A stretch of 64,000 nucleotides of DNA from positions 1 to 64,000 of the forward strand of contig NZ_FOMZ01000019.1 of the NCBI RefSeq assembly GCF_900112765.1, given 5' to 3'. A program made the translations under genes and the position numbers. The notes under the pieces were generated by a model. It made no database searches, was not told the origin of the DNA, and was given only the letters and a program-made list of their open reading frames with translations. This stretch comes from Actinopolyspora alba (GTDB lineage: Bacteria > Actinomycetota > Actinomycetes > Mycobacteriales > Pseudonocardiaceae). This document shows positions 1 through 64,000 of this stretch, in pieces; the first letter of the stretch is position 1; each line of letters opens with the position of its first letter.

Positions 1-235
1 GGTCCAGCGCATCGAACCCCCGCTCATTGAACGCGTGGATCACATCCCGCACATAGTCATCGCTGACCTGCATCAACGACGTGATGTCGGGTACTGATTG
101 GCCCTGAGCCGACATCAGCACCACGATCGCCCGGCGCAGCTTGACCGGGTCCTTCGCCGTACGGCTGATCCGCTGGACCTTGCGGCCTTCCTCCATCGAC
201 AACGACCGGACAAACACCTCCGGACGACGAGCCAT
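1..235 (-). CDS. IS630-family transposase, N-terminal part (cut by window edge)
   Basis: Reading leftward from an ATG at 235, 78 uninterrupted codons run off the window. The protein begins MARRPEVFVRSLSMEEGRK and continues with KLRRAIVVLMSAQGQ, a segment ending VSDDYVRDVIHAFNERG. This is the typical N-terminal helix-turn-helix of IS630/Tc1-type transposases: a basic start, a short VLMSAQG-like helix and a second HTH. The catalytic DDE domain would lie left of the window. A strong GGGAGGTGG ribosome site precedes the ATG. The element's end probably lies near 325, but I could not define its terminal repeat. It sits at the left of a tRNA-linked island. Whether it is intact is unknown. Confidence 0.8.
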   Translation of the reverse strand, partial: MARRPEVFVRSLSMEEGRKVQRISRTAKDPVKLRRAIVVLMSAQGQSVPDITSLMQVSDDYVRDVIHAFNERGFDALD

Positions 236-367
236 CGCCACCTCCCACACACGACACGTGAGAACCAGCCTGCCCCATCACCACAAAGAACAATTACCCG
301 GCCAACGATCTTGGACGAGCCACTAGTTTGAGACGACCTGAGATCCTGACATCTGCTCACACTCGCA

Positions 368-2167
368 TCAAACAAACCTTTTTGCGAGCGCCATTGCATT
401 CCGTTGGGTTGGCGCTCTCTTGGTTTCATCACCTTCGCGCCAATACGTCTCTTCACCCAAAAAAGAAATCTCACCCTGCGGAGGAACATGAATCACAATG
501 ACACCCAGCCCGAAGTACTCGTTGTAATCTATCGACGAGAGAACCGAACTACGTAGCGGCTCAGATAGTTCAGAATTCCTAAGAGAGTTCTTCCATCGAG
601 CAAAGTAGGTTTCCACCGACTCCCCCAGCGCTTCTGCTTCCCTCTTAACGCCAACGGCAAACTTTCTTCCTACTCGACGCGGATCAATACCATCAATATC
701 TCTTATACGAGAAGCATCCTCATCTTTGTCAGCAACACCAATTATGACCGAACCCGCACGCTCTCTCCCGTTGTTCGCTATGGCGCATATCGTTTGCGCC
801 ACCTTATCGAGGACACCAGTTTCCACACTCCGATTATTATCGAGATTGAGCAGCCCCTGTTTCAGTTCATAGTACGGAAGCTCAATCTCGCTTCTACGTA
901 TCGCCGCATCAATATCCGAAGTTGAGTGACCGCTAACAACTATCTTTGGCTTATCATCCACAACATACTGATCAATCAATCCTTTGACTGTATCCACATT
1001 TCTACGCCGCTCACCGGCTGCAGTTGCTTTTCGACTTGTCTCCAACCGACCATATACCCCCGACAAAGCATTCTTTATACCAGCGTAATTCGATATTTTT
1101 TTCTGCCCCCCAAAAAGCGTTTCATGAAACGCGATCATTATTACTGCAAAAACCGCGGAAAACGGATTGGTACTCCGTTGAGTAAATACAATATCACGCA
1201 ACTTCATAGGGGGATCCGTGTTACATATTTTTAGGATCTCATCAACACAGTACTTAATTTCGCTTTTTACTCTTTCTTCGCCGTAAACGCCCAATGTATC
1301 AGCTACCGTTCGACTCTCGCTATAGTTCGAATCGTAAATACGATCGAGCATATCTTTCGAGCGTTCGATCACCTCACCGGTAACTATACTGCCAACGATG
1401 TCGGCAAGGCATTGCTCATCCATGGAGTCGCGAAGCTCTGTAGAACGGAGAATTCCTTGTCTAACCCAAAATACTTCATCCGCTACGACATCATATCCGT
1501 GCTTGGACATAGGGAGGTCGATACTAATCGAGGGCATCTGCGAAAGCTCCAGAGTGTCACTTGATGCATCACCCCGAATTTCGCACGCAATTTGCCGTAT
1601 AAGATTAGAGAAATTATCTTGAACTCCAGCCTGCCTTCTCTCTTGATCACTCAAGCGATGGCCATATGTATTTATTCGAGCAAACACGTCATCGATTTCG
1701 CTCTCTGTGGCACCTCTCATTATAGAGATAGCAAGCGAATAATCAAGGAATGTGCTTATATCACTTTGATCCAGAATTTTCTTGTTAGCAACTGGATCGA
1801 ATTTTCCTTCGTCGGCACGCGCTTTAGCTGTAGGAAATTGTGATACATCAAAGTACTCTGCATTCACCGACGGAAATGAATTCTCTATGAATGAAACCAA
1901 GGTATGTAGACGTTGAAGACCATCTATGATTTCATAATCACCCGTATCGCGCTCTGCCAGAAGAATCGCCGGGACTGGGAACTTGCGCAGTACTGACTCA
2001 ATCAGTTTCTGCTTTTCAAGCTGCGACCAGACAAGTTTACGTTGGTACCGACGGTTCACGTACAACTGATGTGTACTAAACCAAGAATAGATTGACTGTA
2101 TCGACTTAGGTTGCGAGTCAAGCTCCATGGTAATGATCATGTCACAAGAGTCTCTGTGTCGCCACAT
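368..2167 (-). CDS. DUF262 protein with C-terminal AlbA_2/Schlafen-like domain, probable defence gene
   Basis: The 599-residue protein has two recognisable parts. Residues 30-130 carry the DUF262 (ParB/Srx-like) signature: NRRYQRKLVWS at 38-48 and the hallmark DGLQR at 82-86. DUF262 is the nucleotidase-like domain of GmrS and many anti-phage proteins. Residues about 432-595 (YYELKQG, then ICAIANNGRE, SVIIGVADKDED) match the AlbA_2 putative DNA/RNA-binding domain of Schlafen-like proteins. The gene is conspicuously AT-rich against its surroundings, with many ATA/AGA/TTA-type codons, which points to recent transfer. The start is uncertain: methionines 1, 10 and 14 (2167, 2140, 2128) are all in frame and none has a good ribosome site. 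A role in phage defence is inferred from domains and island context, not shown. Confidence 0.75.
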   Translation of the reverse strand: MWRHRDSCDMIITMELDSQPKSIQSIYSWFSTHQLYVNRRYQRKLVWSQLEKQKLIESVLRKFPVPAILLAERDTGDYEIIDGLQRLHTLVSFIENSFPSVNAEYFDVSQFPTAKARADEGKFDPVANKKILDQSDISTFLDYSLAISIMRGATESEIDDVFARINTYGHRLSDQERRQAGVQDNFSNLIRQIACEIRGDASSDTLELSQMPSISIDLPMSKHGYDVVADEVFWVRQGILRSTELRDSMDEQCLADIVGSIVTGEVIERSKDMLDRIYDSNYSESRTVADTLGVYGEERVKSEIKYCVDEILKICNTDPPMKLRDIVFTQRSTNPFSAVFAVIMIAFHETLFGGQKKISNYAGIKNALSGVYGRLETSRKATAAGERRRNVDTVKGLIDQYVVDDKPKIVVSGHSTSDIDAAIRRSEIELPYYELKQGLLNLDNNRSVETGVLDKVAQTICAIANNGRERAGSVIIGVADKDEDASRIRDIDGIDPRRVGRKFAVGVKREAEALGESVETYFARWKNSLRNSELSEPLRSSVLSSIDYNEYFGLGVIVIHVPPQGEISFLGEETYWREGDETKRAPTQRNAMALAKRFV

Positions 2168-2255
2168 AGTTATACGATCTTAACCAAGGGAAGGATTTCG
2201 TTTCGCGCGTCGAACACGGATTTTCTTCTACTTCTACGTCGGTTTTCAGGTACTT

Positions 2256-2366
2256 AGAGGATGTCTCACTTGGTGTGTTTTTGTAGCAGGTGAGAGCTGC
2301 GGCGAGGGTGAGCGAGGCGGCGAAGTTGGTGGCTGTACGTTCGTAGCGGGTGGTCCGGCGCGGTCT
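2256..2366 (-). pseudogene. IS5-type transposase C-terminal remnant
   Basis: A short stretch in the frame that passes 2360 reads RTTRYERTATNF followed by AASLTLAAALTCYK. This resembles the extreme C-terminus of IS5-group transposases (TRYERxAxNF, then a hydrophobic helix, then CYK). There is no transposase sequence upstream, so only the 3' end survives. It overlaps the last codons of the integrase gene in another frame, so the insertion or deletion that left this scar probably altered the integrase tail. Confidence 0.5.
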
Positions 2367-3660
2367 TCGCACGCTCCTCGACGGACCGCGGCCCGTCCGG
2401 ACGTTCCGGAACACGCTCGAACAACGCCCGCGAGGCCCGCTGATCAGCTTCGGACACCCACGCCGAATACACCCGCAGCGTGGTCACACCACCCCCACCA
2501 TGCCCAAGCCGTCCTGCGACCGTACGGGGGTCCACACCTGCCGAGATGAGTTCGGTGGCGGAGTAGTGCCGCAGCTTGTGCAGTGTGGTCGAGATTCCGA
2601 GTCTGCGCACCATCCGGTCATAGCGCTGGGTCACCGAATCCGGCTTGGCGAACCGCCGGCCATCGGGCTCCGGCGAGAACACGAACATCTCCCGCGACCA
2701 CGCGAGCCCGAGATCACCGACGCGCTGCTCCTGCCGCGTCCGCAACCCCGCCAGCACAGCAGTGGTCTCGGCATCCAACGCGATCCGCCGCTGCTGATGC
2801 GTCTTGGTGTCCTTGACGAACCACTCCCCCGCCTCATCGTCAAAGGCCACCGCCTGCTCCAGCCGCAACACCCCCGACTCCAGATCCACGTGCTGCCACC
2901 GCACCGCGCACAACTCACCCCGCCGGATACCGGTGGTCATCACCGTCCACACCAGAGCACCCCAGTCGGCATCACGCCGCCACGCCTCGTTGAGGATCCG
3001 CGCGGCCTCCTCCGCCGACGGCGGACTCGGACGCGGCGGCGGAGCCGCCGGCGGCTCCGCCTGACCCACCGGACTGCTCGCCACCCACTTCCACCGCACC
3101 GCACGCTTGAACGCACCCGACAGCAGAAAATGAATGTGCCGGATCGTCGTCGCACCCAACGGCTTGCACTCGTGCCGCCGACACCGATCATCACACTCGT
3201 GCTCGCCCCGCGTTCGGTGATCCACCGCTCGCCGCTTACCCGAGCAGTGATCCCGACACCGCCGCAACTCGGCGTACAACGAATCCAGCGCGTCGGCGTC
3301 GAGCTGGCCGACCTTGACCTGCCCGATGAACGGCAGCACGTGCAACCGCGCATAGCGCCGATAGTTCGCCCTCGTCGACGGCTCACCATCGAAATGCTGA
3401 TCCAGGTACCGCTCCAGCAACTGCTCGACCGTCGCCTGCGTCCGCGGACTCCGCCGCTCATCCACCTCGTTCAGCAGACGAGTGCGAACGCGTTCGGCTT
3501 CGGCGAGTGCTTGGGGACCTGGAGGCACGACCTCGATGAGTCGATGCCGCTGCTTGGTCACCGGATCAAGACCGGCCGAGACCCGGACACGTAGCGCACC
3601 GTTCGACAGCTGATCGATCGTGCCTCGTTGACGACGAGTTCCCTTCGAACGCCGACCCAT
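2266..3660 (-). CDS. int: Tyrosine recombinase (integrase) of an integrative element
   Basis: The 464-residue site-specific recombinase has an N-terminal arm-binding region (residues 1-75), a SAM-like core-binding domain (75-200) and a catalytic domain (about 210-415). The full catalytic set is visible: R246 in TGIRRGEL, H361 and R364 in HKLRHYSATE, H387 in GRLGH, and the nucleophile Y398 in RVYSAW. A Cys/His-rich insert at 135-166 is common in actinobacterial integrases of this type. The gene starts 92 bases from the 3' end of a tRNA-Thr gene and is transcribed away from it, the classic arrangement for integration into a tRNA. The last 30 or so residues are read across an IS remnant in a different frame, so the C-terminus is probably not native. 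The catalytic core is intact, so activity remains possible. Confidence 0.9.
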   Translation of the reverse strand: MGRRSKGTRRQRGTIDQLSNGALRVRVSAGLDPVTKQRHRLIEVVPPGPQALAEAERVRTRLLNEVDERRSPRTQATVEQLLERYLDQHFDGEPSTRANYRRYARLHVLPFIGQVKVGQLDADALDSLYAELRRCRDHCSGKRRAVDHRTRGEHECDDRCRRHECKPLGATTIRHIHFLLSGAFKRAVRWKWVASSPVGQAEPPAAPPPRPSPPSAEEAARILNEAWRRDADWGALVWTVMTTGIRRGELCAVRWQHVDLESGVLRLEQAVAFDDEAGEWFVKDTKTHQQRRIALDAETTAVLAGLRTRQEQRVGDLGLAWSREMFVFSPEPDGRRFAKPDSVTQRYDRMVRRLGISTTLHKLRHYSATELISAGVDPRTVAGRLGHGGGGVTTLRVYSAWVSEADQRASRALFERVPERPDGPRSVEERAKTAPDHPLRTYSHQLRRLAHPRRSSHLLQKHTK

Positions 3661-3751
3661 GGACCCAGAATAAGGGACTGTGGGTCACAAACTGGGTCAT
3701 AAGAACCGCCGAATCGGGGGCCCTGGAGATGAAATCCCAGGTGAGAACCGG

Positions 3752-3824
3752 AGCCGCTGAGGGGACTCGAACCCCTGACCTTCCGCTTACAAGGCGGGCG
3801 CTCTGCCAACTGAGCTACAGCGGC
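3752..3824 (-). tRNA. tRNA-Thr (anticodon UGU)
   Basis: The reverse strand folds as a complete 73-base cloverleaf. The seven-base acceptor arms GCCGCTG and CAGCGGC pair fully, the D-arm reads GCTCAGTTGGCAGAGC, and the T-arm is GGGGTTCGAGTCCCC. The anticodon stem is CCCGC/GCGGA with the first pair mismatched, as in E. coli tRNA-Thr. The loop CTTGTAA gives anticodon TGT. CCA is not encoded. The 3' end faces the integrase gene and is the likely attachment site of the island to its left. Confidence 0.95.
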
Positions 3825-4415
3825 GCGTGTGGATCAGCGCCACACATCTCCATCGTAATCCCCACCCTTCCGCGGCCGGGGCACCGGGCCGGGCACCGCG
3901 TCCTGGAGCCCACCACCCCGACGCCGAAGCTCGCGCGGCACCGCTCGCGGAGGACCAGCGAAGCCCGCCCGCGATTCACCCACCCGACCACGTGATGGCG
4001 CACGCTCCGCGGCGTCCCACGATGCGGTAACGGGCGATTCCCCGGAAAGATCCGGGCGTAGGCTCGGACGGCGGGGCACGGTTCACGAAACCCCACCGCA
4101 CCACCGGAAACGGGCACCACCCCGATCTTCTCTCCCGGGGACCGATCGCCCCGGGGAGGACGGGGCACGGCAACGCACCGGCGAGCGTGGCGCGGCGGCG
4201 TGAACCGGCCGCTCCGAATCGTGCCGGAGCAGAACCGCACGACGACAGCACCGGACAGCGGCCTCCCCGGACGGCGACACGCCGAGTCACACCGGCGACC
4301 AGTGATGGACGCCACCCCTGGGGAGTGCAACGGTGCGTACGTGGCCGGCGATTCCAGGGGTGAACAGCACGAACCGCGCATCACGCGGAAGGTAATGCGA
4401 GGAGGAAAAGCGGCA
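3825..4415. other. Intergenic region between tRNA-Thr and the ThrE-type gene
   Basis: This 590-base GC-rich stretch has no gene I can support; frames in it lack family resemblance and good ribosome sites. An in-frame extension of the downstream exporter reaches back to 4200. The strong ribosome site at 4401-4406 shows translation starts at 4416 instead. No clear promoter or terminator was recognised. Confidence 0.5.
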
Positions 4416-5861
4416 GTGGGAATCACGCAGCGCGCACGTGGTGTGCTGCGGCGACGCGACCCTTCCGAAACCGTCGGGACTCGCAACGTCGTCTACGGCC
4501 CCGCCCTGCCCGACGACTCGACAGTCCATCTCGTACTCGAACTGGCGCTGCGCATCGGCGAGATCCAAATGGCCAGCGGCGTCGGTGCCTCCGACGTCAG
4601 CGCCACCATCACCAGCGTCACCGACGCCTACGGACTGCCGCACTGCGAAGTGGACGTGATCTACACGTCCATCACGGTCTCCTGCTACCGGGGGACGGAG
4701 AACCTCCCGATCACCTCACTGCGCGTGGTGCGCAACCGCTCGCTGGACTACACCCGGCTCGCCGAGGTGGAACACCTGATCCGCCGCATCGTCGCGGGCG
4801 AGATCACCACTTCGGACGCCTACGCCGAGCTGGAGACCATCGCCCGCGCCCCGCATCCCTTCCCCCGGGCCGTGTCGACCCTCGCCTGGGCGGGCATGGC
4901 GGCCGCGCTGTCGGTGCTGCTCGGCGGCGGCACCACCCCACCGATGCTGCCGCTGGTGGCCGCGGCCTCCACCGCCCTGGTCGACCGGGTGGGGCGGCTG
5001 CTCAACCAACGCGGCCTGCCGGTGTTCTTTCAGCAGACCGTGGGCGGGGCGCTGGCCACCAGCGTGGCGCTGGCCTGCTTCGCCACGGACATCCTGCCCA
5101 CCGCCGCGCTCGCCGTGGCCGCGAACATCATCGTGCTGCTGTCCGGCATGACCGTGGTCGGCTCGATGCAGGACGCCATCACCGGCTACAACGTCACCGC
5201 CGCGGGCCGAATAGCCGAGCTCGCGCTGACCTCGGCGGGGCTGATAGCGGGCGTGGTGCTCGCGCTGTACATGGCACTGCGCATCCTGGGGGCCGACGCC
5301 CTGGGCGGCGGGTTGAACCTGCAGGAGCTCGGCGGTGGGGTGCTGCCGTTCCCCGGCCTGCTGGAGCTGCCGCTGCAGGGTCTCGCGGGAGCCGCCACCT
5401 CCGCGTGCTTCGCGGTGGCCAGCTACTCCCCGCCGCGCCCGTTGATCATGGCGGCGGGCGGGGGAGCCATCGCCGCCCTGGTCTTCCAGGTCATGGCCAG
5501 GATCGAGTTCAACCCGATCTTCGCCTCGGCCATCGCCACCACCATCGTCGGCTTCATCGGCGGGGTCATCGCACGACGACTCCGCATCCCGGTCCTGGTC
5601 GTCGCCGTGTCGGGCGTGGCACCGCTGCTGCCCGGGCTGGCCACCTACCGCGCGCTGTACGAACTGTCGGTGCAGGGCGACCCGGCGGGGTTGTCCACCC
5701 TGATGATCGCGGCGGCCACGGGTCTGGCACTCGGTGCGGGCGTGGTGCTCGGTGAGTTCCTCTCGCAACCGGTGCGTACCGGGCTGGGCAGGCTGGAACG
5801 GCGGATGTCCGGTCCCCGCATGTCAGGGCCGTTGCGCCCCACCAGCCGCAGGTTGGACTGA
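4416..5861 (+). CDS. ThrE-family threonine/serine exporter
   Basis: The 481-residue membrane protein belongs to the ThrE (DUF1212 plus DUF3815) family, which exports threonine and serine in Corynebacterium. Residues about 30-215 form the soluble N-terminal part (LVLELALRIGEIQMASG, DVIYTSITVSC). From about residue 140 onward there are roughly ten hydrophobic segments. The C-terminal half includes IPVLVVAVSGVAPLLPGL, typical of the DUF3815 part. The GTG start at 4416 is chosen because GGAGGA sits nine bases upstream. The length matches C. glutamicum ThrE (about 490). The gene stands alone between a tRNA and otsA. The transported substrate is inferred from the family only. Confidence 0.85.
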   Translation: MGITQRARGVLRRRDPSETVGTRNVVYGPALPDDSTVHLVLELALRIGEIQMASGVGASDVSATITSVTDAYGLPHCEVDVIYTSITVSCYRGTENLPITSLRVVRNRSLDYTRLAEVEHLIRRIVAGEITTSDAYAELETIARAPHPFPRAVSTLAWAGMAAALSVLLGGGTTPPMLPLVAAASTALVDRVGRLLNQRGLPVFFQQTVGGALATSVALACFATDILPTAALAVAANIIVLLSGMTVVGSMQDAITGYNVTAAGRIAELALTSAGLIAGVVLALYMALRILGADALGGGLNLQELGGGVLPFPGLLELPLQGLAGAATSACFAVASYSPPRPLIMAAGGGAIAALVFQVMARIEFNPIFASAIATTIVGFIGGVIARRLRIPVLVVAVSGVAPLLPGLATYRALYELSVQGDPAGLSTLMIAAATGLALGAGVVLGEFLSQPVRTGLGRLERRMSGPRMSGPLRPTSRRLD

Positions 5862-6238
5862 GTTCCCACCACCGCCACCGTTTCGAAAAGTCCGGTCGCG
5901 CGAGGCTTCCTGCCCCGCGCGCACCCTGCGAGGATGATCGGACCCGACCAACCGCGTTGCGACGCTCGAACCACGCGAAGTGGATCACGATTGACTAGCC
6001 TCGACCACGGGTAACCGACTTCGGGAGCCACTCCCGGAACTCTTCGGCTCGACCGGGCGGTGGCGGAACCGGACGGTCCGGGTCGAAGGTCCGCGGCGGC
6101 GCGAGGCACGCCGAGCGAACGGCCACGTGCCCTGTATCCCCGCGGACGCGTCCGACTCGGCAACCGGTTCCGCTCGCGCTGCTCGGCTGGGCACGCGAGC
6201 CCGCATCCGAATCGCAACGGACCATAGGAGGAAGACCG
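5862..6238. other. Upstream region of otsA
   Basis: These 377 bases hold no supported gene. TTGACT at 5991-5996 is a possible -35 element for otsA, but no convincing -10 lies at 17 bases. A strong AGGAGG at 6226-6231 serves the otsA GTG start. Confidence 0.35.
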
Positions 6239-7678
6239 GTGAGTAAGGGCAGTGAGCCCAGGAAAGCTGACTTCGTCGTCGTCGCCAACCGGCTACCGGT
6301 CGACCTGGAACGCATGGAGGACGGGACCCAGCGCTGGAAGCACAGCCCGGGCGGGCTGGTGACCGCGCTGGAGCCCTTCCTGCGTGCTCGACAGGGGGCG
6401 TGGGTCGGCTGGCCCGGCGTCGCCGACGTCGAAGTGAACCCCTTCGCGGACGGGGACATGTGGTTGCACCCGGTGCGGCTGTCGAGCTCGGAGTTCCAGG
6501 AGTACTACGAGGGATTCTCCAACGCCACCCTGTGGCCGCTGTACCACGACGTGGTGGTCCCACCGGTGTTCGACCGCTCCTGGTGGAACTCCTACCAGCG
6601 GGTTAACCAACGGTTCGCCGAGGCGGCCGCCGAGGTCAGCGCCGAGGGCGCGACCGTGTGGATCCAGGACTACCAGTTGCAGCTGGTCCCGGCGATGCTG
6701 CGCGAACTGCGCCCCGACCTGCGCATCGGGTTCTTCCTGCACATCCCGTTCCCGCCCGTGGAGCTGTTCATGCAGCTGCCGTGGCGGACCGAGATCGTGC
6801 GGGGGCTGCTCGGCGCGGATCTGGTGGGTTTCCACCGCCCCGGCGGTGCGCAGAACTTCATGTGGCTGGCCCGCAGGCTGGCCGGTTTCGAACCCAGCCG
6901 CGCCCAGGTGGGGGTGCGTTCCCGCCCCGGTGTGGTGCAGGTGGGTGATCGGGTCGTGCGGGTCGGCGCGTTCCCCATCTCCATCGACTCCGGGGAGCTC
7001 GATCAGCTCGCACGCACCAGGGAGGTGCAGCAGCGGGCCAAGGCCATTCGTTCCGAACTGGGCAATCCGCGCCGCATCATGCTCGGTGTCGACCGGCTGG
7101 ATTACACCAAGGGGATCGACGTACGGCTCAACGCGATGTACGAGCTGCTGTCCGAGGGGCACGCAACCGTCGAGGACGTCGCGATGATCCAGGTGGCCAC
7201 CCCCAGCCGGGAGCGGGTGGAGCACTACAAGCAGATGCGCGAGGACATCGAGCGCAAGGTCGGCAGCATCAACGGCGAATTCGGCCGAGTGGGTCACCCG
7301 GCCGTGCACTATTTGCACACTTCGGTGGACCGAAAGGACCTGATCGCGTTCTACTGCGCGGCCGATGTCATGATCGTTACGCCGGTCCGTGACGGGATGA
7401 ACCTCGTCTGCAAGGAGTACGTGGCCAGCCGCGGCGACCTCGGGGGTAGCCTCGTACTCAGTGAGTTCGCCGGAGCGGCCGCCGAACTCACCAGCGCGCT
7501 CCTGGTGAATCCGCACGATCTGGACGGGGTCAAGGACTCGATGCTGGCGGCCCTGAATATCGACCAGGCCGAGGGACGCCGTAGGATGCGCGCATTGCGT
7601 AGGCAAGTGCTCACGCACGACGTCGACCGTTGGGCGCGGTCGTTCCTCGAGGCGCTGGGAGCTTCGCCGACGGAGTAG
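6239..7678 (+). CDS. otsA: Alpha,alpha-trehalose-phosphate synthase (UDP-forming)
   Basis: The 479-residue GT20 glycosyltransferase makes trehalose 6-phosphate from a nucleotide-diphosphate glucose and glucose 6-phosphate in the cytoplasm. Family motifs run in order: [13 protein letters not shown] with [12 protein letters not shown] at the N-terminus (acceptor phosphate and donor binding), [52 protein letters not shown] (donor loop) and MNLVCKEY near the C-terminus. Length is normal for OtsA. The start is a GTG with AGGAGG seven bases upstream. It precedes the phosphatase that removes the phosphate, although 470 bases separate them, so separate promoters are possible. In this lineage trehalose serves as an osmolyte and stress protectant. 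Confidence 0.95.
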
Positions 7679-8151
7679 GAATCGGTCGACGGCGGACCTC
7701 GACACTACGGAACCGGGTGGACGCATGGGCTACGGCACGGCTCGCGGGAGATCCCCCGCCACGGCCGAGTGCTGTCGCCGCCCGGAACGTGGCGGACGGC
7801 CTCGCCACGAGGTGCCGTTAGGGTCCGTGTCGGTTCCGGAGCCGGGTACGGTGTGTCCGGCCCGGCCGTACCGGGGTACTCCGGCTGTCGAGCCGAACGA
7901 CCGGCGGGTCGGCGGGACAGGTGGCGTGATCGTCCGCTCGATGTGGACCGCGACGTCACCGAGCGCCGACTCGGGTACCGGAGCGGGCTGCGGCGCGGCT
8001 CCGGGGCCGGCGGCCCGACCACTTCAATAGCGATACACCGGTCGACCGGCGGCACGCGTAAGCGGCCACCACGAATCGTGGGGCCGACCCCCGCGGCCCG
8101 TGTGTTCGACCCGCCTTCCGACCATCCCGAGATCTCAACAGGAGTGTGGCG
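7679..8151. promoter_or_regulatory. Intergenic region with a 12-bp perfect palindrome before the otsB fusion gene
   Basis: No gene is supported in these 473 bases. CCGGTCGACCGG at 8038-8049 is a perfect palindrome about 100 bases upstream of the otsB-GH15 start. It lies next to an AT-richer patch (TTCAATAGCGATAC) that could be a promoter. An operator role is a guess from position and symmetry. Confidence 0.3.
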
Positions 8152-10713
8152 TTGACCGCCGAAGCCCTCCCCGCCGAGCTTCGTCGCACGATCGTGCAGC
8201 TCGCGCGCACACCTCGCCTACTGGTCGCCTGCGACTACGACGGCACGCTGGCCCCGATCGTGGGGGATCCGAGTCAGGCCAAACCACTACCCGAATCCGT
8301 ACACGCGATGCGTTCGCTGGCCGCGCTGCCCACCACGACCGCCGCGGTCATCTCGGGCAGGGCGCTGCGGGACCTCGCCACGCTGTCCCGGCTGCCCGCG
8401 GAGGTTCACCTGGTGGGCAGCCACGGTTCCGAGTTCGACGTCGGTTTCGTGCACGAGCTCGACCCGGACACCACGCACCTGCGCACTCAACTGCAGCGCA
8501 GCCTGCAGGAGATCACCGCCGGTCAGCCGGGGGTGACGCTGGAGGCGAAACCGGCCAGCGTGGCCGTGCACGTCCGCAGGGCGGACCCCGAAATCAGCGA
8601 GCGCGTGCTCGACGCGGTCCGCTCCGGACCGGCCACCTGGGAAGGCGTGCAGGTCACCGCGGGCAAGTCGGTGATGGAACTCGCCGTGGTGGAGACCGAC
8701 AAGGGCAACGCCTTCGAGTCGCTGCGGCACCAGACCGGTTGCACCGGGGCGATCTTCCTCGGCGACGACGTCACCGACGAGAAGGTCTTCAGCAAACTGC
8801 ACGGCCCGGACCTGGGCATCAAGGTCGGCGAGGGTGACACGCTGGGCCACTACCGGGTGCCGGACACACCAGGGGTGGCGACGGTGCTCGCCCTGCTCAT
8901 GGAGGAACGCCGCACCTGGCTGTACGGCGAGCAGGCACCCGCCATCGAGCGGCTGTCGATGCTGGCCAACGAGCGCACGGTGGCGCTGCTGACGCCGGAC
9001 GCCCGGGTCACGTGGATGTGCCACCCCGGCCCGGACTCCGCCGCGGTGTTCGCCGATCTGCTGGGGGGTCATGGCGCCGGGCACTTCTCGGTGCTGCCCG
9101 CGCAGCCGCAGCCGGAGAACGGCAACGGTGCGCCGCGCAGCACGCTGCCGCTGGGGCAGCGCTACGTTCCCGGCACCATGACGGTGGAGACCCGCTGGTC
9201 GCGGTTGCTGGTAACCGACTACCTGGAGCACGGCGGCGACTCCCACCGCACGGACCTGATCCGGGTGATCAGCGGCAGCATCAAGGCCGAGGTGGAGTTC
9301 GCGCCCCGCCCCGAGTTCGGCCAGGTTCCGGTGCGGATGACCGCCGAGGCGGAGGGAATCCGGGTGCACGGCACCTCCGAACCGATGGTGCTCTACTCGC
9401 CCTCGGTGAAGTGGCGGATCACTTCGGACGGTATGCACGAGTCCGCGCACGCGGAGCTGGACCTGTCCGAGGATTCCCCGGTGGTGCTGGAACTGCGCTG
9501 CGGCACGGAAACGCTGGCGGGTTCGGATCTCGCCGAACCGGAGCGGCGGTCGATCGCGAACCGGTACTGGTCGGATTGGGTGAAACAGCTGCGGTTGCCG
9601 GGTGTGGAAACCGACCTGGTGGTGCGTTCGGCGTTGACGCTGCGGGGGCTCTGCAACACCGACACCGGCGGGATCATGGCCGCGGCCACCACGTCCCTGC
9701 CGGAGGAGATCGGTGGGGTGCGCAACTGGGACTACCGCTACTGCTGGCTGCGGGACGGAGCGATGAGCGCCCGCGCGCTGGTCTCCCTGGGATCCACCGC
9801 CGAGGCCGAGGCGTTCCTGGACTGGCTGCACCGGGTGATGGACACCCTGCCCGGCCCGGAACGGCTGCACCCGTTGTACTCGCTGGCCGGTGGCACACTC
9901 GGCCCGGAGGCGGTCATCGACACCCTGCCGGGGTACGCCGGTTCCCGGCCGGTGCGGGTGGGCAACCTGGCCGATCAGCAGGTGCAGCTGGACGTGTTCG
10001 GGCCCGTGGTGGAGCTGGCCACGGATCTGGCGCTGGCGCACGGCAAGCTGCGCGACGCCGACTGGGAACTGGTCAGGGGCATGGCGGAGGCCGTGACCCG
10101 GCGCTGGTTCGAGCCGGACCACGGCATCTGGGAGGAACGCGACGTTCCCAGGCACCACGTCTACTCCAAGGTGATGTGCTGGGTCACGATCGACCGGGCG
10201 ATCAAGCTGGCGGCGCACTACGACCGGACGGCCGAGCCGGGGTGGATGCAGCTGCGCGAGCAGATCGCCGAGGACATCCTCAAGAACGGCTGGCATCCGG
10301 ACGTGCAGGCGTTCACCACCGCCTACGAGGGGTCGGACCTGGACGCGGCCTCGCTGTACGTGGGGCTTTCCGGTCTGATCGATCCGAGCGACGAGCGGTT
10401 CAGGTCCACCGTCACGGCGATCGAGTCGGAGCTGCGCAGCGGTTCGACGGTGTACCGCTACCGCCGCGACGACGGTCTGCCCGGCCACGAGGGCGGATTC
10501 CACCTGTGCGCCACCTGGCTGATCGAGTCCTACCTGCTGATCGGCAGGCGCACCGAGGCGGAGGAGCTGTTCCAGCAGATCGTGGACAACGCGGGCCCCA
10601 CCGGCCTGCTGTCCGAGGAGTACGACCCGATCGCGGAACGCTCGCTGGGCAACCACCCGCAGGCGTACTCCCACCTCGGGCTGATCCGCTGCGCCCAGCT
10701 GCTGGACGAATGA
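8152..10713 (+). CDS. Fused trehalose-6-phosphate phosphatase and GH15 glycoside hydrolase
   Basis: Residues 1-245 are an OtsB-type HAD phosphatase: DYDGT with the nucleophile Asp, ISGRALRDL, GSHGSE, and the acidic FLGDDVTDE motif. Residues about 260-850 are a GH15 domain like bacterial trehalase/glucoamylase: NERTVALLTPDARVTW, RNWDYRYCWLRDGA (about 523), a general-acid Glu in GIWEER (about 657) and a base Glu in SEEYDP (about 820). The TTG at 8152 is preferred over GTG 8146 because AGGAG ends seven bases before it; for the GTG the site is almost adjacent. One polypeptide could both dephosphorylate trehalose 6-phosphate and act on a product sugar. The GH15 substrate (trehalose or an alpha-glucan) is not decided by sequence. 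Confidence 0.9.
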   Translation: MTAEALPAELRRTIVQLARTPRLLVACDYDGTLAPIVGDPSQAKPLPESVHAMRSLAALPTTTAAVISGRALRDLATLSRLPAEVHLVGSHGSEFDVGFVHELDPDTTHLRTQLQRSLQEITAGQPGVTLEAKPASVAVHVRRADPEISERVLDAVRSGPATWEGVQVTAGKSVMELAVVETDKGNAFESLRHQTGCTGAIFLGDDVTDEKVFSKLHGPDLGIKVGEGDTLGHYRVPDTPGVATVLALLMEERRTWLYGEQAPAIERLSMLANERTVALLTPDARVTWMCHPGPDSAAVFADLLGGHGAGHFSVLPAQPQPENGNGAPRSTLPLGQRYVPGTMTVETRWSRLLVTDYLEHGGDSHRTDLIRVISGSIKAEVEFAPRPEFGQVPVRMTAEAEGIRVHGTSEPMVLYSPSVKWRITSDGMHESAHAELDLSEDSPVVLELRCGTETLAGSDLAEPERRSIANRYWSDWVKQLRLPGVETDLVVRSALTLRGLCNTDTGGIMAAATTSLPEEIGGVRNWDYRYCWLRDGAMSARALVSLGSTAEAEAFLDWLHRVMDTLPGPERLHPLYSLAGGTLGPEAVIDTLPGYAGSRPVRVGNLADQQVQLDVFGPVVELATDLALAHGKLRDADWELVRGMAEAVTRRWFEPDHGIWEERDVPRHHVYSKVMCWVTIDRAIKLAAHYDRTAEPGWMQLREQIAEDILKNGWHPDVQAFTTAYEGSDLDAASLYVGLSGLIDPSDERFRSTVTAIESELRSGSTVYRYRRDDGLPGHEGGFHLCATWLIESYLLIGRRTEAEELFQQIVDNAGPTGLLSEEYDPIAERSLGNHPQAYSHLGLIRCAQLLDE

Positions 10714-11025
10714 GTCGAGCGACGACCGGCTGACAGCGGTTCACCCCGGTTCGCACCGCCGGTGGCGGGGCGCGTGTTACCGCGTTCCGCCACCGTTCGC
10801 TCGACGCCCCACCGTTCGGCCGACGCATCGCCGAGACGTTCGAGGGCGCTACCGAATTCTCTGGCGTGGGGCCGCCGGTAACGGGAATTACGCACCGATC
10901 TCCCGAACGAGTCACGAATCACACTCGGTGACGCGATATTTCGCCCGAACGGAGGACAACCACACGCCACTACCGATACGCTACCGATCGGCCGGTGGTG
11001 CTCGGGAATCGCTCAGGGGGCGTCG
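10714..11025. other. Intergenic region before the DUF4178 operon
   Basis: This 312-base gap contains no supported gene. Its right end, AGGGGG at 11015-11020, is the ribosome site of the next gene. No clear terminator was seen for the preceding gene. Confidence 0.4.
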
Positions 11026-11649
11026 TTGAACATATTCGTGATCCTTCCGATCCTGATCCTGCTGATAGCGCTGGTGGCGGTCGTGGTCGCGCTCGTGCTC
11101 CGGGGTCGGCGTTCGCAGCGGGGCGGCTCCGGCCACGGCGAACGGGGGCCGAAGGACCCGTTCGACACCGCCGATCAGGACGCGCTGCGCGGGGATCCGC
11201 GGTCGTTGACCGCGGGCGACATCGTGGAGATCCGGGGAACGTCCTACACGGTGCGGGGAACGCTGCGACTGTCGGAGGGCAGCTGGCGCTGGTCGGAACA
11301 CCTGCTGGACGACGCCAAGGGCACGCAGGTGTGGCTGGGAGTCGAGGAGGACCCCGACCTGGTACTTACACAGTGGACACCCGTGGAAACGGACGAGGTG
11401 CCGACGCCGGGACCCGCGAAGCTGGGATTCGGCGAACGGGAGTTCCGGTCCGAGGAGTCCGGCACGGCGCGGTTCCGCAGCGAGGCGACCACCGGCCTCG
11501 ACGAGAACGGTAGCGTGCGCTACCACGACTACGAAGCCTCCGACGGCACGGTGCTCGGTTTCGAGTCCTTCGACGGTGCCGATTGGGAAGCCACCCTGGG
11601 CGAGGAACTCACCCGCTACGACGTGCGTATCTATCCGGCTTCGGCCTGA
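11026..11649 (+). CDS. DUF4178 membrane-anchored protein
   Basis: The 207-residue protein starts with one strong membrane helix (residues 2-25, FVILPILILLIALVAVVVAL), then a basic linker. A DUF4178 domain covers about 60-205, with repeated beta-type motifs such as LTAGDIVEIRGTSYTVRGTL and VRYHDYEASDGTVLGFES. The function of DUF4178 is unknown. It is the first gene of a five-gene run that ends with a spermidine-synthase-like enzyme. The start is TTG, with AGGGGG five bases upstream. A 21-base gap to the next gene suggests an operon. Confidence 0.75.
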   Translation: MNIFVILPILILLIALVAVVVALVLRGRRSQRGGSGHGERGPKDPFDTADQDALRGDPRSLTAGDIVEIRGTSYTVRGTLRLSEGSWRWSEHLLDDAKGTQVWLGVEEDPDLVLTQWTPVETDEVPTPGPAKLGFGEREFRSEESGTARFRSEATTGLDENGSVRYHDYEASDGTVLGFESFDGADWEATLGEELTRYDVRIYPASA

Positions 11650-11670
11650 CGGGAGGAATCGGGCGAGGCG

Positions 11671-12108
11671 ATGAAACCGAAATTCTGGTTCGTCATCGCG
11701 GGGCTGACGGCGTTTCTGGCGCTGCTCATCGCGATGGTCATGATCTTTTCGACCGGCACGGGGCCACGGGCCTACGTGGCGAAGAACTACACCAGGGCCG
11801 TCCAGCTGGACAAACCGGGTGACGACGACAACAAGGCCTACACCTCGAAACTCGAACCGTCCGCCGTGGCCGACGACATCACCGACACCTGGGAACCGGT
11901 CTCGCAGTACGCGGAGGGCAGCGGCATCTACCTGCGCTACAGCGACGACGCCGTGATCGTTCAGCCGCGTAACCGAGGGTCGGTCATCCACGTCATGGAA
12001 CTCGACGAGGCCAACAACCACTACCACCACGTCGTCGGCGGCGTCTGGGGCTGGGGCGGACCGCACGGACAGAGCTTCCGGGGCGGCGGACCGGGATCGG
12101 GCAAATGA
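11671..12108 (+). CDS. DUF4247 protein
   Basis: The 145-residue protein has a membrane helix at 5-27 (or an uncleaved signal), then a small exported domain of the DUF4247 type with GIYLRYSDDAVIVQPR, and a Gly/His-rich tail (HYHHVVGGVWGWGG). Function is unknown. It lies 21 bases after the DUF4178 gene, and its last four bases overlap the next start (ATGA), so co-translation is likely. The same set of small membrane proteins next to a SpeE-like enzyme recurs in actinomycetes as I remember it; this needs a neighbourhood search. Confidence 0.7.
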   Translation: MKPKFWFVIAGLTAFLALLIAMVMIFSTGTGPRAYVAKNYTRAVQLDKPGDDDNKAYTSKLEPSAVADDITDTWEPVSQYAEGSGIYLRYSDDAVIVQPRNRGSVIHVMELDEANNHYHHVVGGVWGWGGPHGQSFRGGGPGSGK

Positions 12109-13136
12109 GCACGGGGAACAGCGGAACGAACGACAACAAGACCGGGAAGATCGTCGGGCTGCTGGCGTTCTTCGGGATCGCCGCCGTGGTGCTCACCCTG
12201 ATCGTGCTGGGCACGGGTGGAAAGGGCGGTTCGGACTCGTTCTACGGTGAGGAGAGCGACAGATACTCCCGGATGCAGAGCTACGGCGGGCAGTCCATCC
12301 CCCGGTTCACCGACACCGAGTCCCGCCAGCTGTCCGAGGAGCTCGTCGAGGCGGAGCGACGCTACGGTATCTGTTTCGGGTGGAAGCTGACCGACGGCGA
12401 TGATGATCTCGAATATTCCGAGCTCTACGAGTCCCAACCGGACTACGACATAGGGATGCCCGCCGAGGGGGATTCCGGGACATCTCAGCCAGACGAGTCC
12501 AACTCCCCGGCGGATCCCGCCCACAGCTACGACCAGGGGTCCAGCCGCGGCTCGAACACTCCGGCCAGTACCTGCGAGAAGTGGGTCGAACTGCGGGCCA
12601 CCGTCGCCTACACCTCGTCGACCAGCGAGCAGTGGAGCGCCGTCGAGCTGGAGATCGCCCAGGACTCCGACTCGAACATGGACCTGCCGCACGACTCGGA
12701 CTTCGCCGAGCTCGGCATCACGGCCAAACGGTTCATCGAGGCCCCGGTGGACACCACCGGCCAGGCGGCGATCGCGTTGCCACTGCTGCTGACCCAGGAA
12801 GGATCGCTTCCCGCCCGTTCGGCCGAGAGCAGGACCGAGACCCGTGCCGCGGAACCGCTACCGAGTGCCGACACCGGGATTCCCGGGCTGTGGCGCTGGG
12901 TGTGGCTGGTGATGCTCGGAATCGTCACGGTGCTCGGAATCGTGCTCGGCACCGTCGGCCTCGTACGGCAGCGGGGCGGGGACGGCTCGGACGGGCCGCC
13001 GAGCGGTCCTCCCGAACAGGGACCACCACCCGGGCAGGGACCACCACCCGGGCAGGGACCACCTCCGGGGCAGCAGCCGCCGCAACCTCCCCCACCCGAT
13101 CGATCCCCCGGTCCGCGACGGCCACCACAGCCGTGA
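12105..13136 (+). CDS. Two-helix membrane protein with proline-rich tail, unknown function
   Basis: I do not recognise a family for this 343-residue protein. One membrane helix lies at about 16-36. An acidic, Ser/Asp-rich outer domain (about 40-255) contains two cysteines (ICFGW and ASTCEKW) that could form a disulfide. A second helix lies at about 262-285, and a cytoplasmic tail contains three direct PPPGQG units followed by more prolines. It overlaps the upstream gene by four bases. The topology, with a large outer loop and a Pro-rich inner tail, suggests an envelope scaffold or sensor, but that is only inference. Confidence 0.7.
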   Translation: MSTGNSGTNDNKTGKIVGLLAFFGIAAVVLTLIVLGTGGKGGSDSFYGEESDRYSRMQSYGGQSIPRFTDTESRQLSEELVEAERRYGICFGWKLTDGDDDLEYSELYESQPDYDIGMPAEGDSGTSQPDESNSPADPAHSYDQGSSRGSNTPASTCEKWVELRATVAYTSSTSEQWSAVELEIAQDSDSNMDLPHDSDFAELGITAKRFIEAPVDTTGQAAIALPLLLTQEGSLPARSAESRTETRAAEPLPSADTGIPGLWRWVWLVMLGIVTVLGIVLGTVGLVRQRGGDGSDGPPSGPPEQGPPPGQGPPPGQGPPPGQQPPQPPPPDRSPGPRRPPQP

Positions 13137-13216
13137 CCCGACCACGACAGCCCGGCCACGCCCACCACAGCGGTGACCGGTGATCCGTTCACATCACGAC
13201 CCGAAAGGCGCAACAG

Positions 13217-13642
13217 TTGTTCCAGGAACTGCTCTTCGGCCTGTCCGCGGCGATCGCCTACGGCATCGTCGGGGCCGTACTGATGGTCCTCGGCTACGTG
13301 CTCGTGGACCTGGCCACTCCGGGCAAGCTCCGCGACCTCATCTGGGTGCACCGCAACGCGAACGCGGCCATCCTGCTGGTGTCCGGGCTCATCGGCGTGG
13401 GCGTCATCCTCACCACCGCGATCGCGGCCAGCTCGAACGACCTGGTTTACGGACTGATCGGCACGCTGGCCTACGGGCTGCTCGGCCTGATCCTGATGGG
13501 CCTGTCCTTCCTGCTCATCGACGCGATCACACCTGGAAGGCTCGGTGACGAGCTCGCCACCGAGTCCGTCCACCCGGGCACCTGGGTCTCGGCCTCCTCG
13601 CACGTGGTGATCGCGACGATCATCGCCGCGGCGATCTGGTGA
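13217..13642 (+). CDS. DUF350 membrane protein
   Basis: The 141-residue protein has four membrane helices arranged as two similar halves, each with the pattern IAYGIVGAVLMVLGYVLVDLATPGKL then AYGLLGLILMGLSFLLIDAITPGRL. This internal duplication is characteristic of DUF350 (YjfL-like) proteins of unknown function. The start is TTG at 13217 with GAAAGG upstream. The gene sits 34 bases before the SpeE-like gene. In other bacteria, DUF350 genes are also found with polyamine-synthase-like genes, consistent with a joint role here. Confidence 0.8.
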   Translation: MFQELLFGLSAAIAYGIVGAVLMVLGYVLVDLATPGKLRDLIWVHRNANAAILLVSGLIGVGVILTTAIAASSNDLVYGLIGTLAYGLLGLILMGLSFLLIDAITPGRLGDELATESVHPGTWVSASSHVVIATIIAAAIW

Positions 13643-13676
13643 CCCACCGCTCCCCATCGAAGAGCAGCGAAACGCC

Positions 13677-15317
13677 ATGAGCAGCACCGCGCAGGACGAC
13701 CACCTCGACGGGACGACGGATTCCGAACCGGACGGAGCGACCGAGGACACCGCGACGACCCGGCAGCACCGGTACCGTCGCCCCGGCATGGCGCGGTTCG
13801 CGGTGCTGCTTGCGGTGTTCGTCTGCTCGGCCTGCGGGCTGGTCTACGAGCTCGCGCTGGTCGCGCTCGGCAGTTACCTGATCGGCAACAGCGTGGGGCA
13901 GGCTTCCATCGTGCTGTCGCTGATGGTGTTCGCCATGGGCCTCGGCGCGCTGCTCGCCAAACCGCTGCAACGCTGGGCGGCGGTCTCCTTCGTCGCCGTG
14001 GAGCTGGTGCTGGCGCTGCTCGGCGGGCTCAGCGTGCTCGGCCTGTACGCCGCCTTCGCGTGGCTGAGCATGTACATGCCGATGCTGATCGTGACCTCGC
14101 TGGTACTGGGCACGCTGATCGGCGCGGAGATTCCGCTGCTGATGGTGCTGCTGCAGCGGATCAGGCGGCAGGAAGCGGGCTCGGCGGTGGCCGACATGTT
14201 CGCCGCGGACTACGTGGGAGCCCTCCTCGGTGGGCTGGCCTTTCCGTTCCTGCTGCTGCCGCTGCTGGGCCAGGTCCAGGGCGCCCTGCTGGTGGGCATG
14301 CTCAACGCGGCGGCCGGTCTGGGCCTGATCCTGACGGTGTACCGCGTCGAGCTGGGAAAGCGGCTCGTCGTGCTGCTGACGGCCTCGGTGGTGCTGATCG
14401 GTGGGGTGCTGGGCGGCGCGTTCGCGCTGTCCGACCGGTTCGAGACGACGGCGCGCCAGGCGCTCTACGACGATCCGGTGGTGCACGCGGAGCGGTCGAA
14501 GTACCAGGAGATCGTGATCACCAGTTCCAAGTCGCTGTCCGGCAGGACCGACACCCGGCTGTTCCTCAACGGCGATCTGCAGTTCAGCTCGGTGGACGAG
14601 CGTCGTTACCACGAGGCGCTGGTGCATCCGGCCATGGTGGGCGATCACTCCGAGGTGCTGATCCTGGGTGGCGGTGACGGACTCGCGCTGCGCGAGGTGC
14701 TGCGCTATCCGGACGTGGAGCGGGTGACCCTGGTCGAGCTGGACCCCGCGGTGCTGCGGTTGGGGCGCGAGGATCCGCGGCTGACCTCGCTGAACGAGCA
14801 CGCCTTCGACGATCCCCGGGTGAACACCGTCTCGGCGGACGCGTTCAGCTGGCTGCGCGACAACCGGCGGCGCTACGACACGGTGCTGGTGGACATGCCG
14901 GATCCGGACTCCACCGAGACCGCGAAGCTGTACTCCACGGAGTTCTACTCGCTGGTGCGCCGCTCGATGGCCGAGGGGGCCAGAGTCAACGTGCAGGCGG
15001 GGTCGCCGTACTTCGCACCTAAGGCCTACTGGTGCGTCGAGGCATCGATGCGGCAGGCGGGACTGGCCACGGTGCCGTACTCCCGCCCCATCCCGAGCTT
15101 CGGGCAGTGGGGTTTCCAGCTGGGGGCCTCGGGGGACTCGGCGCCGTCACCGCGGCTGCCCGAGGAGGTACCCGAGCTGCGCACGTTGGACGAGCGGACG
15201 CTGCGCGCGGCGACCGTGTTCCCGCCGGATCGGGACCGGATCGCCGACATCGAACCATCCACTCTGATGCACCCGAGAATCGTGCGGTACGAACGCGGGG
15301 CCTGGCGGAACTACTGA
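13677..15317 (+). CDS. Membrane-anchored spermidine-synthase-like aminopropyltransferase
   Basis: The 546-residue protein joins an N-terminal membrane domain of about seven helices (residues 40-260, starting VLLAVFVCSACGLVYELAL) to a C-terminal spermidine synthase fold. The fold includes the nucleotide-binding loop VLILGGGDGLALREVL, the acidic ribose-binding VELDPAVL, and VDMPDPDSTETAKLYS in place of the usual DSSDPxGPAxxLF segment. The reaction would be transfer of an aminopropyl group, or an SAM-dependent analogue, at the membrane. The exact substrate is unknown, and many such membrane-fused enzymes are uncharacterised. It closes the five-gene run starting at 11026. Confidence 0.85.
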   Translation: MSSTAQDDHLDGTTDSEPDGATEDTATTRQHRYRRPGMARFAVLLAVFVCSACGLVYELALVALGSYLIGNSVGQASIVLSLMVFAMGLGALLAKPLQRWAAVSFVAVELVLALLGGLSVLGLYAAFAWLSMYMPMLIVTSLVLGTLIGAEIPLLMVLLQRIRRQEAGSAVADMFAADYVGALLGGLAFPFLLLPLLGQVQGALLVGMLNAAAGLGLILTVYRVELGKRLVVLLTASVVLIGGVLGGAFALSDRFETTARQALYDDPVVHAERSKYQEIVITSSKSLSGRTDTRLFLNGDLQFSSVDERRYHEALVHPAMVGDHSEVLILGGGDGLALREVLRYPDVERVTLVELDPAVLRLGREDPRLTSLNEHAFDDPRVNTVSADAFSWLRDNRRRYDTVLVDMPDPDSTETAKLYSTEFYSLVRRSMAEGARVNVQAGSPYFAPKAYWCVEASMRQAGLATVPYSRPIPSFGQWGFQLGASGDSAPSPRLPEEVPELRTLDERTLRAATVFPPDRDRIADIEPSTLMHPRIVRYERGAWRNY

Positions 15318-15402
15318 CCGGTTTCCCCCGGTTTCCGCCGAGCGCGTTCCCCTGGGGCACCCGGGCGGAGGTCCTCGGTCCGGCCGCGTCGGTCAGACCG
15401 GG

Positions 15403-15933
15403 TCAGTCAGGCTGCGAGGGTGCGGGCGGCGCGGGCGCGGGGGGACCTTCCAGGGAGCGCAACAGCTCCGCCAGCCCACCGGAGACCGCCTCCCGCTGTT
15501 TGGCGTTCATCCCGGCCAGCAGCTCGCGCTCGGCTTCCAGATTGCGGGCGAACGCCCTGTCGATGAGCTCCGCACCGTGGTCGGTGATCCGCACCCGCGC
15601 GCTGCGGCGGTCGTGCTGGTCCCGGACGCGTTCGAGGAGACCGCGTTCGGCCAGCTGCTGCACCCGTTTGGTGGTCGCCGCTCCGGAGGCGACCATCAGG
15701 CCGTTCAGCCGCCCCGGTGTGACCGGTTCTCCGCTGCGGCGCAGCGCGGAGAGCAGATCGAACTCGGCCCGGTTGAGCCCCTCGTCACCGAGGACGGTGT
15801 CCAATCGTTGCCGCAGCAGGGCGGCGGTGCGGAACACCCGCCCGATGATCTCCATGCTGGAGGTGTCCAGCTCGGGGTGGATCTCCTTCCACTGCCCGCG
15901 TGCGGCACTGATGATGTCCGGCGTGCGTCTCAT
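15403..15933 (-). CDS. MarR-family transcriptional regulator
   Basis: The 176-residue protein has the MarR winged-helix layout: helices, then LNRAEFDLLSALRRSGEPVTPGRL, a recognition helix ASGAATTKRVQQLAERG, and the wing LLERVRDQHDRRSARVRITDHG. The tail ends in a short Pro/Ala stretch. It is divergent from an FUSC-type transporter with only 46 bases between starts. A symmetric site in that gap makes it the probable repressor of both genes, responding to a small aromatic or phenolic ligand as is usual for the family. The ligand is unknown. Confidence 0.88.
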   Translation of the reverse strand: MRRTPDIISAARGQWKEIHPELDTSSMEIIGRVFRTAALLRQRLDTVLGDEGLNRAEFDLLSALRRSGEPVTPGRLNGLMVASGAATTKRVQQLAERGLLERVRDQHDRRSARVRITDHGAELIDRAFARNLEAERELLAGMNAKQREAVSGGLAELLRSLEGPPAPAPPAPSQPD

Positions 15934-15949
15934 CCCACCATCACTTCAC

Positions 15950-15975
15950 TAGTAAAATACTTGTGTATTACAATA
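15950..15975. promoter_or_regulatory. Candidate MarR operator
   Basis: TAGTAAAATAC (15950-15960) and GTATTACAATA (15965-15975) form an imperfect inverted repeat, 8 of 11 positions, around TTGT. It is AT-rich in a GC-rich genome and lies between the divergent starts, five bases from the transporter GTG. Binding there would block both promoters. The call is from symmetry and position. Confidence 0.6.
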
Positions 15976-15979
15976 GAAC

Positions 15980-17635
15980 GTGTCCTCGACGATACTGGCA
16001 CGTCATCTGCGTGAGGCCATTCACATCAACCGGCATGGCCCCATCTTGTGGCCCGCGCTGCGCGCGTTCCTGTCGGTACTGACACCGCTGCTGGTACTGC
16101 TGGGACTCGACCGGCTGGACCTGGTCGCCGGAGCGGTGTTCGGCGCGTTGACCAGCGTCTACTGCCGCAGCGAGCCGTACCGCAACCAGACCCGTTCGCT
16201 GGCGGCGGTCGCCGCCGGAATGGTGATCGCGGTAGGTCTGGGCGACGCGATCGCGCTGGCCGACGTGGCACCGTGGCAACACCGACTGCTGGTGGTGACC
16301 GGCACCGCCGTGGTCGGAGCGGTCGCCACCGCCGCCACCACGGCCGTCAAGCTCGGCGCTCCCGGCGGGCTGATCTTCTCGTTCGCCACCGGCGCCTGCG
16401 CGAACCTCGCCATCACTCCCGCCGACGTCGCCCCCCAACTGGCCGTCTGCGCCGTCAGCGGCGCGTTCGCCTGGCTCATCTGCACCGTGGGGGCGGCGTT
16501 CGCCGGGCTGCGTCCGCAGCGCAGGGCGGTGGCGTCCGCCCTGGAGGCCACCGCCGCCTACCTGTCGAACCGCTCCGACGTGCTGGCCAGGCACCGGTCG
16601 GCCGTGGCCGTGGAGACCGCGTGGACACGTCTGGCGCTGGTGGGGGGACGACAGCGCGACACGGCGGAGCACCAGAGGCTGATCCAGACCACCGAGATCT
16701 GCGAAGTGCTGGGCGGTTCCGGGCGAGCGGCGAGCGAGACGATCCGGTCGCTGCGCGAGACGGCCGCCGGGATCCGCAAGGGGGACTCCCCCGCCTCCCC
16801 CGGATACGCCCGCGAGGAATCGGCGGCCGTGCCGGCGCTACCGCCCTCCCGGTGGTGCACGATCCGGGGAGTGCTGCTGGCGGCGGTGCGCCCGGGCAAG
16901 GGCTCCGGCAGCTGGTTGGTGCCGTTCGCGCTGCGGGTGGGCATCGCCGCGCTGCTGGCGGGCGTGCTGGCCGACCTGCTCGACACCGGGCACATCTACT
17001 GGGCCGGGGTCTCGGCGGTATCGGTCCTGCAGGCCACCAGCACCTCGCGCTCGGTACCGCGGATGCTGCAACGTGTCGCGGGAACGGTGGGAGGCGTGCT
17101 GCTCGGGCTGGTGCTGCTGTCGCTGCATCCGGCCGTGTGGGTGATCATTCTGCTGCTGGCCGCGCTGCAGTGGGCCGTCGAGGCGACCATGCCCGTCAAC
17201 TACGCGTTCGGACTGTTGTTCGCCACCCCGGTGGCGCTGCTGGTCAGCGGGATGATGACCCAGACCAGCCCGGCCCAGTTGGTCAGCAGCAGGCTGTGGG
17301 CGACCCTGCTCGGCGCGGCGGTGGCCGTCCTGGTGGCCTGGCTCGCCCCGCACGGGGCCTGGTTGGCCAGGCTGCGGGACTCGCTGGCGCGGGTCAGGGA
17401 GCTGACCGAACTGCCGCGAACCGATCCGGAACGCCTCCGAAAGGCGCTGATCGAGCTGCACGACGCCTACGAGACCGCGGCCGGCGAGGTCCCGGAGTCC
17501 CAGCTGCCCACCGAGGAACTGCTGGCGGTCTCGCGGGACGCCTACAAACTGCTCGACGGGGGAGAGCTCTCCCCTCCGGCGCGGCGCGGCCTGTTGCGGC
17601 GCAACCCGTTGCAGGGCGGCCCGGTGCGAGGTTGA
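15980..17635 (+). CDS. FUSC-family membrane transporter (aromatic acid exporter type)
   Basis: The 551-residue protein contains two blocks of membrane helices (about 25-180 and 310-460) separated and followed by cytoplasmic regions, the FUSC / aromatic-acid exporter layout. The second block carries the FUSC_2-like segment YWAGVSAVSVLQATSTSRSV followed by RMLQRVAGTVGG. Proteins of this family export hydroxylated aromatic acids or act in fusaric acid resistance. The start is GTG, five bases from the operator, so the mRNA may have a very short leader. The divergent MarR regulator fits control by an aromatic compound. Confidence 0.85.
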   Translation: MSSTILARHLREAIHINRHGPILWPALRAFLSVLTPLLVLLGLDRLDLVAGAVFGALTSVYCRSEPYRNQTRSLAAVAAGMVIAVGLGDAIALADVAPWQHRLLVVTGTAVVGAVATAATTAVKLGAPGGLIFSFATGACANLAITPADVAPQLAVCAVSGAFAWLICTVGAAFAGLRPQRRAVASALEATAAYLSNRSDVLARHRSAVAVETAWTRLALVGGRQRDTAEHQRLIQTTEICEVLGGSGRAASETIRSLRETAAGIRKGDSPASPGYAREESAAVPALPPSRWCTIRGVLLAAVRPGKGSGSWLVPFALRVGIAALLAGVLADLLDTGHIYWAGVSAVSVLQATSTSRSVPRMLQRVAGTVGGVLLGLVLLSLHPAVWVIILLLAALQWAVEATMPVNYAFGLLFATPVALLVSGMMTQTSPAQLVSSRLWATLLGAAVAVLVAWLAPHGAWLARLRDSLARVRELTELPRTDPERLRKALIELHDAYETAAGEVPESQLPTEELLAVSRDAYKLLDGGELSPPARRGLLRRNPLQGGPVRG

Positions 17636-17753
17636 TCAGTGCGGGGCTGACCGGGCACCTCGGACCGGATCGGTGGGCGGAAGCCGATCCGAACTCCGAA
17701 ACCACCGTGCCGAAACGCCCGGCGACGAGACCGGTGTGGCCGCCGTGAACCGG

Positions 17754-18857
17754 TCAGGGACCGAACCAGCGCTCCTCCACCGAACGGGGCGAGCCCGCGG
17801 TGGAACCGGTGATGAGTTGGGTGTCGAGCAGCACCTCGCGCGGCTTCCCGGTCGACTCGCTCGCGTCCAGCAGCAACCTGCCCGCTGCCCTGCCCTTCTC
17901 CAGCACCGGTTGGCGCACGGTGGTCAGCTCGACCCGCTCGGCGTCGTCGATGCCGTCGAAACCGGTGATGGTGATGTCCTGCGGCACCCGCCTGCCCTGC
18001 CTTCTGACCTCGGTGAGCGCACCCAGCGCGAGGATGTCGGAGGTGCAGATGATCGCGGTGATCTCCGGGTCGAGCTCCATGAGCCGGGCGGCGGCCGAAC
18101 CACCCGACTCCGTGGTGTGGTCGAAGCGCTCGATGACCGGAACCTGCTCCCAGTCCACACCGACCTCGGCGAACGCCTCGGACAACGCGGTGAGCCTGGC
18201 CCGCTGCACGTGGAAGCTGGCGCTGGCCTGCCGTTCGGGGGACGCCGGCCCGTCGTTGCGGGTCCGGGCCAGCCGCATGCACACGACGCCGATCTTGCGG
18301 TGGCCGAGTTCGATGAGGTGCCTGGCCAGCTCCTTGATGGCGGCGCCGTCGTCGATCCCCACCCGGTCGATCTCGGGCAGGCTGGGTTGGTCACAGATCA
18401 CGGTGGGAACGGGGCGTTCCATGACAGCGGCCAGATGCGGATCGTCGTCGGGTACGGAGTACACCACGAAACCGTCCACGCCGGCGCTGTGCACCGAGGC
18501 CACGTCCTCGTGTTCCGGGTTCGCGGGTATCAGCAGCAGCCCGTGGTCGGCGTCCTCGCAGGCCAACGCGAGCCCTTCGAGGAAACCGACGGCGGCCGGG
18601 TCCCGGAACGCGTAGGAGAGGTTCTCGGTGAGCAGCAGTCCGACCGCCCCCGCTTTGCGGGTGCGCAGCGAGCGTGCCACCGGATCCGGACCGGGATAAC
18701 CGAGTCGGCGGGCGGTGTCGAGTACGCGTTTGCGCAGTTCCGGGGAAAGTTGGTCGGGACGGTTGTAGGCGTTGGAGACCGTAGTCCGGGAAACGCCGAG
18801 TTCCGCGGCGAGCGACGCCAGTGTCGCGGGTCGCCTCGAATTCGTAGACCGCACCAT
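17754..18857 (-). CDS. LacI-family transcriptional regulator
   Basis: The 367-residue regulator starts at ATG 18857. Its N-terminal DNA-binding domain reads ATLASLAAELGVSRTTVSNAYN with the hinge RKRVLDTARRLGYPGPDPVARSLR. The periplasmic-binding-protein-like effector domain follows (GLLLTENLSYAFRD, DGFVVYSVPDDD, GFDGIDDAERVELTTVRQP). The open frame extends to 19388, but the extension has no family resemblance. It is divergent from a sugar-transporter ATPase, with 386 bases between. The effector is probably a sugar or sugar phosphate. A perfect inverted repeat lies just before its start, consistent with autoregulation. Confidence 0.92.
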   Translation of the reverse strand: MVRSTNSRRPATLASLAAELGVSRTTVSNAYNRPDQLSPELRKRVLDTARRLGYPGPDPVARSLRTRKAGAVGLLLTENLSYAFRDPAAVGFLEGLALACEDADHGLLLIPANPEHEDVASVHSAGVDGFVVYSVPDDDPHLAAVMERPVPTVICDQPSLPEIDRVGIDDGAAIKELARHLIELGHRKIGVVCMRLARTRNDGPASPERQASASFHVQRARLTALSEAFAEVGVDWEQVPVIERFDHTTESGGSAAARLMELDPEITAIICTSDILALGALTEVRRQGRRVPQDITITGFDGIDDAERVELTTVRQPVLEKGRAAGRLLLDASESTGKPREVLLDTQLITGSTAGSPRSVEERWFGP

Positions 18858-18861
18858 GCGG

Positions 18862-18876
18862 GAACCGTAACGGTTC
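18862..18876. promoter_or_regulatory. Candidate LacI-type operator, autoregulatory
   Basis: GAACCG-TAA-CGGTTC is a perfect inverted repeat only five bases upstream of the LacI-family start codon. The arms resemble LacI half-sites, although the odd three-base centre is unusual; most LacI operators are even-spaced around CG. Confidence 0.5.
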
Positions 18877-19191
18877 AGTAAGTGTGGGTGAAGCTTTGAT
18901 GACCCAGATCCCACAACCATTTTGCCGAAGTTTCGCACACCCCCACCGCGGCGGGCCGCTCGGCGGAACCTCCAGCCCGCTCCATCCCCTGGCGCCGGAG
19001 GTTCCGAGTGGGCACGCGCGCCGCGTTTCGGCCCTGCCGACCAGGGATCGACTCGGAAGGTGGGAACGCCGCTGCCCAGCGGAAACCCGCTGGAAGCCCG
19101 TTGGGAACCCCGCTGGAAGCCCGGCCCACCGAAACGCGGTCGAACACTGAAAACCGAATTCTTTCCGACATTCGGGGGTGGCGGCACGATC

Positions 19192-19228
19192 CACCGAAGG
19201 ATAATTTGTCCAGACCAATCCTTCGGTG
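19192..19228. promoter_or_regulatory. DasR-like (dre-like) site inside an 11-bp inverted repeat
   Basis: CACCGAAGGAT (19192-19202) and ATCCTTCGGTG (19218-19228) are perfect inverted copies around a 15-base centre. The centre, read as ATTTGTCCAGACCAAT (19204-19219), matches the Streptomyces DasR consensus ACTGGTCTAGACCACT at 12 of 16 positions. It sits 16 bases before the ATPase start. It could act as an operator at DNA level, or as a leader hairpin covering the ribosome site region. Confidence 0.5.
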
Positions 19229-19243
19229 AAAGGTGCGTCACAC

Positions 19244-20344
19244 ATGGCCGAGGTCGCGTACGACGGCGCTTCACGCGTATTCCCGGGCACGAAACCGGTT
19301 CGCGCGGTGGACGAACTGGACCTGCGGATCGGTGACGGTGAGTTCCTCGTGCTCGTCGGACCTTCCGGATCCGGCAAATCCACGGCACTCCGGATGGTCG
19401 CCGGGCTGGAGGACGTCGACGAGGGTGCCATCCACATCGGCGGAAACGATGTCACGAACGTTCCCCCGAAGTCACGGGACATCGCGATGGTATTCCAGTC
19501 CTACGCGCTCTACCCGCACATGACGGTGGCCGAGAACATGGGCTTCGCGCTGCGATTGCGCAAGACGAAGAAGGACGTCATCCGGGAGAAGGTCACCCAA
19601 GCGGCCGACATGCTCGACCTGCGCGAGTACCTGGACCGCAAACCACGGGAACTGTCCGGCGGACAGCGCCAGCGAGTCGCGATGGGCCGGGCGATCGTGC
19701 GCGACCCGAGCGTGTTCCTCATGGACGAGCCACTGTCCAACCTGGACGCGAAACTGCGCGTGGAGACGAGGGCCAACATCGCCGCGCTGCAGCGACGACT
19801 CGGCACCACGACGGTCTACGTGACCCACGACCAGGTCGAGGCAATGACCATGGGGCACCGGGTCGCCGTGCTGGCCGACGGAAAGCTCCAGCAGGTCGAC
19901 ACACCGCGCGAGCTCTACGAGCGGCCCGCCAACTCCTTCGTCGCCGGGTTCATCGGCTCCCCGGCCATGAACCTGCGCACGGCACGACTCACCGAAGGGG
20001 GAGCGAGCTTCGACGGGCAGACCGTGCCGCTGCCCCGTGAGACGGTTTCGGAGGCCTCCGCGCGCGGCCTCGGTGAGGTCACGGTGGGCCTGCGCCCGGA
20101 GTCGTTGCGGCTCGGTGCACCCGGTGGGGACGGCGCGGAGCTGACCGTCGAACTCGTGGAGGAACTGGGGGCCGACGCGCTGGTGCACGCGCGCCCGGAC
20201 ACCGCCGATTCCGACACGCGGCTGGTGGTGCGCATCGACGGTCGCGAGCCACCCGCGCTCGGTGAGCGGGTCTCGGTGGTTACGCGGGATCCGAACGAGC
20301 TGCACCTGTTCGACCCGCGCACGGGGGCCAGGTTGGCTGGCTGA
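19244..20344 (+). CDS. msiK: Multiple-sugar ABC transporter ATP-binding protein (MsiK/UgpC type)
   Basis: The 366-residue ATPase energises carbohydrate ABC importers at the cytoplasmic face of the membrane. Walker A is GPSGSGKST, the Q-loop lies in AMVFQSYALYPHMTV, the signature is LSGGQRQR, Walker B is SVFLMDEPLSNLDAKLR, and the switch His lies in VYVTHDQVEAMTMG. The C-terminal 130 residues form the MOI/TOBE-type regulatory domain of MalK/MsiK proteins. No permease or binding-protein gene is adjacent, as expected for the shared actinobacterial MsiK, which serves several importers. ATG 19244 is chosen over GTG 19226 because GAAAGGTG lies at the right distance. The dre-like site upstream hints at N-acetylglucosamine-linked control. 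Confidence 0.9.
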   Translation: MAEVAYDGASRVFPGTKPVRAVDELDLRIGDGEFLVLVGPSGSGKSTALRMVAGLEDVDEGAIHIGGNDVTNVPPKSRDIAMVFQSYALYPHMTVAENMGFALRLRKTKKDVIREKVTQAADMLDLREYLDRKPRELSGGQRQRVAMGRAIVRDPSVFLMDEPLSNLDAKLRVETRANIAALQRRLGTTTVYVTHDQVEAMTMGHRVAVLADGKLQQVDTPRELYERPANSFVAGFIGSPAMNLRTARLTEGGASFDGQTVPLPRETVSEASARGLGEVTVGLRPESLRLGAPGGDGAELTVELVEELGADALVHARPDTADSDTRLVVRIDGREPPALGERVSVVTRDPNELHLFDPRTGARLAG

Positions 20345-20476
20345 GACTCCCGTGGCCGAACTCGCGTGCCCGCGGACCACCGGGCACGCGTGTCCGTGCT
20401 CATGTCATCCGACTCATGTCATCCGAACAGGTACTGGGTGGAAGCCCGCCCACGACGGCGCGTAGACTCCAATCGA

Positions 20477-20491
20477 TAATGATTTCCATTA
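20477..20491. promoter_or_regulatory. Zur-like box
   Basis: TAATGATTTCCATTA has perfect five-base inverted ends and closely resembles actinobacterial Zur boxes (core AATGATTTTCAT). It lies 43 bases before znuA. Zinc-dependent repression of the operon by a Zur protein encoded elsewhere is the natural reading. Confidence 0.7.
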
Positions 20492-20533
20492 GCGGTCGAG
20501 TCGGTTGACACGATCCGGCAAGCAGGAGTCTTC

Positions 20534-21676
20534 GTGAACACACCGCGTAGTTGCCACCTCGGACGTGCCGGAAGCCATCGCGCGGGCGGCGTAACGGCGT
20601 TAGCCGGGCTGACAGCCGCTACGCTGCTGCTCGGCGCCTGCGGCAGCGGCACCGGCGGCACATCGGAGGGCGGCAAGCCCACCGTGGTGACCTCCACGGA
20701 CATGTGGGCGGGCGTGGCGAAGGCCGTCGCCGGTGACGAGGCCGAGGTCGAGGCGATCATCGACAGTGACGAGACCGACCCCCACTCGTACGAGAGCACC
20801 CCGCGCGACGCGGTCCGGATCGATCGCGCCGACCTCGTCGTCTACAACGGCGGTGGCTACGATGCCTTCGTCAGCCAACTGCTCAGCGACGGTGACGGGA
20901 CCACCAACGGAGTCGAAGCGGTGAGCGTGGCCGAGTCGGGCGAGCACTCCGAATCGGGCCAGCACTCCGAAAATGAATCGAGCTCACCCACCACCGGCTC
21001 CACCCACCAGCACGCGGAATCCGAGCAGGGCCACGAGCACGGTCACGGGCACGCCGAATCGGAACACCAGCACACCGAGTCCGAGCAGGGCCACGGGCAC
21101 GCCGAATCCGGGCACGGCCACCAGCACTCCGGCAACGAGCACGTCTGGTACGACCCGGGGACCGCGCGGCTCGTCGCCGAGCGCATCGCCGCCCGGCTCG
21201 GCGAACTCCGCCCGGATCGGGCCGAGAGATTCGAGCGCAACGCCACCGAGTTCGGCGACAGGCTCGACGAGATCGAGCGAAACATCACCGAGCTGCGGAA
21301 CGAGCACCACGACACCGATGTGATGACCACCGCCCCGGTGGCCGATCACCTGCTGGAGAACGCGGGACTGACCGACATCACACCCGACTCGTTCGTGCGC
21401 ACGGTGGAGGCGGGCAACGACCCGGCGGCGGCCACCGTGGCGGAGATGCAGGAACTCGTCGGCTCGGGCAGGCCGGCCGCGCTGATCCACAACCCGCAGA
21501 CCGCCTCCCCACTGACGGAACGGATCACCGAGCGCGCCCGGAACAACGACATCCCCGTGGTCGCCATGCCGGAGACGCTGCCCGACGACCGGACGTACTC
21601 CGAGTGGCTGTCCGGCCGGGTAACCGCGTTGGACACCGCGCTCGACGACAACACCGCGGGAACCGGGGGGCAGTAA
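20534..21676 (+). CDS. znuA: Zinc ABC transporter substrate-binding lipoprotein
   Basis: The 380-residue cluster A-I metal-binding protein has a signal peptide ending in the lipobox LGACGSG (Cys about residue 36). The mature domain starts KPTVVTSTDMWAGVAKAVAGDEAEV. Metal ligands expected of ZnuA are visible as His in ETDPHSYESTP and His in EHVWYDPG. Between them, residues about 133-205 form a long loop with more than fifteen His plus many Glu/Ser, the zinc-binding charged loop typical of zinc rather than manganese proteins. The start is GTG with AGGAG seven bases upstream. It is first in an operon with its ATPase and permease. Confidence 0.93.
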   Translation: MNTPRSCHLGRAGSHRAGGVTALAGLTAATLLLGACGSGTGGTSEGGKPTVVTSTDMWAGVAKAVAGDEAEVEAIIDSDETDPHSYESTPRDAVRIDRADLVVYNGGGYDAFVSQLLSDGDGTTNGVEAVSVAESGEHSESGQHSENESSSPTTGSTHQHAESEQGHEHGHGHAESEHQHTESEQGHGHAESGHGHQHSGNEHVWYDPGTARLVAERIAARLGELRPDRAERFERNATEFGDRLDEIERNITELRNEHHDTDVMTTAPVADHLLENAGLTDITPDSFVRTVEAGNDPAAATVAEMQELVGSGRPAALIHNPQTASPLTERITERARNNDIPVVAMPETLPDDRTYSEWLSGRVTALDTALDDNTAGTGGQ

Positions 21677-22564
21677 GTGCAGCGACCGCAGTCGTCGACG
21701 GAGCCGACCGAGCACCCCACCGACGGGACACGATCCGACGAGACCACGAATGGCCGGGAGCGTCCTCCCGCCGTGCGGCTGCGCGACGCGGCGCTCTCCT
21801 ACGGCCCGCGCGAGCTGTGGCGGGGCCTGGATCTCGACGTGGCCCCCGGCGAGTTCCTCGCGGTGCTCGGCCCGAACGGCGCGGGCAAGACCAGCCTGCT
21901 GCGCGTGCTGCTGGGACTGGCCCCGCTGAGCGGTGGCTCGGTACGCATCGCGGGTGAACCCGCGCACCGGGGCAACGACCGGATCGGTTACATCCCGCAA
22001 CAACGCTCACTGCAGAACAGCCTCACCATGCGCGGCAACGACCTGGTCGGGCTCGGGCTGGACGGACACCGCTGGGGCATCGGTCTGCGGCACCGCGCCG
22101 CGCGGGCGCGCCGGGTGCGCGAGGCACTGCGCGCCGTGGAGGCCACCGACTACGCCAAGACCCCGCTGGGGCTGCTCTCCGGCGGGGAGCAGCAACGGCT
22201 GCGGATCGCGCAGGCCATCGTGTCCGAACCGGACGTACTGCTGTGCGACGAACCGCTGCTCTCGCTGGACCCCTCGCACCAGCGCCGGGTCAGTGAACTG
22301 ATCGGCCGCCAGACCAGGACCACCGGGGCGGCGGCGCTGTTCGTGACCCACGAGATCAACCCGGTGCTGCCGCTGGTGGACCGGGTGCTGTACCTGGTCA
22401 ACGGCGGATTCCGGATCGGCACCCCCGACGAGGTGATGAACTCGACGACGCTGTCCGAACTGTACGGAACCGAGGTCGAGGTCGCCCGGGTCGGAGGCCG
22501 CCTCGTCGTGGCGGGGGCCGAGAACGAGCAGGACCACCACGTGCACGAGGGGGGCGAGGCATGA
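21677..22564 (+). CDS. znuC: Zinc ABC transporter ATP-binding protein
   Basis: The 295-residue ATPase begins (GTG) immediately after the znuA stop. Motifs: Walker A GPNGAGKTS, Q-loop IGYIPQQRSL, signature LLSGGEQQRLRIAQ, Walker B VLLCDEPLLSLDP and switch His in LFVTHEINPV. The first 30 residues are a hydrophilic extension. The C-terminus carries a few His residues (QDHHVHEG) that could bind zinc. The final four bases overlap znuB, indicating translational coupling. Confidence 0.93.
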   Translation: MQRPQSSTEPTEHPTDGTRSDETTNGRERPPAVRLRDAALSYGPRELWRGLDLDVAPGEFLAVLGPNGAGKTSLLRVLLGLAPLSGGSVRIAGEPAHRGNDRIGYIPQQRSLQNSLTMRGNDLVGLGLDGHRWGIGLRHRAARARRVREALRAVEATDYAKTPLGLLSGGEQQRLRIAQAIVSEPDVLLCDEPLLSLDPSHQRRVSELIGRQTRTTGAAALFVTHEINPVLPLVDRVLYLVNGGFRIGTPDEVMNSTTLSELYGTEVEVARVGGRLVVAGAENEQDHHVHEGGEA

Positions 22565-23445
22565 ACCGGCTGCTGGACGCGCTGAGCAGGATATTCGACT
22601 TCGGCCTCACCGGCGAGCTGCTCGGCTACCCCTTCGTGCAGCAGGCTCTGCTGGCAGCGGCGGCGCTGGGACTGGTTTCCGGTGTGCTGGCGCCGCTGGT
22701 GGTCACCAGGAAGATGTCCTTCGCCGTGCACGGCACCGCCGAGCTCGCGTTCACCGGAGCCGCCGCCGCGCTGCTGATCGGTGTCGGCGTGACGGTGGGT
22801 GCGCTGGCCGGGGCGGTGGTCGCGGCGTTGCTGCTCGGGCTGCTGGGGCAACGCGAGACCGAGCGCGACTCGGTGATCGGCGCCGTGCTCTCGTTCGGGC
22901 TGGGTCTGGGAGTGCTGCTGCTGTGGATGAATCCCGAACGCGCCTCGAACAAGTTCACCCTGCTGGTGGGGCAGATCGTCGGGGTGAGCTCGGCCGACGT
23001 CACCCTGCTCGGTGCGGCCGCGCTGGTGGTGCTGCTGGTGACCGCCCTGCTGTACCGCCCGCTGCTGTTCGCCAGCGTCGACTCGGAGGTGGCCGCGGCG
23101 CGGGGCGTGCCGATCGGACTGCTGACACCGGTGTTCGCGCTGCTGGTGGGGATCGCCACCGCGCTCGGGGTGCACGTGGTGGGGGCGCTGCTGGTGATGG
23201 CGCTGATGGTCACCCCCGGTGCTGCGGCCATGCGGGTGACGGCCAGCCCGGTGAGGGCGACGCTGCTGTCGGTGGTCTTCGCCGAGGTCGCGGCGGTCGG
23301 CGGGATCCTGCTGTCGCTGGCCCCGGGCGTGCCGGTGAGCGCGTTCGTCACGGCCGTCTCGTTCGGCATCTACCTGGTGTGCCGGGTGGTCGGCGGCCTG
23401 CGCGTGAATCGGTTGACCAGGGGTAGCTCCGCCGCCGCGGTGTGA
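22561..23445 (+). CDS. znuB: Zinc ABC transporter permease
   Basis: The 294-residue ABC-3 family permease has about eight membrane helices, with the family's LGLVSGVLAPLVVTRKMSF near residue 40, AVLSFGLGLGVLLLW in the middle and ALLVMALMVTPGAAAMRV toward the end. It pairs with the preceding ATPase and binding lipoprotein to import zinc. It is the last gene of the operon; no strong terminator follows before the repeat region at 23479. Confidence 0.93.
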   Translation: MNRLLDALSRIFDFGLTGELLGYPFVQQALLAAAALGLVSGVLAPLVVTRKMSFAVHGTAELAFTGAAAALLIGVGVTVGALAGAVVAALLLGLLGQRETERDSVIGAVLSFGLGLGVLLLWMNPERASNKFTLLVGQIVGVSSADVTLLGAAALVVLLVTALLYRPLLFASVDSEVAAARGVPIGLLTPVFALLVGIATALGVHVVGALLVMALMVTPGAAAMRVTASPVRATLLSVVFAEVAAVGGILLSLAPGVPVSAFVTAVSFGIYLVCRVVGGLRVNRLTRGSSAAAV

Positions 23446-23478
23446 CCGAGAGCTCGTGTGGGAACTCGGCCGGGGTGT

Positions 23479-23576
23479 TCGACCTCGTGCGGTCGGCCTC
23501 GTGCACCCCACCTCGTGTGCCCCGTCTCATGCGGTCGGCCTCGTGTGTTCGGCCTCATGCGGTCGGCCTCGTGCGG
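23479..23576. repeat. Seven tandem copies of a 14-bp repeat
   Basis: Seven back-to-back 14-base units with consensus TCGGCCTCGTGCGG run from 23479 to 23576. A degenerate eighth copy follows to about 23589. Units 1, 6 and 7 differ from the consensus by at most one base; units 3 and 4 are more diverged. The period is not a multiple of three and no gene spans it, so it is a non-coding minisatellite. Confidence 0.85.
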
Positions 23577-23612
23577 TCGATCCGCGTGGTCGGTCACCGC
23601 TCCCCCGCGTAC

Positions 23613-23691
23613 ATTTCGCGAGAAATCGACGCCGCCCGGAGCCGTACCGCCACTCCGGTGTGGCCCCGTGGCCGTCAATTTCTCGCGAAAT
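23613..23691. repeat. Dispersed palindromic repeat, copy 1
   Basis: ATTTCGCGAGAAAT at 23613-23626 and its reverse complement ATTTCTCGCGAAAT at 23678-23691 flank a GC-rich linker containing CGGTGTGGCCCC. The same boxes and linker recur at 56145-56211 and 61650-61716, always between genes. It resembles REP/BIME-type elements; no transposase of REP type is in the window. Confidence 0.8.
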
Positions 23692-23758
23692 CGCCGCGCC
23701 ATCAGCGCCGACTCACGTGCCGGCTAACCGACCACCCACCCGAGTTCTGCTGTGACTT

Positions 23759-25093
23759 CTAAACCGGGTTGCGCTTGAGGATCTGGCCGACTTGCTCGGC
23801 CATGTCCGGGGCGAGCATCGCGTACCGCCCGCCCGCCAGGAACCGCTCCGACAGTTCGAAGGTGACCACCTCGCCCTCGGCGAGCATGCGTCCCGTTCGC
23901 TCGGGGTCGGTGAGCACGTTGTTCGGGTGCGCGATGGTGATGTCGGCGAAGGAGGCCGCCAGGTAGGGACTGGCGAACTGGGTGAACGAGTCCGCGATCA
24001 TCCTCGTGGGTTCGTCGATCATTCCCGGCCGTGCGCTCGACTCCAGGTGCAGCGGTTCGTGGAAGTCGCTGCCGACGAACCGCGTGTTGTCGGCCCCGCC
24101 GTCCGGCGCCAGCGAATAGGATCGCACCGTCCATTCCCGCTTCTCGCCCACCAGCTCGGGGATGTCCGCGCGGTGCTGATAGGTCCTGCCCGGCTCCACC
24201 TCCCAGCTGTCGGTCACTCCGGGCCGCAGCGACTCCGCCAACCGTCGAACCATCGCCAGCCCGCCCGCGTGTCGCCAGTGGGTGTCGAGTTTGGTGAAGA
24301 CGGGTTCGTCGCGGCGCCGGTCGAGCTCGCGCAGCGTGGGGCGCATGTCGATCGCCCCGGTGGCCTCGGGCACGCGTCGCCAGAACTCCGAGCGCAGCTC
24401 TCGCATGCAGTCACGCCCCACGTACTCGTCGGGCATGTACTTCGAGTACACGGTGGACTTGTCGGGGGCGATGACCAGTCGGAACTCGCGGCCGGACGCC
24501 TCCACGACCGAACGCCAGCGCCGCAGCCCGGCGATGACGCGGTCCAGTTCCATGTCGGGCAGGCACTTGTACGACACGTCGTGGCCCAGGAAGAGCCACC
24601 CGTCATCGCCCCGGACCACGTCGGGGAAGAGCTCGGGGTCCGGCTTGCCGGAACGCTGTTGGTCCGCGCCACCGCCTCCGAGCGGAGAACCACCGGGGTC
24701 GGAGCCGTGCGGGGCCGGTTCGCCGAACACCCCCTCGCTGATTCCCTCGACGGCGTCGACCGCCTGGGCTCGGAACGCCAGGCGATCGCTCGCCCAGTCG
24801 TTCAGCCCGGTGAAGAACCCCCATCCCTCGGTGATGCTGGGGAAGGAGGCGAGTTCGCGGTTCTCGATTCGTTCCGCCCGGGCCCCGAGGGTCCAGGACA
24901 GCACCGGCGCGCCGAAGAACAGCAAGGCGCAGGCCAGCGCGATGTACTGCTTGGCACCGTGTCGGGGGCGGTGCAGCGGGTGCTCCCTGGGCAACCACGC
25001 CTCGTGCACGGCGGGCAGATCCGCCGGAGCCGCCGACGGGGCGTCACGATCGGCCGTACGGGGAGCGCTGGACTGCTTGCCGGACACGTTCAC
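23759..25093 (-). CDS. AlgJ/AlgX-like SGNH-type acetyltransferase accessory protein
   Basis: The 444-residue protein has a cytoplasmic N-terminus rich in Pro/Ala, one membrane helix at about 50-68, and an extracellular SGNH-hydrolase-like domain of the AlgJ/AlgX family. The family's DTHW motif (catalytic Asp/His pair) is at residues 270-273 (KLDTHWRHAGG), a surface motif DGWLFLGHD is at 164-172, and a likely catalytic Ser is in IADSFTQF. Such proteins complete O-acetylation of cell-surface polysaccharides together with an MBOAT protein. The MBOAT in this window is 26 kb away at 51206. The neighbours here are unrelated, so the polysaccharide target is unknown. Confidence 0.8.
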   Translation of the reverse strand: MNVSGKQSSAPRTADRDAPSAAPADLPAVHEAWLPREHPLHRPRHGAKQYIALACALLFFGAPVLSWTLGARAERIENRELASFPSITEGWGFFTGLNDWASDRLAFRAQAVDAVEGISEGVFGEPAPHGSDPGGSPLGGGGADQQRSGKPDPELFPDVVRGDDGWLFLGHDVSYKCLPDMELDRVIAGLRRWRSVVEASGREFRLVIAPDKSTVYSKYMPDEYVGRDCMRELRSEFWRRVPEATGAIDMRPTLRELDRRRDEPVFTKLDTHWRHAGGLAMVRRLAESLRPGVTDSWEVEPGRTYQHRADIPELVGEKREWTVRSYSLAPDGGADNTRFVGSDFHEPLHLESSARPGMIDEPTRMIADSFTQFASPYLAASFADITIAHPNNVLTDPERTGRMLAEGEVVTFELSERFLAGGRYAMLAPDMAEQVGQILKRNPV

Positions 25094-25153
25094 ACCGTAA
25101 CGACCCGCCGGACGGCTCGGTTCTGGATTCCCGGGAAACCGGTTAGGCCGCGG

Positions 25154-25909
25154 TCAGCGGTTGTCGGTGTCCCAGCTGAACACCCGGGTGGCGAGCGCGG
25201 TGAGCACCGCCGCGAAACCGAGCATGAGCAGCCAGCTCGACCAGGCCGAGTACTGCGCGGGGAAACCGGCGATCGTGTGCCGGAAGGTGTCGACCAGTCG
25301 TGCGGGTGGGAGCCAGCCGAGCACGTCCCGCACTCCCTCGGGCATGGTGCGCAACGGCAGCACGGCGCCCCCGAGGAAAGACATCAGGACCAGCACCAGG
25401 CTCAGCGTGTTGTTGGCGGCTTCCACGCTGGGCAGCACCGCCGCGAGCACGAATCCGAACGAGAGGAAGAACGCCACGCCGGACACGGCCGAGACGAGCA
25501 GCACGGGTATCCCGGCGATCGTGACGTAGTCGAAGGCGGTCGCGAACGCGACGACCAGCACGACGTAGCCCAGCGCGACGAGCGCGCGAACGGGCACCAG
25601 CGAGAGCAGGAAGGTGATCTTGCGCAGTGGCGTGGTGCTCAGCAACCGCAGCGTCCCGCGCTGCCGCAGGTCCACTGTGGGCGAAACGGTTCCCAGGAAA
25701 GCCATGGAGCCGAGCATGAAGAACAGCGCCGTCGGCAGGAGCATCCTGATCGCGTCCGACTCGCTGGAGCGGTTGACGAAGTGGCCCACGGCGAGGAACA
25801 GCGCCAGGAAGAACAACGGCATCCCGATCGCCGCGAACGCGGTCTTGCGGTCTCTGATCAGTTCGCGGGCGTTGGCCAACGCCAGCGTGCGGAAACTGTT
25901 GCCGGTCAT
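25154..25909 (-). CDS. ABC-2 type transporter permease
   Basis: The 251-residue protein has six membrane helices in the ABC-2 permease pattern. An N-terminal amphipathic segment (RTLALANARELIRDRKTA) is followed by the first helix AIGMPLFFLALFLAVGHF, and the segment GGAVLPLRTMPEGVRDVLGW precedes the last helices. It lies six bases after the ATPase gene and forms its membrane partner. The system probably exports a drug, lipid or peptide; the substrate is not evident. It is the last gene of a four-gene operon. Confidence 0.85.
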   Translation of the reverse strand: MTGNSFRTLALANARELIRDRKTAFAAIGMPLFFLALFLAVGHFVNRSSESDAIRMLLPTALFFMLGSMAFLGTVSPTVDLRQRGTLRLLSTTPLRKITFLLSLVPVRALVALGYVVLVVAFATAFDYVTIAGIPVLLVSAVSGVAFFLSFGFVLAAVLPSVEAANNTLSLVLVLMSFLGGAVLPLRTMPEGVRDVLGWLPPARLVDTFRHTIAGFPAQYSAWSSWLLMLGFAAVLTALATRVFSWDTDNR

Positions 25910-25915
25910 CGGGAG

Positions 25916-26875
25916 TCAACCGTCCTTCTCGTCGTCCAGGGTTCGTCCCGTCAGCACGCGGAACACGCTGTCCAGACCGCCCGTGCGCCGGACCAGGTTC
26001 TGCGGTACGGGAGTCATCGACATCAGCTCGGTGGTGACCTCGTCGGCGCGGGAGGTGTGCACGAGCACCCGGTTGCCGTGCAGTTCGGTCTCCTCGACAC
26101 CGGGTATCGCTCGAACGGCCTCGATGTCGGGGGCTCCGGCGCGGCGGAAACTGACGACGTCGTGCGGGGCGTGCTCGATGACCAGCTCGGCCGGGGCGCC
26201 GCAGGCGACGACCTTTCCACTGTCGACGACGGCCACGCGGTCGCAGAGGGACTCGGCTTCCTCCATGGAGTGCGTGGACAGCAGCGCGGTCCCGCCGCGG
26301 TCGCGGTAGGCGAGCAGCACGTCCCAGAGATCGGCCCGGGCGTTCGGGTCGAGTCCGGTCGAGGGCTCGTCGAGCACGATCAGTTCGGGCCTGCTTATCA
26401 GGGCCGTGGCGACCAGCAGTCGCCGCTCCTGACCGCCGGAGAGCTTGTGCACCCGGTGGTCCGCCGAGGCGGTGAGTCCGACGCGCTCGATCACCGAGTC
26501 CGGTTCCTCCGGATTCTCGTGGAACGAGGCCCAGAGGCGCAGCGTCTCGCGGACGGTGAGGTTCGGGAACAGCTCGGCCTGCTGCGGCTGCACGGCCACC
26601 AGCCGCCGGAGCCGTTCACGATCGTTCGACGGGTCCGAACCGAGCACTTCGACGGTTCCCGAGCTGCGCTCGCGCAGCCCCACGAGGATCTCCAGCATCG
26701 TGCTCTTGCCCGCCCCGTTGGGGCCGAGCACCCCGAACAGTTCGCCGGAACGGACCTCCAGGTCCAGTCCGTCGACGGCGAGCACGGAACCGTAGTACTT
26801 GGTCAGGCCGTGCACGGATATCGAAGTCGTCGCCGCGTGCGGCGGGTGTTCCTCGGACACCTGCTCGGTCGTCAA
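25916..26875 (-). CDS. ABC-2 type transporter ATP-binding protein
   Basis: The 319-residue ATPase has Walker A GPNGAGKST, Q-loop VAVQPQQAELFPNLTV, signature LSGGQERR, Walker B ELIVLDEPSTGLDP and switch His in ALLSTHSMEEAESL. About 90 C-terminal residues form the DrrA-type extension. Translation starts at TTG 26875, whose TTGA overlaps the stop of the upstream regulator gene; GAGGAGGAG lies just before it. This coupling ties transporter output to its regulator. The system is likely for export or self-protection. Confidence 0.88.
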   Translation of the reverse strand: MTTEQVSEEHPPHAATTSISVHGLTKYYGSVLAVDGLDLEVRSGELFGVLGPNGAGKSTMLEILVGLRERSSGTVEVLGSDPSNDRERLRRLVAVQPQQAELFPNLTVRETLRLWASFHENPEEPDSVIERVGLTASADHRVHKLSGGQERRLLVATALISRPELIVLDEPSTGLDPNARADLWDVLLAYRDRGGTALLSTHSMEEAESLCDRVAVVDSGKVVACGAPAELVIEHAPHDVVSFRRAGAPDIEAVRAIPGVEETELHGNRVLVHTSRADEVTTELMSMTPVPQNLVRRTGGLDSVFRVLTGRTLDDEKDG

Positions 26876-27198
26876 GACCTCTCCTCCTCGGCGTGGTGGT
26901 CGACAATTCGGCGCAGGGCGGCAAGGTAGTCGTCGAAGGCCCGCCTGCCGTTCGCGGTGAGCGAGTACCACGTGCGCGGCCTGCGCAGCACGTGTCCCTT
27001 CACCGCCGTGATGTAGTCCGCCTCCTCGAGCGTGGCGAGGTGTTTGGCCAGCAGCGAGTCGCTGACTTCGATGCTGTCCCGCAGGAAGCGGAACTCCACC
27101 TGCTCGGCCTCGGCCAGCGCGGACACGATGGACAACCGCACCGGGGTGTGGATCAGCTGGTCGAGGGCGTGGCGCGGATGACTTCCCGACTCGCTCAT
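26872..27198 (-). CDS. Small winged-helix transcriptional regulator
   Basis: The 108-residue protein starts MSESGSHPRHALDQLIHTP and carries a winged helix: RLSIVSALAEAEQVEFRFL, recognition helix SDSLLAKHLATLEEADY, and wing ITAVKGHVLRRPRTWYSLT. It matches the DUF-type MarR/ArsR-like regulators (HTH_34) that control adjacent membrane-protein and ABC genes. The ATG overlaps the upstream gene's stop by four bases. A perfect 7-3-7 palindrome upstream of the operon (27654-27670) is its likely operator. The longer open frame to 27432 is not supported. Confidence 0.85.
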   Translation of the reverse strand: MSESGSHPRHALDQLIHTPVRLSIVSALAEAEQVEFRFLRDSIEVSDSLLAKHLATLEEADYITAVKGHVLRRPRTWYSLTANGRRAFDDYLAALRRIVDHHAEEERS

Positions 27199-27617
27199 CG
27201 ACGTAGCACCCACCATGCGGCCGACCAGCACGGCAGTGCGGGCAGCAGTGCGAGCAGGCACTGCCACAGCGGTTCGTCGTCCAACCAGGTGCTGGTGATG
27301 ACGCTGGTGAGAATCACCAACGCCGCGTAGGCGATCGTGACGGCACGGGTGATGCGCGGGGTTTCCCGGCTCACCACCCGTTGCCGGTTCACGTACCAGA
27401 ACAGTCCGGCGATGCAGGCCGCGTACAACCACGCGAACGCGGCGGCGATCCAGCCCTGGGCCAGCGCCTGGCCTGCGAAGAAAACGGTCGTGACGAGCCC
27501 GAGCAGGATCAGCATGTAACCGAACCAGCGGGATCCGTCACGAGCGAGCTCGCTCATGCGCCCCGCCCGTCCGAGCGCTTCGTCCGGGGGCATCTCGTGC
27601 GATGAGCTCTTGTCCAC
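27195..27617 (-). CDS. Four-helix membrane protein, unknown function
   Basis: The protein of about 140 residues has a hydrophilic N-terminus and four membrane helices (GYMLILLGLVTTVFFAG, AFAWLYAACIAGLFWYV, AVTIAYAALVILTSVIT, LLALLPALPCWSAAWWVL). It is first in an operon with a winged-helix regulator and an ABC-2 exporter, an arrangement common in actinomycetes. The role of this partner is unknown. The GTG at 27617 fits the GGAGGA site best; GTG 27635 and ATG 27623 are alternatives. Confidence 0.7.
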   Translation of the reverse strand: MDKSSSHEMPPDEALGRAGRMSELARDGSRWFGYMLILLGLVTTVFFAGQALAQGWIAAAFAWLYAACIAGLFWYVNRQRVVSRETPRITRAVTIAYAALVILTSVITSTWLDDEPLWQCLLALLPALPCWSAAWWVLRR

Positions 27618-27653
27618 TGCCATTCCTCCGTTCACTTGAACAGGAGGCTAGTA

Positions 27654-27670
27654 CTTGAATGCTATTCAAG
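27654..27670. promoter_or_regulatory. Candidate operator of the 26.9-27.6 kb operon
   Basis: CTTGAAT-GCT-ATTCAAG is a perfect inverted repeat 37 bases upstream of the first gene. A related imperfect half-set, TTCACTTGAA, lies at 27631-27640. The AT-rich symmetry and position suit binding by the small winged-helix protein encoded in the operon. Confidence 0.6.
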
Positions 27671-27752
27671 CAAACCGTCCGTGACGAAGGTGCGGCAGCG
27701 CGGTGGCGGATTCCGCTTCGAGCGGCGGCTCTCAGCTCGAACCGGCCGACTC

Positions 27753-29090
27753 TCAGCTCGAACCGGCCGATTCTCGGCTCGAGTTCGGCAGTCGGAAGGT
27801 TCGATCGGCCTCGAACGGCCCGTGCACCGCCAGCGCACGCGGCCGGTTCAGCACGTCGGCGGCGACCTCGCGGACGCTGTCCTGATCGACGGCGTCCACC
27901 AGCGCCAGCGCCCGGTCGATGTCGATGACGTCCCCGTCCAGCAGTCCGCGGCCGATCTTGGTCATCCTGGCGTTGGCCGTGTCGCTGCCGAGCACGAGAA
28001 CCGCTCTGAGCTGCGCCTTGCCCACGGCGAGCTCCTCGTCGGTTATGCCGTTGGCGGCCACCTCGTCGAAGTTCTCGGCCAGCACCGCTATCAGCTCGTC
28101 GACGTGTTCCGGCGCGGTCGCCGCGAACGCACCGAACAGGCCGGTGTCCGCGTAGTGCGCGCCGGAGGTCGAGACCGTGTAGCACAGGCCGCGCTGTTCC
28201 CGAACCCGCTGGAACAGTCGGGAGGAGAGCCCGCCGCCGAGTGCGCAGCTGAGAACACCGAGCGCGAACCGCCGTTCGTCGGTGTTGGTCAGGCTCGAGC
28301 AACCGAGGACGACGCTCGCCTGCTGTGATTCCCGCTGCCGCACCAGCACCCCGGGTCGTTCCGGGTACACGCCCGCAAGGGCGCGTTCGGCGGCGGGCTC
28401 GGCGGGTTTCTCGCACCAGTCACCGAAGGTCTCGGCCACCCGAGAGGCGATCCGCTCGTGATCGACATTGCCCGCGACCGCGACCACCGCGTTCGACGGC
28501 GTGTAGCGCGCCCGGTAGAACTCCGCCACGTCGTCCCTGGACAGCGCGGCGATGGACTCGGCCGAGCCGAGCACCGGCCTGCCGAGCGACGAGTCGCCCC
28601 AGAGCGCGCGTTCGAAGGTGTCGCTGACCGACTGCGCCGGATTGTCGGCACGACGGGCCAGTTCACTGTGGATCACCTGGCGTTCGTTCTCGAAGGACCG
28701 CTCCTCGAGCGCGGCGGAAGTGACCATGTCACCGAGCAGCTCCAGGGCTGTCGGCGCGTCGGCGTCGTGCACCTGGGCGAAGTAGCAGGTCTGCTCCTTC
28801 ATGGTGACCGCATTGGACTGCCCGCCGACCGCGTCCATCGCCCTGGCTATGTCCAGCGCCCCACGGCGCTCGGTTCCCTTGAACAGCAGGTGTTCGAGGA
28901 AGTGGGTCGCACCGTTGACGCCCGCGCTCTCGTCCCGTGATCCGGTCCCGACCCACACACCGACGCTCGCGGCGCGAACCTCCGACACCTCTTCGGTGAC
29001 CACACGCAGCCCGGAGGGGAACAGCGTCCGACGCACCACCCCGGTTCCCCCGGAGCCTTCCACCAGTATCTCGGTCGGGTGTGCACTCAT
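27753..29090 (-). CDS. M16-family zinc metallopeptidase
   Basis: The 445-residue protein starts MSAHPTEILVEG at 29090. The inverted zinc motif HxxEH is intact: H63, E66 and H67 in THFLEHLLFKG. The third ligand E143 lies in the helix VIHSELARRADNP. The two-domain M16 layout is complete (second half from about 240, with VREQRGLCYTVSTSGAHY). It resembles the mycobacterial PepR/mitochondrial processing peptidase type. However, it differs in usually conserved stretches (GGQSNAVT for GGELNAFT) and is not beside a polynucleotide phosphorylase gene, so it is probably a paralogue. It is divergent from a small-peptide gene. M16 enzymes such as PqqF and AlbF act in peptide maturation, so a leader-processing role is possible. 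Confidence 0.85.
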   Translation of the reverse strand: MSAHPTEILVEGSGGTGVVRRTLFPSGLRVVTEEVSEVRAASVGVWVGTGSRDESAGVNGATHFLEHLLFKGTERRGALDIARAMDAVGGQSNAVTMKEQTCYFAQVHDADAPTALELLGDMVTSAALEERSFENERQVIHSELARRADNPAQSVSDTFERALWGDSSLGRPVLGSAESIAALSRDDVAEFYRARYTPSNAVVAVAGNVDHERIASRVAETFGDWCEKPAEPAAERALAGVYPERPGVLVRQRESQQASVVLGCSSLTNTDERRFALGVLSCALGGGLSSRLFQRVREQRGLCYTVSTSGAHYADTGLFGAFAATAPEHVDELIAVLAENFDEVAANGITDEELAVGKAQLRAVLVLGSDTANARMTKIGRGLLDGDVIDIDRALALVDAVDQDSVREVAADVLNRPRALAVHGPFEADRTFRLPNSSRESAGSS

Positions 29091-29586
29091 CCCACGTCCT
29101 CGATTCGTCAACACGTTCACGACTTCCGGATCGCCGAACTCTGTCGGCGACCAACGAACCCTTTCCATGAAACACGAATCGGCCCGACGCCGAAACCAAG
29201 AAACAACTAACGGTAAACAGCGATTACACCTTGTGGATCTCCGGCCCGAAAATGCGACACGAAATCCACGACAAGTACTCTGCGAGATCGCTCGAACACG
29301 AAGGGTGTCAGCGGTCGAAAGCACAACCACAATTCTGACTGTGATGTACGACACTATGCCTTGTTCGCTATTGACAATGCGGTTATCTCTTCCCGGCGAG
29401 AGATAGGTCCTCGAGTATCCCGAAAAACAACACCGGCTGATCTAAATGTGAGCGAAACCGGGCACCATCGGGCTCCGCGGTGGACACGAGAGCTCACATA
29501 TCGGCATTTTGGTGGACGACAGTATCTTCCCGCTTCGCTAACTTGACTCGTGCAATTATCCGATTCCCAACAAAATGGGAGTGACT
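29091..29586. promoter_or_regulatory. Divergent regulatory region before the first small-peptide gene
   Basis: These 496 bases are richer in A/T than the neighbours and contain no supported gene. TTGACA at 29371-29376 is a good -35 element reading rightward. ATCTCT (29385-29390) and AGAGAT (29399-29404) form an inverted repeat in what would be the spacer to -10 region. That is where an activator or repressor, such as the cluster's LuxR-type protein, could bind. Confidence 0.45.
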
Positions 29587-29850
29587 ATGAACCGTATCGA
29601 GTCAGTCGCGAACGTCCAGCTGCCCGACGCGCACGACGGCGCGGTCAGGTCGTTGGACACCACCGGCTCCACCGCCCCCGTGCTCACGGCCGCGGCCATC
29701 ACCGCCGCGGCGGTCGTGTGCTTCGCGGCTGGTGTCGCGTCCGACGCGGTGGAGAGCGGCTCCGGTTCCTATGCCGCCTCCACCGGCCAGGACCCGACCG
29801 GCATGTCCAGCGGGGAGCTGCTGCAACGGCGTACCGCTCTGCTGGGCTGA
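29587..29850 (+). CDS. Putative RiPP precursor peptide 1
   Basis: The 87-residue peptide begins MNRIESVANVQLPDA. It has an acidic N-terminal half that could be a leader, and a hydrophobic Ala/Val-rich stretch at 31-56 (PVLTAAAITAAAVVCFAAG) with its only Cys at 45. A Ser/Gly-rich part and the C-terminal box GMSSGELLQRR (72-82) follow. ATG 29587 follows GGAG at the right distance; ATG 29575 is less likely. A related peptide is encoded at 36962, with the same MNRIE start, PVLTAA and GMSxGxL box. Between them lie maturation-type and export genes. A strong hairpin follows the gene, as is usual after highly expressed precursor genes. Product class and cleavage site are not known. Confidence 0.7.
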   Translation: MNRIESVANVQLPDAHDGAVRSLDTTGSTAPVLTAAAITAAAVVCFAAGVASDAVESGSGSYAASTGQDPTGMSSGELLQRRTALLG

Positions 29851-29859
29851 GTCGCCTTT

Positions 29860-29883
29860 CGGGGTACCCACCAGGGTACCCCG
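29860..29883 (+). terminator. Hairpin after precursor gene 1 (attenuator-like)
   Basis: CGGGGTACCC and GGGTACCCCG pair perfectly around ACCA, followed by TCTCTCCCC rather than a run of T. Lying between a precursor gene and its operon, it probably acts as a partial terminator that keeps enzyme levels below precursor level. Confidence 0.65.
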
Positions 29884-29940
29884 TCTCTCCCCTCCAGGAA
29901 CAGCACGACCCCCGGAACGGAACGAGCCGAAGGACCGACA

Positions 29941-30837
29941 TTGGTGCACGAACCCGGACACGAGGATGGCTTCGACGCGGAGGGGCTCGAGGCGACGCTG
30001 GAGAACGTCGAGCGGCTGACCGCGTTCGGCACCCTGATCTCCTCCCTGGAGTACCTGGCCGCGGGAAAGAGCTTCGCCGACGACGACCTGCTGAGCTGGG
30101 ACGTGGCACGAACCCGGCACAAGGCGCTCGCGGGAAGGGTCGGTGATCTGCTCACCCCGCTGATGAAGTCCCCCGGGATCAACGTGGTCTTCGCCGCACG
30201 CGCGGCCGGCTCGATCGTGCTGCTCGTACCGCGCGCACCGTCAGCGGCCAAAACGACCGCGACGGCGGTGCTGACGGCTTCGAACTACGCGCTCCACCTG
30301 CGGACCCCGTACGGATCGGACGGTTCGGAGCACATATCGATGATCACCTACACCTCGTTGCTCGCGAGCAGACTCGCCCGTTCCGACGAGCGCGCCCAGC
30401 AGGCCTGCATGCACTTCATCGCACTGCAGTCCTGCCTGTCCTACGGTGTCGCGGGTATCTCCAAACTGGTCTCGCCCGTCTGGCGCAACGGAACCGCCGT
30501 GCGCGACATCTTCCGCACCCACATGTACGGGCACAGCCGGGTCTACGAACTGCTCAAGAGCAAACCCTGGGCCGCTCGCCTGCTGGCCTGGGTGACCATC
30601 ACCGGCGAGACCGGCTTCCCGTTGGTACTGGTCGCGCCGAAGCCGGTGGCGCGCGGGATCCTCGCCTCCGGACTGAGCTTCCACGGCGGCAACGCGGTGT
30701 TCATGGGGCTGAACCGTTTCCTCTGGGCGTTTCTGGGGACCTACCCCGCGGTGGCTTACACCTCCAGGAATCTGGGGCCGATCCGCGGCCGCTCGAAATC
30801 ACGGCTCGTCGCCCGCCTGACCGGTTCCAAGAGGTGA
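29941..30837 (+). CDS. HTTM-type membrane protein
   Basis: The 298-residue protein has about four to five hydrophobic segments after a soluble N-terminal 80 residues: VVFAARAAGSIVLLVPRA, LQSCLSYGVAGISKLVSPVW, ITGETGFPLVLVAP and a C-terminal AFLGTYPAVAYT. The segment SYGVAGISKLVSPVWRNGTAVR resembles the HTTM (vitamin K-dependent carboxylase-like) domain found in SdpB of the Bacillus Sdp toxin system. Start is TTG 29941 or GTG 29944, behind AAGGA. It overlaps the ABC gene (GTGA). In context it would be a membrane factor for maturation of the small peptides. This is inferred from analogy. Confidence 0.7.
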   Translation: MVHEPGHEDGFDAEGLEATLENVERLTAFGTLISSLEYLAAGKSFADDDLLSWDVARTRHKALAGRVGDLLTPLMKSPGINVVFAARAAGSIVLLVPRAPSAAKTTATAVLTASNYALHLRTPYGSDGSEHISMITYTSLLASRLARSDERAQQACMHFIALQSCLSYGVAGISKLVSPVWRNGTAVRDIFRTHMYGHSRVYELLKSKPWAARLLAWVTITGETGFPLVLVAPKPVARGILASGLSFHGGNAVFMGLNRFLWAFLGTYPAVAYTSRNLGPIRGRSKSRLVARLTGSKR

Positions 30838-32681
30838 TCCCGTTGTCGGCCGAGCAAAGCGGAGCTTCGCTGCGAGTACGGGATCTGGTTCGTCCCTACC
30901 GCGGTATTCTGACCGTGGCGATCGCGCTCGGTGTCGTCGCCGCTCTCGCCTCACTGGCACAACCGATGGGGATCGGCTGGCTGGTCGACACCGTGGGACG
31001 GGACGGCGGGCTGTGGTCACCGATCGCGCTGCTGATCGGGTTGTTCTGCCTCGACGCGTTCGTCGGAGGACTGCAGAGCTACCTCGTCGGGCGCACCGGG
31101 GAATCGGTGGTGCGGGACGTCCGCTTCACCCTGACCGGGAGACTGCTGCGAGCCACCCGGCGCGAGCACGAGGAACGACCGAGCGGGGACCTGCACGCGC
31201 GGGTGGTCACCGACACCTCGCTGCTGAAGGCGGCCCTCACGCAGAGCCTGGCGACCATGGTGGTCAGCGCGCTGATGGTGCTCGGCGGCATCCTCATCAT
31301 GGTGGTGCTGGACCCGCTGCTGCTCGGCCTGACGCTGCTGTCGCTGTCGGTCGCGGCAGCGGTCACTTTTCTGCTCGCCAGGAGACTGCGCGGCGCGGCA
31401 CAACTCAACCGCGGCCGCGTTGGGGCCCTGGGTGCCGACCTGAACCGGGCGCTGTCCGCGATAACGACGATCAAGGTCTCCCGCGCCGAGGAGCGCGAGC
31501 AGCGACGCCTGGGAACCAGAATGGACGAGGCGTACCGCACCGGTCTCGGCGTGACGAAGTTGAACGCCATGCTGGCCCCCACGGTCAGCGTCGGGCTGCA
31601 GATCTCCTTCGCCGTGGTGTTCGCGGTCGGGATGAGCCGGGTCGCGACAGGGGGCATGAGCATCGCAGAGTTCACCAGTTTCGTGCTCTACCTGTTCTAC
31701 CTGATCACCCCGCTGGTGACCGTCTCGACCGCGCTGGGGCAGCTGCAGCAGGGACTGGCAGCGATCACGCGGCTGGACGAGGTGCTGCGGATCGGCCAGG
31801 AGGACGGGTCCGTGGCCGAGGGGTCCGTGGCCGAGAGCTCCGGCGGCGAGACCGGCACGGGCAACACCACCACCGGCGCGGGAACGCTGGCGAGGTTCGA
31901 GGACGTGCGGTTCGGCTACGGAACCGGCCCGGAAGTGCTGCACGGGATGACGTTCGACATACCGCGCAGCGGACTCACCGCCCTCGTCGGCCCCTCCGGT
32001 TCGGGGAAGTCCACGATCCTCACGCTGCTGACCAGGTTCGACCGCCCCGATTCGGGAACCGTCACACTGGACGGCACCGACGTCGGCGAGCTGGAGCTGC
32101 CCGAACTGCGCGGCCGGGTCGGCTACGTGCAGCAGGATCCCGCGATCCTCTCCGGAACCGTCGAGGAGAACATCCGCTACGCCAATCCGGACGCGAGCCG
32201 GGCGGAACTGGACGAGGCGGTTCGGCTGGCCGATCTGGAAGACGTGATCGCCGCGCTGCCGGACGGCATGAGCACCGAGGTGGGCCAGCACGGCAGCAAG
32301 CTCTCCGGCGGCCAGCGACAGCGCGTCGCGATCGCGAGGATGCTGCTCACGAACCCGGACATGCTGCTGCTGGACGAGGCCACGGCGCAGCTGGACTCCA
32401 ACTCCGAGAACGCGTTGCGCGACACCATCCACGGCATAGCCGAACACCGCGCCGTCGTGGCGATCGCCCACCGAATGTCCACAGTGATCGAGGCGGATCG
32501 GATTCTCGTGGTCGAGGGCGGCAGTATCCGCGCGCGGGGCACCCACGAGGAACTGCTGGCCACCGACGAGCTCTACCGGACGCTGGTCAGGACCGACATC
32601 TCCGACGAGGAGCGGCAGCGGGCCGATTCGTCGGCCGAAGAAACGGATACACCGCGGCTCATGAGTTCGAAAGGCGCGTGA
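30834..32681 (+). CDS. ABC exporter, fused membrane and ATPase domains
   Basis: The 615-residue half-transporter has six membrane helices in residues 20-310 and a nucleotide-binding domain from about 350. The latter carries Walker A GPSGSGKST, Q-loop GYVQQDPAIL, signature LSGGQRQR, Walker B MLLLDEATAQLD and switch His in AIAHRMS. There is no N-terminal C39 peptidase domain, so the leader must be removed by another enzyme. An acidic Gly/Ser/Thr linker at about 322-350 separates the domains. It sits inside the peptide cluster and is the obvious exporter. The start could also be TTG 30843. Confidence 0.9.
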   Translation: MIPLSAEQSGASLRVRDLVRPYRGILTVAIALGVVAALASLAQPMGIGWLVDTVGRDGGLWSPIALLIGLFCLDAFVGGLQSYLVGRTGESVVRDVRFTLTGRLLRATRREHEERPSGDLHARVVTDTSLLKAALTQSLATMVVSALMVLGGILIMVVLDPLLLGLTLLSLSVAAAVTFLLARRLRGAAQLNRGRVGALGADLNRALSAITTIKVSRAEEREQRRLGTRMDEAYRTGLGVTKLNAMLAPTVSVGLQISFAVVFAVGMSRVATGGMSIAEFTSFVLYLFYLITPLVTVSTALGQLQQGLAAITRLDEVLRIGQEDGSVAEGSVAESSGGETGTGNTTTGAGTLARFEDVRFGYGTGPEVLHGMTFDIPRSGLTALVGPSGSGKSTILTLLTRFDRPDSGTVTLDGTDVGELELPELRGRVGYVQQDPAILSGTVEENIRYANPDASRAELDEAVRLADLEDVIAALPDGMSTEVGQHGSKLSGGQRQRVAIARMLLTNPDMLLLDEATAQLDSNSENALRDTIHGIAEHRAVVAIAHRMSTVIEADRILVVEGGSIRARGTHEELLATDELYRTLVRTDISDEERQRADSSAEETDTPRLMSSKGA

Positions 32682-33707
32682 ATGGGCAAGTCATCAGCGA
32701 TGTGGGCGGGCGGAATCGGGCTGCTCGCCGGAATCGGCCTCGTGGGGGGAAGCTGCTACCAGGAGCTGATGCAACGCCGGGACCGCGAGTGGTCCCACCC
32801 TCCCGGCGAGCTCGTCGAGGTGAACGGGCATCTCCTTCACCTGCGCACCGAGGGCATGCGGGAACACGGCCCCACCGTCGTGTTCGAGAACGGCATGACC
32901 TGCCCCAGCCAGGAGTGGGAGTGGATCGCGCCGCGCATCGCCGAGCACACCGGGACGCTGCGCTACGACCGCCCCGGCAACGGCTTCAGCGATCCCACAC
33001 CCCACCCGCGCACAGCCGACCGGATGGTCGCCGAACTCGAAACCGCCATCGAGCTGTCCGGTGCACCGGGGCCGTACATCCTGGTCGGACATTCCTTCGG
33101 CGGCCTGCTCGTGCGGCACTTCGCCCACCGGAACCCGGGACGAACGGCGGGTGTGGTGCTGGTCGACGCGACGCACCCGGAGGAACTCGAACGTTCCCCG
33201 CGACAACAGCGCGGACTGCCGTGGCTCGAACAGACCATGTACACGTGGTGGGCCAAGGCACGGCTCGGCCTGCTGCGGCACAGCAGGATGGACAGCCCAC
33301 TGGACGAGCTCCCCTCGACAGCGGCCACCGCGGTCCGCGAGCGGATGAGCACTCCCGGAGCGTGGCGGGCGGCGCTGCGCGAGCTGCACGCCTGGCGGGA
33401 CTCGATACAGCACGAGACGAGAGGGCTGCCGCTGCCCGGCGGATGCGCGCTGTCGGTGGTGACCGCGGGCAAGCAGATCAGCAACGATCCCGTGCACGGT
33501 CAGCTGCAGCGCGACCTCGCCGAACTTTCCGAAGAATCCAGTCACACGGTCGTCGACGACGCCGACCACTACACGCTCGTGAGCTCGCCGGAGCACGCCG
33601 AGCGGGTGGTCCGGGTCATCGAGCTCATGGCGCGGGACAGCCGCGTGGGGTCGATCGACGGGCCGCCGGAACGAACCACAACCACCGCCGAGAGAAGTGA
33701 TCCGTGA
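32682..33707 (+). CDS. Membrane-anchored alpha/beta hydrolase
   Basis: The 341-residue protein has an N-terminal membrane helix (residues 5-24, MWAGGIGLLAGIGLVGGSC) and an alpha/beta-hydrolase domain. The nucleophile elbow is GHSFGGLL, the oxyanion region is VFENGMTCPSQEWEW, and the catalytic His lies in VVDDADHYTLV. It follows the ABC exporter directly and overlaps the next gene by four bases. A membrane-anchored hydrolase of this kind is one of the described components of linaridin maturation (CypH/LinH), as I recall; here it may act in modifying or cleaving the peptides. The role is inferred. Confidence 0.75.
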   Translation: MGKSSAMWAGGIGLLAGIGLVGGSCYQELMQRRDREWSHPPGELVEVNGHLLHLRTEGMREHGPTVVFENGMTCPSQEWEWIAPRIAEHTGTLRYDRPGNGFSDPTPHPRTADRMVAELETAIELSGAPGPYILVGHSFGGLLVRHFAHRNPGRTAGVVLVDATHPEELERSPRQQRGLPWLEQTMYTWWAKARLGLLRHSRMDSPLDELPSTAATAVRERMSTPGAWRAALRELHAWRDSIQHETRGLPLPGGCALSVVTAGKQISNDPVHGQLQRDLAELSEESSHTVVDDADHYTLVSSPEHAERVVRVIELMARDSRVGSIDGPPERTTTTAERSDP

Positions 33708-34297
33708 TGACAGGACGAACACTGCTGCGCACCGCGCTGTACGGCGTTTTCGGTTCCTGGCTCGTCGGTACGGTCCTGTGTCAGGATCCGTTCCGGCGCG
33801 AGGACAGGATCCGTCGGCTCGACCAGTTCAACCTGATCTTTCCCGACTGGCGGTTCTTCGCACCGAACCCCGGTATCCACGACTATCACCTGCTCTACCG
33901 GGACACCCTGGCGTCCGGCGAGGTCACCGAGTGGTCGGAGATCGGCCACATCGAGGAGCGCAAACCGCACCACATCGTGTGGCACCCCCATCGCCGCCTG
34001 GAGAAGACGCTGTTCGACATCGTCGCGGAAATCCTGCGATTCAGCGGCGAGAGCGAGGCCAAACGGGACATGGCCCTGACCGTCCCGTACCTCACCCTGC
34101 TCAACTACATAACCCACCGCTACCCGCACGCGCCGAACGCGCGGAGCACGCAGTTCCTCGTCGCCGCGTCCGGAGGATACGAGCAGAGCGAGGAACCGAC
34201 CATGCTCTTTCTCTCCGAGAGCCACCGGCTCGAACGGGGACACCGTGAATCGGATGGAGAACCCGAACGAATTCACGCAGAGAGGATGGGAACGTGA
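33704..34297 (+). CDS. SdpA-like membrane-associated protein
   Basis: The 197-residue protein has one N-terminal membrane helix (LLRTALYGVFGSWLVGTVL) followed by the motif FPDWRFFAPNPGIHDYHLLYRD. A WxFFxPNP-type motif next to an HTTM protein recalls SdpA, which works with the HTTM protein SdpB to mature the Bacillus SDP toxin. The rest is polar and mixed. It overlaps both neighbours by four bases (GTGA at each end), so it is embedded in the operon. ATG 33707 is an alternative start. Sequence similarity to SdpA is weak and should be treated as a hypothesis. Confidence 0.6.
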   Translation: MMTGRTLLRTALYGVFGSWLVGTVLCQDPFRREDRIRRLDQFNLIFPDWRFFAPNPGIHDYHLLYRDTLASGEVTEWSEIGHIEERKPHHIVWHPHRRLEKTLFDIVAEILRFSGESEAKRDMALTVPYLTLLNYITHRYPHAPNARSTQFLVAASGGYEQSEEPTMLFLSESHRLERGHRESDGEPERIHAERMGT

Positions 34298-34974
34298 TCG
34301 TACTCATCGACAGACAGGGCGAGATCCCGGCGATCAGACTCAACGAGACGATCAGGACGACCGTCGGTATCGAGCGTGTCGAGTATCCGGACGCGCACGA
34401 GGACTTCCTCGCCAAGGCCGAGCGGCTGCGTCCCAGGATCGGCGTGGTCAGCGCCGATCGGGCCGATCTCGACATCGAACGCTTCACCGAACGGGTGCCG
34501 GGCTGGAACGAGTCGGGGGGATTGATCGTGATCGCCTCCTCGGAGGAGCGGCAGGCGGCGGGATTCGCGCTGCGGTGCGGCGCCAGGGGTGCGCTGTCCT
34601 CCGAATCGACGGAGGAGGAGATCATCGCCGCGTTGTTCTCCGTCCGGGTGGGGCACCCGTTCGCCCCTCCGAAGCTGGTCACCGACATGCATTCGATGGT
34701 CGGGACGCTGCTGTGCGCCCCGGAGCGGACCAACACCGGATGCAGCCTGACCGAGCGGGAGTGGGAAGTGCTCAAGTTGTTGGCATTCGGCCACTCCAAC
34801 GAGGGAATCGCCGGTCAGCTGTGCATCAGTACCGCGACCGTTCGATCCCACGTGCTGCACATTCTTCGCAAGATGCGGGTCCGCAACCGTTCGCAGGCCG
34901 TGGCCATCGCCTACGGGTTGTACACCACGATCCCCCACGAGCCGACCAGTCCGCTCGACGCGCAGGCGGTGTGA
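34294..34974 (+). CDS. LuxR-type response regulator with atypical receiver domain
   Basis: The 226-residue protein has a degenerate receiver-like N-terminal domain and a NarL/LuxR helix-turn-helix at about 151-208 (LTEREWEVLKLLAFGHSNEGIAGQ, then ISTATVRSHVLHILRKM). The acidic pocket usually found after the first strand is replaced (MIVLIDRQGEIP), and the expected phospho-acceptor position reads VVSADRAD. Phosphorylation is therefore doubtful; it may bind a ligand or work constitutively. No sensor kinase is nearby. GTG start, overlapping the upstream stop. It is the likely cluster-specific regulator. Confidence 0.8.
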   Translation: MIVLIDRQGEIPAIRLNETIRTTVGIERVEYPDAHEDFLAKAERLRPRIGVVSADRADLDIERFTERVPGWNESGGLIVIASSEERQAAGFALRCGARGALSSESTEEEIIAALFSVRVGHPFAPPKLVTDMHSMVGTLLCAPERTNTGCSLTEREWEVLKLLAFGHSNEGIAGQLCISTATVRSHVLHILRKMRVRNRSQAVAIAYGLYTTIPHEPTSPLDAQAV

Positions 34975-34975
34975 G

Positions 34976-35368
34976 ATGACCGAATCCCGTTCCGGGGGCG
35001 CGCAGCCCCCTTACCTGATCTTCGACGGGGACTGCGGCTTCTGCAGCCGCGTGATCGAACTGCTGGGCAGGTGGGTCACTCACCCGGCCGTCGTGGCCAG
35101 CTGGCAGACACTCGATCTGGATCGGTTCGGTGTCACGCGGGAGCGGGCGAACCACGAGATCCTCTGGATCGACACCGACGGCACGGTCTCCGGCGGTTCC
35201 GTCGCTTTCGGACGATACTTCGCGGCGGTGGGGGGTCGATTCCGGCCACTGGCTTTTCTGCTGCTGCACCAACCGACCCGATGGGTCGCGGCACGCCTCT
35301 ACGAACTCGTCGCGCGCAACAGGCACCGCATGCCGGGGGGCACGGCTTCGTGCTCCCTGCCGCGGTGA
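34976..35368 (+). CDS. DCC-family thiol-disulfide oxidoreductase (DUF393)
   Basis: The 130-residue protein carries the defining motif FDGDCGFCSR (CxxC at about residues 21-24) near the N-terminus and the DUF393 pattern VAFGRYFAAVGGRFRPLAFLL. Proteins of this family are predicted thiol-disulfide oxidoreductases and are often fused to or next to HTTM domains, as here. One precursor has a single Cys and the other has none. It may therefore act on another partner or a flavin enzyme rather than form disulfides in the product. Confidence 0.85.
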   Translation: MTESRSGGAQPPYLIFDGDCGFCSRVIELLGRWVTHPAVVASWQTLDLDRFGVTRERANHEILWIDTDGTVSGGSVAFGRYFAAVGGRFRPLAFLLLHQPTRWVAARLYELVARNRHRMPGGTASCSLPR

Positions 35369-35492
35369 GCGACGCGTTTCCGGGAGGGGCGTCGCGAACG
35401 AACGGGCAGCGAGCACCGGGCAACGAGCGCGGGGCAACGAGCACCGGGCAGCGAAATCAGGACACGAACCGGCCGGTACGGAGGCGACAACG

Positions 35493-36752
35493 GTGGTCGA
35501 CAGGGCAGCGGTGATCGACAGGGCAGCCGAGGCGGAATTCGACGTCGTGGTCATCGGCGGCGGGCCCGCGGGGGCCAGTACCGCCGGGCTGCTCGCGCGG
35601 TCGGGTCACCGCGTGGCGGTACTCGAACGTGAGCGCTTCCCGCGCTATCACGTGGGTGAATCGTTGATCACCGGAATGCTCGACATAATCGAGGAGCTCG
35701 GGCTGACGGAGCGCCTCGACCGGATGGGATTCGAGCGCAAGTACGGCCTCAGCCTGATCTGGGGGAAGGAGCGCGGGCTCTGGGACATCAAGTTCGCCGA
35801 GGGCGGCCCCTACGAGTACTCCTACCACGTCCGGCGGGACGAGTTCGACGAGCTGCTGCTGACCAGGGCCGCCGAGCTGGGGGCGACCGTGGAGTTCGAG
35901 GCCACGGTCAAGGGACCGGTCGAAGCGGACGGCGAGGTCACCGGGGTGGAGTACACGACCCCGGACGGCGGCAGGCACGTCGTGGGGGCACGCTTCGTGG
36001 TCGACGCCTCGGGGCAGTCCAGGACCGTCGCCCGGCACTACGCCGAGCAGCGGTGGCACGAGGACCTGAAGAACCTCGCCGTCTGGAACTACTTCACCAA
36101 CTGCGGGCGCCTTCCCGACGACCAGCGCGGCAACATCCTGGTGGAGCGGGTTTCCGACCACGACGGCTGGTTCTGGGCGATCCCGCTCGGCGAGGACCGG
36201 CTCAGCGTCGGCTACGTCTCCCCCACCGGACAGCTGCGGGACACCTCGCTAACACCGGACGAGCTGTTCACGGACCGCATGCGGCACACCGAGAGGTTGG
36301 CCGAGCTGCTGAGCGACGCGGAGCCGGTCAGCCGGTTCCGCACCGCCCGGGACTGGTCCTACGTGGCCGAACGGCTGCACGGTCCGGGCTGGGTGAGCGT
36401 GGGCGACGCGTCCGGATTCATCGACCCGCTGCTGTCCACCGGGGTGTGCCTGGGAATTCTGAGCGCGAGCCCGCTGGCACAGGCGCTGGACACCGCGCTG
36501 CGTGATTCCGAGAGAACGGAGAGCGCACTGCGGTGGTACGAGAATGGAATACGCGAGTTCCTGCTGGGAATGACCGAGTACGTTCGTTTCTTCTACGACG
36601 GACAACGGGACCGGGAGGATTACATGCAGCGGGCCGCGAAAATGGCCGACCCGGACACCTTCGTTTCCGATCGATCCGGATTCGCGGCCGTCATAGCCGG
36701 AACGACGGGGCTCGCACCCGCCTTCGAGAACGCGACTCCCGCCGACCTGTGA
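35493..36752 (+). CDS. Flavin-dependent halogenase-like oxidoreductase
   Basis: The 419-residue protein starts at GTG 35493 behind GGAGG. The FAD-binding GxGxxG motif is GGGPAGAS (22-29). FPRYHVGESL follows (49-58), typical of flavin-dependent halogenases. The WxWxIP motif, a hallmark of that family, is present as GWFWAIPL (225-232), and DASGFIDPLLSTGVCLG holds the second FAD site. K83 in GFERKYG lies where phenolic halogenases keep their catalytic Lys. Related hydroxylases and reductases share much of this, so halogenation is plausible but not proven. No flavin reductase gene is beside it. It closes the operon and is followed by a strong terminator. Confidence 0.8.
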   Translation: MVDRAAVIDRAAEAEFDVVVIGGGPAGASTAGLLARSGHRVAVLERERFPRYHVGESLITGMLDIIEELGLTERLDRMGFERKYGLSLIWGKERGLWDIKFAEGGPYEYSYHVRRDEFDELLLTRAAELGATVEFEATVKGPVEADGEVTGVEYTTPDGGRHVVGARFVVDASGQSRTVARHYAEQRWHEDLKNLAVWNYFTNCGRLPDDQRGNILVERVSDHDGWFWAIPLGEDRLSVGYVSPTGQLRDTSLTPDELFTDRMRHTERLAELLSDAEPVSRFRTARDWSYVAERLHGPGWVSVGDASGFIDPLLSTGVCLGILSASPLAQALDTALRDSERTESALRWYENGIREFLLGMTEYVRFFYDGQRDREDYMQRAAKMADPDTFVSDRSGFAAVIAGTTGLAPAFENATPADL

Positions 36753-36780
36753 CCCCATTCGCACGACTGAAAAACACCGG

Positions 36781-36822
36781 GTCCGAGCGAGCGCGAAACG
36801 ACTGTTTCGCGCTCGCTCGGAC
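36781..36822 (+). terminator. Strong hairpin terminator after the halogenase-like gene
   Basis: A perfect 19-bp stem (36781-36799 with 36804-36822) closes on the loop GACT. No T-run follows, common in high-GC actinomycetes. It separates the operon from precursor gene 2, which must then have its own promoter in 36823-36940. Confidence 0.85.
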
Positions 36823-36961
36823 ATCCATGCGCACTGAACCGCAGGCCACGAAAATCAGCAATTTGGTGGTTGGTCCCGCGACGACGGGAAACTAACCTGA
36901 AACAGGTGGACATCGCAGGGTGTTCACAATTTGTTCGCCTTATTTCCGGAGGAGCAGACGA

Positions 36962-37231
36962 ATGAATCGCATCGAGAACGCCGCAACTCAGCAGGTGACG
37001 GCTTCCGCCGGGGCCATCGAGCCGATGGACAGCGTCGAGGGCGTCTCCCCCGTGCTGACGGCCGCCGTCGCCGCCGGTGCCGTCGCCGCCACGGCCGCCG
37101 CCTTCGCCGCGGGCAACATGGTCACCGACTACGTCGGCGCCGGCTACACCGCCAAGCACGACGGCAGTGAGCTCTCCGGCATGTCCGTGGGTGACCTCGT
37201 GAACTCGCGTCGCGAGGCCATGTCCCACTGA
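36962..37231 (+). CDS. Putative RiPP precursor peptide 2
   Basis: The 89-residue peptide begins MNRIENAATQQVTASAG. A hydrophobic Ala/Val-rich segment at 30-52 starts PVLTAAVAAGAVAATAAAF, then come DYVGAGYTAKHDGSE and the C-terminal box LSGMSVGDLVNSRR. It aligns end to end with the peptide at 29587 (MNRIE, PVLTAA, GMSxGxL and a basic pair). There is no Cys, which excludes lanthionine or disulfide chemistry for this one; Thr/Ser, Tyr and His remain as possible modification sites. GGAGGAG seven bases upstream of the ATG is a near-perfect ribosome site, so strong expression is expected. It lies beyond the operon terminator as a separate unit. Confidence 0.7.
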   Translation: MNRIENAATQQVTASAGAIEPMDSVEGVSPVLTAAVAAGAVAATAAAFAAGNMVTDYVGAGYTAKHDGSELSGMSVGDLVNSRREAMSH

Positions 37232-37306
37232 AGCGGGTCGACGGCTCCCTGAGTCGCGGGGTGGGGCAGCGCTTGCGGCTTCGCCTCACCTCGCTCGTCT
37301 TTCGTA

Positions 37307-37323
37307 CACTCACAGTGTGAGTG
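37307..37323. promoter_or_regulatory. 17-bp palindrome upstream of a small membrane-peptide gene
   Basis: CACTCACA-G-TGTGAGTG is a perfect palindrome with a one-base centre, 35 bases before the GTG of the 55-residue gene. It looks like a TetR/GntR-type operator, but no such regulator is adjacent. Confidence 0.5.
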
Positions 37324-37357
37324 CGCTCACCGAATCCGCACGAGAAGGGCATCGGCT

Positions 37358-37525
37358 GTGAGCCAGAGCAACAACAACGCGGTGATCGGGGGCGGCGCGG
37401 TACTGGGTGCCGTGGTGGGAGGATTCGTGGGGATCTTCCTCGGCAACCCCGCCATCGCGGCCGCGATCGGGCTGGCCGTCGGCATCGCGCTGGCCACCGC
37501 GATGCGCGCGGAGCGAAAGAACTGA
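37358..37525 (+). CDS. 55-residue glycine-zipper membrane peptide
   Basis: A GTG at 37358 behind AAGGG opens 55 codons. The product starts VSQSNNNAVIGGGAVLGAVV and continues through a Gly/Ala/Val-rich pair of helices with GxxxG-like spacing to a basic end (RAERKN). It resembles glycine-zipper peptides that pack in membranes. No family is recognised. It could belong with the GPP34 gene 27 bases downstream, or be a third small product of the peptide cluster. A perfect palindrome lies upstream. Confidence 0.55.
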   Translation: MSQSNNNAVIGGGAVLGAVVGGFVGIFLGNPAIAAAIGLAVGIALATAMRAERKN

Positions 37526-37552
37526 CGACGTCCCGGAATTCGGGGGGCACGG

Positions 37553-38203
37553 ATGCCTACCATGCCGTTGGCCGAACGACTGCTGCTGCTTACCGCCTGG
37601 GCACACGAGGGCGGGACCGGTGGCGAGACGACCGAACTCACGTTGGCCGGTGCCGAACTGCTCGAACTCGTGCTGGCGGGCCGGGTGGACATCCGCGACG
37701 GCGCGATACGAACCACCGGAAGCGGCGAACGCCCCACGACCGTGCTCGAAGGGCTGGCCGAGGAGTTCGAGACGAACGAACCGACCGAGGCCGCGGACTG
37801 GATCGGCGGCAACGCCGGGCGAGTACGGGACGCCTGCCTGCGGAACCTGATCGAGCGCGGTGTCGTCCACGAACGACGCAAGCGGCGCTGGGGCTTCTGG
37901 CCCGTGCGGCAGTACGTCGTCGAACCGGGCGCGCAGCAGTCCACGCTCGTCGAGCTGCGGGAGTTCGCGGCGGGCACGGACTCGGCGCGGGAGGTGGTGG
38001 CGCTGGCGGAACTGCTGCGCACCGCCGAGGCGCTGCACGACGTGCTGCCGGAGGCCGACGCCCGCGAGGTGGCACGCCGCTTGGACGAGAACGACGGCGA
38101 CACTGCGGTGCGCGAGGCCGTCGGCAAGGCCGTGGAACAGGTGCGGGTGGCGGTCCAGACCGCCACTACGGCGGGTGCCTTCGTCGCGGTGACCAACACC
38201 TGA
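37553..38203 (+). CDS. GPP34 (GOLPH3-like) family protein
   Basis: The 216-residue protein begins PLAERLLLLTAWAHEGGTGGE and contains the GPP34 pattern: a leucine-rich first helix, LTLAGAELLELVLAGRVDIRDGAI, LIERGVVHERRKRRWGFWPVRQY and a final helix AVEQVRVAVQTATTAGAF. In eukaryotes GOLPH3 binds phosphatidylinositol 4-phosphate; actinobacterial members are abundant but their role is unknown. It lies 27 bases after the small glycine-zipper gene and may be co-transcribed with it. Confidence 0.8.
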   Translation: MPTMPLAERLLLLTAWAHEGGTGGETTELTLAGAELLELVLAGRVDIRDGAIRTTGSGERPTTVLEGLAEEFETNEPTEAADWIGGNAGRVRDACLRNLIERGVVHERRKRRWGFWPVRQYVVEPGAQQSTLVELREFAAGTDSAREVVALAELLRTAEALHDVLPEADAREVARRLDENDGDTAVREAVGKAVEQVRVAVQTATTAGAFVAVTNT

Positions 38204-38509
38204 GCCGCGTTCGCTCCCACCGGGACATGCCCGCCGCGCCATCGTGCGGCGGAGACCCGGTTCTCCCGGTCCGCACTGGTCGGACCTCGCTGTTCGGGGC
38301 CGAGAACGACGGGCCGTAGCCGCTGTTTCGTCGCTCGGCAAGAATCCGGCAGCGCACGGAACGCCGCGCAGCGGGGCAGGGATCAGGGGAGCTTCGAGGG
38401 CGATCCGGCGCCGAATTGTTCGGTTCCGAAGCAGGAGTCTCTCGTGTCGCGGAAGGCGAGGCGAAAAGTCCCGCCCGGCGTGTACCGAGCGGGACTTCAC
38501 GGCAGCGGT
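38204..38509. other. Intergenic region between converging genes
   Basis: This 306-base stretch between the GPP34 gene and a DUF397 gene on the other strand holds no supported gene. Its right end contains the terminator at 38466-38497. Confidence 0.5.
38466..38497 (-). terminator. Rho-independent terminator of the DUF397 gene
   Basis: AAGTCCCGC and GCGGGACTT pair over nine bases. On the reverse strand the stem is followed by TTTTCGCC, giving a short U-run. It lies 13 bases after the stop of the gene ending at 38510. Confidence 0.75.
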
Positions 38510-38710
38510 TCAACCGTCGAGGCGGTCGCTTTTGATCGCGTCGAGGAACGAGGTCCACGCGGTGCTGTTAACCGCGAGAGTCCCACCATCGCGGTCCTTG
38601 GTGTCACGGACGCCGATCACTTCGCGTGCGAATCCGACCTCAACGCAATTGCCGCCGTTTCCTCCGCTGCGGCTTGACTTGCGCCACACGGCGCCGTGAA
38701 GCTCGCTCAT
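38510..38710 (-). CDS. DUF397 protein
   Basis: The 66-residue protein starts MSELHGAVWRKSSRSGGNGG and shows the DUF397 pattern (WRKSSRS, NCVEV, VGVRDTKD-like, W.SFLDAIK). Such small proteins pair with XRE-DUF5753 regulators in actinomycetes, as in the Streptomyces WhiJ/SCO4542-type systems that influence development; they may act as toxin-like or antagonist partners. Here the partner upstream is decayed, so this copy may be an orphan. Confidence 0.85.
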   Translation of the reverse strand: MSELHGAVWRKSSRSGGNGGNCVEVGFAREVIGVRDTKDRDGGTLAVNSTAWTSFLDAIKSDRLDG

Positions 38711-38729
38711 GCCGCACCCTCTCATCGTG

Positions 38730-39473
38730 CTATGCCTGTAGATCCCGGGCCGCCCTGCGGATCAGCTCCGCACTCTCCGCAGGACTCGACGCAGTGGCCC
38801 GTAGACGATCGAACACCACCGTATACGTTTCCACATCGGCCTGACGATCGTGGTAAGCGGCTGAGGTCAAGCTCTCCGTGTAAGCCAATGAAGGGGCTAC
38901 GTCATCGGGGAAGCGGAGCAGCACGAACGGAAAACCGGCTCCGGGGTGAGCCCCAGCCGAGCAGGGAACGATCTGCACCTCGACCTGAGCTTGCTGTTGG
39001 ACATCAACCAGCAGTTCGAGTTGATCAGACATCACCGCTCGCCCACCTACCATTCTCCGGATGGCGGCTTCACTGATCACGGCTACCAGGCGTGCTCCAT
39101 CGTTGAGTAGGCGTTCCTGTCGTTCGGTACGAACCTTGAGCCTGTTCGCCACTTCGTCAGCGGGCATTTCCGGGTTGCTGCTGTTGATCAGAGTGTGTGC
39201 GTAGTCCGCGGTTTGAAGCAGACCTGGAATCAGCTCCGTCTCGTAGGTACGGATCTCCGCAGCGGCTGACTCCAGCCCGACATAGCGGCGGAACCAGCGA
39301 GGCACAGCTCCCTTGTAGCTCTGCCACCAACCGCGTTGGTTCGCTCCTCTTGCCAAGTCCTGTATCTCGGACTTGTCCTCATCAGAGGCACCGTAAGCCT
39401 CGACAAGTGCATTGCGCTCGGCAACTTTGGTGGGTACGTCTCCGTGATCGAATAGTTCGGAAGGAGACGACGT
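38730..39473 (-). pseudogene. Decayed XRE-DUF5753 regulator lacking its HTH
   Basis: The frame encodes a complete DUF5753 ligand-type domain (RGWWQSYKGAVPRWFRRYVGLE, ETELIPGLLQTADYAHTL, VQIVPCSAGAHPG). Upstream only the tail of the linker survives (VPTKVAERNALVEAYGAS), then a TAG at 39474-39476. No helix-turn-helix is encoded and the only possible in-frame start is a TTG at 39356. The missing 5' end coincides with a divergent small gene, so a [13 protein letters not shown] probably removed it. A functional regulator is unlikely. Confidence 0.7.
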
Positions 39474-39475
39474 CT

Positions 39476-39727
39476 ATGCGACGCGAACCCAGCGTTCCCC
39501 ACCAGCTAGAGTCGGCACGGCATGTCTACGCCGACCGGACGGAAGAATACCTCGGACGCGTCATTCGAGTTCGCCGCAACGGGGCGAATGTGTATCTGCC
39601 CGAACGAGCGGACGGCGAACCCATCACCGACCGACCCGGCCGAAGAGGGGGCTGGCCTGACCGCCAATCCGCCGCAGCCGCTCTCGCCCAGTCCTACCTC
39701 ACACAGCCCGTAGCAGCCATGTCCTGA
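39476..39727 (+). CDS. Small protein of unknown function
   Basis: An ATG behind AAGGAG opens 83 codons: MRREPSVPHQLESARHVYAD, then EYLGRVIRVRRNGANVYLPE and a C-terminal AAAALAQSYLTQP. No family is recognised; the central part could be a small beta-barrel. A strong terminator follows four bases after the stop, which supports a real transcription unit. It begins where the neighbouring regulator's 5' end was lost. Confidence 0.6.
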   Translation: MRREPSVPHQLESARHVYADRTEEYLGRVIRVRRNGANVYLPERADGEPITDRPGRRGGWPDRQSAAAALAQSYLTQPVAAMS

Positions 39728-39730
39728 CCA

Positions 39731-39771
39731 ATCGCCCCACACGTGAAGCAGCCACGTATGGGGCGATTTTT
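39731..39771 (+). terminator. Rho-independent terminator
   Basis: ATCGCCCCA pairs with TGGGGCGAT and an inner ACGTG with CACGT, followed by TTTT. It directly follows the gene ending at 39727. Confidence 0.85.
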
Positions 39772-39928
39772 GTATCTGACATCCTCAGGCTCAGGAATGA
39801 TCACCGGATGCGGTTACCAAGACTAGGGCGTTCGGCGCAGTCTCGTCAGTAGCGTCGTTTCACCTTGTTGGTTGACTGCTGATGATCTGCGAGACATTTT
39901 TTGTGAGCTGTTTTATGCTCCCCTTGGT

Positions 39929-39969
39929 AGCCCTGGCCGTAGCTACCGAGTCCAGCTACGGCCAGGGCT
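39929..39969 (-). terminator. Hairpin terminator after the second DUF397 gene
   Basis: A perfect 16-bp stem (39929-39944 with 39954-39969) closes on nine bases, seven bases beyond the stop of the reverse-strand gene ending at 39976. No long U-run follows. The stretch 39772-39928 holds no gene. Confidence 0.75.
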
Positions 39970-39975
39970 GTCACA

Positions 39976-40158
39976 TCAATCAGTTGTTTTGACCGTGGTG
40001 AGGAACGAACGCCACTGCGAGTGGGTGAAAACTAACGTGCTGCTATCGCGGTCCTTGGTGTCTCGAACGCCTGTCAGGTTGGCGGTGAATCCGACTTCGA
40101 TGCAGTTGCCGGAGGCACTGCTGCGGCTGCTTTTCCGCCACGCGGTGAACTCGATCAT
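39976..40158 (-). CDS. DUF397 protein
   Basis: The 60-residue protein starts MIEFTAWRKSSRSSASGNCI and ends WRSFLTTVKTTD, the DUF397 pattern. Its ATG overlaps the stop of the XRE-DUF5753 gene by four bases, so the two are translationally coupled as a pair. Confidence 0.88.
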   Translation of the reverse strand: MIEFTAWRKSSRSSASGNCIEVGFTANLTGVRDTKDRDSSTLVFTHSQWRSFLTTVKTTD

Positions 40159-40994
40159 GATAGGTCCTCGTGATATCGAACGTACTCGCTCAGCAGCTTC
40201 ATCGAATCAGCAACAGACAGCGCTGATTCCCCGAGCCTGGTAAGCATGCGTTCGTAGGGTCGCACATCATCAGGGTCAGACAGCAGCACACCTGCGTTGG
40301 GTGCTTCGATGTGGACCGTGGAACTGCCATTGGGCATTGCGATGACCGAAAACATGCCATCGAGCCCCACGTGAACACCTACGGTAAGCGGGAGCACTCT
40401 GATCGAGACGTTGTCGCGTTCGTTGACTTTGGTGAGGTAGCGAAGCTGTTCTGTTGCGGTGTCTCGGCTTCCCGCCGGTCGTTGTAGGACCGACTCATCC
40501 ATGTACGTAACCAGCTCAGTAGGTGACGACCGTTCGATGATGCCTTGGCGATGCTGCCGTACGGCTACCGCATCGTCGATTTCCTGGTCGGTGAAGCCAG
40601 CAGCTTCATAAACTGCTCTGCTGTAGGCGCGCGTCTGTAGCAGCCCCGGCACGAGGGTAGGTGTTACGTACGTGATGCGGAGGGCGCGTTGTTCCGCGTC
40701 GATCAGTGATGCCAGCTGTGAGTTCACCCCCTTGTGAACTTCCCACCAGGCAGGCTCGTTCAAATCCCGAGTCATCTTGATGAGCCTGTCGCGGTCGCGA
40801 GACTCCAGCCGCAGGTAGCCCAGTAGCGTACTGACATCTTCGACCGTAATCCCCTGCTTGGCATTTTCGATCCTGCTCACACGCGCGTGACTCCACCCCA
40901 GCATGTCCGCCAAGGCACGAACGGTCAGCCCGCGTTCCTGCCTGGCTTGCTTGAGTTCCTTCGAGAGCGCCTGAGCGCGCGGGGATGTCGGCAT
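40155..40994 (-). CDS. XRE-family regulator with DUF5753 domain
   Basis: The 279-residue regulator has an N-terminal Cro/C1-type helix-turn-helix (ELKQARQERGLTVRALADMLG, WSHARVSRIENAKQG) and a DUF5753 domain from about 95 (EQRALRITYVTPTLVPGLLQT, then VRVLPLTVGVHVGLDGMF). Such proteins pair with DUF397 partners and modulate development or secondary metabolism in streptomycetes. It is intact, unlike the copy at 38.7 kb. Inverted repeats of TGAGA/TCTCA type upstream are candidate operators, one starting 19 bases before its ATG. Confidence 0.9.
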   Translation of the reverse strand: MPTSPRAQALSKELKQARQERGLTVRALADMLGWSHARVSRIENAKQGITVEDVSTLLGYLRLESRDRDRLIKMTRDLNEPAWWEVHKGVNSQLASLIDAEQRALRITYVTPTLVPGLLQTRAYSRAVYEAAGFTDQEIDDAVAVRQHRQGIIERSSPTELVTYMDESVLQRPAGSRDTATEQLRYLTKVNERDNVSIRVLPLTVGVHVGLDGMFSVIAMPNGSSTVHIEAPNAGVLLSDPDDVRPYERMLTRLGESALSVADSMKLLSEYVRYHEDLS

Positions 40995-41012
40995 AGCTCT
41001 CAGGATATGAGC

Positions 41013-41072
41013 TGAGACATCTCACGTGATTCCCCCAAACAGGGGATTGGAACATCTCATATGATCATGAGA
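41013..41072. promoter_or_regulatory. Two TGAGA/TCTCA inverted repeats upstream of the XRE gene
   Basis: TGAGA-CA-TCTCA lies at 41013-41024. TCTCAT and ATGAGA (41055-41060, 41067-41072) flank six bases. Both use the same half-site, suggesting paired binding by the XRE protein for autoregulation. The AT-rich stretch around them probably includes its promoter. Confidence 0.5.
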
Positions 41073-41230
41073 CGGTACAGATCATGACGTTGAATGATCA
41101 TCCAGTCATGGACTGTAACAAGTTTAGGTGAATCTAGTGAGAGCGTTCGAGTGCCTTAGCAGCGCTGCGAAGGTGCTGCGAGTGTGCAGCAGCACACTCC
41201 CGACGTGGCGTACATGCGGGGTGGTGTGAG

Positions 41231-41512
41231 GTGGAATTGTTGCGTTCTCGCAGTCCGGTGTTTCTGGTGTTGGCCGCGACAGAGGCCGATCACCGGCACG
41301 GCCAGCCGTGCCGGTTGCACGCGATCGAGCACCACCCGGTCGAGTGCACGGCGTCGTGGGTGCTGAGTCTGTGCCACGTGCCTCTGGGGTTGGGCGAGAT
41401 CACGGCACTCGGCGAACCCGAGATCGATCCGGAGATGTGCGCGCAATGCTGCTGGGCAATGGCGGGGTCGAGTCTGCGGGGGCGGGTGGTGCGTCATGCC
41501 GTCACTCGCTGA
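41231..41512 (+). CDS. Small Cys/His-rich protein, unknown function
   Basis: A GTG start gives 93 residues with clustered metal-ligand-type residues: ADHRHGQPCRLHAIEHH, SLCHVPLG and MCAQCCWAM. It may bind zinc. It overlaps the next small gene by 17 bases, so the set 41231-42514 appears to be one unit. I do not recognise the family; such proteins are common beside XRE/DUF397 genes in this order, as far as I recall. Confidence 0.5.
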   Translation: MELLRSRSPVFLVLAATEADHRHGQPCRLHAIEHHPVECTASWVLSLCHVPLGLGEITALGEPEIDPEMCAQCCWAMAGSSLRGRVVRHAVTR

Positions 41513-42032
41513 GCTGCCCGTGCCGCGTCCTCGGTTCGTCATCGGCACGGATTCGTGGACGATCCATGCCACCGCGTCCTACAAACACGCCGAATCCGCC
41601 CGGGCGGGCCGGGGGTTCGTGGCGTGTTTCTGCGGCGAGACGATCGGACTCGCCCCATACCCTCCGGAACGCATCCTGGGCAACCGGCACCACTACTGTC
41701 CGGTGTGTTTCCAGCATCTGATCGCGGGCAGCGACCACCCGCCAAGCCCGCTCAACTCCTACGAGCCGTGGCTGCTCGAGTTGGTCGCGCTGGATGCTCC
41801 GAGTCCTACGGCCAGCACCTCGGAATGGTCGGCCATCCCGTGCCGTCAGCAGCGCCGTGGCAGAGCGGTGCTGCGGCTCAAGCCCACTGCCCAAGGCATT
41901 GCGATTCTCGCTCCCGCCCCGGCTGCGGCCTCCCTGCTAACCGTCACCGAGGCGCGACAACTGCGCGACGCGTTGGACGGGGCCATCGCCACGACGGAAA
42001 CGGAGGATGCCCCGTGCTCTTTCCATTCTTAG
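41496..42032 (+). CDS. Protein with CxC/CxxC motifs, unknown function
   Basis: The 178-residue protein has a potential zinc-binding pair FVACFCGETIG and HHYCPVCFQHL (residues about 42-75), then LNSYEPWLLELVAL and a C-terminal domain with LLTVTEARQLRDALDGAI, a helix often seen in small DNA-associated proteins. No family is assigned. It overlaps both neighbouring genes. Confidence 0.55.
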   Translation: MPSLAELPVPRPRFVIGTDSWTIHATASYKHAESARAGRGFVACFCGETIGLAPYPPERILGNRHHYCPVCFQHLIAGSDHPPSPLNSYEPWLLELVALDAPSPTASTSEWSAIPCRQQRRGRAVLRLKPTAQGIAILAPAPAAASLLTVTEARQLRDALDGAIATTETEDAPCSFHS

Positions 42033-42514
42033 TGGCAATCCTGCGACTGGTGTTCGGGAGGCGTGGTGTCAGAGTCCGAGATCGCGGTGCTGCTGGTGCT
42101 ACTCGCTTTGGTGCTGGCCCGGTTGGTGTAGGGACCGACCCGCTGAGCACGCCCGACCGCCATGGGTGGTTTGCCAGCGCGTTCGAGTCGAAATGGCACG
42201 CCTGCCCCGCCAACACCGAAGCCGGAGAGGGACTGCGAGCGCTGTGCGGGCACTTGGCTCGGCATGGTCCGTTCCGCAGTCGAGCGAGTAGCGGCCCTCC
42301 CGATGATGACGAACGCTCGGTCTGCGACGCCTGCCTACACGTCATCGGGTATCTACCGCCCCGCTTACCGCGGCTGCGGCCGGTGCGTGTCGAAGACAGC
42401 GTTTCCGATCCGGGCTGGCCCGCCACCGATCCGGACAACCCCAGCGGACACGAAGCCCCCGGTAGCTCTCACCTACCGGGGACCGGCCACCACGATACCC
42501 GACCTGCCGCGTGA
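42032..42514 (+). CDS. Cys-rich zinc-finger-like protein, unknown function
   Basis: GTG 42032 overlaps the preceding TAG by one base and opens 160 codons. After a short hydrophobic start (VAILRLVFGRRG), the region SAFESKWHACPAN with ALCGHLARHG and SVCDACLHVIGYLP contains Cys/His pairs likely to bind a metal. The C-terminal third is Pro/Gly-rich. I do not recognise the family. The start is inferred from frame and overlap; a later start is possible. Confidence 0.5.
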   Translation: MAILRLVFGRRGVRVRDRGAAGATRFGAGPVGVGTDPLSTPDRHGWFASAFESKWHACPANTEAGEGLRALCGHLARHGPFRSRASSGPPDDDERSVCDACLHVIGYLPPRLPRLRPVRVEDSVSDPGWPATDPDNPSGHEAPGSSHLPGTGHHDTRPAA

Positions 42515-42769
42515 CCAGACCACGAACGCGCACCGCCGAACTCCAGAGACCTCCGGCGCGTGTTCGTCGCGGCCCCCTTCACAACGGCGTGCCGGGGGCC
42601 GTCCCAGCCGGTGCCGTGCCGGGAGTTCTCCCTTCCCCACTCCGGGTACGGCACCACCCTGGCCGGGTGGCCCAGATGGGTCCTGTTGCCACTCGGCCGG
42701 GGCTGCTTCCACAGAAGTCCGGCACGCAGCCAGCCCTTCTCCATACGCTCCGACAACCGAGGGTGAGAA

Positions 42770-43186
42770 ATGAGCGACAACGAAGCGTCCGGCCCCAGCG
42801 CAGACACGGAGTACGCAGCGATCACCAGCACCGCGCAACCGCCCCACCAGGAGCGAATCACGATGGGCCGCCGTTCCCCGGCCACCACGATCCTGCTGCG
42901 CGAGTGCATCGGGCTCGCCCTCGCCATGGTGGCCTTCCCCTACAGCGCCTGGATCACCACGCTCACCATCGCCGACTTCCTGTTACACCTCACCCATCCC
43001 GAAGACCTCCGGTTCGAACTCCACACCTTCCTCGCCGCCCTGGACTGCCTCACCTGGTGGGCAGGAGTGGGCGGATTGCGCCTGGCCGGATGGCGACCGA
43101 CCTGGCCCGTGGTCGTCGGCCTGGCACTCATCGCCATCTCCACGATCAAGATGATCACCGTGGGGGTGATAGGCCACTACGCATAG
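42770..43186 (+). CDS. Small membrane protein upstream of the lanthipeptide cluster
   Basis: The 138-residue protein has a polar N-terminus of about 40 residues and three to four membrane helices (LRECIGLALAMVAFPYSAWI, LDCLTWWAGVGGLRL, VVVGLALIAISTIKMITVGV). GAGGG precedes the ATG. It ends 61 bases before the FxLD-type methyltransferase gene. It might belong to that cluster, for example in immunity, but there is no direct evidence. Confidence 0.6.
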   Translation: MSDNEASGPSADTEYAAITSTAQPPHQERITMGRRSPATTILLRECIGLALAMVAFPYSAWITTLTIADFLLHLTHPEDLRFELHTFLAALDCLTWWAGVGGLRLAGWRPTWPVVVGLALIAISTIKMITVGVIGHYA

Positions 43187-43247
43187 CAAGGACATCGGTT
43201 GAGGTCCTATCGCCGAACGTTGTCCGAAAAGCAACCGAAGGGAAGTA

Positions 43248-44492
43248 GTGATGATGAATGTAGGAAGTGACATGGCTGGTGACGATGTCGCGGAGGACGG
43301 CGCACGGCCCGAAGCGCTGCGCGCGGCCATGGTCGAGGAATTGCGCCAGATGGGCGCACTGCGCAGCGATCCGGTCGAGCGGGCTTTCCGGGTGGTGCCT
43401 CGGCATCTGTTCTCCCCGGAGGCACCGCTGATGGAGTCCTACGGGGTCAATCGTTCGGTGGTGGTCAAGCGGGACGACGACGGGATGGCGTTGTCGACCG
43501 TGTCAGCCCCCAGCATGCAGGCCAACATGCTGGAACAGACCGATCTCCAGGCGGGTATGCGGGTGCTGGAGATCGGCTCCGGCGGGGTCAACGCGGCGAT
43601 GCTCGCCGAACTCGTCGGCCCGGAGGGTCACGTGACCACGGTCGACATCGACGCGGACGTGACCGAGCGCGCCCGGCGCGGATTGGCCGAGTCCGGCTAC
43701 GACCAGGTGAGGGTGTTCCGCGACGACGCTGAACACGGGGTGGTCGAGCAGGCGCCCTACGACCGGATTCTGGTCACCGTCGGGGTGTGGGACATCCCGC
43801 CCGCCTGGTTGGATCAGCTCGCCGAGGGCGGCAGGTTGATCGTCCCCCTTCGGTTGCAAGGGGTGATGCGGTCGATCGCGCTGGAACGCGCGGATGATCG
43901 GCTGACCAGCCGGAGCGTGCACCCGTGCGGGTTCGTGCCGGTGCAGGGCGCGGGTGCCCGTGAGGAGCACGTGGCGCTGCTCGACGAGGACGTGGGGTTG
44001 CGGTTCGACGAGCAGCAACGCCTCGACACCGCCGGGCTCAGCGAGGCGCTGGCCACGCCTCCCGAAGAACGGTGGTCGGGAGTCACCATCGGCTCCCAGG
44101 AGATGATCGACGACCTGACCCTGTGGCTGACCACCACGTTGCCCGGCTGCGGCATGCTGACCGCGAAACAAGCCGCCGTCGATCGCGGGCTCGTGGGTCG
44201 CCCCGCCCGCCGGGGAGTTCCGGCAGTGGTCCACGGGGACAGCTTCGCCTACCGCGCCACGGTGCGCGCCGCCGAAGACGACCGGCACGAACTCGGCGTA
44301 CACGGTCACGGCCCTCGCGGCGCCGAACTCGCCGAGCAGTACGTCGACCTGATGCGCCAGTGGGACCGGCAGCACCGCCACGGCCCCGGCGCCGTCATCG
44401 AGATCCACCCCGCCCACACCCCCGATGAACGGGTGAACCACGGGTTCGTGCTCGACAGGAACCACACCCGTGTCGTGATCTTCTGGCCCTGA
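43248..44492 (+). CDS. FxLD-system lanthipeptide methyltransferase
   Basis: The 414-residue enzyme has a protein-L-isoaspartate O-methyltransferase-like core: RAFRVVPRHLFSPEAPL, TVSAPSMQANMLEQ, then the SAM-binding VLEIGSGGVNAAMLAEL and VTTVDIDADVTERA. A longer C-terminal domain is specific to the FxLD lanthipeptide systems. Related LanS enzymes methylate an Asp in the modified peptide, leading to a succinimide or isoaspartate. The precursor 62 bases downstream has Asp39 in its core. GTG 43248 and ATG 43251 and 43254 are all usable behind AAGGGAAG. Confidence 0.85.
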   Translation: MMMNVGSDMAGDDVAEDGARPEALRAAMVEELRQMGALRSDPVERAFRVVPRHLFSPEAPLMESYGVNRSVVVKRDDDGMALSTVSAPSMQANMLEQTDLQAGMRVLEIGSGGVNAAMLAELVGPEGHVTTVDIDADVTERARRGLAESGYDQVRVFRDDAEHGVVEQAPYDRILVTVGVWDIPPAWLDQLAEGGRLIVPLRLQGVMRSIALERADDRLTSRSVHPCGFVPVQGAGAREEHVALLDEDVGLRFDEQQRLDTAGLSEALATPPEERWSGVTIGSQEMIDDLTLWLTTTLPGCGMLTAKQAAVDRGLVGRPARRGVPAVVHGDSFAYRATVRAAEDDRHELGVHGHGPRGAELAEQYVDLMRQWDRQHRHGPGAVIEIHPAHTPDERVNHGFVLDRNHTRVVIFWP

Positions 44493-44554
44493 TCCTTCCT
44501 GGTCAGGACCAGAAAACCGAAATATTCGAACACCACGAAAGGAGTGTGTCCGGC

Positions 44555-44719
44555 ATGTCCACACCCACCACTCTGGAGTCGTCGAGTACCGAGCCGGACT
44601 CGGACTTCGACCTCGACGTCACCGTCGTCGCCGCCGCGGAGGTCGCCGAGCTGCGGAGTCCCACCGAGGACAACTGTGGGCAGACCTGCGAGAGCGCCTG
44701 CCCGCAGACCGGCTGCTGA
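44555..44719 (+). CDS. FxLD-family class I lanthipeptide precursor
   Basis: The 54-residue peptide starts MSTPTTLESSSTEPDSDFDL. The leader contains the defining F-D-L-D motif at 18-21, the binding site for LanB. The core follows from about 33 and carries four Cys (41, 45, 49, 54) with Ser/Thr at 35, 37, 44, 47 and 52, so up to four lanthionine rings are possible. Asp39 is the candidate site for the methyltransferase. AAGGAG lies ten bases before the ATG. A strong hairpin follows. The leader cleavage site is not evident, and no protease gene is in the cluster. Confidence 0.9.
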   Translation: MSTPTTLESSSTEPDSDFDLDVTVVAAAEVAELRSPTEDNCGQTCESACPQTGC

Positions 44720-44744
44720 TCGCGTGATCGCAGGATGACTCCTT

Positions 44745-44794
44745 CGGCCCAGCCACGAGTACCACCGGGCGTGGTCCTCGTGGCTGGGCCGTTT
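44745..44794 (+). terminator. Hairpin between lanthipeptide precursor and lanB (attenuator-like)
   Basis: A perfect 15-bp stem pairs 44745-44759 with 44777-44791 and is followed by TTT. It lies between the precursor and LanB, where partial termination is typical of lanthipeptide operons. Confidence 0.8.
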
Positions 44795-44815
44795 CCCCGC
44801 AACAGGAGTGAACGG

Positions 44816-47800
44816 ATGACGTATGCCTGCGCGGACGCGGCTCTCCTGCGAGTGTCCGCCCAATCCTCGACGGAACCTCTTCCTCCGTGGCCGGACCTGT
44901 CCGGATCATCGAGCGAGCCGCTGCGGCGGTGGCTGCACGCTGTCTGGCACCAGGACGGGATCGCCGAGACGATCGCCGAAGCCAGCCCGGTGTTGGCCGA
45001 TCGGGTGCGGCAGCTCCTCGACGGCCGGCAGCGAGAGAGCCGCGACATTCGACGTGTCGTCCTCGCCGTGACCCGTTACGTGCTCCGCGCCCGGAGTCGA
45101 GCGACTCCGTTCGGTTTGTTCGCCGGTATCGCTCCTGCCCACGCCGGCTCCGTGACGAACCTGCACTGGGGTGGGGATCACCGTGCTCACGCGCGGGTCG
45201 AGGCCGGGTGGATCGACCACGTGATCACCTCGTTGGAGCGGTGTCGAGAGCTCCGGTGGCGTCTCCGCGTGATGGCCACCAACCTCGCCGAGGTCCGCGA
45301 CGACCGGCTCGTGATCACTCACCAGCCACACCCGGCCCACGAGGGACCCACCGAGATCTCGATGCGGCACACCCGCGCCGTCGACACCGCCCTACGAACT
45401 GCCGACACCCCTGTCCCGGTAACCGCCCTGACAGCCAGGCTGGCACACGAGTTCCCCAGAACCTCGCTGTCGGTGATCGAACACGTGGTGGACGAGCTGA
45501 TCGAGCAACGCGTGCTGATCAGCAACCTGCGTCCTCCCATGACCAGCACAGATCCAGTGAGTTATGTGGTGGCCGAACTCGACACCCTCGATGCGGCGGA
45601 ACTACCGGAAGAGACGGCCGAACTGATTCACGAGCTCCGTGCGGTGCGGGCCGACCTCGCCCGGCACAACGCCACGACGCCTCCGGCCGATCCCGGCGCG
45701 CTGCGCAACTCCCTGTCGACACGGATGTCGACCCTCGCACCCATCGACAAGCCCGTCATGGTGGACCTGCGCACCGACTGCTCGGTGAGCCTTGCCGACC
45801 CGGTCTGGCGGGAAGCCGAATCCGCCGTGGACGTGCTCACGCGCCTGAGCCCCCACCCGCAGGGAACCCCCGAATGGGCCGACTACCACCACCGCTTCCT
45901 CGAACGCTACGGCCTCGGCGCGCACGTACCCGTCCGCGATCTGCTCGAGCCCGACACCGGGCTCGGCTACCCTGCCGGATACCGGGGTTCCCTGCTGACC
46001 GTGGGACAGCAGGGCGTCTCCGAGCGGGACGCGCGGCTGCTCGCCCTGGCGCAACGGGCCGCCCTCGACCAGCACCGGGAGATCCACCTCGACGAGAACA
46101 CGGTGTCCGCCCTGGCCACCCCTTCCGAGAACCTGCGGCCTCGCCCGCACTGCGAACTGTCGTTTCGTGTCCACGCCGCGAGTCCCGCAGCCATCGATCG
46201 CGGTGAGTTCGAACTGGCGGTTGCCGGAATCTCCCGTACGGCGGGCACCCTGACCGGACGTTTCCTGGACATGCTCACCGAGCCCGAACGTAGACGGCTG
46301 ATGGAGACCTACACGCGGCTTCCCACGCTGAACCGAGAGGCCCTTCCCGTGCAGCTCTCCTGCCCACCGCTACAGACCCGTACCCACAACGTCGCCCGCA
46401 GCCCCGGCGTGCTGGGCGAGGTGCTGTCCCTGGGTGAGCACCGCGTGAACCGGATCGCTGTCGACGACCTCGCCGTGACCGGTGACCTCGATCGCCTCTA
46501 CCTCGTCTCACTCACCCACGGGCAGGTGGTTGAGCCGATCGTGGTCAACGCCGTGGAGTTCACCCACCACACTCACCCCCTGGCCCGGTTTCTGACCGAG
46601 ATCGCCACGGCCCGCAGCCCGATCCTCGGCCCCTTCGGCTGGGGCCACGCAGCCGGGCAGCTGGCGTACCTGCCGCGCGTGCGCTACCGGCACAGCATCC
46701 TGACCCCGGCCCAGTGGAGCCTCACCTCCCGCGATCTGCCGCCCAACGCCGACGGGTCTCAATGGCCCGAAGCGCTGGCCGCCTGGCGAGACCGGTGCCA
46801 CGTCGCCGACGAGGTGTACCTCGGCGACGGCGATCAACGGCTGCACCTGAACCTGGACGAGCCCACCCACCAACAGCTGCTGCGCACCGAGCTCGACCGC
46901 AGCGGAGACCTCACCCTGCGAGAAGCACCCCCGCCCGGTGCCTTCGACTGGATCGACGGCCGCGCTCACGACATCGTGGTCCCGCTGGCCTCCACAGCCG
47001 GCCCGGCGAGCGGACCGGCGGCGCGCACGCGCTCCCCCGACATCGTGCACGGCCGCGAGCACGGGCACCTGCCCGGAGCCGGGACCTGGTTGTACGCCCA
47101 GCTCCACTGCCACCCCGACCGCCAGACACCCATCCTCACCAAGCATCTGCCCCGACTACTGGACCAGTGGAACACCCCACCGGAGTGGTGGTTTCTGCGC
47201 TACGCCGATCCCCACCCGCACTTGCGGCTGCGCATCCGACTGAACCACCCCGACGAATTCGGAACCGCCGCCACCCGTGTCGGCACCTGGGCTGATGACC
47301 TGCGTCAGCGCGGCCTGCTGAGCGGAATGACCCTGGAAACCTACCGCCCCGAAACCGGCCGGTTCGGCGGCGGGGAAGCCATGCGTGCGGCCGAATCCGT
47401 CTTCGCCGCCGACTCCGCGGCCGCGCTCGCCCAACTGGAACACACCCAAGCGGGCACGGCCGACGAGGCGATCACGGCCGCGAGCATGGTCGACCTGGTG
47501 ATTTCCTATCTCAGCAGCACCGAGTGTGGAGCGCGGTGGCTGATCGAGCACGTACCCCGCACCCACACACCCGCCCCGGACCGGCAGGTGCGCGACCAGG
47601 CGGTCGACCTCGCCAATCCTCACAACGGGTGGGCGGCGCTATGCGGAATCCCCGGGGGTGAGGCCATCGCCGCTTCCTGGCAGCGCCGCCAACAGGCACT
47701 GGCCGTCTACCGAGACACGATCACCTCCGCCGAGGGGACAACCCCAACGGCGGTCTTGCGTGACTTCCTACACCTGCACCACGCGCGCGTGACCGGCATC

Positions 47801-47887
47801 GACCCCGACCACGAACGCCAGTGTTTGCACCTGGCCCGCGCCGCCGCCTTGAGCATCACCAGTCGCCGCGACCGAGGAGCCGCATGA
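44816..47887 (+). CDS. Lantibiotic dehydratase, full-length LanB
   Basis: The 1023-residue enzyme dehydrates Ser/Thr of the precursor using glutamyl-tRNA. The N-terminal glutamylation domain (about 1-740) includes RSRATPFGLFAGIAP (about 90-105), HPQGTPEWADYHHRFLERYG and SPGVLGEVLSLGEHRVNRIA. The C-terminal elimination domain starts at about 753 (GAGTWLYAQLHCHPD) with WWFLRYADPHPHLRLRIRL. ATG 44816 follows AGGAG; the open frame back to 44735 lies inside the upstream hairpin and is not used. It overlaps LanC by four bases. Because this LanB already has an elimination domain, the separate LanB-C-like protein downstream is notable. Confidence 0.93.
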   Translation: MTYACADAALLRVSAQSSTEPLPPWPDLSGSSSEPLRRWLHAVWHQDGIAETIAEASPVLADRVRQLLDGRQRESRDIRRVVLAVTRYVLRARSRATPFGLFAGIAPAHAGSVTNLHWGGDHRAHARVEAGWIDHVITSLERCRELRWRLRVMATNLAEVRDDRLVITHQPHPAHEGPTEISMRHTRAVDTALRTADTPVPVTALTARLAHEFPRTSLSVIEHVVDELIEQRVLISNLRPPMTSTDPVSYVVAELDTLDAAELPEETAELIHELRAVRADLARHNATTPPADPGALRNSLSTRMSTLAPIDKPVMVDLRTDCSVSLADPVWREAESAVDVLTRLSPHPQGTPEWADYHHRFLERYGLGAHVPVRDLLEPDTGLGYPAGYRGSLLTVGQQGVSERDARLLALAQRAALDQHREIHLDENTVSALATPSENLRPRPHCELSFRVHAASPAAIDRGEFELAVAGISRTAGTLTGRFLDMLTEPERRRLMETYTRLPTLNREALPVQLSCPPLQTRTHNVARSPGVLGEVLSLGEHRVNRIAVDDLAVTGDLDRLYLVSLTHGQVVEPIVVNAVEFTHHTHPLARFLTEIATARSPILGPFGWGHAAGQLAYLPRVRYRHSILTPAQWSLTSRDLPPNADGSQWPEALAAWRDRCHVADEVYLGDGDQRLHLNLDEPTHQQLLRTELDRSGDLTLREAPPPGAFDWIDGRAHDIVVPLASTAGPASGPAARTRSPDIVHGREHGHLPGAGTWLYAQLHCHPDRQTPILTKHLPRLLDQWNTPPEWWFLRYADPHPHLRLRIRLNHPDEFGTAATRVGTWADDLRQRGLLSGMTLETYRPETGRFGGGEAMRAAESVFAADSAAALAQLEHTQAGTADEAITAASMVDLVISYLSSTECGARWLIEHVPRTHTPAPDRQVRDQAVDLANPHNGWAALCGIPGGEAIAASWQRRQQALAVYRDTITSAEGTTPTAVLRDFLHLHHARVTGIDPDHERQCLHLARAAALSITSRRDRGAA

Positions 47888-49092
47888 CCCACACCGCTAC
47901 ACAGGCTCTGGAAGCTGCCGCCGACATCGTCCACAACCTCGCGTACCCGGATCAGTTCGCCCGCACGGAAGCATCGGATCACTCCTTGGCCTCCGGTGCG
48001 GCCGGGATCTCTCTGCTGCACAGCGAACGCGCCGCCTCCGGCCACGACGACTGGGCGAGTGCCCACACCTGGCTGACCACCGCCCTCAGCGGTGACCTGT
48101 CCGCCGGAGACGAAGCCGGGCTGTTCTTCGGTGCCCCAGCGTGCGCCTTCGCAGCCCACTTCGCCACCCGCACACGCCCCGGCATACTCACCCGCGCCCT
48201 CTCCCAGCTCGACACGAGCATCTCGGAACTGACTCGCCGCCGCTTGGCCGCCGCCCACACCCGCATCGACCGCGGACACCTAGCAGCCTTCCGCGAGTAC
48301 GACCTCATGCGCGGACTCACCGGCATCGGGGCCTACCACCTGCGACGAAACCACCACGACAGCACTCGTGCCGTGCTGTCCTACCTGGTGCGCCTGACAC
48401 ACCCCGGGCCGGACGGGTTGCCAGGTTGGTGGGTCGACCACGCCCCGAGCCCCGACGATCCCGACCCGGCATTCACCCCCGGACACGCCAACCTCGGCAT
48501 GGCCCACGGCATCGCCGGACCACTCGCTCTGCTCGCCCAGGCAGCACGTCGCGGCATCACCGTGGCCGGACACTTCGACGCCCTCGACCGGGTCTGCGCC
48601 TGGCTCGACACCTGGCAACAACCCCACCCTGCAGGACCGTGGTGGCCCTACTGGATCACCCGCGCCCAGCTACGCGGCAACGCTTCCGTCGCGGGTCCGG
48701 GACGACCTTCGTGGTGCTACGGCACCCCAGGACTGGCCCGTGCCCAACAGCTCGCCGCCCTCGCCCTGAGAGACACCGCCCGCCAGCGCACCAGCGAAGC
48801 CGCGCTGCTCGGCTGCCTGACCGACCCGAAACAACGCAGCTCGCTCACCGAACCCGGCCTGTGCCACGGACTCGCCGGACTCCTACAAACCACCTGGCGC
48901 ATGGCCGAGGACGCTGTCATCGAAGACCTGGGTGAGCACCTTCCACTGCTGATCACCAGGTTGACCGAGCACCGGCACACGGACTCACCGGAATTTCTAA
49001 CCGGCGCCGCCGGCATAGCCCTCACCCTGCACACCACAACAGCCGCCAGCACCGATTCATGCGTATGGGACACGAGTCTCCTACTGAGCTGA
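47884..49092 (+). CDS. Lanthionine synthetase C-like cyclase
   Basis: The 402-residue LanC-type cyclase closes lanthionine rings. It shows the repeated GxxG helical-barrel motifs and the zinc ligands C278 (SWCYGTPG), C327 and H328 (GLCHGLAG), with the catalytic-region His in NLGMAHGIAGPLALL (about 203-217). ATG 47884 overlaps the lanB stop by four bases, giving tight coupling. Confidence 0.93.
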   Translation: MTHTATQALEAAADIVHNLAYPDQFARTEASDHSLASGAAGISLLHSERAASGHDDWASAHTWLTTALSGDLSAGDEAGLFFGAPACAFAAHFATRTRPGILTRALSQLDTSISELTRRRLAAAHTRIDRGHLAAFREYDLMRGLTGIGAYHLRRNHHDSTRAVLSYLVRLTHPGPDGLPGWWVDHAPSPDDPDPAFTPGHANLGMAHGIAGPLALLAQAARRGITVAGHFDALDRVCAWLDTWQQPHPAGPWWPYWITRAQLRGNASVAGPGRPSWCYGTPGLARAQQLAALALRDTARQRTSEAALLGCLTDPKQRSSLTEPGLCHGLAGLLQTTWRMAEDAVIEDLGEHLPLLITRLTEHRHTDSPEFLTGAAGIALTLHTTTAASTDSCVWDTSLLLS

Positions 49093-49104
49093 CAAGGACC
49101 ACGA

Positions 49105-50526
49105 ATGCTTCCCGACAGCACCACCCCCGGGCAACGAGCAGACTTCGACGGCGACCACGACTGCTGGCCACAGCTGCTGATCGAATGGACCGCCTGGGAC
49201 AACGCCGAAGTCGCCGCAGCACGACGGCTCCACCCGGCCCTGGCCACCGCCGAACGCGACGGCCGTCTCGACCAGTGGTTCTTCGTACGCAAACACCCGC
49301 ACTGGCGACTGCGACACCTCGGAGACACCACTTCCCGCACCTACCTGGCCCGAACCCTGGAGGGGCTGACCGCCACCGGCGAAGTGGCTTGGTGGGCTCA
49401 CGGCATCTACGAGCCGGAAACACCGGCCTTCGGCGGCGCGACTGCGATGACCATCGCCCACAGGCTGTTCCACGAGGACAGCCGCAACATCCTGGACTAT
49501 CTCTCCCGCCAGCACGCCGCCGAATCCTCGCGCGAACCGGGACGTCGGGAACTCGGCGTATTGCTGATCAGTGCTCTGCTCCGCGGCGCGGGCCTCGACT
49601 GGCACGAGCAGGGAGACGTGTGGAACCGCATCGCCCACCTGCGACGAACCAGCAACAACGCGCCAACCAACCACCAACCACCGATCACTCACCAACAGCG
49701 GCAGAACATGCAGCGGCTGATGACCGCCGACGCGGCACGCCTGTCCGAAAGCGGGCCGCTTGAACCGATCCGCAACTGGCTCGACGCGTTCGCCCGTACC
49801 GGACGCGAACTCGCCGAACACGCCCAACACGGACAACTCGAACGAGGACTACGCGTGGTACTGGCCCACCACGCGATTTTCGCCTGGAACCGCCTCGGAT
49901 TGTCCGCCCAGGAACAAAGAACGCTGTCCGAACGAGCGACCGAGGTCATCATGACCGACCACACGACAGAAATGCCTCGACCACCGATACCGGAATCAGG
50001 CGATGATGCCGCGAGGGGTTACACAACCAACCACGGAAAACCTCACGAGAGGAATCCGACAGCACGCACCGACCGCATGGTTTCCGCACCGACCGAACTC
50101 ATCGCCCGAGCTGTCATCCGTCGGAACGAACACATCCTGTTGGCGCATCAGATCGGGAAGGCATGGTCGTTTCTGCCCGGTGGGCATGTAGAGCCCGGCG
50201 AGCAGATCGAGACCGCGTTGCGTCGCGAGATCGCCGAGGAGCTCGGGACGACAGCCGAGATCACCGGATTCGTCGGTGCCGTCGAGCACGGCTACACCGA
50301 GAACGAGGTCACACACCACGAACTCAACCTGCTGTTCGACGTAACCCTCGATGCACCGGAACCGACAAGCCAGGAAAAACATCTCGAATTCCACTGGATA
50401 CCGCTGGACCAGATCGCCGAAACGAATGTTCGCCCGGCCAGCTTCAAAGACGCCCTGGTGACCGCTGAGGTTTCCGTCCCGTTCTGGCGCGGTCTCCCGA
50501 CAGGAACGTCATCATCCGTACGCTAA
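49105..50526 (+). CDS. LanB C-terminal-like (thiopeptide-type) protein fused to a NUDIX hydrolase
   Basis: The 473-residue protein has two domains. Residues 1-285 match the thiopeptide-type bacteriocin biosynthesis domain (SpaB_C/elimination-like): LLIEWTAWDNAEVAAARRLHP, WFFVRKHPHWRLRHLG, GRELGVLLISALLRGAGLDW. After a linker of about 45 residues, 325-465 are a NUDIX domain with a complete box GGHVEPGEQIETALRREIAE, continuing ELG. The frame is open throughout, with no internal ribosome site at Met 283 or Met 326, so a fusion is favoured over two genes. The first domain may give a second elimination or leader-binding function; the NUDIX substrate is unknown. Confidence 0.85.
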   Translation: MLPDSTTPGQRADFDGDHDCWPQLLIEWTAWDNAEVAAARRLHPALATAERDGRLDQWFFVRKHPHWRLRHLGDTTSRTYLARTLEGLTATGEVAWWAHGIYEPETPAFGGATAMTIAHRLFHEDSRNILDYLSRQHAAESSREPGRRELGVLLISALLRGAGLDWHEQGDVWNRIAHLRRTSNNAPTNHQPPITHQQRQNMQRLMTADAARLSESGPLEPIRNWLDAFARTGRELAEHAQHGQLERGLRVVLAHHAIFAWNRLGLSAQEQRTLSERATEVIMTDHTTEMPRPPIPESGDDAARGYTTNHGKPHERNPTARTDRMVSAPTELIARAVIRRNEHILLAHQIGKAWSFLPGGHVEPGEQIETALRREIAEELGTTAEITGFVGAVEHGYTENEVTHHELNLLFDVTLDAPEPTSQEKHLEFHWIPLDQIAETNVRPASFKDALVTAEVSVPFWRGLPTGTSSSVR

Positions 50527-51205
50527 CCAGTTGAACGACTCCAGGTCGACCCCCTCACATTCCTCGCCGCACCGGATTGCCTCACCTGACGAACAGGCGT
50601 ATCCGTGCTACGCACGACCGGAAAGTGGTCGGAGAATCGGCAGGGTTGAGCACGCAGAAGAGCCCCCTGATCGAAACCAGAGGGCCCGTGCTATATTTCT
50701 TCCGCCAAGATAGATATATAGCAGTGTTGAGTCTAGCACGGAATAGGCTCCCTCCGCACGCGGTCCAGGCAGCGTGTGGGCAGGGTTACAAGTCCTGGCC
50801 ACGGTTCACAGCCGTGCGGACCGCCGTCAGAGGGCGTGAAGTCCGCGCGTCAGGCAACGCACGATCTAGGCGAACCCGGCCGTGTCCTTGGTAAGCCCTG
50901 ACGCTCATGCTCGGGCACTATCGGCCCATCATCGCCGCTCTGCCCGTAACCCCCGGCTCGGCGAGCCCTTAATCCGGCTCGCGGGGTGAAGCTCCGAAGT
51001 CACAATTCCGGTATACCGAGAAGCTTCACCTCCCCCTCGCTCCCGGCAGAAGTGTGTCCAACGCACGACACACCCGAGATCGAGGGGGGGCTCGCAGCCT
51101 TACGGGTCCACGCGGGACCCGAGCCCCGGCATCGCCTCCGGCTCAACGGGAAAGACGGACGGCGGCCTGGCACCGGGGCCGGGTGAGGCTGTCGGGGTTC
51201 GCGGT
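50527..51205. other. Intergenic region with AT-rich hairpins, no supported gene
   Basis: This 679-base gap ends the lanthipeptide cluster. It contains an AT-rich patch at 50688-50739 in which GTGCTATAT can pair with ATATAGC (50716-50722) or its first six bases with TAGCAC (50734-50739). A six-base hairpin lies at 51104-51119 near the MBOAT stop. GTGAAGCT and AGCTTCAC form an inverted repeat near 50985-51028. A 105-codon open frame at 50577 lacks family resemblance. It may be a scar of a mobile element. Confidence 0.4.
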
Positions 51206-52639
51206 TCAGAACTGGTAGTACAGGAACGGGCTGAACGAGCCCGCCGCCACCAGCAGTCCGGAGTAGACGGTGCCCGCCGTCATCACGCCGACCCGGACAC
51301 CGGTGGCCGTGCGGCCGCGGGCCGACTCGAGGTAGGTGCCGGTGGCGTCGTCGGCGGGCAGCAGCACCACAAGCAGCGCCACCAGCAGGAGCAGCGTGCG
51401 CTGGTTGGTCAGCGCCGCGTCGACCACCGCCGTCACCCCGCCGAGATCGGGAAGCAGCATGTGGCCGAGCATCGTCCCGGCGGTGCCCAGGTCCGGCGCC
51501 CGGAACACCACCCAGCCGAACGTGACCAGCAGCATCGTCGCCGCTCGCCGAGCAGCGCGCGTCCCGGGCCGGACCGGCATCCGGTAGGTCCCGGTGGCCC
51601 GCTCGATCACCAGCATCGCGCCGTGGAACAGTCCCCAGACCAGATACGTCCAGGCCGCGCCGTGCCAGAAGCCGGTCAGCACGAAGATGATCGTCAGGTT
51701 CCGGTAGGTGCGGAACGTGCCGTCGCGGTTGCCGCCGAGCGGGATGTAGACGTAGTCGCGGAACCAGCGCGACAGCGACATGTGCCAGCGCTGCCAGAAC
51801 TCCGTGACCGTCACCGAGGAGTAAGGGCGGGCGAAGTTCTCGGGCAGCCGGAACCCCAGCATCCGCCCCAGCCCGATCGCCATGTCGGAGTACCCGGAGA
51901 AATCGAAGTACAGCTGCATCGTGTAGACGATCGCGCCGAGCCAGGCGATCGCGAATGTCATCTCCGACCCCGAGGTGGCGAAGCAGGCGTCGGCCACCGG
52001 GGCGAGGCTGTCGGCGATGACCACCTTCTTCGTCAGCCCCCAGGCGAACCGGGGGAACCCCGCCGCCATGTCGTCGAGCCGGTGCGTACGCCGCTGCGGC
52101 AGCTGGTCGGCGATCTCGTGGTAGCGCACGATCGGCCCGGCCACCAGCTGCGGGAACATCGCGATGTAGGCCACGAAGGCCACCGGCTCCCGCAACGCCG
52201 GGCGTTCACCACGGTAGATGTCGACCAGGTAGGAGATGTGGTGGAACGTGTAGAACGAGATCCCGATCGGCAGGATGACCTCGAACGTCGGCAGGTGCCC
52301 GCCGAACCACCCCGCCAGCACCGCCGCCTGCTCACTGGCGAATCCCGCGTACTTCCACACCCCCAGCACTGCCAGGTTGAGCACCACGGCGGCGGTGAGC
52401 AGCAGTCTGCGGCGGCTGCCGTCCAGCCGCCACTCGTCGGGCTCCAGGTTCCTGCCCACGAAGAAGTTCACGACGATGCAGCCGAGCAGCAGCATCGTGA
52501 TGCCGCCCGCACCGCTGGCGTAGAACACCAGGCTGGCCACCGCGACGACCGCGTTGCGCCAGGAACGCGGCGCCAGCAGCACGGCGAGCAGCACCGTGGG
52601 CAGGAAGTACCAGAGGAAAAGCGGAGTTGCGAACGACAT
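51206..52639 (-). CDS. MBOAT-family membrane O-acyltransferase (AlgI-like)
   Basis: The 477-residue protein has about eleven membrane helices and the AlgI signatures: FPQLVAGPIVRYHEI, RWHMSLSRWFRDYVYIPLGG and LTGFWHGAAWTYLVWGLFHG with the catalytic His. It moves acyl (usually acetyl) groups across the membrane to a surface polysaccharide, normally with an AlgJ/AlgX-like partner. The only such partner in view is at 23759, 26 kb away. It stands alone here, between the lanthipeptide locus and the trmH-cysS block. Confidence 0.92.
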   Translation of the reverse strand: MSFATPLFLWYFLPTVLLAVLLAPRSWRNAVVAVASLVFYASGAGGITMLLLGCIVVNFFVGRNLEPDEWRLDGSRRRLLLTAAVVLNLAVLGVWKYAGFASEQAAVLAGWFGGHLPTFEVILPIGISFYTFHHISYLVDIYRGERPALREPVAFVAYIAMFPQLVAGPIVRYHEIADQLPQRRTHRLDDMAAGFPRFAWGLTKKVVIADSLAPVADACFATSGSEMTFAIAWLGAIVYTMQLYFDFSGYSDMAIGLGRMLGFRLPENFARPYSSVTVTEFWQRWHMSLSRWFRDYVYIPLGGNRDGTFRTYRNLTIIFVLTGFWHGAAWTYLVWGLFHGAMLVIERATGTYRMPVRPGTRAARRAATMLLVTFGWVVFRAPDLGTAGTMLGHMLLPDLGGVTAVVDAALTNQRTLLLLVALLVVLLPADDATGTYLESARGRTATGVRVGVMTAGTVYSGLLVAAGSFSPFLYYQF

Positions 52640-52857
52640 GTGGGTCCGAGCTCGGTTCGGCGTACAGCGCGGCTGCCGGCCTGCGGTCCGTCAGACTCTA
52701 ACCGAGCCGCACCGAGCACGGGCGCGGAACCGCTGAATTCGGTGGTGAGACGACCGACACAACCCGTCCGCACCGCACCGGCGATTCACCGTCCACATCG
52801 GAGCGACGAGTTCGGCTCCCACTTCGGGATCGACGCGCCGCGCCCCGGAGCGGGGCG

Positions 52858-53817
52858 TCAGCTCAGCCTGCGCCTGCGCGCGACCTCGGCGAGCACCACC
52901 CCGGCCGCGACCGAGGCGTTCAGCGACTCGACCCCGGAGCTCATCGGGATCGACACGGTCTGATCGCAGTTCTCCCTGGTCAACCGGGCCAGCCCCCGGC
53001 CCTCGGAGCCCACCACGACCACGAGCGGATCGGTAGCCAGCTCCAGCTCGTCGGAGGTGATGTCGGAGTCCGCGTCCAGACCGACCACCATCAGCCCCTC
53101 GGACTTGAGGTGCTTGAGCGTGCGGTTGAGGTTGGTTGCCTTCGCCAGCGGTATCCGAGCGGCGGTGCCCGCGCTGGAACGCCACGCCACCGCGGTCATC
53201 CCGGCGCTGCGCCGCTGCGGCAGCAGCACGCCGTGCGCGCCGAACGCCGCCGCCGAACGCACCACCGCCCCGAGGTTGCGGGGATCGGTCACCCCGTCCA
53301 CGGCCACCAGCAGCGGCGGCAGCCCGGAGTTGCGGGCCGCGGTGAGCAGGTCCTCCGGCTCGGAGTACTCGTAGGGCGGGACGCGCAGCGCCAGTCCCTG
53401 GTGCAGCGCGCCGGAGGTCATCCGGTCGAGTTCACCGCGCGGCACCTCCACTACGGAGATCCCCTGGTCCGCGGCGAGCCGGACCGCCTCGGTCACCCGC
53501 TCGTCGGTGTCGATCCCCTCCGCCGCGTACAGCGCGGTGGTGGGCACCCCGGCGCGGACGCACTCCAGCACGGGATTGCGGCCCGCCACGAGCTCACCCG
53601 CGTTGTCGGACTCCTTGCGGCGCTTGTCCCGCTGCTGCTGCGCCTGCTTGCGCGCGTCCGCCTTGCGCTTGGCGGGGTGGTTGAACCTGTTCTCGGCCTT
53701 GGGGGTGGGTTTCTTGCCCTCGAGAGCCTTGCGGCGCTGGCCACCTGATCCGACGACCATGCCCTTCTTGGTGCCCGACTTGCGTACCGCGCCCCTGCGC
53801 TTGTCGTTTCCCGGCAC
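52858..53817 (-). CDS. 23S rRNA 2'-O-ribose methyltransferase, TrmH/SpoU family
   Basis: The 319-residue protein has a Lys/Arg-rich N-terminal extension of about 70 residues, a substrate-binding domain ([21 protein letters not shown]) and the knotted SpoU catalytic domain with [33 protein letters not shown] and [18 protein letters not shown]. It corresponds to the mycobacterial TsnR/Rv3579c position next to cysS. The probable target is 23S rRNA (RlmB-like), with the exact site not determined. Confidence 0.92.
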
Positions 53818-53820
53818 GAG

Positions 53821-55218
53821 CTATCCGTCCTTCAAAGTCCACATCGGACCGTCGGGGGTGTCCTCGACGGCGATACCGCAGGCGTGCAACCGATCCCGAA
53901 CCGCGTCGGCGGTGGCGAAATCGCGGTCGGCCCGTGCCTGACCACGCTGTTCGAGCAGATCGTCGACCAGCGCGGAAAGCGCCCGGTGCGCCTCGTCGGA
54001 AGCACCCTCCCGACCGGCCCAGTGCGGCGCCAGCGGATCGAGCCCGAAGACGTCGAGCATCGCACGCACCCGTGCCGCACCCTCGCGGGCCGAATCGTCC
54101 TCGCCTGCGTCCAGCGCGGAGTTGGCCTCCCGAACCACGTTGTGCACGGCCGCGATGGCCTGCGGTGTCCCCAGGTCGTCGTTCATGGCCGCGGCGAACT
54201 CCTCGGTCACCCCGGAAGGTTCGACCTCGCCGGTGCGCCGCACCACCCGGTGCAGGAACGACTCGATCCTGCGGAAGGTCGCGACCGCCTCATCGAGCCC
54301 CTCGTCGGAGAACTCCACCGTGGACCGGTAATGCGGTACGACCAGATAATACCGCAGCTCAACGGGTCGGACCCGCTGCAGCAGCGCGGCGATGCCGAGC
54401 GTGTTGCCCAACGACTTCGACATCTTCTCGCCGCTGGCGGTCACCCAGGAGTTGTGCAGCCAGTAGCGGGCGAACCCGTCGCCCGCCGCGTTGGACTGCG
54501 CCAGTTCGTTCTCGTGGTGCGGGAACACCAGATCCAGCCCGCCGCCGTGGATGTCGAACTCCTCCCCCAGGTAGTAGGTCGACATCGCCGAGCACTCCAG
54601 GTGCCAACCCGGCCGACCCCGCCCCCACGGGGCGGGCCAGCTCGGTTCACCCGGTTTCGCCGACTTCCACAGCGTGAAGTCCCTCGGGTCACGCTTGCCC
54701 GCCGGGACCGCCTCCTCGGCCTGCTGCATCTCCTCGGGGCGCTGCCCGGACAGCCTGCCGTAGGACTCCAGGAAGGAGGGCACCGAGAAGTACACGTCGC
54801 CGTCGGCGGCGTAGGCGTGGTCCCGGTCGATCAGCCGCTGCACCAGCTCGACCATCTGGGTGATGTGCCCGGTCGCCCTGGGAGTCGCCGAGGGCGGCAG
54901 GCAACCGAGCCGGTCGTAGGCGTCCTCGAACGCCCGCTCGTGCGTGGCGGCCCACTCCCACCAGGGGCGCCCGGCCTCGGCTGCCTTGGCCAGGATCTTG
55001 TCGTCGATGTCGGTGACGTTGCGCACCAGCCGCACCTCGTAGCCGAGGTGGGTCAGCCAGCGCCGCAGCACGTCGAAGTTGAGCCCGCTGCGCACGTGAC
55101 CGACGTGCGGCAGGTCCTGAACCGTGGCCCCACACAGGTACAACGTCGCCAGGCCCTCCTGGCGGGGCTGGAACTCACGTGTGGTGCGGCTCGCGGTGTC
55201 ATGCAGGTACAGGCTCAC
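53821..55218 (-). CDS. cysS: Cysteinyl-tRNA synthetase
   Basis: The 465-residue class I synthetase charges tRNA-Cys. Visible are the zinc-ligand Cys in [20 protein letters not shown] with the HIGH-equivalent HVGH, the second zinc segment [27 protein letters not shown] with His/Glu ligands, and KMSKSLGN. Length is typical. It is three bases from the trmH-type gene, conserved with mycobacteria, and follows ispF except for an inserted HAD gene and repeat region. Confidence 0.95.
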
Positions 55219-55284
55219 ACCGTGATGGTACGGGCAAGACCTGTGCCGATCACAAATCCGGTCGGATTACGGCGGCCGATGGGC

Positions 55285-55974
55285 TCACAGCGACACGCCG
55301 TGATCGGCGACGGCCCGCAGCAGCGCGTCCGGCCGCTCGTCGGTCGGGGACGGCTCGACGTGGGCGAACCGGCAGCCCACCTCGGTGGCGGCGCCGTCGG
55401 CCTCGACGCTGTCACCGATCATCAGTGCCTGCTCCGGCTCGACGTCGATCCGCTCGCAAGCACGCAGGAACAGCTTCGGATCGGGCTTGATCACACCTTC
55501 GACGTAGGACATCAGCACCGAGTCGAAGAGACCGCCGATACCGACGCGGTCCAGCGCGGGTCGGATGTCGAAGGCGATGTTGCTGATGACCGCGGTGCGG
55601 ACACCCGCCTCGTGCAGCCGCCGCACCACGGGAGCCGCGTCGGGATAGGGCGTCCAGCAGTCCGGATCGATCAGCCGCGAGTAGAGCGCCTCGGCCTGTG
55701 CCGGATCGGTGAGGCCGGAGCTGCGCAGCACCTCCAGGTAGACCTTGCGGTGCTGGTCCGGGTAGAGGTCCCGCTCGTCCCATGCCTGCTGGTACTCCTG
55801 GGAGAGCTTGACCACCTGCTGCGTGGGGGCGGTCATCCGCCGCATCAGCTCGGTCTGGGCCTCCAGGTCCCACTGCTTCCCGGACTCGTCGGTCACCCCG
55901 GCCAACCAGGACTCGTCCTGCTCCAGCCGGAACAGGGTGCCGGAAAAGTCGAAGAGCACTGCGCGCACGGTCAC
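55285..55974 (-). CDS. HAD-superfamily hydrolase
   Basis: The 229-residue protein from GTG 55974 shows all HAD motifs: LFDFSGTLFRL (nucleophile Asp), AVISNIAFDIRP (motif II Thr/Ser region), a Lys in VIKPDPKLFL, and MIGDSVEADGAAT (motif IV). It is a small-molecule phosphatase or dehalogenase-like enzyme of unknown substrate. It is inserted between cysS and ispF relative to the mycobacterial order, with dispersed repeats on one side. No good ribosome site was found; GTG 55968 is another start. Confidence 0.88.
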   Translation of the reverse strand: MTVRAVLFDFSGTLFRLEQDESWLAGVTDESGKQWDLEAQTELMRRMTAPTQQVVKLSQEYQQAWDERDLYPDQHRKVYLEVLRSSGLTDPAQAEALYSRLIDPDCWTPYPDAAPVVRRLHEAGVRTAVISNIAFDIRPALDRVGIGGLFDSVLMSYVEGVIKPDPKLFLRACERIDVEPEQALMIGDSVEADGAATEVGCRFAHVEPSPTDERPDALLRAVADHGVSL

Positions 55975-56060
55975 GATTCCACGGTACTGGTGCACACCAC
56001 CTCGTCGTCCCGCCGATGCGGTGAACATCACCACTTTTCCACCGCCGGCGGCTCGCTTTC

Positions 56061-56470
56061 CGTAGCTGGTCGCGTGGCGGAACCTCGCGCACGGCTCTCG
56101 CTGCGGGTGCCGGAGACATCGGGTAGCGATCTACCGGCGCGGCGATTTCTCGCGAAATTGACGCCCCAGTGCGGCGGTGTGGCCCCAGCTGGCGTCAATT
56201 TCTCGCGAAATCGCCGCGCGGAACCCTCGCTGGGACGCGGCCGTTAGTGTCGCAGCGCACGAGTCCCCGGTGCGTGAGTCGGATGCATCGCAAGGCCGGG
56301 GCACTTCGACGCGGGGCCGAGCCCCACCACGCACGCAGCTCGCACCGCCGCGGGTTCTCCGGTGCGGCTCTCGCGAGGACGCCGGAGACGTTGTGTAGGT
56401 CGCTACCCGATGTCGCCGGACCCGCAGCGAGAACCGTGCCAGAGGTTCCGCCACCCACACCGCCAGGCAA
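56061..56470. repeat. Composite dispersed repeat region (copy 2)
   Basis: Between the HAD gene and ispF lie three repeat parts. A half copy of a hairpin repeat (TGGCGGAACCTCGCGCACGG, 56075-56137) comes first. ATTTCTCGCGAAAT boxes follow at 56145-56158 and 56198-56211, around a linker with CGGTGTGGCCCC. A full copy of the hairpin repeat lies in inverse orientation at 56342-56464. The full hairpin repeat recurs at 61446-61575 and the boxes at 23613 and 61650. No gene is supported in this stretch. Confidence 0.8.
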
Positions 56471-56484
56471 CCCGAGCCGCCGAT

Positions 56485-56973
56485 TCAATAAACCAACGCG
56501 GTGGCGATGGCGGCGATCCCTTCACCTCTTCCGGTGAGTCCGAGCCCGTCGGTGGTGGTTCCGGAAACCGAGACCTCACCACCGAGCGCCTCGCCGAGCA
56601 CGGCACCTGCCTCCGCCCTGCGGTCGCCTATCCGGGGGGTGTTACCGATCACCTGCACCGAGGCGTTGCCGAGCCTGCGGCCCTCACCGGCGAGCAGGCC
56701 ACGCACGTGCGCCAGGAAATCGACACCGTGCGCCCCGGCCCACCGCTGGTCGCCGGTGCCGAACACCGAACCGAGATCCCCCAGCCCCGCCGCGGACAGC
56801 ACCGCGTCGCAGAGAGCGTGACTCGCGACGTCACCGTCGGAGTGCCCGGAACAGCCGTCGCGGTCCGGCCAGTGGAGTCCGGCCATCCAGCACGGCCTGC
56901 CCGCCACGATCGGATGAACATCGACACCCTGACCGATCCGGGGTAGCCCGATCGATGACGGCTCGGCACTCAC
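56485..56973 (-). CDS. ispF: 2-C-methyl-D-erythritol 2,4-cyclodiphosphate synthase
   Basis: The 162-residue enzyme of the non-mevalonate isoprenoid pathway shows the metal-binding GQGVDVHPI near the N-terminus, [28 protein letters not shown] and the C-terminal [15 protein letters not shown]. It overlaps ispD by four bases (ATGA), so the two consecutive-pathway genes are coupled, as in mycobacteria. Confidence 0.95.
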
Positions 56974-57740
56974 GACTCGTCACCGCACCTTTCGGAAGCG
57001 TCACTTTCCGTGCCGTTCGAACGACCGAGAGTGTCCACCCGGGATTCGGGGAGTTCGACCGGCCCGGCAGCCAGCACGGCCTCGGCCACGGCCAGATCGA
57101 AGGAAGTCGTCACTTTCAGGGCGTTGGTGTGACCGTCGACAGTTTCCACCGGGTACCCCAGTCGTTCCACCAGACCGGCGTCGTCGGTGGCCACGTCCCC
57201 GGCCGCCCCGTAAGCCTCGCGGAGAACGTCGACGGTGAACCCCTGCGGGGTCTGCACCGTGCGGAGCCGCGAGCGGTCCACGGTCTCGGCCACCACGCCC
57301 TCGTCGTCGACCCGCTTGATCGTGTCCGCCACGGACAACGTCGGCACCACGGCAGGAGCGCCCCGTTCGACCGCGGCGACCACGTCGCGGATCACCCGGG
57401 CGGGTGTGAACGCACGAGCGGCGTCGTGCACCAGCACGACCTCCGCCGAAGGCACCAACCGGTCCGCGGCACGTAACGCCGCACGAACGGAGTCGGTGCG
57501 CTCACCGCCACCGGGAACTACGTGTACCCGTTCGCCGAGATCTCGCACCTCGCGGCCCATCAGGTCGAGCTGACCCGGTGCGGCGGCCACTACGACGTGC
57601 CCCACACTCCCCGAATCCAACAGGCCACGGACCGCGCGCGACAACAGGGACTGCCCGAGTACTCGAACCAGTGCTTTGGGAACACCGGCACCGAGACGGG
57701 CACCCCGCCCGGCGGCCGGAACCAGCGCTACGGTGTCCAC
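56970..57740 (-). CDS. ispD: 2-C-methyl-D-erythritol 4-phosphate cytidylyltransferase
   Basis: The 256-residue enzyme adds CMP to MEP. It has the nucleotide-binding [21 protein letters not shown], the catalytic-loop [15 protein letters not shown], and [19 protein letters not shown] start. It lies 16 bases downstream of carD on the same strand, with ispF overlapping its end, matching the mycobacterial carD-ispD-ispF order. Confidence 0.95.
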
Positions 57741-57756
57741 ACTGCTCGGATAGTCG

Positions 57757-58245
57757 TCAGACCGTCGTCGCCAGGACTTCGTCCAGCAGACTCTCGGCCT
57801 TGCCCTCGTCGGTGCCCTCCGCCAGCGCCAACTCGCTGACCAGGATCTGCCGGGCCTTCATCAGCATCCGCTTCTCGCCCGCGGACAGCCCGCGATCCTG
57901 CTCGCGCCGCCAGAGATCACGCACCACTTCGGCCACCTTGTTCACGTCACCGGAGGCGAGCTTCTCGACGTTCGCCTTGTACCGACGCGACCAGTTGGTG
58001 GGCTCCTCGGTATGATCAGAACGCAGCACGTCGAAAACGTGATCGAGACCCTCCTGGCCGACCACGTCTCGCACCCCGACGTGCTCGGCGTTCTCGGCGG
58101 GAAGACGAACGGTGAGGTTGTCTTTTTCGACCCGAAGTACGAGGTACTGTTTTTCTTCGCCCTTGATTACACGTGTCTCGACTGCCTCGATCAGCGCAGC
58201 GCCGTGACGCGGGTAGACGACGGTCTCTCCGACCTTGAAAACCAT
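57757..58245 (-). CDS. carD: CarD-family RNA polymerase-binding regulator
   Basis: The 162 residues equal the length of M. tuberculosis CarD. The N-terminal RNA-polymerase-interaction domain reads [20 protein letters not shown], followed by [20 protein letters not shown]. The C-terminal helical DNA-binding part contains [17 protein letters not shown] with the wedge Trp. CarD stabilises open complexes at rRNA and other promoters. It is divergent from lpqE, with 287 bases between. Confidence 0.95.
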
Positions 58246-58532
58246 GTGTCCTCTGCCCCTTTCGCTGTGTCCAGTCTAGCATGGTCAGCAACGCCACTTC
58301 GACGGGCTCGACATCTTCGTTGCAGGTCAGACGACGATTAGGGGGTTGACAACCCGGCTTCCCCCGTGCATGCGGCCCGGCTTCCCCGGTGCGCAAGGCA
58401 GGGTTTCCGTGCTCGAGAACGGCCCCGCGAACGGGACGCACGGCACATCCGCCGGGGTGCGACCGACATCGCCGACGACAACGGTTTAGGCTCATACCCG
58501 GTTGTCCGGCAAGCAGGAAGGACGCTGCATCC

Positions 58533-59333
58533 GTGAGCCGCCCACAGCACAGCAAGGCAGTTCGCCAGCGGTTGGTACCCGCGGTCGTCGGCCTGGGCGC
58601 CGTCGCCGCGCTCTCCGGCTGCGCCACCGGCCAGCAGGCCGAGACCTCGCAGCAGGTCGCCGCCATCTACGGTGCGAGCGCCGACGCGAAGACCATGGCC
58701 GTTCGGAACGCGACCCTGAGCTACCCGGAAGGGGAAGCGGTCTACCCGAAGGGGTCGAACGCACCGATCGAGACCGTTCTGATCAACGGTGGCCAGCAGC
58801 AGGACAGGCTGGTCGATGTCAGCAGTAGCTACGCGCGGTCGGCAGAGATCAGCGGAACCCGGCGGATTCCCGCGGAAACCAGGCTCTACGCGGTGTCGGA
58901 CACCGCGGATTCGAGCAAGGTCACCGCTGCCGAGGCCACCGGCGACGACCAGCGCGAGCGGGTACGAATCACCCTCGAAGGGCTGACCCAGGGCATCCGG
59001 CCGGGGGTGACGATTCCGGTCGAGTTCACCTTCGCCAACGCGGGCGCGGTGACCCTGCAGGTTCCGATCGGCGCCAGCCCCGAGCCGAGGCCGGAGTACG
59101 GCAGCCCGCACGGTGGCGGTGGAACGGGCACCGGCGGCGAGTCGGGCCACTCCGGTGAGTCGGGCGGATCAGGCGAGTCCCACGGTTCCGGCGAATCGAG
59201 CGGGTCCGGCGAGTCCAGTGGCTCCGAGCAGTCCGGCGAGTCCGGCGGCTCCGGTCAGAGCGAGGAGAGCTCCTCCGACGAGTCGAGCGGTTCCGACCAG
59301 AACGCCGAAACCGGGCAGTCCACCGGCGAGTGA
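58533..59333 (+). CDS. lpqE: LpqE-like lipoprotein with Gly/Ser/Glu repeats
   Basis: The 266-residue protein from GTG 58533 has a signal peptide ending in the lipobox LSGCATG, then an LpqE-type (copper-chaperone PCu(A)C-like) beta domain with MAVRNATLSYPEG, VSSSYARSAEI and FTFANAGAVTLQVPI. A low-complexity tail of about 75 residues is made of GESGGSGES-type units. It occupies the same divergent position to carD as mycobacterial lpqE (Rv3584). The acidic tail is absent from mycobacterial LpqE as I recall and may be a spacer into the cell wall. Confidence 0.85.
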   Translation: MSRPQHSKAVRQRLVPAVVGLGAVAALSGCATGQQAETSQQVAAIYGASADAKTMAVRNATLSYPEGEAVYPKGSNAPIETVLINGGQQQDRLVDVSSSYARSAEISGTRRIPAETRLYAVSDTADSSKVTAAEATGDDQRERVRITLEGLTQGIRPGVTIPVEFTFANAGAVTLQVPIGASPEPRPEYGSPHGGGGTGTGGESGHSGESGGSGESHGSGESSGSGESSGSEQSGESGGSGQSEESSSDESSGSDQNAETGQSTGE

Positions 59334-59347
59334 AGCTCGACGTCCCC

Positions 59348-59371
59348 GACGCGCGGCAGCGGCCGCGCGTC
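59348..59371 (+). terminator. Hairpin between lpqE and radA
   Basis: GACGCGCGG and CCGCGCGTC pair perfectly around CAGCGG, 15 bases after the lpqE stop. There is no T-run. It is a probable factor-assisted terminator or attenuator. Confidence 0.55.
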
Positions 59372-59418
59372 GCGCGGGTCGTCCCGAACGTGTCGTGACC
59401 ACCGGTTAGTCTGCCCAC

Positions 59419-60789
59419 GTGGCTACCAAGAACGCGCGCGCCGGAAACGGCTATCGGTGCACCGAGTGTGGCCGCACGGTTACCAAGTGGGTCGGCCAGT
59501 GCCCGGACTGCGCGAACTGGGGCACGCTGGAGGAAGCCTCCGCCCAGCCCGCCGCACTGTCCAAAGTCGGCAGCTCCGAGCCCGGCTCCCCCGCGCGCCC
59601 CATCGCCGAGGTGGATCTGGAGTCCGCCCGCGCGGTCCCCACCGGGATCGCCGAACTGGACCGGGTGCTCGGCGGCGGCATCGTGCCGGGGGCCGTGGTC
59701 CTGCTCGCGGGCGAGCCCGGTGTGGGAAAGTCCACACTCCTGCTGGAGACCGCGTACCGCTGGGCGGCGGGCGGCTCCGGCGGTCGCTCGTTGTACGTCA
59801 CCGGGGAGGAGTCGGCGGGCCAGGTGAGGCTGCGCGCCGAACGCACCGACTCGCTGCACGACGAGCTCTACCTCGGCGCCGAGAGCGACCTCTCCGCCGT
59901 CGTCGGGCACGTGGAACAACTGCGCCCCGGACTGTTGATCGTGGACTCGATCCAGACGGTGCAGTCCGGCGAGACCGATGGCACACCGGGTGGAGTCACC
60001 CAGGTGCGCGCAGTGACCACCGCGCTTGTGGCGCTGGCGAAGGAGCGCGGCCTGCCGGTGATCCTCGTGGGGCACGTCACCAAGGACGGTGCGGTGGCCG
60101 GTCCGCGGGTGCTGGAGCACCTGGTCGACGTGGTGCTGCAGTTCGAGGGGGACGAGCACTCCACGCTGCGGATGCTGCGCGGGGTCAAGAACCGGTTCGG
60201 CCCCGCCGACGAGGTCGGCTGCTTCGAACAGGGCGACGACGGCATCGCCGAGGTGACCGACCCGTCCGGACTGTTCGTCAACGGGCGGCAGAACCTGGTG
60301 CCGGGTACCGCCGTGACGGTGGTCGTGGAGGGCAAACGTCCGCTGCTCGCCGAGGTGCAGGCGCTGGTAAGCCCCACCCAGATGAACATGCCGCGCAGGG
60401 CGGTGAGCGGGCTGGACTCGGCCCGGTTGTCGATGATGCTCGCGGTGCTCGACAAGCGCGGCAACATCAAGACCGGTGACCAGGACGTCTACGCCGCCAC
60501 GGTCGGCGGCGTGAAGATCACCGAACCCGCGATCGACCTGGCCATCGCGTTGGCCGTGGCCTCCGCGAAGCTGGACGTGCCGCCGCGCGCGAACACGATC
60601 GCGGTGGGCGAGGTCGGGCTCGCCGGTGAGGTGCGCCGGGTCAACGCGGTGGGCCGCAGGCTCGCGGAGGCAGCTCGGCTCGGATTCGAGTACGCGCTGG
60701 TGCCACCGGACAGCGGACAACCCCCCGCGGGGATCAAGGCCGTCGAGGTCGGCGACCTGCGTGGCGCGCTGCGGGCGCTGCGGAGCTGA
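59419..60789 (+). CDS. radA: DNA repair protein RadA
   Basis: The 456-residue protein has the N-terminal C4 zinc finger (YRCTECGRTVTKWVGQCPDC), a RecA-like ATPase with Walker A GEPGVGKST, the RadA-specific KNRFG motif (GVKNRFGPADEVG) and a C-terminal Lon-protease-like domain (VGEVGLAGEVRRV). It promotes branch migration in recombination. GTG start. In most actinobacteria disA follows; here a carbonic anhydrase does. Confidence 0.95.
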   Translation: MATKNARAGNGYRCTECGRTVTKWVGQCPDCANWGTLEEASAQPAALSKVGSSEPGSPARPIAEVDLESARAVPTGIAELDRVLGGGIVPGAVVLLAGEPGVGKSTLLLETAYRWAAGGSGGRSLYVTGEESAGQVRLRAERTDSLHDELYLGAESDLSAVVGHVEQLRPGLLIVDSIQTVQSGETDGTPGGVTQVRAVTTALVALAKERGLPVILVGHVTKDGAVAGPRVLEHLVDVVLQFEGDEHSTLRMLRGVKNRFGPADEVGCFEQGDDGIAEVTDPSGLFVNGRQNLVPGTAVTVVVEGKRPLLAEVQALVSPTQMNMPRRAVSGLDSARLSMMLAVLDKRGNIKTGDQDVYAATVGGVKITEPAIDLAIALAVASAKLDVPPRANTIAVGEVGLAGEVRRVNAVGRRLAEAARLGFEYALVPPDSGQPPAGIKAVEVGDLRGALRALRS

Positions 60790-60930
60790 CCGACCCGGCC
60801 GAGGTCTTCGCGGACACGGACGATCTCGGCGGGTATGCTCGACCGCCAGAGTCCGTGTGCGTGTACGCGGCGACAACTTCCCGCACAGCCGATCCCCGGG
60901 GTCGGTGTTACCGGTTCGAGGAGCTGCCCG

Positions 60931-61428
60931 ATGACCGCGACCGACGAACTGCTGCGACGCAACAGCAAGCACGAGGAGAAGTGGGACGGCCAGGTCCCCG
61001 GAGCTCCCGAGCTGCGCACCGCGGTGGTCACCTGTATGGACTGCCGGATCGATCCCGTCCGCACCCTGGGGTTGAGCTCCGGCGAGGCGCACGTACTGCG
61101 CAACGCGGGCGGGATCGTCACCGACGACGTGCTTCGGTCGCTGTCGGTGAGCCAGCGCAAGCTCGGCACCACCGAGGTGATGCTGATGCACCACACCCGC
61201 TGCGGCATGGGGACGTTCGCCGAAGCCGACTTCAAGCAGGAGTTGGAGGACGAGACCGGGCAGCGGCCGAGCTGGTCGGTGGAGACCTTCACCGACACCG
61301 AGCGGGACCTGCGCCAGTCCGTGCGGCGGGTGCTCAACAGCCCCTTCCTGACCGAGACCACGAGTGTGCGCGCGTTCGTGCACGACATCGACACCGATGA
61401 GCTGCAGGAAGTCGACACCGCCCCCTGA
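60931..61428 (+). CDS. Beta-carbonic anhydrase
   Basis: The 165-residue enzyme starts at ATG 60931 behind GAGGAG. Zinc ligands and the catalytic dyad are visible in VVTCMDCRIDP (C-x-D-x-R) and MLMHHTRCGM (H-x2-C). It interconverts carbon dioxide and bicarbonate in the cytoplasm. It corresponds to mycobacterial canB (Rv3588c) by neighbourhood, but is on the same strand as radA here. Confidence 0.92.
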   Translation: MTATDELLRRNSKHEEKWDGQVPGAPELRTAVVTCMDCRIDPVRTLGLSSGEAHVLRNAGGIVTDDVLRSLSVSQRKLGTTEVMLMHHTRCGMGTFAEADFKQELEDETGQRPSWSVETFTDTERDLRQSVRRVLNSPFLTETTSVRAFVHDIDTDELQEVDTAP

Positions 61429-61445
61429 ACCGGGGGCCGGAGTGG

Positions 61446-61716
61446 GTGGCGTAGGTGGTCGCTTGGCGGAACCTCTCGCACGGCTCTCGCCGCGGGGAGG
61501 CCCGACATCGAGTAGGCACCTACGCCACGTCGGGCCTTCCTCGCGAGAGCCGCACGGGAGAACCCGCGGCGGTGCCGATGGCCAGGGTGGTAGGAGCTCG
61601 GCCTGCGGGAGTGGTGGGAGTGCAACATCGCGGGGCCAAGGGCGCCGCGATTTCGCGAGAAATCGACGGAGCTGGAGCCACACCGCAGCACTGGCGCGGC
61701 GATTTCGTGGGGAATT
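61446..61716. repeat. Composite dispersed repeat region (copy 3)
   Basis: A full copy of the hairpin repeat lies at 61446-61575: TGGCGGAACCTCTCGCACGG at one end and GCGAGAGCCGCACGGGAGAA at the other, partly complementary, so it can fold on itself. It is followed by ATTTCGCGAGAAAT at 61650-61663 and a degenerate second box at 61702-61716. The order matches the region at 56.1-56.5 kb read on the other strand. The remaining 61717-61835 holds nothing I can support. Confidence 0.8.
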
Positions 61717-61835
61717 GACGGCGCCCCTGCCGCGCGATAGCCGCCGGCGATTCGGCGCCGCGCGGCGATGCCGAGGGTCTGTCACTGCCGAGGCGTGGTC
61801 GGTGGGCATCCGGGTCGTGGCACTATCGAGGGGTC

Positions 61836-62774
61836 ATGACTAATCAGAACGCACGATCGGCCGAATCCGTCGCGAAGAACGCCGCACCCGGGCGGACCAG
61901 CACGATCAACACCGACGATCTGATCGAGTGGTTCGCCGCCGAGGCCCGCGACCTGCCGTGGCGCGGCCCCGAGGTCGACGGCTGGGGTGTGCTGGTCAGC
62001 GAGACCATGCTGCAGCAGACCCCGGTCGCCAGGGTCATGCCGATCTGGCGGGAGTGGATGGAGCGCTGGCCCAAGCCCTCCGACCTCGCGGCGACGAGCC
62101 AGGCCGAAGTGCTGCGCGCCTGGGGCAAACTCGGGTATCCGCGTCGCGCGATGCGGCTGCACGAGGCCGCGAGCGCCATCGCCTCGGAACACGACGACAC
62201 CGTTCCCTCCGATGTGGACACCCTGCTGGCGCTGCCCGGCGTGGGAACCTACACCGCTCGCGCGGTGGCCGCCTTCGCCTACGGCAAGCGGGCTCCGGTG
62301 GTGGACACCAACGTGCGCAGGGTCGTCGCGCGCGCCGTGCACGGGGAGGGTGACGCGGGCAATCCCTCACCCAACCGGGATCTGGCCGATGTCGACGCGC
62401 TGCTCCCCGCGGACGACCGCGACGCCGCACGGCTGTCGGCGGCACTGATGGAGCTCGGGCAGACCGTGTGCACCGTGAAGTCGCCGGGTTGCGAGATCTG
62501 CCCCATCGTCGCGGACTGCGCCTGGCAGCACGCCGGTCGTCCCGCCTACGCCGGACCGCCGAAGAAGGTGCAGCGCTTCGCCGGGACCGACCGCCAGGTG
62601 CGTGGACTGCTGCTGGACGTGCTGCGGCGGTCGGAAGGACCGGTGCAGCGCCCCGAGCTGGACGCGGTGTGGCACGACGCCGCCCAGCGCGATCGGGCGC
62701 TGGACTCGCTGCTGGTGGACGGGTTGCTGGAACAGACCGAGGACGGCAGGTTCGGGCTGCCCGGCGAGGAGTGA
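61836..62774 (+). CDS. mutY: A/G-specific adenine DNA glycosylase
   Basis: The 312-residue enzyme removes adenine paired with 8-oxoguanine. It has DLPWRGPEVDGWGVLVSETM with LQQTPVARV, the helix-hairpin-helix LPGVGTYTARAVAAFAYG with catalytic Asp in VVDTNVRRV, and the iron-sulfur cluster loop CTVKSPGCEICPIVADC. The C-terminal domain is shortened. Its position after carbonic anhydrase matches mycobacterial Rv3589. Confidence 0.95.
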   Translation: MTNQNARSAESVAKNAAPGRTSTINTDDLIEWFAAEARDLPWRGPEVDGWGVLVSETMLQQTPVARVMPIWREWMERWPKPSDLAATSQAEVLRAWGKLGYPRRAMRLHEAASAIASEHDDTVPSDVDTLLALPGVGTYTARAVAAFAYGKRAPVVDTNVRRVVARAVHGEGDAGNPSPNRDLADVDALLPADDRDAARLSAALMELGQTVCTVKSPGCEICPIVADCAWQHAGRPAYAGPPKKVQRFAGTDRQVRGLLLDVLRRSEGPVQRPELDAVWHDAAQRDRALDSLLVDGLLEQTEDGRFGLPGEE

Positions 62775-62897
62775 CTGCTCGGCGCGTCGTCGCGCGGCCC
62801 CGGCCTGGTGGAACGGCTCCTCGCCACGCCCGAGCCGAGGTCGGCCACGATCGCTCGGACGACTCGCTCGCGGATCTTCGCCCACTACGATTCCGGC

Positions 62898-63569
62898 ATG
62901 ACCGATCACGACTTCGCGCATCGCACCCGGTGGTCCTACGACGCGGCTGCCGACACCTACACCGAGTGGATCCGGGGCGAGTTGGCCGCCAAACCGCTGG
63001 ACCGCGCGATGCTGGACGGCTTCGCCGAGCTCGCGCGGGGCGCGGGCGGACCGGTGTTGGACGTGGGATGCGGCCCGGGACGCGTGACCGCCTACCTGGC
63101 CGATCACGGCCTGGACGTCTCCGGAATGGATCTGTCACCGGGAATGATCGCCGCGGCACGACGGACGCACCCGGGGCTGCGATTCACCGAGGGATCGATG
63201 CGGGCGCTGGGCCACGGCGACGGCGAGCTCGGCGGCATCGTGGCCTGGTACTCGATCATCCACGTTCCGGACGAGCACCTGCCGGAAGTGTTCGCCGAGT
63301 TCCACCGCGTGCTGGCGCCCGGTGGATACGTCCAGCTCGCCTTCCAGGTCGGTGACCGGATCAAGCACCGTACCGAGGCGGGCGGCCACGAGGTCTCGCT
63401 GGACTTCCACCGGCGGCGGCCGGAGCACGTCGCCGAGCTGCTGAGCCGGGCCGGACTCACCCCACGAGCACGGCTGCTGCGCGAACCCGACGAGGACGGC
63501 GACTTCCCCGAGGACACCCGGCAGGCATTCCTGCTGGCCAGAAGGACGATCGAGCCCTCCGAGAGGTAA
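62898..63569 (+). CDS. Class I SAM-dependent methyltransferase
   Basis: The 223-residue protein from ATG 62898 has motif I VLDVGCGPGRVTAYL, motif II VSGMDLSPGM, and IVAWYSIIHVP and EFHRVLAPGGYVQLAF further on. It is a small-molecule methyltransferase of the Methyltransf_11/25 type. The substrate cannot be told from sequence. It follows mutY but with its own spacing of 123 bases. Confidence 0.88.
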   Translation: MTDHDFAHRTRWSYDAAADTYTEWIRGELAAKPLDRAMLDGFAELARGAGGPVLDVGCGPGRVTAYLADHGLDVSGMDLSPGMIAAARRTHPGLRFTEGSMRALGHGDGELGGIVAWYSIIHVPDEHLPEVFAEFHRVLAPGGYVQLAFQVGDRIKHRTEAGGHEVSLDFHRRRPEHVAELLSRAGLTPRARLLREPDEDGDFPEDTRQAFLLARRTIEPSER

Positions 63570-63703
63570 GTGCCCCGGGACGTCGGTACCGAACGACCGC
63601 CCGGCAACGGGTTCGCGGACGTGATCCGGCGGATCTCGAGTTGCCGAGGATCGCGCTGGGGTCCACGTTGGATCAGCAGCCGATCCGTTCACCAGGGGGG
63701 TCG

Positions 63704-64000
63704 ATGAGCACCGAAGGGGTGGCCATCACCGCACGCGGAATCAGCGTGCGCGGACCGCTGGGGCCGGTCTTCAGCAATGTCGACGCCGAGATCCGCCCCG
63801 GGGAGCTGGCCACCGTGACGGGGCCGTCCGGTACCGGCAGAACCGCACTGCTGCTGACGCTTTCCGGCAGGCTCCGCCCGATAACGGGCACTATCGAGGT
63901 GGACGGGCGCTCGCTGCCGAAGGGCGCGAAGCGCGCACGCACCCTGATCGCACCGGCGCGGCTGCGCCCCGGGTTCGAACTGGAGGGGCGCTGGCGCGTG
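63704..64000 (+). CDS. ABC-type ATP-binding protein, N-terminal part (cut by window edge)
   Basis: The first 99 residues are present. The start MSTEGVAITARGISVRGPLG is preceded by AGGGGGG. The nucleotide-binding loop reads GPSGTGRTALL, with Arg where Walker A has Lys, as in some actinobacterial ATPases that neighbour YhgE/Pip-type membrane proteins. The rest lies beyond the window, so signature and Walker B motifs cannot be checked. Confidence 0.75.
   Translation, partial: MSTEGVAITARGISVRGPLGPVFSNVDAEIRPGELATVTGPSGTGRTALLLTLSGRLRPITGTIEVDGRSLPKGAKRARTLIAPARLRPGFELEGRWRV

Follow-up and report, generated by a model that had tools for sequence, protein, structure and literature searches.

To which class of RiPP, if any, does a cluster belong in which two related small peptides flank a compact operon of membrane proteins, an exporter and redox enzymes? 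The question is raised by nine genes in a stretch of 64,000 nucleotides from Actinopolyspora alba (hereafter the window, meaning the whole stretch that was analysed), which a sequence-only reading had described as an RiPP-like cluster with twin precursors. All nine genes were found where that reading had placed them (Table 1), as were the twin related peptides around a compact seven-gene operon, and its description of the cluster is supported. Neighbouring genes are tightly packed, with 4-nt overlaps, no gap or a single nucleotide between them, barring three larger gaps of 93 nt (peptide A to HTTM), 124 nt (DCC to FAD) and 209 nt (FAD to peptide B), and a GGAG stretch stands 5' of the ATG of both peptides.

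Table 1. Genes of the twin-precursor locus, with positions in the window
Feature	Position	Strand	Remarks
Precursor peptide A	29587..29850	+	87 aa; leader up to ...STAPVL, then Ala/Val-rich stretch, conserved C-terminal SSGELLQRR segment
HTTM membrane protein	29944..30837	+	LinG-type half of LinH/CypH; kin to SdpB
ABC exporter (P0004)	30834..32681	+	Permease-ATPase fusion; putative LinT-like role
Alpha/beta hydrolase	32682..33707	+	LinE-type half of LinH/CypH; hydrophobic segment at N-terminus
LinL/CypL homologue (P0006)	33704..34297	+	SdpA-like protein of the sequence-only reading, with WRFFAPNP
Regulator, LuxR/NarL-type	34294..34974	+	
Thiol-disulfide oxidoreductase, DCC1-like (DUF393)	34976..35368	+	
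FAD-dependent halogenase-like enzyme (P0009)	35493..36752	+	WFWAIP and GFERKYG segments; start codon uncertain
Precursor peptide B	36962..37231	+	89 aa; beta type; leader up to ...GVSPVL, Ala-rich stretch, C-terminal SVGDLVNSRR segment

The same window holds, 7.5 kb downstream of peptide B, a LanB gene with a precursor of its own. The earlier statement that there is no LanB is true of the operon, not of its surroundings.

The class of the cluster is best approached through three of its proteins, the HTTM protein (LinG), the alpha/beta hydrolase (LinE) and the SdpA-like protein (LinL/CypL), which we refer to together as the trio; LinG and LinE are fused in CypH. All three found counterparts by tblastn in one locus, L046, with E-values of 5.5e-30 for the HTTM protein, 1.7e-8 for the hydrolase and 1.3e-13 for P0006 against LinL. 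In L046 the trio stands in the same order as in the window, behind a small peptide that passes the NCBIfam CypA model (1.5e-28), the curated model of cypemycin, and the locus further contains a CypH-like fusion, a flavoprotein, a methyltransferase and an ABC ATPase. The trio also occurs beside an NF033402 linaridin (L045) and a peptide of a second CypA type (L106), and the precursors of all three loci exceed the cut-off of curated linaridin models. An alignment of LinL proteins has nine invariant columns over 35 sequences, type A ones included, and of 35 hydrolase relatives, 32 retain S138 and 33 retain H296. P0006 itself matches DUF5819 below the cut-off. A LinL/CypL homologue is described as the marker gene of linaridin clusters in the accessible part of PMC9927463, and P0006 provides this marker in the window, alongside LinG and LinE as separate genes. 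The exporter gene expected of a linaridin is likewise present (P0004), with no peptidase domain found in it by Pfam. Sequence comparison establishes that the HTTM protein and the hydrolase are homologous to LinG/LinE (fused in CypH) and the SdpA-like protein to LinL/CypL, the core enzymes of linaridin biosynthesis.

The peptides themselves speak less clearly. Peptides A and B share 39% identity (E 2e-08) in a single BLASTP comparison of Ala-rich sequences that should be read with care. Compared with the copies in A. mzabensis, peptide A shows 12 synonymous codon changes and 5 nonsynonymous ones (dN 0.027, dS 0.185), and peptide B only three and one, respectively. Neither peptide (P0001, P0002) had an NCBIfam match at E ≤ 1 or exceeded the cut-off of any NCBIfam or Pfam precursor model, and the curated linaridin precursor models NF033752, NF033402 and NF033403 were not matched. 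The strict cleavage motif PxxxTP is absent from both, which read PVLTAA; by our own reading, at least one precursor carries PxxxTP in 19 of 28 trio loci, and none was found in the precursors of the window, L029, L032, L033, L093 and L097. Since the window lacks PxxxTP, we file it as a variant by its enzymes and not as a canonical linaridin.

Do the peptides and the operon belong together? In L033, from a genome of another family, twin peptides surround the same seven genes in identical order, and because of this repetition the arrangement goes beyond chance. A search with peptide B across 397 genomes (E ≤ 0.01) gave matches in 22, of which six contained a free-standing ORF resembling peptide B, every one with the trio. 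The other 16 matches lay in longer frames, 13 of at least 248 aa and three of 141-197 aa; the trio was not found in the neighbourhoods fetched around two of these three (all but G099). Peptides occurring without the operon, which the sequence-only reading had named as evidence against its proposal, were thus looked for among the 397 genomes and not seen. Seen from the enzymes, a fixed rule placed a precursor at most 1.5 kb upstream of 25 of 35 trios, compared with 5/35 in control windows 3 kb further up and 1/16 for HTTM/SdpA-like pairs without a hydrolase. For L096 (both trios, on a short contig) and L120 a precursor was searched and none obtained.

We counted 28 loci with the trio, the window included. 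Because 20 of these contain, by our own reading, at least two different precursors, seven contain two complete trios in parallel, and six of these seven contain both precursor types, we consider it probable that this is an RiPP cluster of linaridin type encoding two distinct precursors, most likely a two-component linaridin. In the trio tree, the seven first trios form one clade (100/100) and the seven second trios another (100/99) with identical branching order, a mirroring which is also expected under plain vertical descent of both copies. Assignment to precursor type was correct for 15 of 15 peptides with their own locus left out, the alpha and beta labels and the members being our choice and the set excluding an alpha peptide of L097 (3170) and a beta-like ORF of L094 (10328). 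Two different precursors have been kept together through evolution in the double-trio relatives; the pattern is weaker in the single-trio loci and for peptide A of the window. This peptide is not cleanly of the alpha (partner) type in profile comparisons, scoring 45.6 (beta) against 33.7 (alpha) as a whole, and 28.8 (alpha) against 24.4 (beta) for its core alone.

The foremost alternative, to which we give an appreciable but lesser probability, accepts a linaridin-type cluster and regards the two precursors as redundant substrates, each giving rise to an independent product, as in a small library, and not as parts of one agent. Three to five precursors are present in L032, L097, L113 and L114, and the window peptides share a single trio and have beta-like leaders, as redundancy would have it. 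However, two trio lineages have been retained together in seven loci, with both precursor types in six, and of nine single-trio loci six sort into two types, with one type in eight, a split seen at the four-cluster cut only and not at two or three.

Profile scans against 5,215 small ORFs taken from the loci that were fetched bear on how far the peptides reach towards known linaridins. The alpha profile gave 32 hits at E ≤ 0.1 (nine of them its training set), all of precursor type and from trio clusters, including both window peptides and the curated L045; in rows 33-40 of its list, three of eight were not precursors. A profile built from three curated linaridins had eight other hits, seven of them trio precursors. 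The alpha profile met the curated precursors weakly (E 0.077 for L045, 0.54 for L046), and the link of window-type peptides to curated precursors is a weak one, drawn from profile similarity. With all curated precursor models unmatched by the window peptides, and no cluster of such make-up found in the literature searched, a new RiPP class without relation to linaridins might be considered, as the sequence-only reading proposed in finding no known class a clean fit. We regard this as unlikely, because curated linaridin clusters contain the same three core enzymes: the trio is the linaridin LinG/LinE/LinL set by its homology to L046 and other loci and by the description in the accessible part of PMC9927463. 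The hint at linaridins in the same reading, taken from the membrane hydrolase and the exporter, was right, and its impression of a new combination holds for a variant with twin precursors, duplicated trios and DCC and halogenase-like genes, within the literature searched.

More doubtful still is an Sdp-like system, in which the HTTM and SdpA-like proteins would activate secreted peptides in the way that SdpC is activated by SdpB and SdpA. The HTTM profile matched Streptomyces SdpB (probability 96.8, E 2.9e-10, 100 columns), a homology by profile comparison that stands despite 22.6 bits against a cut-off of 178.4 for the SdpB model TIGR04033; SdpA and P0006 each have a hydrophobic segment at the N-terminus as well as a WxFF motif, and in Niallia a DUF393 gene precedes SdpA. 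However, the SdpA model (TIGR04034), run against the whole genome, gave nothing at E ≤ 1, and SdpA profile comparisons gave 0.23 and 0.027 for A1 and 0.028 and 0.022 for A4, so that kinship of LinL and SdpA was not significant in either the model search or the comparisons; nor was a hydrolase gene found in the short Sdp stretches examined (1.1-3.5 kb). Of the noted resemblance to Bacillus Sdp, the HTTM half stands, and the SdpA half had no significant match behind it. That peptides A and B are substrates of the downstream LanB/LanC lanthipeptide cluster, as the LanB gene 7.5 kb from peptide B could suggest, can practically be dismissed, since that cluster brings a precursor of its own, rich in Cys and bearing an FDLD box (44546-44716), and no LanB or PCMT match at E ≤ 1e-5 occurred in any of the 43 neighbourhoods fetched, which reach some kilobases only (in A. 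mzabensis they end about 6 kb beyond peptide B).

Among the accessory genes, P0009 matched 8zop (5.7e-113), 3e1t (8.3e-60), which we take to be CndH, and CmlS (3i3l; 1.4e-56). Its WxWxIP motif (WFWAIP) and lysine segment (GFERKYG) align with 8zop and are presumably the flavin halogenase motifs, the latter with the active-site lysine. We describe P0009 as an FAD-dependent halogenase-like enzyme of putative activity; enzymes of its type were found in the window, L029 and L033 only, three of eight FAD genes.

If the locus is a two-component linaridin, the leaders (about residues 1-33) would guide both peptides to a membrane-bound LinG/LinE/LinL complex, which would epimerise L-residues to D-residues in the hydrophobic part that follows PVL, as reported for LinHL, and may assist Thr/Ser dehydration. 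An epimerase role of LinHL is reported in the available text of PMC10406935, and grmL is cited alongside this role in that of PMC10373908. Cleavage of the leader near PVL, export of both peptides by the ABC protein and side-chain or redox adjustment by the halogenase-like enzyme and the DCC protein could follow, with expression under LuxR control, and the two mature peptides may jointly target membranes of competing bacteria. We infer the products, their D-residues and the joint activity of the peptides. As a tentative extension, somewhat short of an even chance, there may be a two-component linaridin family of co-inherited hydrophobic peptides, each epimerised by a dedicated LinG-LinE-LinL complex (a shared one in Actinopolyspora) and acting together, with halogenation added in some.

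If true, this would be a two-component RiPP resting on a non-radical, membrane-bound epimerase, in a class whose enzyme mechanism is still largely open according to the accessible parts of reviews. The recurring two-precursor branch, some of it with doubled enzymes, offers a natural test of enzyme-leader pairing and a possible source of D-amino-acid peptides. The LinL homologue in such clusters is annotated 'hypothetical protein' in RefSeq; with this label tied to LinL, the trio can serve to find clusters even where their peptides match no model.

Among known systems, the FAD halogenases 8zop, CndH and CmlS resemble P0009 in overall match, WxWxIP and lysine segment. Sdp systems (SdpABC) share with the window an HTTM protein kin to SdpB, a small WxFF partner and, in one Niallia plasmid, a DUF393 neighbour such as the operon has, whereas the operon also holds a hydrolase and an ABC exporter and its kinship to SdpA is not significant. 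Two-component lantibiotics of the lacticin 3147 kind have two different precursors, as in the window, and two modification-enzyme sets, as in its relatives, for which LtnM1/LtnM2 are the parallel; however, the window enzymes are LinG/LinE/LinL and not LanM, and lanthionine chemistry would not be expected. Type A linaridins (cypemycin, grisemycin, salinipeptin) have homologues of LinG and LinE (fused as CypH) and LinL in the same order, an ABC gene and a precursor with leader and hydrophobic core. Unlike them, the window lacks a decarboxylase, a methyltransferase and the C-terminal GSTICLVC, has HTTM and hydrolase as distinct genes on either side of the ABC gene, and encodes two precursors that end in a conserved ELLxxR-like segment. 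In type B linaridins (legonaridin, and corynaridin with crdG for HTTM, crdE for hydrolase and crdL), HTTM and hydrolase are likewise separate genes accompanied by LinL, and corynaridin is also without decarboxylase and methyltransferase as far as the accessible part of PMC9927463 describes it. Corynaridin has an SDR gene and a single precursor, Thr-rich and with PxxxTP, whereas the window, without an SDR match, has twin precursors with PVLTAA and adds DCC and halogenase-like genes.

All nine reading frames named in the sequence-only reading were found in the window, and the cluster they form is real and conserved. The full cluster is present in a second genome of the genus (G200), with protein identities of 86.9-98.9% across the nine genes. 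The SdpA-like (LinL-like) protein P0006 is 95% identical to its counterpart on an A. mzabensis contig, and codon differences between the window and A. mzabensis copies are synonymous for the most part. An extra HTTM fragment lies downstream of the A. mzabensis cluster. Pfam and NCBIfam identified the ABC exporter, alpha/beta hydrolase, LuxR, DCC1-like protein and halogenase-group flavoenzyme; the HTTM protein gave weak matches to LMF1 and SdpB and no others, the SdpA-like protein matched DUF5819 alone, under its cut-off, and peptides A and B had no match above a cut-off in either database.

The cluster had been taken for an unknown RiPP class, a view that we revise: judged by sequence, it is a linaridin-type cluster, in a variant with twin precursors. 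The HTTM protein (P0003), hydrolase (P0005) and P0006, hereafter the trio, are assigned as homologues of LinG, LinE and LinL because, in locus L046, trio genes stand directly behind a peptide with C-terminal GSTICLVC which NCBIfam calls CypA (1.5e-28). The curated precursors of L106 and L045 were called CypA (4.2e-18) and linaridin_RiPP (3.5e-32), respectively. In L046 the HTTM and hydrolase genes are fused in one 617-aa, i.e., CypH-like, frame, and behind it come genes for a CypL-like protein of 188 aa, a flavoprotein, a methyltransferase and an ABC ATPase; P0003, P0005 and P0006 are 31%, 23% and 28% identical to the L046 proteins. Across 33-35 sequences, type A (cypemycin kind) among them, invariant residues number 16 in the HTTM protein, including K174, E222 and H247, and comprise R97, H137, G140 and E234 in the hydrolase and F51, F52, P54, P56, R66, R98, K101, D105 and Q150 in LinL; the hydrolase serine is conserved in 32/35 and the histidine in 33/35. 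This set of HTTM protein, hydrolase and LinL is also the one named for corynaridin (PMC9927463).

The loci compared were those chosen through peptide B and P0006 searches. Under a fixed rule, a precursor-like ORF occurs within 1.5 kb upstream of 25/35 trios, against 5/35 for control windows 3 kb further up and 1/16 for HTTM/SdpA-like pairs without a hydrolase. By our own reading, at least two different precursors are present in 20 of 28 trio loci (the window and its near copy L029 counted) and a single one in five (L045, L046, L093, L106, L109); in L047 the pair is weak, and none was seen in L096, on a short contig, or in L120. Among 5,215 small ORFs from the fetched loci, the alpha-precursor profile gave 32 hits at E <= 0.1, nine of which had been used to build it. 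Every hit was of precursor type and belonged to a trio cluster, with E-values of 1.2e-8 for peptide A, 0.0029 for peptide B and 0.077 for the L045 curated linaridin; of the next eight matches, five were precursors (L046 at 0.54) and three were not. Beyond itself, a profile of three curated linaridins hit trio precursors in 7/8 cases (best 8.2e-4). We read the linaridin hexapeptide PxxxTP (e.g., PVLATP, PVLGTP) in at least one precursor of 19/28 loci; it is absent from the window peptides, which have PVLTAA, and from L029, L032, L033, L093 and L097.

Peptide B matched 22 of 397 genomes of the order (E <= 0.01). Small free-standing ORFs accounted for six (the window's genome G000, G200, G282, G184, G174, G390), and all six carry the trio, so that the peptides were not found apart from the operon, the pattern earlier named as counting against the cluster. 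The other 16 matches fell within frames of at least 248 aa (13) or of 141-197 aa (three); the trio was not seen at two of these three (L034, L035), and the third, in G099, lay outside the comparison. The window order, HTTM-ABC-hydrolase-SdpA-like-LuxR-DCC-FAD between two peptides, recurs in G390, a genome from a different family (L033). With the window's genome counted, P0006 homologues occur in 18/200 genomes of the family and 17/394 of the class (E <= 1e-4), and in 6/396 of the phylum (E <= 1e-3).

Seven loci (L030, L031, L032, L094-L097) contain two trios. In the rebuilt trio tree all seven first trios form one clade (100/100) and all seven second trios another (100/99), with identical branching order inside each; window-type trios group with the first-trio clade at 93/95, under the star limit. 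Both precursor types, alpha and beta, occur in six of these loci and neither was seen in L096. Alpha lies immediately upstream of the first trio in 6/6, and beta immediately upstream of the second trio (L030, L032, L097) or between the two trios (L031, L094, L095). With whole loci left out, type profiles assigned 15/15 peptides to their own type, the types and members having been picked by us and one L097 alpha and one further L094 beta-like ORF standing outside the 15. Peptide B is clearly beta (69.7 vs 17.0 for alpha). Peptide A is nearer beta as a whole (45.6 vs 33.7), with a beta-like leader (16.6 vs 2.3) and a core slightly towards alpha (28.8 vs 24.4 for beta), a mixture that could arise if the leader had adapted to one trio. 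Of nine single-trio loci with precursor pairs, six sort into two types at a four-cluster cut, one type being present in eight; this split is not visible at two or three clusters. Plasmid pGBA1 is a named example, its two peptides and LinL being annotated 'hypothetical protein'. The comparative evidence for co-inheritance of two components is good for the relatives and weaker for the window itself. Genome G1218 carries both a double-trio cluster (L094) and a type A cypemycin-like cluster (L106).

In each window peptide the first 18 residues after PVL include two Thr and no Ser, therefore little dehydration would be possible there and epimerisation fits better; the C-terminal parts hold more Ser/Thr. 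We suggest that the stretch after PVL may undergo L-to-D epimerisation. Published work places LinHL among hydrolase-family L-to-D epimerases (PMC10406935) and describes grmL as indispensable, potentially encoding an epimerase (PMC10373908). Some tandem alpha precursors of L032 and L097 have Thr runs after PVF (CTTSTTTATL, CTTTTTTAAA), and these Thr-rich cores could be candidates for dehydration.

Among solved structures the window FAD enzyme is closest to 8zop, a 412-aa halogenase (5.7e-113), then 3e1t and CmlS. WFWAIP and a GF..K.G segment are both present in the FAD genes of the window, L029 and L033; among the other five FAD genes, that of L095 shows just the WxWxIP string, and the remaining four lack both. 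In the window, L029, L031, L033, L093 and L095 a DCC-like gene is part of the cluster; in L044 and L100 one lies further away. The window also contains a class I lanthipeptide cluster.

Coordinates of features in the window and in related loci
Feature	Location	Strand	Context
PCMT-type O-methyltransferase	43248-44492	+	class I lanthipeptide cluster (window 43248-50526)
Cys-rich precursor with FDLD box	44546-44716	+	class I lanthipeptide cluster
LanB	44735-47887	+	class I lanthipeptide cluster
LanC	47821-49092	+	class I lanthipeptide cluster
Second LanB C-terminal domain fused to NUDIX	49105-50526	+	class I lanthipeptide cluster
Second HTTM + SdpA-like pair, without hydrolase or precursor	L049:7094-8419	-	G000 contig C41
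Extra HTTM fragment	L029:18488-18841	-	A. mzabensis
Tandem alpha precursors	L032:12241-12861		double-trio locus
Tandem alpha precursors	L097:2910-4230		double-trio locus

The suggested likeness to Bacillus Sdp stands in part. The HTTM profile matched Streptomyces SdpB (E 2.9e-10), which we interpret as homology of the HTTM domain; the resemblance of LinL to SdpA (WxFF, then an Arg-containing stretch) was not significant in profile comparison, and the predicted LinL structure (pLDDT 83) had no clear match in the PDB. Sixteen hydrolase-less HTTM + SdpA-like pairs occur among the fetched loci; in profile comparison the SdpA-like members of these pairs matched the LinL-like proteins at 2.7e-54. 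Window-type precursors differ from type A peptides in a common C-terminal ELLxxR-like segment, which the latter lack. On a Niallia sp. plasmid (NZ_CP137637.1, L130), SdpA-SdpB is immediately preceded by a DUF393 (DCC-like) gene, a type of partner that the window operon has as well.
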